Source: a virus. Taken from it: a DNA stretch of 30,490 bases. Positions 1 to 30,490 of the stretch are shown here, piece after piece. The notes beneath the pieces were generated by a model. That model did not search any database. It was not told where the DNA came from and saw only the letters and a list, made by a program, of their open reading frames with translations. The DNA lies in the IMG/VR virus record IMGVR_UViG_3300044522_000142, positions 1 through 30,490 of that record; one strand, written 5' to 3'. The stretch's first letter is position 1, and each line of letters opens with the position of its first letter. The position numbers were made by a program, and so were the translations under genes.

Positions 1-120
1 CAATCGCAACTTTCATGCGGTCAAAACCAGTAGCAGTTGCAGCAGCAGTGCCACCAACCTGTGATTCAATTTCAGCCAGAATCAACTTCTGTGCATCAAG
101 TGTTTTACCTGAAGCAACCA
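1..120. repeat. Terminal direct repeat (circular overlap), left copy
   Basis: Bases 1-120 match 30371-30490 except at base 5 (C here, G at 30375). The mismatch is synonymous in the tape measure gene, an Ala codon read as GCG or GCC. A repeat ending exactly at both contig ends inside one continuous gene indicates an assembly overlap of a circular or circularly permuted genome, not a biological repeat. Confidence 0.93.
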
Positions 121-715
121 AAGTTTTGATTTGTTCCTTCTGCTGTGCAGTGAAATCAATACCAGATCTTTTTAATGCTGTAATACCCTTTTCAGGATCT
201 GATAACGCTTTACCAAGTTGAATGGCTGCACGATCAGTAGAACCAAAAACATTGCCCATATCCAAAACTGCTTGCGCTGTTCTATTGAAAATGTCGTTGC
301 CTTTACCTGCTTCATTGTGAACCTTCTTGAAAGTAAGAAGTAGGTTCAAAGATTTCTGTATCAGTTCATCATCTACGCCAGCCTGCAAAGATAACTTTTG
401 CGATAACTTGCCAACCTGATCACCAGTTAAACCAGCAGCACCACCAGTGGCTTTGATAATTGCATCAGTTTGCTTCATCACTTTTTGTGATTCATATGCG
501 GCACTGACTAATGAACCACCAATAACACCAGCCAAACCAGCACCAATGGCACCCAACTTGGCAAAGTTTTTGCCTGCTGTGTTTACTGCTTTGGTTGTTC
601 CCATCAATGAGAATGCGCCACGCTGCCCTGCACCCTCTAAAGATTTGAAATCTTTAAGAGCCTTTTGAATTCCTTTGTTATCAAAAGAACTTATAATAGG
701 TACAACAATTGCCAT
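1..715 (-). CDS. Tape measure protein, N-terminal part (continues across the contig join)
   Basis: This is the 5' part of the tape measure gene. The ATG at 715 overlaps the stop of the preceding gene (TAATG). The frame is open through base 1 and continues at 30370, giving about 1030 residues in total. The first 210 residues, before the part that lies only at the right end, hold a Gly/Ala-rich hydrophobic segment at about 40-60 (GAIGAGLAGVIGGSLVSAA) and helices with the DFTAQQKEQIK motif common in siphovirus tape measures. The protein sets tail length and is probably threaded through the tube. The position directly after the tail chaperones and a minor tail gene is the usual one. The contig cut alone makes it look partial. 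Confidence 0.93.
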   Translation of the reverse strand, partial: MAIVVPIISSFDNKGIQKALKDFKSLEGAGQRGAFSLMGTTKAVNTAGKNFAKLGAIGAGLAGVIGGSLVSAAYESQKVMKQTDAIIKATGGAAGLTGDQVGKLSQKLSLQAGVDDELIQKSLNLLLTFKKVHNEAGKGNDIFNRTAQAVLDMGNVFGSTDRAAIQLGKALSDPEKGITALKRSGIDFTAQQKEQIKTLVASGKTLDAQKLILAEIESQVGGTAAATATGFDRMKVAI

Positions 716-1353
716 TAGATACCCTTTCCAAATCTGCCCAACGCTGTGCGCACCTGTGAAGAAGCACGCACTGATTGTGCATTTCTACGATCAGTTTCAG
801 AAGCAATTTCAGCAGTGAACCTTTTGCCAATTGCATCAATCACTTGCGTAATTTCTTTTTGAACCATTGGGTAACTGGCTCTGGTTCTGCGCCACATTGC
901 TCTAGAAGGATCACCAGACTTGGCAAGGTTCTTTACAAACTGACCATTCTTCACTTCTTTTTTAGCCAGATCATAAACAGACCCAGCAGCATCAGATTGT
1001 TTGATGCGCAGAATAGGGTATGAATTGGTGCGCCTAACCTTACGCCCACCCACAACAACTGTTACACCCTTGCGTGCCTTCTTACCGTCATACTTAGGAA
1101 AAGATGAACCAGCAGAATTGGCTGATTTTCTGCCCCTAGTGGTACGCCCATATTTAGTCCAGTTGATTACACCAGTTGCGCTGGGGTATGGCTTATCTGG
1201 AAAACCAGCAGCAACATACGCACGCATTGGTTCAGCCTTGTTTTTTAGGTCAGCACTAATGGCTTTGTACAGTTCAGGTTCTAACTGCTTCAATGCTTGT
1301 AACACTGGCGCAACACCATGAACCATTGTTTGTGAAACTTGTGCCTGCGCCAT
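715..1353 (-). CDS. Putative minor tail / tail assembly protein
   Basis: A 212-aa basic protein between the frameshifted tail chaperones and the tape measure gene; its stop overlaps the tape measure ATG (TAATG). The N-terminal 60 residues look helical. A Lys/Arg/Gly-rich middle (about 65-110, including GKKARKGVTVVVGGRK) is followed by a helical C-terminus. No enzymatic motif is visible. Position and basic character fit an HK97 gp10-like or minor tail assembly component, but similarity to a named family cannot be proven by eye. The start is the only good ATG and lies 10 nt after the end of the frameshift extension at 1363. Confidence 0.7.
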   Translation of the reverse strand: MAQAQVSQTMVHGVAPVLQALKQLEPELYKAISADLKNKAEPMRAYVAAGFPDKPYPSATGVINWTKYGRTTRGRKSANSAGSSFPKYDGKKARKGVTVVVGGRKVRRTNSYPILRIKQSDAAGSVYDLAKKEVKNGQFVKNLAKSGDPSRAMWRRTRASYPMVQKEITQVIDAIGKRFTAEIASETDRRNAQSVRASSQVRTALGRFGKGI

Positions 1354-1362
1354 GTCAATACT

Positions 1363-1778
1363 TTACTTGCGTTGGTGTTGCTTGCTACGCCACAAAATGT
1401 AATCGTGCATAGCATTTATATAAGTTGGTTCTTCTTGTAGAAGCACACTAGGTGCAATGCCTGTTTCAACACAGATCATTGCCAGTCTTACTATTGCGCT
1501 TCCATGTCCAAAGGGATTGATGAACCTTCATCAGCATTATCAACAACTTCAATGGTATCAATAGTGTTTAACCATTCAGGATCAAAACCAAGTGTGGTGT
1601 TCTTATTGCGCACTTCTGCTTTCCATGCCAACCATGCAATATCAGTTAAACGCAGTTCTGTTGCAAAGTTTGACACGCTGCGATTCCATGTGCGTTCAAA
1701 CGCAACGAAATCTGCAAACTGTGCTTCAACAACTTTTTCTATACCGTCAGTTGTTTTTACGGTCATTGCCATTTTCAT
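1363..1778 (-). CDS. Tail assembly chaperone, -1 frameshift product (gpGT-like)
   Basis: Predicted 138-aa fusion. It shares 90 residues with the short chaperone, slips -1 on CCCTTTG (1515 to 1509), and continues for 48 residues to the TAA at 1365-1363. The downstream frame is fully open from the slip site and encodes a helical stretch including ETGIAPSVLLQEEPT and a basic end (RSKQHQRK). It has no credible start of its own and little spacing to the next gene. This is the lambda G/GT arrangement, in which both products chaperone the tape measure during tail assembly. The slip is read from the sequence; efficiency is unknown. Confidence 0.85.
1491..1778 (-). CDS. Tail assembly chaperone, short form (gpG-like)
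   Basis: A 95-aa protein between the tail tube genes and the tape measure, the standard chaperone place. The core is a W/A-rich helical region: FERTWNRS (about 28-35) and TDIAWLAWKAE (about 45-55), followed by FDPEWLNTID. The start at 1778 has an AGAAAGACAGCA ribosome-binding context, which also precedes the ATGs at 13821 and 21525; the in-frame ATGs at residues 3 and 5 are alternatives. The last codons contain the CCCTTTG slip site, so most ribosomes end here and some make the longer form. A second gene at 12753-13034 resembles this one. Confidence 0.88.
   Translation of the reverse strand: MKMAMTVKTTDGIEKVVEAQFADFVAFERTWNRSVSNFATELRLTDIAWLAWKAEVRNKNTTLGFDPEWLNTIDTIEVVDNADEGSSIPLDMEAQ
1509..1515 (-). 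other. Programmed -1 frameshift heptamer CCCTTTG
   Basis: The heptamer fits X XXY YYZ and is in the correct phase: in the zero frame the codons are CCT (1514-1512) and TTG (1511-1509), preceded by C. A -1 slip re-pairs on CCC TTT. The zero-frame stop lies 5 codons downstream at 1493-1491, while the -1 frame stays open to 1363. Confidence 0.85.
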
Positions 1779-1799
1779 TTGATGCTGTCTTTCTTTTAT

Positions 1800-2234
1800 T
1801 TATGGGCTAGTAGTTTTTACTACAGATCCACCAGTGAAACTTAATGTTGTCATGGCTAATTCACCAACAGCACCTGCCACTGGTGTATGTGAAGCCAAGA
1901 AGGTGCCACTTACCGTGTACAAAGGACAGGTGGCAGAAACGGTATTGTTTGTTGGCTTAATCGTTACTGTGGTTGTTGTACCAACCAAAGGATAGATCAA
2001 TGCTTCAACGCTTGTTGATGGTGATCCTGATGGAATCGTTGTAGCAAAGTCTTGCATCAACGCAATTTCAATTGACACATTTTGCAAACCACCAGCGAAC
2101 TTATGTCCAGTATCACCGAACGCTGTTACTTCAATTGAATCAACTTCGTAATTCAATGAAATGCTATTTGCTTTTGTTTGTACTGCTATACCAGCAATAG
2201 TAATCACTGCATCTGTTAATGCAAGTACAGCCAT
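1800..2234 (-). CDS. Tail tube protein paralogue 2
   Basis: A 144-aa beta-rich protein overlapping the upstream paralogue by one base (TAATG). It begins MAVLALTDAVITI and shares NYEVDSIEVTAFG, GGLQNVSIEIALMQDFA and the C-terminal TPVAGAVGELAMTTLSFTGG with the 135-aa protein encoded just before it. The main difference is a loop near residues 67-75 (PSGSPSTS). Small, Thr/Ser-rich, beta-stranded proteins immediately before the tail chaperones are tail tube subunits. Two full-length tandem copies are unusual; one may be the main tube and the other a minor, terminal or decorated subunit. Confidence 0.82.
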   Translation of the reverse strand: MAVLALTDAVITIAGIAVQTKANSISLNYEVDSIEVTAFGDTGHKFAGGLQNVSIEIALMQDFATTIPSGSPSTSVEALIYPLVGTTTTVTIKPTNNTVSATCPLYTVSGTFLASHTPVAGAVGELAMTTLSFTGGSVVKTTSP

Positions 2235-2641
2235 TACGCAACAGCCTTTGCAATAGTGCCGCCAGTGAAACTTAATGTGGTCATAGCCAATTCACCAACA
2301 GCACCAGCAACAGGTGTATGTGCTGCTAAGTATGCACCAGTGATTGTGTAAGAAGGATTTGTTGCACCAACAGCAGATGAAGTTGGTTTGATAACAAGTG
2401 TTGTTGTTGTACCAACAAGACCATAAATAGTTGCTTCAACATTTGATGCTGCAAAGTCTTGCATTAACGCAATTTCAACAGACAGGTTTTGCAACCCACC
2501 ATTGAATGAATGACCACCAGATCCAAAAGCAGTTACTTCTATTGAGTCAATTTCATAATTAATAGAAACACTGTTTGCTCTACTTCCTAATGAAACGCTA
2601 TTAATTGTGATGCTGGCATCTGTAAGAGCAAGAACAGCCAT
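2234..2641 (-). CDS. Tail tube protein paralogue 1
   Basis: A 135-aa protein, the first of two tandem tail-tube-like paralogues. N-terminal MAVLALTDASITI, central NYEIDSIEVTAFGSGGHSF and the C-terminal AHTPVAGAVGELAMTTLSF are shared with its neighbour. The size is small for a major tail protein, but position after the terminator-like gene and before the chaperones supports the role. The start ATG lies 2 nt after the stop of the 55-aa gene upstream (2646-2644). Which paralogue is the major one cannot be told from sequence. Confidence 0.82.
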   Translation of the reverse strand: MAVLALTDASITINSVSLGSRANSVSINYEIDSIEVTAFGSGGHSFNGGLQNLSVEIALMQDFAASNVEATIYGLVGTTTTLVIKPTSSAVGATNPSYTITGAYLAAHTPVAGAVGELAMTTLSFTGGTIAKAVA

Positions 2642-2643
2642 GA

Positions 2644-2811
2644 CTATTCACCTTCCAATTGTGTTTGTGATTTGGCTTTAACACCAACTGCTTCAAGGTG
2701 TCCACCATCAAGCAACGCTTGTAAGTTTAGACCTTCTAGTTCTGATTCAATGACTGTTGCGCCTACTTTACCAAGCGTGCAATTATCACTAACAATTTTA
2801 TATGTTGTCAT
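2644..2811 (-). CDS. Small protein before the tail tube genes
   Basis: A 55-aa protein starting MTTYKIVSDNCTLGKVGATV and ending with a short charged tail. The start is supported by GGAAG 8 nt upstream, which overlaps the end of the preceding gene. The layout (short beta strands, then ALLDGGHLEAVG) matches small proteins often encoded just before the tail tube in actinophages, of the form 'hydrophobic core, acidic helix, LIDAGYLEPV'. The function of that group is unknown to me. Tight spacing on both sides places it in the late operon. Confidence 0.78.
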   Translation of the reverse strand: MTTYKIVSDNCTLGKVGATVIESELEGLNLQALLDGGHLEAVGVKAKSQTQLEGE

Positions 2812-2823
2812 GTTTCTTTCTTC

Positions 2824-3237
2824 CTACTGTGTGTACACAGTTACTTGAAAACTGATCTGTAAGTATTCTGCATCATCTTGTTCTAGTGCGCTGATGTTTG
2901 CAGAAGTATTTACAACTAAATCACTGCACGCACCACCTAGTGTTTTGTCACCTTCTAATGCAAGTTTGATTGATGATGCACCATTAGGTGACAGGTAAGC
3001 ATCAAGGTTTGTGTGTGCGACACGATCAACCCAACGACCAACTACAACATGGCAAGTGAAATCCATTGTTGATACTGAACTGCCACCACCCATAGTCCTG
3101 TTATAAGTAATGCTGTTCAATGCTGGGTAGGCGAACGGTGGGTTCAATTGTTCAGGCTGATAGTTAGTTGTGCGCAAGCCAGAGACAGTAGCCAAGCGTG
3201 CCTGTAGTCCAGAAGCAACAGCAGCAACAGAAGCCAT
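2824..3237 (-). CDS. Putative tail terminator / tail completion protein
   Basis: A 137-aa protein whose ATG overlaps the previous stop by one base. It opens with an alpha helix (ASGLQARLATVSGL), followed by NPPFAYPALNSITYNRTMGG, VVVGRWVDRVAH and DAYLSPNGASSIKLALEGDKT cut by short loops, then a beta-strand C-terminus. This pattern is that of tail terminator-like proteins in actinophages, which cap the tail tube and join it to the head connector. Gene order (adaptor, this gene, tube) agrees. Family assignment is by pattern, not by search. Confidence 0.72.
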   Translation of the reverse strand: MASVAAVASGLQARLATVSGLRTTNYQPEQLNPPFAYPALNSITYNRTMGGGSSVSTMDFTCHVVVGRWVDRVAHTNLDAYLSPNGASSIKLALEGDKTLGGACSDLVVNTSANISALEQDDAEYLQISFQVTVYTQ

Positions 3238-3830
3238 CAGGCAACAACTTCTAGTTTGTATGTATGCAAAAGATCACGCACATCAGGATCTACAGCACGC
3301 ACCTGCACTGCCATATCAGCAAAGCCAACAACACCCAATGCTGCGTTCAATCTGGCAAAGCCTCTAATTGATAGAAGAATGCAAGCCTGCTTAATGTCAC
3401 TAGGTACCGTGTTCCAGCCCCACTGCGCTGTGACCTGCACCAGTGGCTTATCAATAGCAATTGGGAACTGATAGCCATTGATTGCCACAATGCGCCTGTA
3501 CGGGTTGCCAGTAATCACTGCGTTCAAAGGTTCAATCTGGTACTGCTGGTTCTGTGTCCATGTTGTAGCAAAGGTTCCATCAGAAGCACTATCAATTTTA
3601 AGTGTGATTGATGAACTAGACATATCATCTGTACCAACTTGGTACAAGGTTGCAGGATATAACTTCACTGCTGTTGCGTTGGTCTTGTAAAACCATCTGT
3701 TGCAGTAGCCATCAATGCGCCTAGAAGCACCTTCAATAGCCTGTTCTATCAATGCATCATCTGTGTTATCTGTTAGGCGCAACGCTGCTTTAACTTCAGC
3801 CAGTGTTGCATACCCATTGGTGATAGCCAT
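3237..3830 (-). CDS. Head-tail connector (gp6-like adaptor)
   Basis: A 197-aa protein. The N-terminus has the typical adaptor helices: ATLAEVKAALRLTDNTDD followed by IEQAIEGASRRIDGYCNRWFY (about residues 7-48). A beta-rich middle and a C-terminal helical end (IKQACILLSIRGFARLNAAL) follow. HK97 gp6/SPP1 gp15-type adaptors bind beneath the portal and close the DNA-filled head. It lies one gene downstream of the capsid gene, as in most HK97-type phages, and 2 nt after the small gene upstream. Confidence 0.85.
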   Translation of the reverse strand: MAITNGYATLAEVKAALRLTDNTDDALIEQAIEGASRRIDGYCNRWFYKTNATAVKLYPATLYQVGTDDMSSSSITLKIDSASDGTFATTWTQNQQYQIEPLNAVITGNPYRRIVAINGYQFPIAIDKPLVQVTAQWGWNTVPSDIKQACILLSIRGFARLNAALGVVGFADMAVQVRAVDPDVRDLLHTYKLEVVA

Positions 3831-3832
3831 TT

Positions 3833-4039
3833 TTAGTTGCTTGCACGCTTCCTAGTTGCAGGCTTTGCAGCCATTTCAACAACAGGTTCAGCAGTTGCTG
3901 TTTCAATCTCTGTCATGTACTTGTGTTCAAAACCAAGTTCACGCAAAGAAGCATCAACTTGTTTCACACGATCTGCCAACTTACGATTGACATATCCTGC
4001 ACGCTCTATAAGTAGTGCTTCAATAATTGGTTGATTCAT
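3833..4039 (-). CDS. Small head-region protein of unknown function
   Basis: A 68-aa protein. I chose the ATG at 4039, preceded by TGGAAGA at a suitable distance, over the upstream in-frame ATG at 4102, because that longer version would read through the perfect 12-bp hairpin at 4061-4098. Residues 5-40 form an amphipathic helix (ALLIERAGYVNRKLADRVKQ) and the C-terminus is Ala/Pro/Lys/Arg-rich (KPATRKRASN). Comparable short 'ER-GYV---L-DRV--VD--L--LG' proteins occur after the capsid gene in actinophages; their function is unknown. Confidence 0.72.
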   Translation of the reverse strand: MNQPIIEALLIERAGYVNRKLADRVKQVDASLRELGFEHKYMTEIETATAEPVVEMAAKPATRKRASN

Positions 4040-4060
4040 GTTTTCAATCTTCCAGTGTTG

Positions 4061-4098
4061 TGCTGGTGGGTTATCGTGTCCAATGAAACCCACCAGCA
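4061..4098 (-). terminator. Perfect 12-bp hairpin after the capsid gene
   Basis: TGCTGGTGGGTT (4061-4072) is exactly complementary to AACCCACCAGCA (4087-4098), with a 14-nt loop. It starts 16 nt beyond the capsid stop on the minus strand. No U-tract follows, so it is more likely a partial terminator, processing site or mRNA-stabilising 3' structure that keeps capsid message above that of the downstream genes. Confidence 0.75.
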
Positions 4099-4114
4099 TC
4101 AACTGGTGTGGGGA

Positions 4115-5416
4115 TTAGAAGGTAGGTGTTACCAAGCCAGTGCCACCAACCAACGCAGCAGCGTTAGGGTAACGACCAGCAGTGAAAGCACTGTAACCAT
4201 AAACAACTGCAAGCACATCAAGTTCAGCAGCCTTTGGTTGATCAAAGCGTAGGTACATTGGCGCACCATTGCCTTCTTCCCACAGGTGAAGTTCTTGCGT
4301 GTTTGCAATGATAATCACATCTTCATTTGAACCAGTACCGTTTGTGGTGGTGATGTTGGCATCAGTTACTACTGGCAAGCCAGCAATGCTGTAACCACTG
4401 TTTCCATACACAACTGAACCATCACCAGTAGAAATGGCATTCATTGCGCCATTCATTGTTGGTACTGCCAGTGGGCGATTGGTGGTGTCCAACGCTGCAA
4501 GGATAAACGCCAAACGGCGTGGGTGCATGATCATTACATTGGGGCCGCCAAAGTAGTTGGTTTGAATGCGCTGTAGCGCATCAAGCAACTTTGGGTACAG
4601 TTCTGGAACTGTTGGTGAAGCGTCAGTGAAAGTAACAACTTGCGTGATTGCGTTTGTTGTTGAAGTACATACAGACGCATCAAGGCTGGTGTGATAAGCC
4701 AAGATCAAATCATTCATTACCAAACCATCAACACCTGTACCACGCTCTAGGGCTTGGCGTGACACTGTTTGCTGACCTGCAATGGTCTGCACTGTGATAT
4801 CTAACTTGGTATCATCCATGTTTGTTTCAGATACTGCTGCACCTTCAGATTGTGCTGCTGTGCTTGAACCTGTGGTTACACGGCTGATACTGATTGTCAA
4901 ACCTGACGCTGGCAACTGGTGCTTGCGTGCAATGTCTGCAACAGGGCGACCAGCACGGGCTAGTGGTGCTGCAAGTTCAGTCAAGAATTGTGGCACGATC
5001 AAACCAGCAAAGTTTGCTGAAGTTACATCACGGCGTTCTACACGCTCCTCATTCATGTGGCGTGCAAGACGCTCTTTGGCTTGATAGTCACCATTGAACT
5101 GTGCAGCAAATGCGTCACCCAAGAATGATGCAGAACGATTATCACGACTGTATGTGCGTGCTTCTGATCGCACAACTGCTGGTGCAGTAAGCCCAGCCTG
5201 TGTACGCATCTCTGCTGCTTTTGCGTTGCGTGCTTCAAGATCTTTGTGCTGTGAGATCTGATCATCAAGTTCTGTTGCTGAACGCAGTGCAACTGCAATT
5301 TCAGCATCTTCTTCTGTGGTCAGTTCACGCACTTCTGCTTCTGCTGCTTCAACGATTGTTTGTGCGCTGGCAAGATGTGCATCACGCTTTTCAATCAACT
5401 TATCTGAATATGACAT
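4115..5416 (-). CDS. Major capsid protein, HK97 fold
   Basis: A 433-aa protein. Residues 1 to about 105 form a charged helical scaffold (delta) domain (DAHLASAQTIVEAAEAEVRE), expected to be removed by the prohead protease. The rest has the order of the Phage_capsid family: LIVPQFLTELAAPLARAGRP, GLTISISRVTTG, the ERGTG and DLILAYHTSLD helices, NVMIMHPRRLAFIL, GLPVVTDANI and the beta C-terminus with LRFDQPKAAELDVLAVVYGY. Start: AAAGGA 7 nt before the ATG, the clearest ribosome site of the late operon, as expected for the most abundant product. The upstream neighbour encodes its protease; a strong hairpin follows. Confidence 0.95.
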   Translation of the reverse strand: MSYSDKLIEKRDAHLASAQTIVEAAEAEVRELTTEEDAEIAVALRSATELDDQISQHKDLEARNAKAAEMRTQAGLTAPAVVRSEARTYSRDNRSASFLGDAFAAQFNGDYQAKERLARHMNEERVERRDVTSANFAGLIVPQFLTELAAPLARAGRPVADIARKHQLPASGLTISISRVTTGSSTAAQSEGAAVSETNMDDTKLDITVQTIAGQQTVSRQALERGTGVDGLVMNDLILAYHTSLDASVCTSTTNAITQVVTFTDASPTVPELYPKLLDALQRIQTNYFGGPNVMIMHPRRLAFILAALDTTNRPLAVPTMNGAMNAISTGDGSVVYGNSGYSIAGLPVVTDANITTTNGTGSNEDVIIIANTQELHLWEEGNGAPMYLRFDQPKAAELDVLAVVYGYSAFTAGRYPNAAALVGGTGLVTPTF

Positions 5417-5474
5417 TTTGAATCCTTTTGTTAGGGTTTTTCAGTTTTAATTGAGTGTCAAAGACAGCGTGTGG

Positions 5475-6842
5475 CTACTTAACGGCTCTTGTTTTTGCCA
5501 GCAAAACTTGCGCTTTGCGTAGCGAAACTGTTTGCACAATAGCAACTGTTGTATCAGTTATTTGTTTATTGCGCATTTCTGCACTGGTTTCTTCATATGC
5601 AGGATAGGTCACAATGCTGACATCATGTAGGCGTACTTCTTTAAGTTCACGCACTGTGCGTTCAGCATTCCATGAATCTTTGATTGTTTCAAAAGCAAAA
5701 GACATTTGCGATAGATCGCCACGCTTCAATGCGCTGCGTATCTTTACTGCATCAGGGTTTGCTGGATCTAGGTTGGCTTCCATAAACAAACCTTTATCAT
5801 CTTCAGTCAAGGTAAGCGTGCCTGATTTGGTGCGTGCCAGTGGAACACCAGTGTGATCTATAAGCAAACGCACATCAGAACGATCTTTAATAGTTTTCTT
5901 GAATGCGCCACGCTTTACATATTCCGTGAATGGCAGTGGCTCTGATGGGGAATCAAACACTGCTGCATAGCCACGCACTGTCCAATCATCTTCACCATCA
6001 GCCATTGCACGCAATTCAAGATTAGTAAAAGCAATACTGCGTGTACCTTTATCAACAGCCACCCATCTGTGTTCAACTGCTGGTGCTGTACTGCGTTCTT
6101 CTTCAAGTTCAGCATCAAGTTGATCAATAATCTTTTGTGCGTAATCCATAGTTCTTTGTGCTTCTTCCTTAGTAGATCCACTACCCCACAGAAGATGTGC
6201 CACAACACCTGCTGTGATTTCACCATCTGCTGCTTCTAAGTCCACCATATGTCGTGCTATCCAAGGTGCAATCTTGCGCCATTTGTCAGGTGATATTTCA
6301 CCATCAGCCATTTTGCGTGCATCTTCAACGGTCTGTGGTTCTAGACCATCACCAGATAAACCTTCAGCGTGATATTTCAAACCTTGTACTGCATTGTCAC
6401 GCATGAACTGTGGTGGTGATAAATCAATCTGCCTTTGTTCTCTGGAATCAATTTCAATTTCTTCAACCAGTTCTTCTTCAACAGGCTGGTGAAGTTCCAT
6501 CATCTTTTCAGTGATTTCTTCAAGAATGCTTTTTACTGCTTCATGTGCCTGCGCCAAAGCCATCATTATTGGTGATTCTTCTACCTGATTCATTTCAGGT
6601 GGTTCAACCATTTCTTCTTCATCATCATCACTAATCAGTTCTGTATCTGACATAAGCAAGCGTGTTGCCCAATCACCCATTGGTTCAATTTCTTCAGACA
6701 ATGAAACAGCAATCATTTGTGCAATGGCATCATCTTTTATTTGATGGCAACCAATTGTTTCAGGCACTGAATCTGTGGTGTCTGCTTTGATGGTTGCCCA
6801 CCCTGCACAATCGTTCTGTTGATCACTTATGTAATAGGGCAT
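5475..6842 (-). CDS. Prohead protease with long N-terminal extension
   Basis: A 455-aa protein. The C-terminal 170 residues are a HK97-type (S78) prohead protease: RGYAAVFDSPSEPLPFTEYV, catalytic His330 in LLIDHTG, Ser381 in DLSQMSFAFE, and VRLHDVSIVTYPAY. The first 250 residues are not protease. Residues 1-60 include a Cys-bearing segment (DCAGWATIKAD, IGCHQIKDDAIAQM), 70-135 is very acidic, and 150-240 contains EGLSGDGLEPQTVEDARKMA and WIARHMVDLEAA, a helical block found in some actinophage maturation proteins. The extension may act as scaffold or be trimmed on assembly. Located between the 84-aa protein gene and capsid. Confidence 0.93.
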   Translation of the reverse strand: MPYYISDQQNDCAGWATIKADTTDSVPETIGCHQIKDDAIAQMIAVSLSEEIEPMGDWATRLLMSDTELISDDDEEEMVEPPEMNQVEESPIMMALAQAHEAVKSILEEITEKMMELHQPVEEELVEEIEIDSREQRQIDLSPPQFMRDNAVQGLKYHAEGLSGDGLEPQTVEDARKMADGEISPDKWRKIAPWIARHMVDLEAADGEITAGVVAHLLWGSGSTKEEAQRTMDYAQKIIDQLDAELEEERSTAPAVEHRWVAVDKGTRSIAFTNLELRAMADGEDDWTVRGYAAVFDSPSEPLPFTEYVKRGAFKKTIKDRSDVRLLIDHTGVPLARTKSGTLTLTEDDKGLFMEANLDPANPDAVKIRSALKRGDLSQMSFAFETIKDSWNAERTVRELKEVRLHDVSIVTYPAYEETSAEMRNKQITDTTVAIVQTVSLRKAQVLLAKTRAVK

Positions 6843-6847
6843 AGTTA

Positions 6848-7102
6848 TTAATCCAGATCTGGTGTAAGTACACGAACATTCGTAGTGCCTGTATTTGTAA
6901 TACCGTAAAGTGTTTGACCTAAAGGAACATTGATTGCAATAGTTTGGTTATTAGGTAAATGCAAACCACTAGATGAAGTTACGGTGCTGTCACCTAAATA
7001 TGTACTGCCACTTGTTGAATGTAAATAACAAACACGATTCTCATTATCGGCTGCAATCAATAATGTTGCTGTTGTAGATACTGTTACTGCTACTGATTTC
7101 AT
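6848..7102 (-). CDS. Small beta-rich structural protein (decoration candidate)
   Basis: An 84-aa protein that overlaps the portal gene by ATGA and lies 5 nt before the protease gene. The sequence is Thr/Ser/Asn-rich with alternating hydrophobic residues (VAVTVSTTATLLIAADNENR, GLHLPNNQTIAINVPLGQTL), suggesting a small beta sandwich. The pattern 'xLIAADNxNR-x-YLxSxSGxTYLG' is common in small phage head proteins of unknown role. A head decoration or fibre protein is possible. No motif proves it. Confidence 0.72.
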   Translation of the reverse strand: MKSVAVTVSTTATLLIAADNENRVCYLHSTSGSTYLGDSTVTSSSGLHLPNNQTIAINVPLGQTLYGITNTGTTNVRVLTPDLD

Positions 7103-8292
7103 ATTGCTGTTTGCCCATCTGTTCCTAATGTTGGTAAATCGCCACCTTCAACACCAGCCACAGGTGCGCCAGCAATACCAAGAATGAACTGATCACCACC
7201 TTCATAGGGTTCACGACCTTCAATCTGGCGTGCTTCATTAGGTGTCAAAGTTCCAGACATGATCATAGTTTGCTGCGCACGAACCCTAGTTAGTTGATCT
7301 GCTCTTGCAATTTCGTTTGTGTCAAAGCGTACTTTTTCTTGTGGTGGCAGTAGTTCACTGATGCAATCTTCTAGGCGTTTGCAATATGGCATAAGCGTAT
7401 GGCGCAAGAAGTTGATACCTGCTGATTCAACATTTTGATATGTCTGGCTGTCACCACCACTACCATTTATCATGTGCAAAGGAATGCGATAAGCCCTAGC
7501 AATATCACGCACGATTGCTTCTCTGTGATTGATGGTATCCATGTCTGATGCGCTGACAGTGACGCTGCGCCATTTCAACCCACCAGTAAGCACAGCAGGT
7601 TTGCGTGATTTGTAGTGCGTATCAAACCATGTGTTGCGCAGAACTTCTGCTGCTTCAGGTGAAAGATTATTATCAGTTTCAAGCACTGATGAAGGTGTTG
7701 CACCATCACCATAAAACTGCGCAAGGAAACGATCAATAGCCAATGATGTTCCTATGGTCTGACGCAAAGATTCCAATGGTGAAACACCACGCACCTGATT
7801 AGGAAAACGCAACCAATCAATCTGTTTAATCACATCACTGCTGTATATCTCTTTGCTACCAATGATTTCATACTGGCGTTCACCATTACCATCAAGAATA
7901 ATTGAAACCCTATCTGGGTGTAAGTTGCGCATCTCTATTAGTTGCCCACCTTCTCTTGGGGCATAAATGAAAACAGTTCCATGCACTGCAAGTGTGGCAA
8001 TTGCTTGATGGATAAAATCAAACATGGTTTGTTCAGCGTTAGGTTTGCGTAATACCAGTGGCATTGGCAAACGCTCTAGGCGTGAACCAATTTCTTTGTA
8101 TGGGTATAGGGGCATCATTGCTACAGAGTCAGCCAACAAAGTAACTGCTGAAATAATTGCTGTGCTTGTAAAGGCTGAATCTTGCGTAACTACTTCACCA
8201 GCAGAACTACCGTACAACGGTCTAGCAGTAATACCAGTGGGATCAATGCTGAACGGTAACTGGCGTGCTTCCGTTTTTCTAAACAGGGTCAT
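7099..8292 (-). CDS. Portal protein, HK97 family
   Basis: A 397-aa protein of the usual length for the family. It contains the N-terminal helix ISAVTLLADSVAMMPLYPY, the LAVHGTVFIY and LIEMRNLHPDRVSII wing strands, GVSPLESLRQTIGTSLAIDRF, and KFx-type stem segments including REAIVRDIARAYRIPLHMIN and the SAGINFLRHTLMPYCKRLED helix. The portal is the dodecameric DNA channel and terminase docking site. The ATG overlaps the stop of the 44-aa membrane gene (ATGA). The tail end (GMTPNEAR-like GTLTPNEARQIEGREPYEGGD) is typical. Confidence 0.95.
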   Translation of the reverse strand: MTLFRKTEARQLPFSIDPTGITARPLYGSSAGEVVTQDSAFTSTAIISAVTLLADSVAMMPLYPYKEIGSRLERLPMPLVLRKPNAEQTMFDFIHQAIATLAVHGTVFIYAPREGGQLIEMRNLHPDRVSIILDGNGERQYEIIGSKEIYSSDVIKQIDWLRFPNQVRGVSPLESLRQTIGTSLAIDRFLAQFYGDGATPSSVLETDNNLSPEAAEVLRNTWFDTHYKSRKPAVLTGGLKWRSVTVSASDMDTINHREAIVRDIARAYRIPLHMINGSGGDSQTYQNVESAGINFLRHTLMPYCKRLEDCISELLPPQEKVRFDTNEIARADQLTRVRAQQTMIMSGTLTPNEARQIEGREPYEGGDQFILGIAGAPVAGVEGGDLPTLGTDGQTAI

Positions 8293-8423
8293 GCGTTGGC
8301 TTCAATCATTGCAACTATTGCAAGACCTGATGCGATAAGACCAAGTTTAATGTTGAACATATATACACCAATGCAAGCAGTAAGAACACCAAGGGCTTCA
8401 GCAATAACTAATTTAAGTTTCAT
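8289..8423 (-). CDS. 44-aa small membrane protein between terminase and portal
   Basis: A short gene filling the gap between terminase and portal: start ATG at 8423, 4 nt after the terminase stop, and end in an ATGA overlap with the portal. The product starts MKLKLVIAEALGVLTACIGV and is nearly all hydrophobic, with two possible membrane segments (about 5-20 and 24-41) split by FNIK. Short membrane proteins in this place are seen in other siphoviruses, role unknown. Perfect spacing on both sides is the main evidence that it is translated. Confidence 0.78.
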   Translation of the reverse strand: MKLKLVIAEALGVLTACIGVYMFNIKLGLIASGLAIVAMIEANA

Positions 8424-8427
8424 GCCA

Positions 8428-9906
8428 TCACCATACATTAGCAATCATAGGTGTAGGCGTATTACTTGAACGCCTAGTTGCACGATCAATAGCCATGCAC
8501 ATAGCAATGCACGCATCTATCTTTCTTCTGCTCTTACCTTTAGACAAACGCCAGCCTTGTTCTGTCATGCGCTGTGCAGCAGACAAAACCTGATCAGTGA
8601 ACATAGGTGAACCACCATGCACAATCTTCTTTCCAACAATAAATTCATAAGCAGTACCACACGCAGGTATCATTCTTTGTGATGACTGTGGAAACTCAAC
8701 CATTGGTAGCCCATCATCATAAAGTGCTTCTGCTGAACGCTGAAAAAATGCAGGGTCATAAGCAAATTCTTGAACTTCAAGTTCATTGTGCAGTTCACGC
8801 AGATGCGATTCAATAGCGTGAATATCAATGGCTTCTTGATCTGGGTGAAAGATCTTTGCCTGCACAGCAATGCGCCCATCTTCATGTGGCTGCGCTATCA
8901 CAATGCCTACACTGTCATGCTTTAATGCCATGTCAATGCCAACCCAGCAAGGATCATAAGCATTGATGGTGGCATCACCTGTGCATTGTTCCCACGCACC
9001 AACAGGTAGCCATGATTCTTGGCTGCGTGTCCACTGGTTTAATCTGAACCTGCGCATTGCTGCTTCACTAGATTGGCGTGCAGACACACGCATATCATCA
9101 AGATCTAACAAGCCCAACGCCAGATTAGGGTTGGCAATCTTCCATTGCTTTTCATCATTGATATCACAATCTGTTTTGGCTTCCCACCACCAGAAACCAA
9201 ACTGATCTTCACTGGCTTCACCAGCAGCAACCCTTTTGCCATACTGATACAAACGACCACACAAAGATTCAAGATCAAACCCAGCAGTGGTGATAGCAAC
9301 CACTAATGGATCTAGGCGTGCGCCAGAACCCATTGTTAGTGCGTCATACAAATCATCATTGCGTTGCACATGAAGTTCATCAAACACCACCAGTGATGGG
9401 TTTAATCCCTGTGCCAGTTTGCCATCTGAAGAAAGCACACGATAGATAGCACCAGTGGAAGGTACTTCAATAGCATCACGATAAACCTTGCATTCATTTA
9501 TCAAAGATGATGAACGCTGAATCTGATGTTTTGCTTCTTCAAAAACAATGCGTGCCTGCTGACGATCACCAGCAGCAGAATAAACTTCAGCACCTGCTTC
9601 ACCAGCAAACAACCCATACAACGCCAACGCTGAACCCAGCAAAGATTTACCTTGCTTTCTGGGCAGACCAATCAACGCACGCTTGTAACGCAACCTGCCA
9701 GCATCATTGCGTTCTAGCAATGCACGCAACAGCCACTGTTGCCAATCAGTAAAAGTTAAGGGTTCACCAGCACGCACACCTTTGGTAACACGCAAAAAAT
9801 ATTCTGCAAAAGCAATAACATCATCACCATCACTAATCACACTGCGCTGTGGTGTCGCATACGCAGGCTTCCACGCTTGCTTAGGCTTGGCTGGAACGCT
9901 TGCCAT
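8428..9906 (-). CDS. terL: Terminase large subunit
   Basis: A 492-aa packaging ATPase/nuclease of the Terminase_1 type. ATPase: Walker A GLPRKQGKS (80-88), Walker B LVVFDE (172-177), coupling motif ITTAGF (205-210). Nuclease: acidic GIDMALKHDS (about 323-332), with a late RRKIDACIAMCMA segment (about 467-479) carrying a third acid. It cuts and pumps DNA into the prohead through the portal. It overlaps the small subunit gene by 26 nt. The HNH gene upstream is a frequent partner of terminases of cos-type phages. Confidence 0.96.
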   Translation of the reverse strand: MASVPAKPKQAWKPAYATPQRSVISDGDDVIAFAEYFLRVTKGVRAGEPLTFTDWQQWLLRALLERNDAGRLRYKRALIGLPRKQGKSLLGSALALYGLFAGEAGAEVYSAAGDRQQARIVFEEAKHQIQRSSSLINECKVYRDAIEVPSTGAIYRVLSSDGKLAQGLNPSLVVFDELHVQRNDDLYDALTMGSGARLDPLVVAITTAGFDLESLCGRLYQYGKRVAAGEASEDQFGFWWWEAKTDCDINDEKQWKIANPNLALGLLDLDDMRVSARQSSEAAMRRFRLNQWTRSQESWLPVGAWEQCTGDATINAYDPCWVGIDMALKHDSVGIVIAQPHEDGRIAVQAKIFHPDQEAIDIHAIESHLRELHNELEVQEFAYDPAFFQRSAEALYDDGLPMVEFPQSSQRMIPACGTAYEFIVGKKIVHGGSPMFTDQVLSAAQRMTEQGWRLSKGKSRRKIDACIAMCMAIDRATRRSSNTPTPMIANVW

Positions 9907-10375
9907 TCACACTCTTTCTAAACATTTCCATTTGTGTTTCAACCTTCACAGCCACAGCACCTAAGCGTGAACGATCAACAGGTGTCAAACCCAATGAACA
10001 CATCATGCTGAACTTCATCTTTTCCAAATTACGCAACTGCACACGGTCACGCCAATCACCAAGTTCACGCACCTGCTTACGCAACTGCTGTTCTTCATCA
10101 GTGATTTCACAAAGCATCTGCACCAGTTCCAAATCTGTATCTGGTCTAAGCCACGCAGCACTGAACGCCCACAAGCGTTGCCACAGTTCTTCACCATAAC
10201 CACCAGCAATCAAAGCCCTAACAGGATCAGGAACACCAGCCGAAATCACAGCACCAGAATCTTTAACAACAGCCAACGCAACATTGCGTGGAACGCCACG
10301 CACAGATTCACCACGCTTCACCTTCACTTCAGTTGGCACACGATTGCGCCCACCAGATCTGCTAGTACCAGCCAT
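9881..10375 (-). CDS. Terminase small subunit (P27-like)
   Basis: A 164-aa protein directly before the large terminase and overlapping it. I chose the ATG at 10375, which gives MAGTSRSGGRNRVPTEVKVK, because AGAAGG stands 8 nt upstream. In-frame ATGs at 10435 and 10498 lengthen it by 20 or 41 residues with no comparable ribosome site. A basic Gly/Arg start, a Pro break (AGVPDPVRALIAGG), then a W-rich helix and long coiled helices (QLRKQVRELGDWRDRVQLRN) match P27-type small terminases. It binds the packaging site and recruits the large subunit. Confidence 0.85.
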   Translation of the reverse strand: MAGTSRSGGRNRVPTEVKVKRGESVRGVPRNVALAVVKDSGAVISAGVPDPVRALIAGGYGEELWQRLWAFSAAWLRPDTDLELVQMLCEITDEEQQLRKQVRELGDWRDRVQLRNLEKMKFSMMCSLGLTPVDRSRLGAVAVKVETQMEMFRKSVNGKRSSQA

Positions 10376-10670
10376 CACCAAAACCTTCTTGCTGTCATCA
10401 GGGTTGCTTGTATCAGAAACCCTATTTGCTGACATTGTACACAGAGAGACGGGGCAGGGGTGAAGAAGAACCCCACCCTGAAAAAATCGCATATACACGG
10501 GGACATCATGTGATGTGATGCTGTCAGACGCTCTGTGAGGGTCTGGGTGTGCGTGGGGTGGGGTTTGGCTTATGTTTGGTGTGTTGTTGGGTTGTGGTGT
10601 GTCCTGTGGGGGTCTGGTGGGGTTATTTGGTGTTGTGTTGTGGTGTTTGGGTTTGTGTTTGGGTTTTTGT
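10376..10670. other. Non-coding tract with strong G/T versus C/A strand skew before the terminase
   Basis: About 295 bp between the HNH gene and the small terminase. The plus strand is almost only G and T from about 10535 to 10670. Nearer the terminase it holds inverted repeats: CAGGG / CCCTG with inner GGGGT / ACCCC (about 10454-10480) and ACATCA / TGATGT (10503-10516), and an A6 run. The plus-strand reading frame across it is low-complexity Val/Cys/Gly/Trp and is not credible. Position suggests the packaging (cos or pac) site. Confidence 0.6.
10539..10563 (+). other. Canonical four-run G-quadruplex motif
   Basis: Four G runs on the plus strand: GGG at 10539-10541, GGG at 10545-10547, GGGG at 10555-10558 and GGGG at 10560-10563. 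Loops are 3, 7 and 1 nt. This satisfies the G3+N1-7 rule and is the only such four-run motif I noticed. Confidence 0.7.
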
Positions 10671-10976
10671 TTATGTTCTGTTGCCTCTGCTGCTGTTGCA
10701 TGACTTGTGCGCTGGGGCTAGTGGGCTGTTCATGTCTGCTGGTATCACATGGTCTGCTGTCCACTGGTCATCTGGTCTGTATCCTTCGCCACATAACCAA
10801 CAGATCGTGGCGTTGTCTCGCACCTGCTTGGCTGCCTTGCGGTAGGTGTAGTCGTAGTGGCTCTTGTCTCTGTGTCGTTGTCTTTGTGTTTCTCTTTTGG
10901 TTTCGCATTGATCGCAGCGTGATGGGTTGTGGTGCAGTGTTCCGCAGGTAAGGCAGGTGCGTGGTGGTCTAGGCAT
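10671..10976 (-). CDS. HNH endonuclease
   Basis: About 101 aa from the ATG at 10976 (MPRPPRTCLTCGTLH). Zinc pairs CLTC and CDQC at the N-terminus, then CWLCGEG, and the HNH core TADHVIPAD followed by LAPAHKSCNSSRG, which supplies His-Asn-type catalytic residues and the second metal Cys. HNH proteins next to the terminase assist genome end processing in many cos phages. The ATG has no good ribosome site (AAAAGAG 14 nt away). Its frame stays open upstream through a nine-A tract to the gene before, so it may be made as a fusion after -1 slippage there. Confidence 0.88.
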   Translation of the reverse strand: MPRPPRTCLTCGTLHHNPSRCDQCETKRETQRQRHRDKSHYDYTYRKAAKQVRDNATICWLCGEGYRPDDQWTADHVIPADMNSPLAPAHKSCNSSRGNRT

Positions 10977-11167
10977 GGTGGGGTGGGTGGCTCTTTTTTT
11001 TTGTAGTACCTGTTGTTTTTGTTGTGTACAAGTGTTGCGTATCCAGCCATCAGGTAGGCACCCCAATTTTTTTCCATGTATGCAAACCAGTCTGTGCGTT
11101 GCTGTGGTGTCATGTCACGCCATAAGCCAAAGGTTGTACCTATTTCTGGTGTGCTACCTATCGTCAT
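10745..11167 (-). CDS. Small protein upstream of HNH; probable -1 fusion partner of HNH
   Basis: The ATG at 11167 is 3 nt after the methyltransferase stop. The first 58 residues look like real protein (FGLWRDMTPQQRTDWFAYME, NWGAYLMAGYATLVHNKNN) and end in KKK on a run of nine A (11002-10994). Beyond it, the zero frame is His/Thr-rich low-complexity shadow of the HNH gene. A -1 slip on the A run continues directly into the HNH frame (RATHPTMPRPP...), giving a 165-aa fusion. The alternatives are a sequencing error in the homopolymer or a free-standing 140-aa protein, which I consider least likely. Confidence 0.6.
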   Translation of the reverse strand: MTIGSTPEIGTTFGLWRDMTPQQRTDWFAYMEKNWGAYLMAGYATLVHNKNNRYYKKKEPPTPPCLDHHAPALPAEHCTTTHHAAINAKPKEKHKDNDTETRATTTTPTARQPSRCETTPRSVGYVAKDTDQMTSGQQTM

Positions 11168-11170
11168 TGG

Positions 11171-12112
11171 TTATGTCTGTTTGATTGTTACTGTGTTGAA
11201 CATTGGGTTATCATCAGTGATTCTGTGTTCTGCAATGGTTGCGTATTCAGGGTTTAGTTCAGTGCCTATAAAGTTTCTGTTGTTTGCCATTGCTACAACT
11301 GCAACTGTTCCTGAACCTGTGAATGGATCTAATACAGTGTCACCTTCTATGGTGCTTGCCAACACGCATGGTAAAACCAGTGCTTCAGGCATCACAGCGA
11401 AATGCGCACCCCTAAATGGTTTAACTGGTATTGACCAAACAGAACGCTTGTTGCGTGTTTCTTTTATTGAAACAAACGCTTCTTGCCCTGTGCCTTCAAC
11501 ACCTTGCCTTTTTCCTTCATAGGTCAATCTGCCTTTGTCGTGTCGTGTGTCAGTTGCCCAAATAGCAGGTTCTTTTATTGCTTCATTGTAAAACTTATAT
11601 GTAGGATTTTTGGTTAGCAGGAATAGATATTCGTGTGATTTTGTGCATCTGTCTGTTACTGATTCAGGCATGGGATTTGGTTTATGCCAAATAATATCTT
11701 GGCGCAAATACCAACCTGCATCTTGTAAAGCAAACGCAACACGCCAAGGGATACCAACTAAATCTTTGGGTTTGATGCCATCACCAGTCTTTGTAAATAC
11801 ACCTTCACGCTCTGTTCCGAAGCCTGCTCTACCGTTGTTGCTGGCTCTGCTGTTGTTGCCTGCGTAACTATCGCCAAGATTCAGCCACAGCACACCATCA
11901 TCTTTTAGTACACGCCAAACAGCATCAAACACAATTACCAGTTCTGATACATATTCATTGGGTGTTTGTTCCAATCCAATCTGCTGTTCTTTTCCATAGT
12001 CACGCAAACCCCAATATGGGGGTGAAGTAATGCAGCACTGCACTGATTTTTCTGGTATCTCATCAAGTCTTGTGCGTGCATCACCTAACATAATTGTTGC
12101 GTTCTTGGTCAT
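11171..12112 (-). CDS. DNA methyltransferase, N4-C/N6-A type, beta class order
   Basis: A 313-aa enzyme. Motif IV comes first as TSPPYWGLRDYG (29-40), target recognition region in the middle, and motif I last as DPFTGSGTV (262-270) followed by NFIGTELNPEY. This order is the beta class; SPPY marks amino-group methylation of adenine or cytosine. It transfers methyl from S-adenosylmethionine to DNA. No restriction enzyme is beside it, so it probably protects phage DNA against host restriction. It overlaps the gene before by ATGA. Confidence 0.93.
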   Translation of the reverse strand: MTKNATIMLGDARTRLDEIPEKSVQCCITSPPYWGLRDYGKEQQIGLEQTPNEYVSELVIVFDAVWRVLKDDGVLWLNLGDSYAGNNSRASNNGRAGFGTEREGVFTKTGDGIKPKDLVGIPWRVAFALQDAGWYLRQDIIWHKPNPMPESVTDRCTKSHEYLFLLTKNPTYKFYNEAIKEPAIWATDTRHDKGRLTYEGKRQGVEGTGQEAFVSIKETRNKRSVWSIPVKPFRGAHFAVMPEALVLPCVLASTIEGDTVLDPFTGSGTVAVVAMANNRNFIGTELNPEYATIAEHRITDDNPMFNTVTIKQT

Positions 12113-12489
12113 GCTGCTTCTTCTTCTTCATTGGTTAGTTGGTAGAACGCTGAACCAAATATCTCTGATGGGTGATAACCAAACTTGATGCAGTAGTAGT
12201 CAGCCCAATACACATCAATGCCATTCTTCTGCCATTGCTGGCGTTTGTTTCTGTGTACTTCAGCAAGGTTGCCTGTGGCTTCTAAGCGTTCCAGCAGTGG
12301 TGTTGGATCTAGGCGTAGTTTCACTTCATCACTGCGCTTACGGTAACTCTTTTGCTGTGCGTATCTCGCTGATCTGCATATGTCGCACCTACAGCCCCTA
12401 CGGGTGTACATAGATATGCCATGTTCTGTTATGTCTTTGGGCAGTGATCCACGACCACGCTTGATTGTTGTGCTGTCTGTGTTTGTCAT
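12109..12489 (-). CDS. CRCxxC-type small DNA-binding-like protein
   Basis: 126 aa from the ATG at 12489, chosen because it overlaps the previous stop as ATGA; the ATG at 12519 would intrude into that gene. It carries the actinophage pattern EHGISMYTRRGCRCDICRSA (about 22-41), a Cys-bearing 'HG-----Y---GCRC--C--A' motif found in many phage proteins of unknown biochemical role. The C-terminus (VYWADYYCIKFGYHPSEIFG) resembles the end of small helix-turn-helix proteins. It overlaps the methyltransferase start, so the two are translationally coupled. Confidence 0.8.
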   Translation of the reverse strand: MTNTDSTTIKRGRGSLPKDITEHGISMYTRRGCRCDICRSARYAQQKSYRKRSDEVKLRLDPTPLLERLEATGNLAEVHRNKRQQWQKNGIDVYWADYYCIKFGYHPSEIFGSAFYQLTNEEEEAA

Positions 12490-12662
12490 TTTGTTTGGTT
12501 TCTCATTACTGCTACCCATTCTGAATGAACAGGTGCGTTGGGGTTGTCTGGGTTTGGTTCTGGTGGTGTTGGCATCAGTGTTGGTGTTGTGATGGTTTTA
12601 CCTTTGGCATCAACTGTTGTGATGTTGTGTCTGTACCAGCGTTCCATGCGTGCGTTTCTCAT
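12486..12662 (-). CDS. Small protein of unknown function (Pro-rich)
   Basis: About 58 aa from the ATG at 12662 (AAGAAAG 9 nt upstream); an ATG at 12710 is possible but lies deep in the 48-aa gene encoded in another frame. It starts with basic MRNARMERWYRHN and has a Pro-rich middle (TPTLMPTPPEPNPDNPNAP). It overlaps the gene before by about 53 nt and the gene after by ATGA. The ATGA junction is the best support for translation. No family recognised. Confidence 0.5.
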   Translation of the reverse strand: MRNARMERWYRHNITTVDAKGKTITTPTLMPTPPEPNPDNPNAPVHSEWVAVMRNQTK

Positions 12663-12756
12663 TGGGTTTTTCTTTCTTGTGTTTGTGTGGGTATGAACAT
12701 ATACATTCATGTACTAACTGTTCACACGCTTTGCAGCGTTCTGGTGGGCTGTTCAT
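12610..12756 (-). CDS. 48-aa Cys-rich small protein
   Basis: Starts at the ATG 12756, which overlaps the stop of the chaperone-like gene upstream (ATGA). MNSPPERCKACEQLVHECIC has a CxxC and a CxC pair and is followed by His/Lys-rich SYPHKHKKEKP, suggesting a zinc-binding knuckle. Overlap-based coupling plus a metal-ligand pattern argue that it is real. Function unknown. Confidence 0.65.
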   Translation of the reverse strand: MNSPPERCKACEQLVHECICSYPHKHKKEKPNEKRTHGTLVQTQHHNS

Positions 12757-13034
12757 TGATTCTTCAACCATTCTTCTATCTGTTCAACAGCGTTAGGTTC
12801 AATGTTGAGAATGTCCCAACCAACAACCATCTTTTGAAACTTGATGAAGTTGGTGTATCGGCTGATCTTGCGTGCATAGAACGCAGCACGCCACGCTATG
12901 TACGCAAAATCAGTTGCATCAGGTTGCGATAGATCACCCATGCTTTTACCTGTGTGTTCTTCCCATTCAGTTAGAACCTTCAGTGTGATTGGCGCATCAA
13001 AAGTTGCGCCATCAAGGGTTGTTATTTGACACAT
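12753..13034 (-). CDS. Tail assembly chaperone-like paralogue in the early region
   Basis: 93 aa from the ATG at 13034 (a GTG at 13043 is possible). The core LTEWEEHTGKSMGDL followed by ATDFAYIAWRAAFYARK aligns with the late chaperone encoded at 1491-1778 (AFERTWNRSVSNF, TDIAWLAWKAEVRNK); both continue into a short helix and an acidic end. Chaperones of this kind normally sit next to the tape measure. This one lies among early genes beside a Myb/SANT-like gene. No slippery extension is seen. It could chaperone another protein, or inhibit or replace the late one. Confidence 0.65.
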   Translation of the reverse strand: MCQITTLDGATFDAPITLKVLTEWEEHTGKSMGDLSQPDATDFAYIAWRAAFYARKISRYTNFIKFQKMVVGWDILNIEPNAVEQIEEWLKNQ

Positions 13035-13049
13035 TAAAGCCACTGATTA

Positions 13050-13487
13050 TCAGCGTTTCTTTGGTTGAAGTTTGTTCCAGCGCAACTGGCACGCTTTATA
13101 TGACCTGCCAAGAGTCTTAGCAATGTCAGACATATCAGTGCCAACTTTTTTAAGTCTCAATAACTGTGCATCTTCTTTCTTTGTCCAGCGTGCGTTGGCA
13201 TTCTGGCTGTCAATGCGTGTGCGCTTTGGTGGGTTGGTGCTGGTCACAATGTTGTTAATCACTGGTTTGCTGATGTTGGTGATTTTGGCAAGGTTGTAAA
13301 TGTAGGTTTGTTCTGCATCTGTCAAAGCATCAAAGCGTTCTTGTTCCCATGAATGCAATGGCAGGTTGGCTGCCATTTTGGTTGCTATCAGCGATCTTGT
13401 AATCATTGTTGTTTGGTGTTGAAGTGTTGCAATGTCTCGCAATGCTTTCATCAGTGTTGGTTCTATTTTGTGTTGTTTGTTGAACAT
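13050..13487 (-). CDS. Myb/SANT-like DNA-binding protein
   Basis: A 145-aa basic protein. The last 50 residues form a Myb/SANT-like repeat: ARWTKKEDAQLLRLKKVG, then MSDIAKTLGRSYKACQLRW with the usual spaced Trp and the R-S-K/A-C recognition helix. The N-terminal 90 residues are helical (ALTDAEQTYIYNLAKITNIS, KPVINNIV), possibly a second HTH. Upstream AGAAGAAAG supports the ATG at 13487. Such domains are rare in phages compared with ordinary HTH. A transcription regulator or a replication factor is the likely role. Confidence 0.78.
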   Translation of the reverse strand: MFNKQHKIEPTLMKALRDIATLQHQTTMITRSLIATKMAANLPLHSWEQERFDALTDAEQTYIYNLAKITNISKPVINNIVTSTNPPKRTRIDSQNANARWTKKEDAQLLRLKKVGTDMSDIAKTLGRSYKACQLRWNKLQPKKR

Positions 13488-13504
13488 GGTTCTTTCTTTC
13501 TTCT

Positions 13505-13744
13505 CTATTGGGAGATCTTGCGCCTAATGGCGTTGTGCATTGTGCAGCCCCAATCAACAACCAGATCAAAACGATCTGGGTGGAAGTGTTGTGGGTTTTG
13601 TTCTGCTGTGTTCATGCGTGGTGTTAGCACTGCGCTGAACCTGTCAATGATTGCTTCTGGCATCAATGGCATCAGGTGTTCTGATAGGCGCATCAATTGG
13701 TATTGGGTTTTGTAGTTGATGATGTTTGGTTTGTTGGTTTTCAT
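13505..13744 (-). CDS. Small protein of unknown function
   Basis: A 79-aa protein from the ATG at 13744 (MKTNKPNIINYKTQ), which overlaps the stop of the 26-aa membrane peptide as ATGA. It includes QLMRLSEHLMPLMPEAIIDR, a helical run, and FDLVVDWGCTMHNAIRRKIS at the end. No motif I can name. Between the 26-aa gene and the Myb-like gene it is part of the early run of small genes. A longer version starting at 13750 differs by two residues. Confidence 0.62.
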   Translation of the reverse strand: MKTNKPNIINYKTQYQLMRLSEHLMPLMPEAIIDRFSAVLTPRMNTAEQNPQHFHPDRFDLVVDWGCTMHNAIRRKISQ

Positions 13745-13821
13745 TGCCAAATCTTTCTGTGTTTGTGAATGGCAATAGCCAAAATGGTTAGTACCACGCT
13801 GATTGTTATTAGATCTTCCAT
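13741..13821 (-). CDS. 26-aa membrane peptide
   Basis: MEDLITISVVLTILAIAIHK plus a basic end (HRKIWQ): one membrane helix with positive inside residues. The ribosome site AGAAAGACAGCA precedes the ATG, the same context seen at 1778 and 21525, and the stop overlaps the next ATG (ATGA). Small size limits certainty, but two independent start/stop signals support it. Confidence 0.62.
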   Translation of the reverse strand: MEDLITISVVLTILAIAIHKHRKIWQ

Positions 13822-13848
13822 GTGCTGTCTTTCTATTGATTGGGTGTG

Positions 13849-14103
13849 TCAGTTCACTTCATCACATGATGGGTGATACAACCAATCATCTTTTGCTATG
13901 TAATTGCCTTGCTTTATCAGCGCATCAATTTCAATTTTTGCACCACGCAAAGTTGGGCAAAGTTCATAATTGGGTTTTGCACTGCGCATCACAAATGTGT
14001 ATGCCCATTCTTTACCATTGGTGTAGTGGTAATCACGCTTAATGTGTACGCCACGATAAATGTAGCCATTAGCAATCTTGATGGTGGTTGTGGTTTTGTT
14101 CAT
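13849..14103 (-). CDS. Small protein, paralogue of 16636-16869
   Basis: 84 aa from the ATG at 14103, which stands 6 nt after a TATGAT -10 box. It resembles the 77-aa protein at 16636-16869: both begin MNK, then 'Y-YR---IK' (YIYRGVHIKRDY / YEYRDFIIKKTQ), an EWxY/W strand and a TLRGAKIEID / TLTNAKAFVD helix. An upstream ATG at 14145, coupled to the previous stop as TAATG, would add 14 residues (MNTSNTISTCYDSG), so two starts are possible. Function unknown. Confidence 0.68.
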   Translation of the reverse strand: MNKTTTTIKIANGYIYRGVHIKRDYHYTNGKEWAYTFVMRSAKPNYELCPTLRGAKIEIDALIKQGNYIAKDDWLYHPSCDEVN

Positions 14104-14109
14104 ACCTGA

Positions 14110-14115
14110 ATCATA
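14110..14115 (-). promoter_or_regulatory. Putative leaderless -10 box (TATGAT)
   Basis: TATGAT, then TCAGGT (14109-14104), then the ATG at 14103. The same box-spacer-ATG context occurs at 16869 (TATAAT-TCAGGT-ATG). No convincing -35 is seen 18 nt upstream. Confidence 0.45.
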
Positions 14116-14144
14116 ACAGGTGCTGATGGTGTTGCTGGTGTTCA

Positions 14145-14345
14145 TTATTTCATTGCCCATTTGACCACTGCAACAATTGCAAGTTCTGCGTTGTATTTGG
14201 TTTTGAAGTTGCGTGTTGATTTTGTGCGTATATCGGTAAGCAACCAATACTTTGCATCAGCAGTAATGATGCGTTCAATGGTGAACATTGATAAATCTTT
14301 GGTTTCCAGAATCAACTGGTTGATTGGTGTGTGATTCCTTTTCAT
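14145..14345 (-). CDS. Small protein of unknown function
   Basis: 66 aa from the ATG at 14345, coupled to the previous stop (TAATG). MKRNHTPINQLILETKD, then MFTIERIITADAKYWLLTD in beta-strand pattern, then a basic stretch (RTKSTRNFKTKYN) and a short hydrophobic helix (AELAIVAVVKWAMK). Both neighbours carry promoter-like starts, so it is probably co-transcribed from the 14545 promoter. The third of a trio of small proteins; no family recognised. Confidence 0.62.
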   Translation of the reverse strand: MKRNHTPINQLILETKDLSMFTIERIITADAKYWLLTDIRTKSTRNFKTKYNAELAIVAVVKWAMK

Positions 14346-14545
14346 TACTTTGATGCCCATTCCAACCAGCGAGTGTGAAAGTGAGACTGTGCGCACTTGG
14401 CACAAGTTACTTCTGCATTCAATAGTGGGCTACCAGTTCCTCTTGCACCACAAGCAAATTGGCGCATTCCATCAAATCCAAGATGGATTTTTGTGCCTGT
14501 GGCTGTTCTGCGTGGCTTCATTATATTTTGTGTGTTTGTTTCCAT
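14345..14545 (-). CDS. Small zinc-ribbon-like protein, leaderless start
   Basis: 66 aa. The ATG at 14545 is exactly 6 nt downstream of a TATAAT box, so the mRNA is expected to begin at the ATG. Residues include KIHLGFDGMRQFACGARGTG and VTCAKCAQSHFHTRW: one Cys, then CxxC and two His, a probable single zinc site. Small 'KIHL-x-CG...TC-x-x-C' proteins are common in actinophages. An in-frame upstream ATG at 14581 would place the promoter inside the gene and is rejected. Confidence 0.75.
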   Translation of the reverse strand: METNTQNIMKPRRTATGTKIHLGFDGMRQFACGARGTGSPLLNAEVTCAKCAQSHFHTRWLEWASK

Positions 14546-14551
14546 ACAGAC

Positions 14552-14581
14552 ATTATAAGCACACCTGATACTCAAACACAA
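14552..14581 (-). promoter_or_regulatory. Leaderless promoter of the 14545 gene
   Basis: -35 TTGTGT (14581-14576), 18-bp spacer, -10 TATAAT (14557-14552), then GTCTGT and the ATG at 14545. The transcription start predicted from the -10 box coincides with the A of ATG. Confidence 0.75.
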
Positions 14582-14590
14582 CCACCCTGT

Positions 14591-14616
14591 TCAAAGCCTT
14601 ATCTGGCAAGGGTTTT
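14591..14616 (-). promoter_or_regulatory. Upstream promoter element, copy 1
   Basis: On the minus strand AACCCTT, GCCAGAT, AAGGCTT: an inverted repeat with one mismatch. It begins right after the stop codon of the nuclease gene and ends about 10 nt before the -35 box of the 14545 promoter. Confidence 0.6.
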
Positions 14617-15067
14617 AGGATTGGTCATAGTAGGCAGCCAGCGCAGGTGCAATCAATTCAGCCCACACAGACAACTTGACCATCACCAGCCCATCAGACC
14701 ACCCATCAGGCATCAGCACAGCCCTAGTGGGCTTACGCAGACTTCCATAATCAGACTGGTTAGATAACACCTGTGCTTCAATACGCAGCCACGCTGTAAC
14801 TGCTGGCTGTATCTGCTTGCCTGCTTTGACTTCATTAGCAAACAATGAATCTTGCCAGTTTTCTTCATTGGCATCACCAAACTTGTTTGATGGTTTCACA
14901 CCTAAAGCCTTGCGTGCTGTGCGCTGCTTGGTCAAACCTTTGCGCCGATTCCTAGCACCCATGCAACGCTTGCAGGAACACCCACGCACATGACGCTGGT
15001 TAGTTATGTTGCCAAACAGTTCACACCCACATGGGCATTCACCTTTGCGTGGTGCTTCTTCTTCCAT
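14615..15067 (-). CDS. PD-(D/E)XK-like nuclease with zinc-binding N-terminus
   Basis: A 150-aa protein. N-terminal Cys clusters CPCGCELF and HVRGCSCKRCMGARNRRKGL (about 11-45) suggest zinc binding. Then FGDANEENWQDSLFANEVKA with the E-V-K signature (about 66-82), GKQIQPAVTAWLRIEAQ, and VLMPDGWSDGLVMVKLSVW. The E...EVKAG...AExQ pattern occurs in many actinophage nucleases that may act as Holliday junction resolvases or recombination nucleases. Catalysis is inferred. Its stop is followed at once by an upstream promoter element. Confidence 0.72.
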   Translation of the reverse strand: MEEEAPRKGECPCGCELFGNITNQRHVRGCSCKRCMGARNRRKGLTKQRTARKALGVKPSNKFGDANEENWQDSLFANEVKAGKQIQPAVTAWLRIEAQVLSNQSDYGSLRKPTRAVLMPDGWSDGLVMVKLSVWAELIAPALAAYYDQS

Positions 15068-15084
15068 TCATGCAGTGTAGAACA

Positions 15085-15594
15085 TCACTGATGGTTGTTC
15101 AGTTGCAATGCGCATTCAATGATGCGTGAATCTGTGATGCGTGCTGTGCGCACCTGTTCCATCACCAGTTCTAATAACTGTTCTAGTTCTTCACGCCTAC
15201 GCCTAGCCACAGTAGAAGCAGGTTCATCAATGCGTTCAGCATCTTCATATTTGTAACGCTGATTTGAATGCACATACACATGACACCTGTTGATCTTTTT
15301 GTGCAGCATGAACACAACACCATTCTGGTGAAGGATTGATAACGCACCAGATGATTGCCCATGATGCAGATTCAGCAAATCACCAACCTGTTGATAGGTC
15401 AAACCTTCTGGGTTGAGTGACAGCAGATGCAATATTTGTCTGGCACGCTTGATGGCTTTGCCATTGGCTGTTTCTCTCTTGGCTCTTTCCTTACTGGCAG
15501 GCTGATTGACAAAGCCTGCTGTGCCTGCGTAGGGCATCAGGTCATCATCTGATGGTTCTTGATTATCAAACAGGTTGGGTTGGTCACTGGTCAT
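15085..15594 (-). CDS. Winged-helix DNA-binding protein
   Basis: A 169-aa protein; ATG overlaps the previous stop as ATGA. An acidic start (NLFDNQEPSDDDLMPYAG), a basic linker, then a winged helix at about 48-105: KRARQILHLLSLNPEGLTYQ, QVGDLLNLHHGQSSGALSIL, and the wing VVFMLHKKINRCHVYV. The C-terminal coiled helix (RRRREELEQLLELVMEQVR) may dimerise it. Probably a transcription or replication regulator. It sits between the unknown 114-aa gene and the nuclease. Confidence 0.78.
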   Translation of the reverse strand: MTSDQPNLFDNQEPSDDDLMPYAGTAGFVNQPASKERAKRETANGKAIKRARQILHLLSLNPEGLTYQQVGDLLNLHHGQSSGALSILHQNGVVFMLHKKINRCHVYVHSNQRYKYEDAERIDEPASTVARRRREELEQLLELVMEQVRTARITDSRIIECALQLNNHQ

Positions 15595-15935
15595 TGTGTG
15601 TCTTTCAACTGGCGTGCTGCTGCGCCTACTGGATTAGTGGCGTAAATCCCTGATGCTCTGTCTTTCTCTCTTTGCTTGGCAAGTTCTAATGCGTACTGGT
15701 CAGTGCCTTTGCCAGATGCACGATCTGCTTGCCTGTCTGCTGCATCAACAGCAGCATCTGTGTTCATGTGTATTGCTGCTTGTAACAGTTCAGAAGCCAG
15801 ATCGCAAAGGTCTTGTACTGATAGTGGCAGTGATTGCACAGCGTTACCGTTGTGTGCGTAGTCACCCATGATCAGAAATGCTTTTGCGCCTAGCACTGTG
15901 CTGTGGCTTGTTATCACTTCTATTAATCTTCCCAT
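15591..15935 (-). CDS. Unknown early protein
   Basis: A 114-aa protein with GAKAFLIMGDYAHNGNAVQS, a helical LCDLASELLQAAIHMNTDAA, and a charged Ala/Arg-rich second half (AADRQADRASGKG, LAKQREKDRAS). The start overlaps the metalloprotein gene by 13 nt and the end overlaps the winged-helix gene by ATGA. No motif points to a function. It may be a partner of either neighbour, given the coupling. Confidence 0.65.
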   Translation of the reverse strand: MGRLIEVITSHSTVLGAKAFLIMGDYAHNGNAVQSLPLSVQDLCDLASELLQAAIHMNTDAAVDAADRQADRASGKGTDQYALELAKQREKDRASGIYATNPVGAAARQLKDTQ

Positions 15936-16639
15936 TGTGTTGTTGTCTTTTCTCTAGTGGGCAGTACCCAATCAATTAAATGTGTTGCTTGGTTTTGAAT
16001 GATGTAATCAACTGAATAACCCCATGTGGATACTTTGAAAAATGAGATGCTGCACTTCCAGCGTTTTTGCCACACTTCACGCAGGCACTGGTAGAACTCT
16101 TTTGAATGCACATCACGCTTACCATTAGCAGTGGCTTTTGGTGGTACTGCACAGTGCGCAAGTTCATGTGCCAACACTTGCCACACACGCCTGCTTCTGT
16201 GAATGGTTTGATCAAGATCTACATTCACTTGAATCAAGTTTATGAAAGACATAGCGTGACCATATTGCCTGCCACGATTCTGCCCACGCACGATCTTGAT
16301 TCTGGGTAGTGGTCTGCCATTGTGATACGGCTGCATCAAACGCCAGATGCGTTCTGCTTCTTTGTGAATCATCTTCACACGCTGCGCATCAATGCGTGCT
16401 TGCTCTTTGGCAGGTGCATTGTTTTTGCTGATGGTTGCACGCTTGGCTGTTGTCTTTTTCTTGGTGGTTTCTTTTTTTGCTTCACGCTTCTTTTCTAATG
16501 CTGGTGCGCTGCGTTCAACAAGCACACCTGCCTTTGCTGAACATGGCAGGCAGTACCTGCGCACATCATTCTTGCGTGGCTTGGTTGGTGCAATCACACC
16601 TGCGTTGCAGGTTGGGCATTTCCATCTGGCGTTCATCAT
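15923..16639 (-). CDS. SprT-like zinc metalloprotein
   Basis: A 238-aa protein. N-terminal zinc ribbon C8-x2-C11 and C30-x2-C33, a Lys/Thr/Ala-rich basic linker (about 48-80), then a SprT-like domain with HELAH (158-162) and a later His in DVHSKEFY (178), which supply the HExxH...H zinc site. SprT/Spartan-type proteases act on DNA-bound proteins. In a phage this could clear DNA-protein crosslinks or act on host proteins. The upstream gene overlaps it by ATGA (a second ATG at 16636 is possible). Confidence 0.85.
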   Translation of the reverse strand: MMNARWKCPTCNAGVIAPTKPRKNDVRRYCLPCSAKAGVLVERSAPALEKKREAKKETTKKKTTAKRATISKNNAPAKEQARIDAQRVKMIHKEAERIWRLMQPYHNGRPLPRIKIVRGQNRGRQYGHAMSFINLIQVNVDLDQTIHRSRRVWQVLAHELAHCAVPPKATANGKRDVHSKEFYQCLREVWQKRWKCSISFFKVSTWGYSVDYIIQNQATHLIDWVLPTREKTTTQWED

Positions 16640-16869
16640 TCACCATCAATTCTTGAATCAACAAATGCTTTTGCATTCGTCAATGTTCTGAAGTAATGAT
16701 CTGTGTAACTTTTGCTGCTGCCAAACATTGTGGTGCTTTTGCTTTTCCAGTTACGCCATACCCATTCACCATCTTGTGTTTTCTTGATAATGAAATCACG
16801 ATATTCATATGCTGGTTGTCCATACCCTGTGACTTTGATTGCTTTGTGTGTGGTTATGTTTTTGTTCAT
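16636..16869 (-). CDS. Small protein with leaderless start, paralogue of 13849-14103
   Basis: 77 aa from the ATG at 16869, exactly 6 nt after TATAAT; an upstream ATG at 16953 would read through the promoter. It has alternating strands (QPAYEYRDFIIKKTQDGEWV) and a C-terminal helix (FRTLTNAKAFVDSRID). It resembles the 84-aa protein at 13849-14103 in start context, length and strand-helix order. Together they look like an early protein family produced from leaderless mRNAs. Function unknown. Confidence 0.75.
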   Translation of the reverse strand: MNKNITTHKAIKVTGYGQPAYEYRDFIIKKTQDGEWVWRNWKSKSTTMFGSSKSYTDHYFRTLTNAKAFVDSRIDGE

Positions 16870-16875
16870 ACCTGA

Positions 16876-16905
16876 ATTATAACCACCAGTTATACCTTTA
16901 CGCAA
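16876..16905 (-). promoter_or_regulatory. Leaderless promoter of the 16869 gene
   Basis: -35 TTGCGT (16905-16900), 18-bp spacer, -10 TATAAT (16881-16876), then TCAGGT and the ATG. The region shares GGTGGTTATA with the promoter at 20729-20758. Confidence 0.8.
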
Positions 16906-16913
16906 GTATCCCT

Positions 16914-16937
16914 TCAAAGCCTTATCTGGCTTGGGTT
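16914..16937 (-). promoter_or_regulatory. Upstream promoter element, copy 2
   Basis: Minus strand AACCCAA, GCCAGAT, AAGGCTTTG: the same core GCCAGATAAGGCTTTG as copy 1. It stands about 45 nt upstream of the ATG at 16869. Confidence 0.6.
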
Positions 16938-16952
16938 CCAAAGCCCCAGCCA

Positions 16953-17168
16953 TTAGCGCAACTTTTTCTTAGAGTGAATGCGCTTCACCCGATCAGGCAT
17001 GAATGATCGGTACATGGCATGACCTGTCTTGCCCCCATAACAAGTGATGCTGCCATCACTCATGTTCTGGTAAAGGTATTTGAATCTTCCTGATTCACCA
17101 GTGATTGATATTTCTGTGTTGCGTTCAAGAATCCTGTTATTGATTTTGAACAATGTTGTTTGTTTCAT
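16953..17168 (-). CDS. Conserved-type small basic protein
   Basis: 71 aa from the ATG at 17168 (the GTG at 17174 is less likely). Beta-rich: LFKINNRILERNTEISITGE, FKYLYQNMSDGSITCYGG, then MPDRVKRIHSKKKLR. The 'F-P-x-RVK-x-V/IH-x-KKK-x-R' ending is common to small proteins in actinophages; function unknown. A TAAAGT box 6 nt before the ATG suggests another leaderless start. It ends just before promoter element copy 2. Confidence 0.72.
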   Translation of the reverse strand: MKQTTLFKINNRILERNTEISITGESGRFKYLYQNMSDGSITCYGGKTGHAMYRSFMPDRVKRIHSKKKLR

Positions 17169-17174
17169 AACCAC

Positions 17175-17180
17175 ACTTTA
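17175..17180 (-). promoter_or_regulatory. Possible leaderless -10 box (TAAAGT)
   Basis: TAAAGT, then GTGGTT and the ATG at 17168, keeping the 6-nt rule. The -35 match is poor, so this is weaker than the 14552 and 16876 promoters. Confidence 0.4.
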
Positions 17181-17239
17181 TCACATTGGGTTTTTTTGAA
17201 ATTGCAAAACAGCCCCAAAACAGAGAAACCAAAAAATGT

Positions 17240-17256
17240 AACCCTTGCAACATAAG
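17240..17256 (+). promoter_or_regulatory. Upstream promoter element, degenerate copy 3
   Basis: Plus strand AACCCTTGCAACATAAG, matching the core of the copy at 20771 at 15 of 17 bases. It lies about 72 nt upstream of the ATG at 17168. Confidence 0.4.
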
Positions 17257-17260
17257 CATC

Positions 17261-17284
17261 AAAAATAATTTGAAAAATAATTTG
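17261..17284. repeat. Two exact tandem 12-bp AT-rich repeats
   Basis: AAAAATAATTTG occurs at 17261-17272 and again at 17273-17284. It is part of the AT-rich gap of 134 bp between the ERF gene and the 71-aa gene. It could be a DNA-unwinding segment or a regulatory site; nothing else is seen in the gap except the degenerate element copy. Confidence 0.6.
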
Positions 17285-17302
17285 ACACGATTTCAGAAAG
17301 TT

Positions 17303-18034
17303 TTACGCAATGGCAAACTTGCCATCAGAACCCAACACAATTTCTGCTTCACCCTTGCGCACTGACAACAGCGCATCAATTACTTTCTTAGCAACTTGTG
17401 ATGACATACCAGCAATGCCAGAACCAAACTGATCTACCAACAGTTGTTCATCACATTCTGTTTGGCGCAACAAGTTGTTGATGAAGTTTGTTTGCGCTTC
17501 AGTGATAACTGCACCTGATGTTTTAGTTGGTGGTTTGTTAGGTTGCGCAGCCTGCTGTGGTCTTTCAATGCGTGTTGGTTGTTCACGGTTTGGTGCATCA
17601 TGCGCTGATCTCTCATAAGTATCTGAATCAGGGTCTGCTTCATCAGTTGGTAAGCACAGTGTTTGTAGCAGTGCTGTTCTGAATGCAACGCTGTATGCCT
17701 TTGCTGTGGCTTTGTCCCCACTGTCCATAGATTCTGCACTGACAGTTGCAGCCACGCTTGAACCATCTGGTGCGTAGAAGGTGTAGGTGATTGTGATGCG
17801 TGCGTGTCCCATCACTGTTCTGTTCTGCCCTACCTGCACAGATTCATAATCACTGGTGATTACTGTTGGTACTACAACAACGCCATGCTTGCGCAACGCT
17901 GGTGACACAGCATTTATCACTGCGTCAATTCCTCTGAAGTTGAACTTCTGGTGGCTGTTGAAATCACCCTTCTTCACTGCACCTGCATCTGTCATCACTT
18001 GTGTAAGCAGGCTGTATATCTGTGGCTGTGTCAT
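17303..18034 (-). CDS. ERF-family single-strand annealing protein
   Basis: 243 aa from the ATG at 18034 (TGATG overlap with the exonuclease gene; AAAGG 9 nt upstream). The N-terminal 150 residues match ERF: KFNFRGIDAVINAVSPALRK (about 30-49), HGVVVVPTV, ITYTFYAPDGSSVAATV, MDSGDKATAKAYSVAFRTAL, LCLPTDEADPD. The C-terminal part is a Pro/Gln/Thr linker and a small helical domain (TNFINNLLRQTECDEQLLVD). It anneals complementary ssDNA made by the neighbouring exonuclease, for recombination-dependent replication or end joining. Confidence 0.92.
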   Translation of the reverse strand: MTQPQIYSLLTQVMTDAGAVKKGDFNSHQKFNFRGIDAVINAVSPALRKHGVVVVPTVITSDYESVQVGQNRTVMGHARITITYTFYAPDGSSVAATVSAESMDSGDKATAKAYSVAFRTALLQTLCLPTDEADPDSDTYERSAHDAPNREQPTRIERPQQAAQPNKPPTKTSGAVITEAQTNFINNLLRQTECDEQLLVDQFGSGIAGMSSQVAKKVIDALLSVRKGEAEIVLGSDGKFAIA

Positions 18035-18948
18035 CACACTGCACCTTTCACTGTGCGCATCACTCTGAATGATGTGGTTTTGCTGAACTGTTTAGCCATG
18101 TCTGGGTGTGCATCATTGAATGCTTTGCTGTCAAATCGGCTGGTTGATTGGGCTTTGAATGTCAATACCTTTTGACCATCAATGCTGGCTATTTCGTGTT
18201 CACGCATGAGGTTGGCAAGTTTGTCTTTCAGATCGTTTTCGAGTTGCTGTATTTCTTTCAACGCTGCTTTGGCTGCGTTCCATTCCATAATCAGTGATAG
18301 TGATGCACTGTCTAGTTGCAGTTCCCCAGATGGCTGTGGGTGCAGCAGTGATACCTGTGTGTAGTTCAGTGGCACATCTTCTGGCAGTTTGTCTGCATCA
18401 ATGGATTCACAGAACGCTGTAACCCTTTCAACCATCAATTCAATATCATTGTTGTGGCGTTCAACATTAAACATACTGATACGCAGTTGGCGATCTAACA
18501 CCACAAAAGTAACCAGTTCAGCACCACTGCAAAACATCTGTGCTTGTGCTTGCCAATACCATTCAGGCAGGCACTGTTCATTGGCAACCCATTTGGTAGT
18601 GGTCTTGCATTCAATCAAACGCCCATCATCAGCAAGCCCATCAAGCGTGGCTATCAACCTGCCATTCAGGTACATCACTTCTGGTGTTTCAACTTGCAGG
18701 TTTAGTTCTTCTTGCGCTGCTGTAATCAATCCTGATTCAAGCCATGTGCCACGCTTCATTGCTTCATTCTGTTCACGCACTACTGGTGGCTGCATTTTTT
18801 CTATAGCCAAATCAATAATGTTTTTCCAGTCATTGCAACCCATGATGCTTGATACTTCTGATGCGCCCACAATGGTTTGCCCATCATGCTTGTGGCGTGT
18901 CTGCAACCATTCAAGGGTGCCATGTGTGGGTTTAGTTATTTTCTTCAT
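18034..18948 (-). CDS. YqaJ-like viral recombinase/exonuclease
   Basis: 304 aa from the ATG at 18948; the longer frame to 19023 would begin inside the promoter region. Nuclease motifs: GASEVSSIMG (28-37), RGTWLESGL (66-74), ATLDGLADDGRLIECKTT (100-117) with the D...ExK core, and WYWQAQAQM (130-138). The last third is helical with a coiled segment (AALKEIQQLENDLKDKLA). It is the lambda-exonuclease-like partner of the ERF protein downstream, resecting ends to give 3' ssDNA. A CATAGT box 6 nt before the ATG suggests leaderless expression. Confidence 0.93.
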   Translation of the reverse strand: MKKITKPTHGTLEWLQTRHKHDGQTIVGASEVSSIMGCNDWKNIIDLAIEKMQPPVVREQNEAMKRGTWLESGLITAAQEELNLQVETPEVMYLNGRLIATLDGLADDGRLIECKTTTKWVANEQCLPEWYWQAQAQMFCSGAELVTFVVLDRQLRISMFNVERHNNDIELMVERVTAFCESIDADKLPEDVPLNYTQVSLLHPQPSGELQLDSASLSLIMEWNAAKAALKEIQQLENDLKDKLANLMREHEIASIDGQKVLTFKAQSTSRFDSKAFNDAHPDMAKQFSKTTSFRVMRTVKGAV

Positions 18949-18954
18949 GTGATA

Positions 18955-18960
18955 ACTATG
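18955..18960 (-). promoter_or_regulatory. Possible -10 box of the recombination operon (CATAGT)
   Basis: TGT-CATAGT (extended -10 type), then TATCAC and the ATG at 18948, again 6 nt. The best -35 at 18-bp spacing is TTCAAG, which is weak. Confidence 0.45.
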
Positions 18961-18996
18961 ACAGATGGGTGTGTCATACTTGAAACCCACAAATGC

Positions 18997-19030
18997 AAAA
19001 ACCCTTACTGAACTAGCCAGCAAGGGTTTT
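18997..19030. promoter_or_regulatory. Upstream promoter element, copy 4 (9-bp inverted repeat)
   Basis: AAAACCCTT (18998-19006) and AAGGGTTTT (19022-19030) form a perfect 9-bp stem with a 15-nt centre. It begins about 49 nt upstream of the ATG at 18948 and lies between the divergent recombination and replication genes. On the minus strand the second arm ends in T5, so it could also stop antisense transcripts. Confidence 0.6.
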
Positions 19031-19121
19031 CACATGAACAAACATAACAACGCTTTAGCGCAACCATGCAGATGCTGATGGTACCACCTAGAGTGTCAAA
19101 CCCACGCATGAAAGAACAAAC

Positions 19122-19871
19122 ATGACACAAAGAATCACTGCTGATAATTACTTTTCAATAGTGCCTGAATGGGTTTTATACGCTGATGTTTCAGCGTTGG
19201 CTGTCAGGCTGTACGCAACACTTCAACGGTATGCAGACAAAGATTCTGGTGGCTGCCACCCATCACGCAAAACCCTTGCAGATCGTTGTATCACCACAAC
19301 CAAAAGTATTGATAGAGCATTGAAAGAACTGGTTGCTTTGGGTGCTGTGAGTATGCACCAACGCACATCAGCCAATGGTGATCTGACTAGCAATCATTAC
19401 ACAGTGATAACTAATGCTGGGGTAGAGACAAAAACGCCCCTACCTAGAGACAATAAAGCACCTACAGGTAGGGACAAAAACAACCCTAGAACTATAGTCA
19501 GTATTAACCAGAGTCAAGAACAGGCAAGCGTGAACACACTTGCTGATGAATGGTGGCAGTTGTACAAGACACGCACAGGTGGCAAAACGCCAACAGGTAA
19601 GCGTGCGTTTTTTGCTTTGCAATCTGTGATCAGTGCTGCATTGGATTCTGGCTGGTCTGTTGATGATGTGCGTGATGCCCTGACCAGATGCGCCACTGTT
19701 CCTAGTGTGATGCAGTTTGATAGGGAACTGGCAAAGGTTCTACAATCCACACAGACCAGCCCCACACGCTCTGTAGGCGTTTGTTTCAGGTGTAAGGGTA
19801 CAAAGATGCGTATGGGCTGGAATGACGCTGGCACAGCACTGGTTGATGATCTGCCTTGTGATGTGTGCTGA
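19122..19871 (+). CDS. Replication initiator-like protein (winged helix, DnaD-like, zinc end)
   Basis: A 249-aa protein on the opposite strand to its neighbours. N-terminal winged helix (about 20-95): ALAVRLYATLQRYADKDSGG, HPSRKTLADRCITTTKSIDR, ALKELVALGAVSMHQR. A polar linker, then DEWWQLYKTRTGGK and a helical domain (VDDVRDALTRC). C-terminal zinc site C221-x2-C224 and C246-x2-C249. HTH_36/DnaD-like proteins of this layout initiate phage replication and load host helicase. No phage polymerase or helicase was found, which fits. AACCCTTGCAGAT inside the gene (19269-19281) resembles the upstream element. Confidence 0.8.
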   Translation: MTQRITADNYFSIVPEWVLYADVSALAVRLYATLQRYADKDSGGCHPSRKTLADRCITTTKSIDRALKELVALGAVSMHQRTSANGDLTSNHYTVITNAGVETKTPLPRDNKAPTGRDKNNPRTIVSINQSQEQASVNTLADEWWQLYKTRTGGKTPTGKRAFFALQSVISAALDSGWSVDDVRDALTRCATVPSVMQFDRELAKVLQSTQTSPTRSVGVCFRCKGTKMRMGWNDAGTALVDDLPCDVC

Positions 19872-19872
19872 C

Positions 19873-19906
19873 ACAAACAAAAGCCCCACCCATTACAGGT
19901 GGGGCT
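19873..19906 (-). terminator. Intrinsic terminator for minus-strand genes
   Basis: AGCCCCACC (19882-19890) pairs with GGTGGGGCT (19898-19906). On the minus strand the stem is followed by TTTTGTTTGT, so it ends the transcript of the 20682-19922 genes. It also lies just after the plus-strand initiator gene, but without a plus-strand U-tract. Confidence 0.8.
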
Positions 19907-19921
19907 AATGCTGGGGGATTG

Positions 19922-20176
19922 TTACTGGTTCTTTGTGCGTGCAACCAATGCTTTGAATTCCTTAGCAAACTTTTCTGCTTCTGCGTCATATGGCTGGAAG
20001 TCATGCACTGTGTCTAATGCACAGAATGCAGAACGATTACGCCCACCAACTTTGCGCATCACCACTGTTAATCCTTCTAGTGAGAACCAGCCATCAACAG
20101 TTCTGAAACTGTAATCGGGTTTCATGTAGGTGATTGTTCCACGCTGCTCTGTGTAGTTAAGTCCATTGGTGTTCAT
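19922..20176 (-). CDS. Unknown small early protein
   Basis: An 84-aa protein coupled to the gene before by TAATG. It begins MNTNGLNYTEQRGTITYMKP and has short beta strands: YSFRTVDGWFSLEGLTVVMR; then KVGGRNRSAFCALDTVHDFQ and a helical end (AEKFAKEFKALVARTK). No recognised motif. It is the last gene of a two-gene unit with its own promoter (20729-20758) and terminator. Confidence 0.7.
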   Translation of the reverse strand: MNTNGLNYTEQRGTITYMKPDYSFRTVDGWFSLEGLTVVMRKVGGRNRSAFCALDTVHDFQPYDAEAEKFAKEFKALVARTKNQ

Positions 20177-20682
20177 TACTTACCTGCCTTTGCAAATGTA
20201 ATTGTGTTCAACAAAGTTAATAATTGATTTGCGTTATTTACATCAAGTTCAATCTTAAATGTTGTTGCTGATGTTGAAAAATTATATTCTTTGTTTTCAA
20301 TGTTAAGTGTTTTCAACAAGCGTGCAAGTTCAGGTTTGATTTGATTCATTGCATCAATGTTTTGTTCTTGTGCAATCTTAAAGTTTTTACTGCGTTCAGC
20401 CATGACAACTTTGTGTGTTGTGTAATTTTCAATTGATTCACTGAATACGCCACTAACAATGCGCAATGATTTGTTTTGAACATTATTGCTGATAGTGGTG
20501 GTCTTTGTTTCTTCATTGAAATAAACTTGCTTTGTTTGTGCATACACCATTGGTGTTTTGTACTTGCTGCGTGATTCTTTAACAAAACCAACAACGATAA
20601 AATCTCCGTTGTATCTGGCGTTGCTATTAAAAATTGTTGTTGGTGCTTCGTTGATAATTTCTTGAATCTCTGATTGTTTCAT
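20176..20682 (-). CDS. Unknown early protein
   Basis: A 168-aa protein. Start supported by AAAGGAAA before the ATG; the leader is about 40 nt from the predicted start site at 20722. Helix (SEIQEIINEAPTTI), a long beta-rich stretch (DFIVVGFVKESRSKYKTPMV, TKTTTISNNVQNKSLRIVSG) and an Asn-rich end (LDVNNANQLLTLLNTIT). It has no motif I can name. Promoter and terminator make it and the 84-aa gene a separate unit transcribed toward the initiator gene. Confidence 0.7.
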   Translation of the reverse strand: MKQSEIQEIINEAPTTIFNSNARYNGDFIVVGFVKESRSKYKTPMVYAQTKQVYFNEETKTTTISNNVQNKSLRIVSGVFSESIENYTTHKVVMAERSKNFKIAQEQNIDAMNQIKPELARLLKTLNIENKEYNFSTSATTFKIELDVNNANQLLTLLNTITFAKAGK

Positions 20683-20728
20683 GGCTGGGTTTCCTTTGGT
20701 TTATGTCAGGTTGATTCCTGATACCAGA

Positions 20729-20758
20729 ACTATAACCACCATTTATATCTACTTGCAA
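20729..20758 (-). promoter_or_regulatory. Promoter of the 20682 unit
   Basis: -35 TTGCAA (20758-20753), 18-bp spacer, -10 TATAGT (20734-20729). It shares GGTGGTTATA and the following TTCnGGTAT with the 16876 promoter, but here the start is not an ATG: the message has a leader with a ribosome site. Confidence 0.75.
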
Positions 20759-20770
20759 GCATCAATTTAT

Positions 20771-20791
20771 AACCCTTGCCAGATAAGGGTT
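20771..20791. promoter_or_regulatory. Upstream promoter element, copy 5 (perfect 7-bp palindrome)
   Basis: AACCCTT (20771-20777) and AAGGGTT (20785-20791) around GCCAGAT. The 3' edge is 12 bp above the -35 box of the 20729 promoter. It is the most symmetric of the five copies. Confidence 0.65.
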
Positions 20792-20856
20792 TCAACCGAT
20801 TGCCACCACAGTGACACAACCTGTGATTAGGGTTTAACCCACCAGCCCCTAGTTAC

Positions 20857-20976
20857 CCACCAAGCGTGGTCATAATCAAATCTGCCTAGCGCACCCAGCA
20901 TTGCACCAGATGTGCCTGTAAGCCTGTGACAGTAGCGCAAACGCCAGTACGGGATACAGACAGCCACCAAGCGTGG
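20857..20976. repeat. 13-bp direct repeat pair
   Basis: CCACCAAGCGTGG occurs at 20857-20869 and 20964-20976. Each copy is itself a short inverted repeat (CCAC / GTGG, 5-nt centre). The copies are 107 bp apart, upstream of the plus-strand unit. Possible operator for one of the helix-turn-helix proteins. Confidence 0.55.
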
Positions 20977-21010
20977 AAATCCTTTACAGCGTGGCAGGGA
21001 AAGCACACCC

Positions 21011-21502
21011 ATGAAACACCCAGCCACACGCATCATCATCATTGCTTTACTTCTGCATCTGCTGATCTTTGCTTTGTTCGCACAGGACAGCAAAGCAGCC
21101 ACATATTCAGACAGTAAAGAATTACCTTGCCAGCAATGGCATCAGTTGATGCGTGACAATGGGCTACCAGTAAAAGTGTTTGCAGGGATTATGTACCGTG
21201 AATCAAGATGCCAGCAAACTGCTGTTGGCTGGAACTACAAAAAGGGTTACGACCATGACAACTGCAAACTGTCACCAGCAGCCACATACCGTAAATGCAG
21301 GTATATAAGTTCTTATGATATCGGGTTGTTGCAAATCAACAGCACATGGAAATCACTTACCTACCAAACTTGCAAAACCAAAGAGATACTTACCCTGCAA
21401 AAGCCAAGTTGCAATCTGGCAGTTGCAGCATTGATCTACAACAAAGGATTAGGGTTGGGCAACTGGCGTGCAACAAGCAATGGTAATATCAGTACCAAGT
21501 AA
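21011..21502 (+). CDS. Secreted lysozyme-like transglycosylase
   Basis: A 163-aa protein. Residues 7-23 are a hydrophobic signal (RIIIIALLLHLLIFALF) with a probable cleavage after SKA (29). The domain has AGIMYRESRC (58-67, catalytic Glu64), SSYDIGLLQINSTW (100-113) and AALIYNKGLGLGNWR (139-153): the SLT/lysozyme 'E...GLxQI...A' pattern with paired cysteines, as in exported enzymes. It cuts glycan strands of peptidoglycan outside the membrane. It is on the other strand from the lysis genes and in one unit with two regulators, so it may not be the main endolysin. Confidence 0.85.
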   Translation: MKHPATRIIIIALLLHLLIFALFAQDSKAATYSDSKELPCQQWHQLMRDNGLPVKVFAGIMYRESRCQQTAVGWNYKKGYDHDNCKLSPAATYRKCRYISSYDIGLLQINSTWKSLTYQTCKTKEILTLQKPSCNLAVAALIYNKGLGLGNWRATSNGNISTK

Positions 21503-21524
21503 CCCACCCCTAGAAAGACAGCAT

Positions 21525-21797
21525 ATGCCAAAGAAAAAAACACTAAGCCCAGAGATACTGAACTACAGCGCAACAGCGATCCTGTCTGCACGCATCAGCG
21601 CAGGTGTAAGCCAGCGTGATCTATCAGTACGCATGGGAATCACACAACCATTGATTAGCGCATGGGAACATGGCAAATCTGTACCATCACTTCACCATCT
21701 TGTTGCCATTGAAACTTCATTGGGTTTATCAACAGGTGAATTGATTATGCCGATTGCATACCCAACGCATCATGGGGATTTACCCAGCAACAACTAA
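21525..21797 (+). CDS. XRE-family helix-turn-helix regulator
   Basis: 90 aa from the ATG at 21525, with the AGAAAGACAGCA ribosome context; the earlier ATG at 21468 overlaps the lysozyme gene. Residues about 16-70 are an XRE fold: ATAILSARISAGVSQRDLSV, RMGITQPLISAWEHGKSVPS, LHHLVAIETSLGLSTGELIM. It is short, with no dimerisation domain, like Cro or a small repressor. Candidate operators are the repeats in 20683-21010. It is 2 nt from the next gene. Confidence 0.85.
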   Translation: MPKKKTLSPEILNYSATAILSARISAGVSQRDLSVRMGITQPLISAWEHGKSVPSLHHLVAIETSLGLSTGELIMPIAYPTHHGDLPSNN

Positions 21798-21799
21798 GC

Positions 21800-22057
21800 A
21801 TGACTGAAGTAGGTGTTGAAGATGCGTGGAAGCGTGAGAGAGTAGCAAGGCTTTCAACAACACCTATATTGCGTGCCATAGATAACTTACCTGTGCGTGA
21901 TGCTGCACAACTGCTTGGTGTCAATATCGGCACTGTAGTGAAATGGCGTGCCAGTGAAGGAACAGCCACAGTGCATTATGCAAGAGCAGACAGAATTGCA
22001 ATCAGGCTTGGTGTTCACCCTGCATATATGTGGGGCAAAGAATGGTGGCAGATTTAG
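21800..22057 (+). CDS. Small helix-turn-helix protein
   Basis: An 85-aa protein. DAAQLLGVNIGTVVKWRASE (about 34-53) is a DNA-reading helix pair, followed by YARADRIAIRLGVHPAYMWG with the 'AD-IA-RLG-HP--VWG' ending known from actinophage regulators. The C-terminus WGKEWWQI is short. It forms the end of the plus-strand unit and is followed by a strong terminator. With the XRE gene before it, it may be a repressor/antirepressor or excisionase-like pair. The end of the 12109-12489 protein (GYHPSEIFG) has a similar motif. Confidence 0.8.
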   Translation: MTEVGVEDAWKRERVARLSTTPILRAIDNLPVRDAAQLLGVNIGTVVKWRASEGTATVHYARADRIAIRLGVHPAYMWGKEWWQI

Positions 22058-22064
22058 ACAGCAG

Positions 22065-22106
22065 AAAACCCCAGCACACTTGTTTGGTTTGTGTGCTGGG
22101 GTTTTT
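22065..22106. terminator. Strong bidirectional intrinsic terminator
   Basis: AAAACCCCAGCACAC (22065-22079) pairs perfectly with GTGTGCTGGGGTTTT (22091-22105), with an 11-nt loop. T-rich tails follow on the plus strand (TTTTTCTTT), and TTTTCTG on the minus strand. It separates the regulator unit from the convergent lysis operon. Confidence 0.93.
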
Positions 22107-22156
22107 CTTTACAAGGTGGGCAGGGTCAGCAGACAGCGAGCCAACCCCACCCAGAT

Positions 22157-22687
22157 CTATTCTGGCTTAGGCAATTCACGCCATCTTTTTTCAAACTCTT
22201 GCGCTGTCATATCAGAAACTTCTATGTGCAACCAGCGTGGTGAACCTTCAAATGATCCAGCATTATCATCTTTGGTGAAAATCTTTACACCCGATTTTCC
22301 TGAACCTCTACTGCAACGCCACCCTGCACCAAAATCACCATACGCATACCAATGTATTTCACATAACGCTAAGTGTTCACTGTGTTCTACTTCTTTGCCA
22401 TCAATCACTGATGAACCTAGAAACCAATCCCACATCTGGCGTGCAACAGTTTCATCACGGTATTGAATATCGGCTGCAAAACCAGTTGCGTGAACTGATA
22501 AATACTTTTCATACCCTGCATCACCGATCTTCATATTTTTGGTGTGGCTGTTACGCATCAAACGCACTGTGTATGTACCCAAAGATTTTGTTTGCCAACG
22601 GGCATTACACAACGCAACAAGTTTTGCTGTTACTTTCTTTTCACCACCCCCATTAAAACTTGGGTAGTAGGGATATTTTCTGGGCAT
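22157..22687 (-). CDS. M15-type peptidase endolysin
   Basis: A 176-aa protein. SVHATGFAADIQ (64-75) gives the His66 and Asp73 zinc ligands of the S-x-H-x-x-G-x-A-x-D signature, and RWLHIEV (151-157) gives His154. This is the M15/VanY-like fold used by many endolysins to cut L-Ala-D-Glu or D-Ala peptide bonds. Without a signal it needs a holin; two small membrane proteins are encoded just upstream (TGATG junction). It ends facing the strong terminator. Confidence 0.87.
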   Translation of the reverse strand: MPRKYPYYPSFNGGGEKKVTAKLVALCNARWQTKSLGTYTVRLMRNSHTKNMKIGDAGYEKYLSVHATGFAADIQYRDETVARQMWDWFLGSSVIDGKEVEHSEHLALCEIHWYAYGDFGAGWRCSRGSGKSGVKIFTKDDNAGSFEGSPRWLHIEVSDMTAQEFEKRWRELPKPE

Positions 22688-22932
22688 CAGTTTTGCTTTT
22701 CTTCTGGTGTTACACCAGTGAATGCTGCATTGATTTCAGCAGCAGTTAGGTTGCCATCAACAGATGATCTTGCAAGTCTTTCAATCACTGTCACACAGGC
22801 ACTGATGCCTGCAAGCAACGCTGATTTGGCTACTGGAATACCACCAATGATGGAAGCACCACCAATGATTGCCATTGCATTCACAACAAATGTGCTGATG
22901 ATGCGCTGAATAATACTAATTGCAGTTTTCAT
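22687..22932 (-). CDS. Small membrane protein, holin candidate
   Basis: An 81-aa protein with two hydrophobic stretches (about 9-30 and 31-50, INSIDE: IISTFVVNAMAIIGGASIIG; PVAKSALLAGISACVTVIER) and a short polar tail. It lies directly before the endolysin with a TGATG overlap, the usual holin position. Its start overlaps the 56-aa gene by ATGA. Either of these two could be the holin and the other an antiholin. Confidence 0.78.
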   Translation of the reverse strand: MKTAISIIQRIISTFVVNAMAIIGGASIIGGIPVAKSALLAGISACVTVIERLARSSVDGNLTAAEINAAFTGVTPEEKQN

Positions 22933-23099
22933 TCTTCTTCTTTCCCAGATAGGGCTAAAGCAATAAGGTTGATAACCAACCCTGTTGCACCAATGTATAA
23001 ACCAATTCTTCTGGTATCACCTGACAGTGTGATCAGAACCAGTGCTGTTCCACACAATGTCCAAACCAAACCAGATACTTCACCCAAAAATCTATTCAT
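22929..23099 (-). CDS. 56-aa membrane protein, second holin candidate
   Basis: MNRFLGEVSGLVWTLCGTAL then VLITLSGDTRRIGLYIGATG and LVINLIALALSGKEEE: two membrane helices with a basic loop (DTRR) and an acidic tail. It ends in an ATGA overlap with the 81-aa gene. Small size, two helices and the site before the endolysin fit a class II-like holin or partner. It follows the Thr-rich protein gene by about 40 nt. Confidence 0.75.
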   Translation of the reverse strand: MNRFLGEVSGLVWTLCGTALVLITLSGDTRRIGLYIGATGLVINLIALALSGKEEE

Positions 23100-23138
23100 A
23101 CTTCATACCAGTATGCCCCATGTTGTTTTCTTTCACGG

Positions 23139-24416
23139 TCAATTTACTTTGCGTGTTCCTGTTGGCACAGCAGCAAGCATTGCGCCAGCAGCCACAACAA
23201 GTCTGCGTGTTGAAATCGGAACTGTAGAACCTAACGGTACATAGGTATCTGTTTTACCATCAAAAACATTGATGGCTGTTTCAAAGGATTCACGGACACT
23301 TTCTGAAGCAGTTTGCACCACAGCAATCAGTTCTGTTAATTGTTCTGGTTCTATGGTTTCTAAATCAATGGCTTCAAAGATCTGTGTTGCTTCATCAGCA
23401 GACACACTTTCAAGCACTGTTGCACTGGTTGCCAGTTCAACAGCCTGATCAGATGTGATTTCATTGGCAAGGATTTCAGTAACCACTGCTTGTATTTCTG
23501 TTTGTGATGCTGTGTCTATGTTGGTTAGAAGTTCTATGATTTGGTTATCAACTATTTCTGTAGGGGTTTCTAATGATGGTTCTTGAATTGGTACTGATGT
23601 TGATGACGCTGCTTCTGGCAAGGTTGTCGTGGGTGTGGTTGTTTGAGGCACAGAAGTTGTTGAAGGAACAGAAAGAACTGGCGCAGGCACAGATGTGGTC
23701 ACAGGTGGATTGGTCACAATCGGATCATCAGCAACAGTTGTTGTTGTCTGAACCACAGTTGTTTGCGCCTGAACCAGAGTTGTTTGAACTTGATGTGTGG
23801 TCTGTGTTTCAGGATAAGAAGTAGTAGTTGTTGTTGGCTGCTCTGTTGTTGTAGTTGTTGAAGATGAACTGGTTGTTGTTGGTACCACTGTTGTTGTGGT
23901 TGTTGATGTTGTGGTTGTCGTTGTAGTTGTCGTACTTGTAGAAGTAGTGGTGATAGGCACTGTGGTTGTGGTTGTGCTAGTAGTAGTAGGGGCTTGCGTA
24001 GTGGTCTGCATAGAACCCATGCCATTAAAAGAAAGTTCATACTGCACATTCCAGCCATTGCCAGAACGCCACACATCAGGTTGCCAGCAGCAGGTGCCAG
24101 CCCTAAGCCGATATTTGCCAGCAGGAACTTCAATAGAAATGTACGATTGCAACCCACTGTAATCATCATTGCTAATTAATTCTGTGCCTGTCTCATTGTA
24201 AAGCCACAGTTGGGGATCAGAGTTAAAGCCTTCAACCATATAAGTTTGGGCTATGAACAGTGTTGGTTGTTCATATTCAAACCAGAAATCAGTTGGTGCA
24301 GTAATTATTGGGTTGGCTGCTTTTGCAGGAAACGACCAAGTGAAGAACGCTAGTAAAGCAACAGGTACAAAGATCAGCCAGCGTAGATTATTTATCTTTG
24401 TGGGCGTGCCAATCAA
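23139..24416 (-). CDS. Secreted Thr-rich stalk protein with membrane-anchor-like end
   Basis: A 425-aa protein from a TTG at 24416 (no better start precedes the signal). Signal peptide at 12-34 (LIFVPVALLAFFTWSFPAKA). Residues 35-135 form a beta-rich domain of the pre-peptidase C-terminal type (YRLRAGTCCWQPD). A Thr/Ser/Val/Pro stalk at about 138-280 includes runs of up to nine Thr. A helical block at 285-385 (SADEATQIFEAIDLETIEPE) and a hydrophobic end (LVVAAGAMLAAVP, about 403-415) follow. Host-like in style. It may be displayed on the cell or the virion; role unknown. Confidence 0.82.
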   Translation of the reverse strand: MIGTPTKINNLRWLIFVPVALLAFFTWSFPAKAANPIITAPTDFWFEYEQPTLFIAQTYMVEGFNSDPQLWLYNETGTELISNDDYSGLQSYISIEVPAGKYRLRAGTCCWQPDVWRSGNGWNVQYELSFNGMGSMQTTTQAPTTTSTTTTTVPITTTSTSTTTTTTTTTSTTTTTVVPTTTSSSSTTTTTEQPTTTTTSYPETQTTHQVQTTLVQAQTTVVQTTTTVADDPIVTNPPVTTSVPAPVLSVPSTTSVPQTTTPTTTLPEAASSTSVPIQEPSLETPTEIVDNQIIELLTNIDTASQTEIQAVVTEILANEITSDQAVELATSATVLESVSADEATQIFEAIDLETIEPEQLTELIAVVQTASESVRESFETAINVFDGKTDTYVPLGSTVPISTRRLVVAAGAMLAAVPTGTRKVN

Positions 24417-24582
24417 TGTGTGTACCTAGTCTGCCATCTACCTTATCTATTTTGTTTATAACGCTGTCTAGTTTGTCTGAATTGCTGGCATGATCTCTGT
24501 TGTTTTGCCTGCGTGTAGTTTCAATCAACGCCACAATCAACGCAGTAGCCATACCAATAACAGCAACCGCTACTTCATTCAC
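24388..24582 (-). CDS. Small membrane/coiled-coil protein, holin-like
   Basis: 64 aa from a GTG at 24582 that overlaps the previous stop (GTGA). It has a single membrane helix near the start (VAVAVIGMATALIVALIE), then a charged coiled coil (NSDKLDSVINKIDKVDGRLG) and a His-rich end (THIDWHAHKDK). The 'TM - linker - coiled coil - HxxWH' plan is known in small actinophage membrane proteins encoded near lysis genes. A holin, spanin-like or tail-membrane role is possible. It overlaps the TTG start of the stalk protein. Confidence 0.75.
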   Translation of the reverse strand: MNEVAVAVIGMATALIVALIETTRRQNNRDHASNSDKLDSVINKIDKVDGRLGTHIDWHAHKDK

Positions 24583-25352
24583 TTGCGATATCCATAGACG
24601 CAAAGGGTGCCACTACTAAAAGTTCCACCACTTAACGCAAAAGATGTGTATGAAGTCGTGTTACTTAAAAAACCTTGTGTTGTTCCAATATCAGAGTTTG
24701 CGCCATTCTCAACCATGTATGCACCACTATAAACTGTGTACCTTGCGTTGAATGGGTTGTATAAATCTGCATTCAGAACTACAAAGTTTGGTGATGCGCC
24801 CCCAAAATATCCCCAAGAACCACCAGCATCAATACCATTTCCTGCTGGCGTTCCATTGTTGGGCGAGTTTTTTATGCGTGTTGATGAATAACCAGTTACT
24901 GTTGCGCCTAACACACAAGAGATATTGGCAATTGTGGTATTTATTGCATTGTGCATCAATATTTTGTAATTGTCATAGTTTGCACTAAACGCATTAGATA
25001 CCGTAATGCTTGTATTCCCGTTACCGATTGTAATTACACCACCTGATGCTGTTGCGCTAGTTCCACCAACAGAAGTAACTGTGCAAGTTGTAATAAGTTC
25101 TAGTGCTGGTGGGTAAGTAGAACTTGTAAGTGTTACCCATGCTGAACCTGTGTATGACTGAATCTGATTTGTATCATCTAGATAACAGGTCATACCTTCA
25201 GCAAGTGTTGGTTCACCTGCACCACCAAACGCTGCATCACGGGCTGCTGTAGAAGCAAAACGCATAATGGATTGGTCAGCAAGATAACCATTAACATCTG
25301 CTGCTGTTAGTTTACTGAACGATGCGAAAAGTTTTGCGCCTAAACCAGCCAT
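24579..25352 (-). CDS. Tail fibre-like protein
   Basis: A 257-aa protein. N-terminus GAKLFASFSKLTAADVNGYL, then MRFASTAARDAAFGGAGEPT and MTCYLDDTNQIQSYTGSAWV, a stretch common in small tail fibre proteins that links to the tail. The remainder is beta-rich and Ser/Thr/Gly/Asn-rich (SVGGTSATASGGVITIGNGN). Probably a receptor-contact or fibre tip protein. It starts at TAATG after the 53-aa protein gene. Confidence 0.78.
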   Translation of the reverse strand: MAGLGAKLFASFSKLTAADVNGYLADQSIMRFASTAARDAAFGGAGEPTLAEGMTCYLDDTNQIQSYTGSAWVTLTSSTYPPALELITTCTVTSVGGTSATASGGVITIGNGNTSITVSNAFSANYDNYKILMHNAINTTIANISCVLGATVTGYSSTRIKNSPNNGTPAGNGIDAGGSWGYFGGASPNFVVLNADLYNPFNARYTVYSGAYMVENGANSDIGTTQGFLSNTTSYTSFALSGGTFSSGTLCVYGYRK

Positions 25353-25513
25353 TAGTTACCTGTCCATTCTTCTGCTGTGTTACCTTCAGCAACCCACGCT
25401 AAATACGCCTGATAATCAGAGTTGGCAGGGTCGGGTGGAATCATCGCCCCATCCAAAATCCTAAAAACAACATAATTTATTTCTTCGGGATAATGTTTTA
25501 TTTGTTTATACAT
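25352..25513 (-). CDS. 53-aa tail-region protein with DPAN-Y-AYL-W motif
   Basis: [20 protein letters not shown], then [20 protein letters not shown] and [13 protein letters not shown]. The pattern 'IP-DP-N-DY--YL-W-AEGN-P' appears at the ends of tail fibres or in small tail-fibre-associated proteins in many phages. It starts 2 nt after the fibre stop and ends in a TAATG overlap with the next fibre gene, so it is translated with them. Confidence 0.82.
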
Positions 25514-25515
25514 TA

Positions 25516-26634
25516 TTATAATTCCGCTTCCAAAATAGCAGTAACTTTTACAATTGCTCCCGTACTCCAGTTATTTGAACCATTGTAAAGCCATGCTCGG
25601 TTGAGTGTGGTTTCCCCTGCAAGAGTAACAGTACCAGCACTTCCCGTGCTTACGGTAAATGTTGCTCCCGAACGAAGCGTCGGTGCCGTTCTCATTACAG
25701 TTGGGTAATCACAAAGAGGAGAATATACATCAATACCGTTTCGTGTGTACCCCATTGCAAGGTTTACATACGACAAGCAATACCGTTGGCAGTCTTGCAG
25801 GTCATCAGCAAACGATCTGAACTCAAATGGTGTAGCAATAGAACCAACAGTTAATTGTGCGCCAGTCATCTGCCAATAATTAACAGCAGCATTGTTGCCT
25901 GCTGCAAGATTAACTTGCCCAACAGCACGATTGGCATTAACCGAAGTATTCCAAACAGTGTTAAGTGTTCCACTCGTGAAGTTAGAACCTGCACCAAGAA
26001 ACCATTGAAGATGTAACGAAGCACCATTGTCGTTATCAAATGCGCCTGTTGTATCAGCAGGGAATGTAAGTGTTTTGTATTCCCAAGTATTTATAGCGTT
26101 AATAGTGTACGACTTTGAGACTTGACGATTATTGTCAAGGTCAAACGCTTCACAAATGTATGTACCAATTACCCCTGACTTAACCCAAAAAGAAACAGTA
26201 AGTGTTTGCGCTGATGCTGTGCCTTTTCTTATCGCTTGTAAGTTTTGACCTTCTAATAATTGATAAAACACGCAATAATTACCACCAGCAGGAGAAGCGT
26301 TTGCTGTTGTGCAAAGCATCTTTAATGACTTGCGAAATCCTGAACCTGTTGGTGCATCATTTTCTACTGATTGTGTCCATGTGCCAAGCGAACTCATTTC
26401 TGTTTTGTAACGGTCAGCAGTGTGGTAAGTATTGCCCGATGAAATGAGTGCCACGCTTGTACTGCGTTGTGCTACCTGCATAGCCCCATTGATAAGCAAA
26501 TTGCCTGAAGAAGAACCAGTGAACAAAACAGCATCAACCTGATCAGCAATACTGCGCATGGCTGTAGCACCATCAGTTACATAATCAGATGATGATGGGT
26601 ATGGAATTGCAAAGTTTGTTGTTGTGCCTGCCAT
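25516..26634 (-). CDS. Tail fibre / carbohydrate-binding tail protein
   Basis: A 372-aa protein. [20 protein letters not shown] and [12 protein letters not shown] (1-37) form the standard N-terminal attachment segment. [15 protein letters not shown] (46-60) and YHTADRYK follow. A beta-sandwich like a carbohydrate-binding module has [20 protein letters not shown] and [15 protein letters not shown], then a C-terminal strand block ([20 protein letters not shown]). It probably recognises the host surface. Start: AAGGA 4 nt before the ATG. Confidence 0.85.
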
Positions 26635-26641
26635 GTGTTCC

Positions 26642-27187
26642 TTACAAAATTGTCCAGATCAGATTAGACCACGATAACCCAGCAGGTACTGATTCCCATG
26701 TAAGTGTTGGCGTGACACCAGCCCATTCTTGTGAATAACCCACAGGTGAAAAGTGTAAATCAATATGATGCGTAGTGCTAGTAATTCTATGATCAATGCC
26801 TTCAACATAAAGGTTCTTTTGAACCACAGAAGGTGTGCCATATTTGAATGATTTTATCACACCAACAAAATCACCAATATCAAGCGTTGCTACAGCACTG
26901 CGTTGTGGGTCTGTCAATCTGTGCATATTGATTGATAGTCCTGTGAACCAGTAGTTAGGATCGGCACGCAATAGGTAATCAGCCAGAATCAACGCATCAG
27001 CATCACTAAGCAACGGGCTATCAGTAATAACAATACTTTGCAGACCATAGTTATCTTGTGAAGTTGTGTCTTGGCTTTGCTGATCTGTTGGTGTTGGCTG
27101 TGCTGGGTTAGGCGCAACAATGATAATCACATCATTTAAGATGCTGTCTGGGCGTATAGAACTTCTACGGGCTACTGATTCAGCCAT
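26642..27187 (-). CDS. Tail hub-like protein, C-terminal half (split gene)
   Basis: A 181-aa protein. After an N-terminal helix (ESVARRSSIRPDSILNDV) and a Pro/Gln-rich linker it has TDSPLLSDADALILADYLLR, NYWFTGLSINMHRLTDPQRS, ATLDIGDFVGVIK and NLYVEGIDHRIT. This is the C-terminal part of minor tail/hub proteins of actinophages, normally fused to a domain like the preceding 265-aa protein. The two genes are 8 nt apart and in different frames, so the family protein is split here. A functional two-chain hub is likely. Confidence 0.78.
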   Translation of the reverse strand: MAESVARRSSIRPDSILNDVIIIVAPNPAQPTPTDQQSQDTTSQDNYGLQSIVITDSPLLSDADALILADYLLRADPNYWFTGLSINMHRLTDPQRSAVATLDIGDFVGVIKSFKYGTPSVVQKNLYVEGIDHRITSTTHHIDLHFSPVGYSQEWAGVTPTLTWESVPAGLSWSNLIWTIL

Positions 27188-27195
27188 GATGATGC

Positions 27196-27993
27196 CTATT
27201 CATAAATAACTTCCAGTGTTGAATATGGAATCTTGGCAGCATCATTATCAGCAAAGATAATAGTTGGTGATGCATCTGTGCTGTTAGGCGTGCGTTCTTC
27301 CCAATTCAAAGCCCCATTGCGATCAATGTACATTCTGCCCTGCTCTGCTTCTGCAATCAACATATTGAAATACGCCAATGGTGTTTGCGTAGCAACAGCA
27401 AGGTTTGAAAGATTAGCAACACCAGTAGCAATAATAGGTGCTGGGTCTGTAGGAAAACTTACTTCTGGTAAGCCTAAAATCCTGTCCACCCTTGCACCTG
27501 ATTTTTCTGCTGGTGGGGTAAAACCATTGATAGTTGTTGTTGATAAGTTTAGGAACGCATCAGCGCATTCAATAGAAATCATGTTGTGATTATCCATGCT
27601 GAACTCTGTGTTGTAACTCACAATAAACCCATTAAACATATATTGATCATTGCGTGAAATGCGTACCTGTCTGCGTGGTTCAAACCCCAAACGCCCACGA
27701 TCACTATTCCAATACGGGCTGGCACTATTAGCAACGCTGAACTTATCCTGACCAAGTAAATCATCAATAGTGATGTTGCAAGTTGAAGCACCAAACTGTG
27801 CATCTTGACTACTACGCCCACGCTTAATAGTTACACCAACTACATATTCTGTTACATCAAAGAAAGTTGTTGAACCTTCCAAAAAATCTTCATCAAGAAT
27901 ACCTAGCAGATCATCATCAAGGGTAAAAACATTCTGGTAGAAACCAGCATCAAGTTCAACTTTGTATGTACCAATGTCATTCAACCCAGCCAT
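27196..27993 (-). CDS. Tail hub-like protein, N-terminal half (split gene)
   Basis: A 265-aa protein. It follows the tape measure (TAATG overlap), where distal tail and hub genes lie. TEYVVGVTIKRGRSSQDAQF, CNITIDDLLGQDKFSVANSA, GFEPRRQVRISRNDQYMFNG, MISIECADAFLNLSTTTING. C-terminus: RMYIDRNGALNWEERT, IPYSTLEVIYE. It matches the first part of gp27-like actinophage minor tail proteins; the missing C-terminal half is supplied by the next gene. It probably forms the ring at the tail tip. Confidence 0.82.
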   Translation of the reverse strand: MAGLNDIGTYKVELDAGFYQNVFTLDDDLLGILDEDFLEGSTTFFDVTEYVVGVTIKRGRSSQDAQFGASTCNITIDDLLGQDKFSVANSASPYWNSDRGRLGFEPRRQVRISRNDQYMFNGFIVSYNTEFSMDNHNMISIECADAFLNLSTTTINGFTPPAEKSGARVDRILGLPEVSFPTDPAPIIATGVANLSNLAVATQTPLAYFNMLIAEAEQGRMYIDRNGALNWEERTPNSTDASPTIIFADNDAAKIPYSTLEVIYE

Positions 27994-30490
27994 TACGCCA
28001 CCTGAATATCAATTGCACCAGAACGCCTATTGAACTTACGCAGTTCAGCAACCAACAAATCTGGCAAAGTTTGATCTGCAATCTTGCTGTTGATTGTGAT
28101 GTTGTACACATCACCACCACCCATACCACCCAACTTTGACAATGGGATTACTGCTTCTGGTTCACCACCTTCACCGATTAAAGAAATTGTTGGTTTCGTT
28201 ACGATTCCACCAGAAGCAAGGGTTGCAATACCACTTAGATCAATGCCACTGAAATCAATACCACTGAAATCAATTTTGCTGAAATCAATGCCACCAAAAT
28301 CTGTAGTGCCAAAATCAAGGTTTTCAAAGCCAGTTGATATAGGTGTTGCTTTTGGTGCGACAGGTACAAAGGTTAAATCTTTAACAGCCTTCTGTGCTTC
28401 CTTCAATTGTTTAGCAGATAATTTTTTGCGTGATTGCTGCAATAAAATATTGGCTTTGGTTAATGCTTTAGTTGCTTCAAACTCACGGTACTTGGCATCA
28501 GACAAATTATCAATTGCATCAACTTCATCTTTTTGTGCATCTTGCAAATCAATTAACGCTTGCTTATAAGTATCAGAATCTTTTGTTGCACCACTAACAA
28601 CTTCATTCAACTTCTTCTGGGCTTCACGCACAGCATCATCAGCATCAGCCTGTGCCTGTGTTGCTTCAGTTAAATCAATCTGTGCTTGCTTCAATTCATC
28701 TTGCGCATCTTTCAATTCTTGTGGGCTTGCACCATCTTGTGTATCTTTCAAGATTTTTTGTGCATCAGAAAGATCACCAGTTGCGTTCTTTGCATCAATT
28801 TCTGCAACAGTTAAATCATCTTGCGCTTGTGCAAGCAACGCAGGATCTGCTGCCTTCTGGGTTTCTACCAGCCTGTCATTAGCATCAGCAACACCATTAG
28901 TTGCTGAACGCACATCAATTTCTGCTTCTGCAATCTCTCTTGATGTTCCAGATTGGCGTGCCTTGTTCAATGCCTCTTGCGCATCAAGCAATCTAAAACT
29001 GGCTTCAGTAACATTATCTGTTGCTTCCTGCACTGTGCGTGGGTCAGCAGCCTTATTAAGATCACTAATCTTGCGCTTGGCATCAAACACAGATCTTTCA
29101 GCATCTCGCAATCTGATCGTTGCTTGCGTCACATTGTCAGTTGCTACTTGAATAGCACGCTGATCTGCTGGCTTGCTTAGGTCAGCCAGTTTTTTCTTTG
29201 CATCAACAACTGCTTTAGTTGCGCTAGTCAAAGTCATAGCAGCCCTAGCAGCGTTGTTCTGTGCTGTTGTCAGGTCTTTAGTTGCTGCTATCGCTTGCGT
29301 TGATCCAGCCCCAAAGCCTTTAACAATTTGATTCAGTTTGGTTTGTGCATCAATAACTTTTTGCGTTGCTGATGTCAAATTAGTTTGTGCGCTACCTACA
29401 GCCTTTGTTGCTTCAGCCATTGACCTGCTTGCACTGTTGGCTGCTGTCACTGCTGTTTTGAACTTGTCAAACTTTTGCGCTGCTGTTTCAACAACTTTGG
29501 CTAAATCAGTGATTGTTGGTATGTTGTTCTTGGTTTCATTACCAGTTACGCCAGAAAGTTTATTGGCAAGCGCAGTAATGGCATTAAGTTCTGTTTGCTT
29601 GCCTTTCATCTTCTCTAGTTGTTCAACCATGTTTCTGATTCTGGCAACAAAAATAAGGCTGGTATCAGATGACAAACCTAAAAGTTCACGGTACTTAATG
29701 AGGGTTGGCTGAATACCATTTGCTTGTGCGTCAGCCTGTTTCCATGCAGTTGCATACTTAGCAGCAACACCAGTGCCTGATTTGACATACTGCGCAAGAT
29801 CATCTGTTGATAGTCCTAATTCATCTTGCGTATCAATAAAAGCCCTAGCAGTTTTACTGCTGTTATAAAGTTCAACCAGCAAACCAGATTGTGCTGATTT
29901 TTCAGCCAGCAATGCACCAGTTAGATCTTTGGTGGTTTGTGCTGCTTCAGCCTTCCTACTGGAATAGACACCATAGGCAAGCCCAGCAGCCACCAGAACA
30001 GCAGTGATGGCACCTGCTGTAGCCATAGCAACCTTTGCTGCACCAATGCTTGTTATCAATGATTTCATTGCGCCATTGCTGATGGTGGTGACAATGTTTA
30101 ACGCAGTCATAGTGCCTTTATAAACACCAGTAGCGATATTCAATGCAACAATGCCAGTGGTTAGACCAATGATAACTTTGCCGAATGTACCCAATTTCGT
30201 GATGCCATTAACGATTGAACCAACCATGAAATTGATGCCAGCACCAATGCCCTGTTCACCAACAATTTCACCAAACTGATCTAAGACAGGCAGAACATTA
30301 TTGATGATGGCTGTAGAAAATCTTTCTACAGCAGGTATCAGTAGGTTGCCTAGATTCTCTTGCACATTGCCAATGGCAACTTTCATGCGGTCAAAACCAG
30401 TAGCAGTTGCAGCAGCAGTGCCACCAACCTGTGATTCAATTTCAGCCAGAATCAACTTCTGTGCATCAAGTGTTTTACCTGAAGCAACCA
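27993..30490 (-). CDS. Tape measure protein, C-terminal part (joins 1-715)
   Basis: Continuous with the N-terminal part across the join; together about 1030 residues. After the join come membrane-like segments (VIIGLTTGIVALNIATGVY; AMATAGAITAVLVAAGLAY), then about eight helical repeats (see separate entries), a pentapeptide-like stretch of DFSGI units, and the usual end: ASGGIVTKPTISLIGEGGEP and EAVIPLSKLGG. Length would fit a tail of roughly 150 nm on the usual 0.15 nm per residue rule. The TTG at 30455 is internal and not the start. Confidence 0.95.
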   Translation of the reverse strand, partial: VASGKTLDAQKLILAEIESQVGGTAAATATGFDRMKVAIGNVQENLGNLLIPAVERFSTAIINNVLPVLDQFGEIVGEQGIGAGINFMVGSIVNGITKLGTFGKVIIGLTTGIVALNIATGVYKGTMTALNIVTTISNGAMKSLITSIGAAKVAMATAGAITAVLVAAGLAYGVYSSRKAEAAQTTKDLTGALLAEKSAQSGLLVELYNSSKTARAFIDTQDELGLSTDDLAQYVKSGTGVAAKYATAWKQADAQANGIQPTLIKYRELLGLSSDTSLIFVARIRNMVEQLEKMKGKQTELNAITALANKLSGVTGNETKNNIPTITDLAKVVETAAQKFDKFKTAVTAANSASRSMAEATKAVGSAQTNLTSATQKVIDAQTKLNQIVKGFGAGSTQAIAATKDLTTAQNNAARAAMTLTSATKAVVDAKKKLADLSKPADQRAIQVATDNVTQATIRLRDAERSVFDAKRKISDLNKAADPRTVQEATDNVTEASFRLLDAQEALNKARQSGTSREIAEAEIDVRSATNGVADANDRLVETQKAADPALLAQAQDDLTVAEIDAKNATGDLSDAQKILKDTQDGASPQELKDAQDELKQAQIDLTEATQAQADADDAVREAQKKLNEVVSGATKDSDTYKQALIDLQDAQKDEVDAIDNLSDAKYREFEATKALTKANILLQQSRKKLSAKQLKEAQKAVKDLTFVPVAPKATPISTGFENLDFGTTDFGGIDFSKIDFSGIDFSGIDLSGIATLASGGIVTKPTISLIGEGGEPEAVIPLSKLGGMGGGDVYNITINSKIADQTLPDLLVAELRKFNRRSGAIDIQVA
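28231..28320 (-). repeat. Six tandem 15-bp units coding DFSGI-type pentapeptides
   Basis: Six 15-bp units (28231, 28246, 28261, 28276, 28291, 28306), the inner ones nearly identical (CCACTGAAATCAATA type). They encode FGTTD, FGGID, FSKID, FSGID, FSGID, LSGIA. Pentapeptide repeats build a right-handed beta helix, unusual near a tape measure C-terminus. Confidence 0.75.
28371..29411 (-). repeat. Long coiled-coil repeat array in the tape measure
   Basis: About eight helical units of 33-47 residues (residues about 559-905 of the full protein), each 'A-x-D/N-L/V-T-x-A-x-x-x-L-x-D-A-x-x-x-L' and joined by loops with ADP/GTS/GAS. The array is Ala/Asp/Lys/Gln-rich. Unit counts probably tune tail length. 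Confidence 0.75.
30371..30490. repeat. Terminal direct repeat (circular overlap), right copy
   Basis: Matches 1-120 except at base 30375 (G here, C at base 5). It should be removed when the genome is drawn as a circle. Confidence 0.93.

Follow-up and report, generated by a model that had tools for sequence, protein, structure and literature searches.

A repeated palindrome–promoter–start module ahead of unrelated small genes in related uncultured phages, and its candidate phage-coded regulator

We describe a module of about 90 bp, consisting of a palindrome, a promoter at a fixed distance from it, the start codon and the few codons that follow, that recurs ahead of small genes in a 30-kb IMG/VR contig of an uncultured phage (the window, 30,490 nucleotides) and in its relatives. 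The window holds three full modules and one degenerate site (Table 1), and 38 modules, 32 of them non-redundant, were compiled from 17 related contigs, which are non-independent samples. In the reading we favor, at a probability of roughly 0.48, a phage-coded helix-turn-helix (HTH) regulator binds the palindrome and probably activates leaderless promoters of early cassettes. The 21-bp palindrome would be the operator of this protein, most likely an XRE protein or the small HTH protein adjoining it, and the bound dimer, with its center about 59 bp upstream of the predicted start of transcription, would be in a class I position to contact RNA polymerase, with activation likelier than repression. 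Each operator would head a promoter whose predicted transcript starts at the A of the ATG, and the A+C-rich first codons would probably help translation from this leaderless start. A single regulator could thereby switch several early mini-operons, spread over about five positions in the genome and led in each case by a small accessory gene that is freely exchanged. An earlier note on this DNA had proposed that a phage-coded activator or repressor addresses a set of early promoters; fixed spacing and the comparison with relatives make a DNA-binding regulator of these promoters, probably phage-coded, the best reading, and of the two modes activation is graded the more probable.

Table 1. Positions of the features discussed, numbered along the window.
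Feature	Positions	Strand	Remarks
Palindrome (predicted operator), locus 1	20771..20791	-	AACCCTT-ATCTGGC-AAGGGTT, 0 mismatches; same locus kept in 9 other contigs
Early promoter (predicted), locus 1	20729..20758	-	TTGCAA, 18 bp, TATAGT; -10 box 36 bp below operator
Predicted leader, locus 1	20683..20728	-	ATC where ATG expected; TCAGG-N6-CCTGA, then AAAGGAAA
First gene, operon 1	20176..20682	-	No known family
TAGGGT, -10-like box of divergent lyz-xre-hth operon	20828..20833	+	36 bp from locus 1 operator
XRE/HTH_3 protein, main candidate operator-binding regulator	21528..21797	+	Pfam HTH_3, E 6e-12
Small HTH protein, same operon as xre, second candidate	21800..22057	+	Kept in relatives
Palindrome (predicted operator), locus 2	16917..16937	-	AACCCAAGCCAGATAAGGCTT, 3 mismatches; whole-module nhmmer E 1.3e-12
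Predicted leaderless promoter, locus 2	16867..16905	-	TTGCGT, 18 bp, TATAAT, 6 nt, ATG
Cargo gene, locus 2, 77 aa	16636..16869	-	MNKNITTHK...; without relative in other phages
Palindrome (predicted operator), locus 3	14594..14614	-	AACCCTTGCCAGATAAGGCTT, 1 mismatch; whole-module nhmmer E 5e-21
AGGGT, possible third half-site	14584..14588	-	About one helical turn below right arm
Predicted leaderless promoter, locus 3	14543..14581	-	TTGTGT, 18 bp, TATAAT, 6 nt, ATG
Cargo gene, locus 3, 66 aa	14345..14545	-	METNTQN...; without relative in other phages
Degenerate operator, left arm lost	17240..17260	-	59 bp above TAAAGT; relative L006 arranged likewise
Conserved hairpin outside the module (18997 site)	18994..19034	-	Between replication-initiator gene and yqaJ

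The pattern AACCCTT-N7-AAGGGTT, searched with up to three mismatches, matches the window five times against 1.0 expected, a count reached in none of 100 shuffles. Four of these matches are the palindromes of Table 1, and the fifth, at 9744 within the terminase gene, is probably due to chance. Across the 32 non-redundant modules the consensus is AACCCTTRYnnnRYAAGGSTT, with arm positions almost invariant except position 19, which is frequently mismatched. Relatives keep only RYnnnRY at the center, which removes the GCCAGAT center, put forward earlier, as a general feature. An AGGGT that may form a third half-site occurs in roughly every second non-redundant module. No phage carries more than five palindrome copies, and every copy lies inside the non-structural block. 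Among the five copies proposed in the earlier note, those given as 14591, 16914 and 20771 hold (exact positions 14594, 16917 and 20771), 17240 is degenerate, and 18997 is instead a hairpin. The TAAAGT below the degenerate site is followed, after 6 nt, by the ATG of gene 16953-17168.

The palindrome could also be read as an RNA hairpin or a terminator of the upstream gene, given that it often lies directly after a stop codon and that similar palindromes elsewhere are terminator-like. This reading is disfavored and very improbable, since the inner pairs 8/14 and 9/13 are each Watson-Crick in only 7 of 32 modules, where about 16 would be expected (Fisher p 0.003 for the former and 0.002 for the latter), and position 19 is often mismatched. 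Avoidance of pairing at the inner positions points to a DNA operator rather than an RNA hairpin. The palindromes at 14594 and 16917 moreover fold no better than shuffles (z -0.4 and -1.2), and no T-run follows the palindrome.

The distance from the palindrome end to the TAnnnT -10 box is 34-36 bp in all but two of the 38 modules; in those two it is 55-56 bp, about two helical turns longer, a spacing class that is seen at a single locus, in phages related to one another, and may go back to one event. Such a promoter follows 32 of the 34 palindromes with at most one mismatch, whereas a comparable promoter call is obtained at 2.2% of random positions. Neither of the conditions that the earlier note set as refuting applies, since homologous promoters of relatives carry the element and its spacing to the -10 box is very tight. 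The 18-bp spacers that the note gives for the promoters at 14552, 16876 and 20729 are also correct; the full arrangement of TTGnnn, 18 bp, -10 box, 6 nt and ATG holds at 14552 and 16876, and fails at 20729, where ATC replaces ATG and the gene starts at 20682. The pattern TTG-N21-TATAAT-N6-ATG, with up to one mismatch, finds only the promoters of loci 2 and 3 in the window, both on the minus strand (expected 0.36; 2 of 100 shuffles reach 2). A generic sigma70 scan of the window shows no promoter excess (9 versus 13.5 +/- 3.3), so the case for the module rests on comparison with relatives, consensus matching alone being insufficient; at the level of sequence, the support from relatives is overwhelming.

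The -10 box precedes the ATG by 6 nt in 27 and by 7 nt in 5 of the 32 non-redundant modules, and the palindrome lies about 48 bp above the ATG. A Shine-Dalgarno-like 4-mer is found in 0 of 36 module genes, compared with 9 of 41 other window genes. On both counts the module promoters are predicted to be leaderless, an arrangement that matches genes with leaderless mRNA, in which the -10 box stands about 6-7 nt before the ATG and no Shine-Dalgarno sequence is present. Conservation extends over codons 1-5 (METNT/MNTNT, A+C-rich) and ends there, these codons being 88% A+C in module genes against 63% in other window genes. CA repeats past the start codon have been reported to boost leaderless translation (PMC9031893).

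The 38 first genes behind the modules belong to 35 unrelated small families, and a scan of 31 cargo representatives gave three isolated Pfam and three PHROG matches, with no shared function found. This diversity would fit a module acting mainly as a recombination handle, a repeat that lets small genes exchange behind a ready-made promoter and start, with regulation secondary. Two modules of one relative (G009) share 98% identity; their cargo is unrelated, and the gene after it is the same. Modules of G005 and L056 are 97% identical, again with unrelated cargo. Most module pairs within one genome are nevertheless at most 76% identical, and the palindrome arms, TG, -10 box and ATG are unchanged where other columns have decayed, which calls for selection on function and makes a mainly recombinational role quite improbable. 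More tentatively, the two aspects may combine in a plug-in expression socket, in which a dedicated phage activator, made early, would serve a fixed operator-promoter-start cassette, including the first five codons, at about five positions in the genome, and small unrelated genes, perhaps for host takeover or counter-defense, would be swapped in by recombination with transcription and leaderless translation ready-made.

The locus 1 operator separates an early operon from lyz-xre-hth, which is oriented divergently. On the xre side, TAGGGT lies 36-37 bp from the palindrome in 10 of 10 contigs, and 8 modules from other loci lack it on their reverse side. The palindrome is placed symmetrically between both promoters, and the regulator probably controls its own operon too. 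The change from ATG to ATC at the locus 1 start is shared by G005. The XRE protein comprises 90 aa, and its recognition helix, TQPL(I/V)S(A/S)WE, is retained at 46-52% overall identity. The small HTH protein is 74-98% identical across all module-bearing phages covering the region and has no match among isolated phages or in PHROGs; a fold search suggested weak similarities, many of lambda-repressor type (best E 0.16). Both genes are present in module-bearing contigs covering the region and in 0 of 6 structural relatives without modules, a co-occurrence without power to single out one protein, since the module-less phages lack most of the early region.

Alternatively, the operator could belong to a host transcription factor co-opted by the phage for its early genes immediately upon entry. 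Early phage promoters often depend on host factors, and the class I position would fit a CRP-like host activator. One strict pattern, run against 84,980 host genomes in a set that may leave the true host outside, returned 77 matches, all bare palindromes without the module, many of them terminator-like (best nhmmer about 26 bits), and we regard a host factor as unlikely. The site beside the xre-hth operon, the conserved xre recognition helix and the lack of modules in the searched host genomes lead us to infer that the regulator is phage-coded.

A less readily dismissed alternative, possible if rather unlikely, keeps the same regulator and operator and makes the XRE protein a repressor that silences both its own operon and the promoters of the early cassettes, for immunity or an early-to-late switch, like the repressors of phiC31 and SPbeta. 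The conserved inverted repeats of Streptomyces phage phiC31 are operators of its c repressor. Those repeats, whose sequence we recovered de novo from phiC31 itself, are likewise palindromes, with about ten copies through the early region of this actinophage group, and the modules share this confinement in being restricted to the non-structural block; the terminase of that group is distantly related (34%). The phiC31 palindrome, CCTACTCACGTGAGTAGG, differs in having no central gap and has 0 matches in the window at up to three mismatches, and the c repressor is large, in contrast to the 90-aa XRE candidate. XRE/Cro-like genes beside a divergent operator form the classic repressor layout, and repeated operators known in phages are mostly repressor sites, as for the phiC31 sites and for SPBRE and MrpR (PMC10516654).

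Against repression, the operator lies upstream of the -35 box, clear of both promoter elements. Its spacing varies by no more than 2 bp, or else is longer by about two turns, which favors activation, as a repressor site would not require such spacing; the phiC31 sites have no fixed distance to a repeated early-promoter sequence. Seven contigs, each about 30 kb long, yielded no integrase of either type, and a lysogeny repressor becomes less likely on that account; for PF00589 these contigs gave no match, a search that a very distant relative could escape. Activation is itself opposed by the TTG -35, with which the module promoters may work unaided, and by the GalR-type repressors, which likewise act from about -60.

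The early region has no Megablast match among isolated phages, and positions 13800-22700 have none in Rfam. The closest mechanistic analog is the set of Ogr/delta promoters of P2/P4, whose dyad lies near -55. The phage activator Ogr/delta uses a TGT-N12-ACA dyad at P2/P4 late promoters (PMC3931495). The modules share a fixed upstream dyad in a promoter set, at 34-36 (or 55-56) bp to the -10 box, and differ in the dyad sequence; Ogr/delta is a zinc-finger protein (CX2CX22CX4C) serving late genes without a leaderless start module, whereas the modules are predicted to be early and leaderless. Stoperators of cluster A mycobacteriophages are one repressor site repeated over the phage genome. They are asymmetric 13-bp sites, GGTGGMTGTCAAG, unlike the palindromic module element, and this sequence has four weak matches in the window against 1.7 expected, which is chance level. 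In SPbeta, the SPBRE element stands before many phage genes, mostly of unknown function, and is read by one phage repressor, MrpR (PMC10516654), as one phage protein is predicted to read the modules; SPBRE is a 15-bp motif, in contrast to the 21-bp palindrome, and its repressor has a tyrosine-recombinase fold (PF00589), to which the seven phage contigs gave no match. The SAS/ESAS of cluster K, a start-linked repeat with an upstream inverted repeat before varied gene families in the non-structural half (PMC3203893), resemble the modules in repeating before unrelated gene families in this region. The SAS, however, contains a Shine-Dalgarno core and lies 3-7 bp before the start codon, and its 13-bp sequence, GGGATAGGAGCCC, has 0 matches in the window, so that the likeness to SAS and stoperators drawn in the earlier note survives as an analogy only.

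Phage regulons of a similar type are known; they are not known to have this sequence, geometry or cassette-like use. The module provides a rule by which the first genes of predicted early mini-operons can be located from sequence in uncultured phages with probable actinobacterial hosts, marks orphan genes that deserve functional study as host-takeover or counter-defense candidates, and makes a regulator-operator pair directly testable. It also offers a clean example of operator, promoter spacing, leaderless start and first codons conserved as a unit while the cargo changes. The predicted leaderless starts, conserved first codons, unrelated cargo and operator facing the divergent xre operon are features beyond those of the earlier note.

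The hairpin at 18997 has arms 15 nt apart and 18 bp (z -6.7); relatives retain a hairpin at this position with changed sequence and the AACCCTT arms lost. L086, a 47-kb IMG/VR contig, has two palindromes starting GCTGAAACCCTT without the promoter module, and variant palindromes, AACCCGTRCTGGCATAGGGTT, occur once each in two more distant relatives, G011 and L035.

Matched at up to three mismatches, the palindrome occurs five times in the window, a phage record of 30,490 bases from IMG/VR, against 1.0 expected; four of these matches are sites named in an earlier note that had listed five copies, while the remaining one lies inside the terminase gene and was not on its list. The string TTG-N21-TATAAT-N6-ATG stands at two palindrome sites of the window versus 0.36 expected, and a generic promoter scan of the window gave no enrichment. 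Taken by itself, the window is suggestive only, and it is the relatives, collected with the yqaJ protein, terminase and other queries (yqaJ identity 60-97%), that in our reading settle the matter: the palindrome returns in them within a module of about 90 bp, and the repeated promoter module put forward in that note is real.

We counted 38 modules across the window and its relatives by profile search and site-by-site reading; 32 share less than 85% identity with one another, and the relatives do not count as independent samples. From 5′ to 3′, each module presents the palindrome AACCCTT-RY-nnn-RY-AAGGSTT, 10-12 bp, the TTG of a −35 box, about 18 bp containing conserved (T/G)ATnA and TGTG, and a −10 box of the form TAnnnT (mostly TATAAT, TATGAT or TAATCT), followed by the ATG after 6 nt (27/32) or 7 nt (5/32) and by A+C-rich codons encoding METNT, MNTNT, MNKNT and similar peptides. 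About half of the modules carry an additional AGGGT downstream of the right palindrome arm, at a distance of roughly one helical turn. The distance from palindrome to −10 box is 34, 35 or 36 bp in all but two modules (55 and 56 bp), and the G003 site at locus 1 is, judged from sequence, also of the longer form. Of the 34 palindromes that have no more than one mismatch, 32 show the module arrangement. Promoters with the module core and a ATGGAAACCAAC start but without the palindrome were also observed in related contigs (G002 26078, G004 25118, G003 22422, G006 19853, G005 25466 and L090 8478), several with one AAGSCTT or AACCCTT that resembles a half-site, some 56 bp upstream of the −10 box.

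The first genes behind the 38 modules (cargo) fall into 35 families without detectable relation; they are short, and almost all lack known domains. For 17 modules with unrelated cargo, mean pairwise identity is about 0.3 upstream, 0.84 in the palindrome and 0.8 at the start codon, and is down again to 0.3 by about codon 10. Cargo is found at about five fixed places: next to the xre operon, behind erf, behind the 14615 gene, ahead of the 13505 gene and on the side of the holin. Two modules of the relative contig G009 (549 and 7564) are 98% identical and precede unrelated cargo with the same next gene start, which we read as flanks that were recently duplicated or subjected to gene conversion. 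Some cargo proteins finish with KAGK and their genes with TAATG or TGATG, an overlap of the stop codon and the next start. Operon 1 ends in a strong intrinsic-terminator-like hairpin, AGCCCCACCTGTAATGGGTGGGGCT-TTTG, and similar sequence follows cargo genes in G001, G002 and L179.

Features of the window, with coordinates and strand
Feature	Coordinates	Strand	Basis
Early block: yqaJ, erf, SprT-like gene, Myb-like gene		minus	
yqaJ promoter region	18945-18975	minus	
Long hairpin between replication-initiator-like gene and yqaJ	18994-19034	minus	fold and relatives
Replication-initiator-like gene	19122-19871	plus	
Terminator-like hairpin, end of operon 1	19882-19906	minus	
Predicted leader in the module of gene 20176	20683-20728	minus	
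Locus-1 palindrome	20771-20791		
First CCACCAAGCGTGG copy	20857-20869	plus	
Second CCACCAAGCGTGG copy	20964-20976	plus	
Operon lyz (lysozyme-like), xre, small hth	21011-22057	plus	

A Shine-Dalgarno sequence is absent in 36 of 36 module genes and the distance from −10 box to ATG is short, so module transcripts are predicted to start leaderless at the A of the ATG. CA repeats behind the start codon reportedly raise the translation of leaderless mRNA (PMC9031893), which would account for the conserved first codons. In the module of gene 20176 (also at 23337 of G005) the leaderless ATG is replaced by ATC, and the predicted transcript opens on a TCAGG-N6-CCTGA hairpin, then runs through AAAGGAAA to the true start. 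The yqaJ promoter, where relatives conserve TGAC(A/G)CACCCA(T/C)CTG, has a −10-like box 6 nt before the ATG and no palindrome module, and is predicted to represent a second class of leaderless promoter.

The inner pairs 8/14 and 9/13 of the palindrome are Watson-Crick in only 7 of 32 modules each versus about 16 expected, a bias against pairing (Fisher p 0.003 and 0.002; distinct palindromes 0.002 and 0.004, kinship ignored), and the sites at 14594 and 16917 fold no better than shuffles; we therefore read the palindrome as a double-stranded DNA element. Folding is somewhat stronger at the 20771 site (z −2.6), which is expected of a perfect palindrome. By contrast, the supposed copy at 18997 forms an 18-bp hairpin (z −6.7), and relatives have a hairpin in that position with other sequences; it is possibly a terminator or origin element.

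The locus-1 palindrome separates the early operon from the divergent lyz-xre-hth operon, in which lyz is a short label and the lysozyme-like function a guess from the sequence. Towards xre, all 10 contigs examined have a TAGGGT box at a distance of 36-37 bp from the palindrome; on their reverse side, eight modules from other loci have no comparable arrangement. Both xre and hth are present in module-bearing contigs covering that region and were not found in the six structural relatives that lack modules; XRE keeps its recognition helix despite only about 50% protein identity. With lower probability, a host factor may read the palindrome instead of the XRE or small HTH protein, host genomes having been searched with one strict pattern in just one collection; the host itself is likely actinobacterial, since the closest terminases among isolated phages are those of Pontimonas phage phiPsal1 (39%) and of Streptomyces phages around phiBT1 (34%). 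Throughout, we infer that a protein binds, which way control acts and where transcripts start. The dyad centre lies at about −58 to −59 from the predicted start (about −79 in the longer form), where class I activators stand, and contact of a bound regulator with RNA polymerase would fit both the tight spacing and the jump of about two helical turns. None of seven contigs near 30 kb in length yielded an integrase. Given all this, we prefer activation over repression by roughly two to one. Upstream of the lyz-xre-hth operon, CCACCAAGCGTGG occurs twice, and most relatives retain a ACCACnnnnGTGGT-like palindrome where the first copy stands; this may be an operator of the second HTH protein.

Repeated operators ahead of many phage genes are already known, among them the cluster A stoperators, the MrpR-bound element of SPbeta (PMC10516654) and the phiC31 repeats, which we also derived from the phiC31 record, and the module is a variant of this kind; to our knowledge, there is no clear precedent for a conserved unit that runs from operator and promoter through the start codon into the first codons, before freely changing genes. 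The module lies nearest in geometry to the Ogr-dependent promoters of P2 (PMC3931495). The earlier comparison with SAS and stoperators holds as an analogy: in its use ahead of unrelated genes the module is nearest to the SAS/ESAS of cluster K phages (PMC3203893), and the palindrome matches none of the elements compared by sequence, namely SAS, stoperators and phiC31 repeats. A Bombilactobacillus mellifer plasmid (L118, 1871-4253) carries three CTCAAACCCTTGTGCCGCAAGGGTTTGAG-like palindromes, each followed by GTTGACA, an unrelated operator-like repeat of similar sequence. The 47-kb IMG/VR contig 3300032038_000163 (L086) has two GCTGAAACCCTT...AAGGCTT palindromes and no promoter module, and two more distant relatives (G011 15173 and L035 4287) each have one copy of a variant palindrome, AACCCGTRCTGGCATAGGGTT, followed by TTGAATGATTTGCAA.
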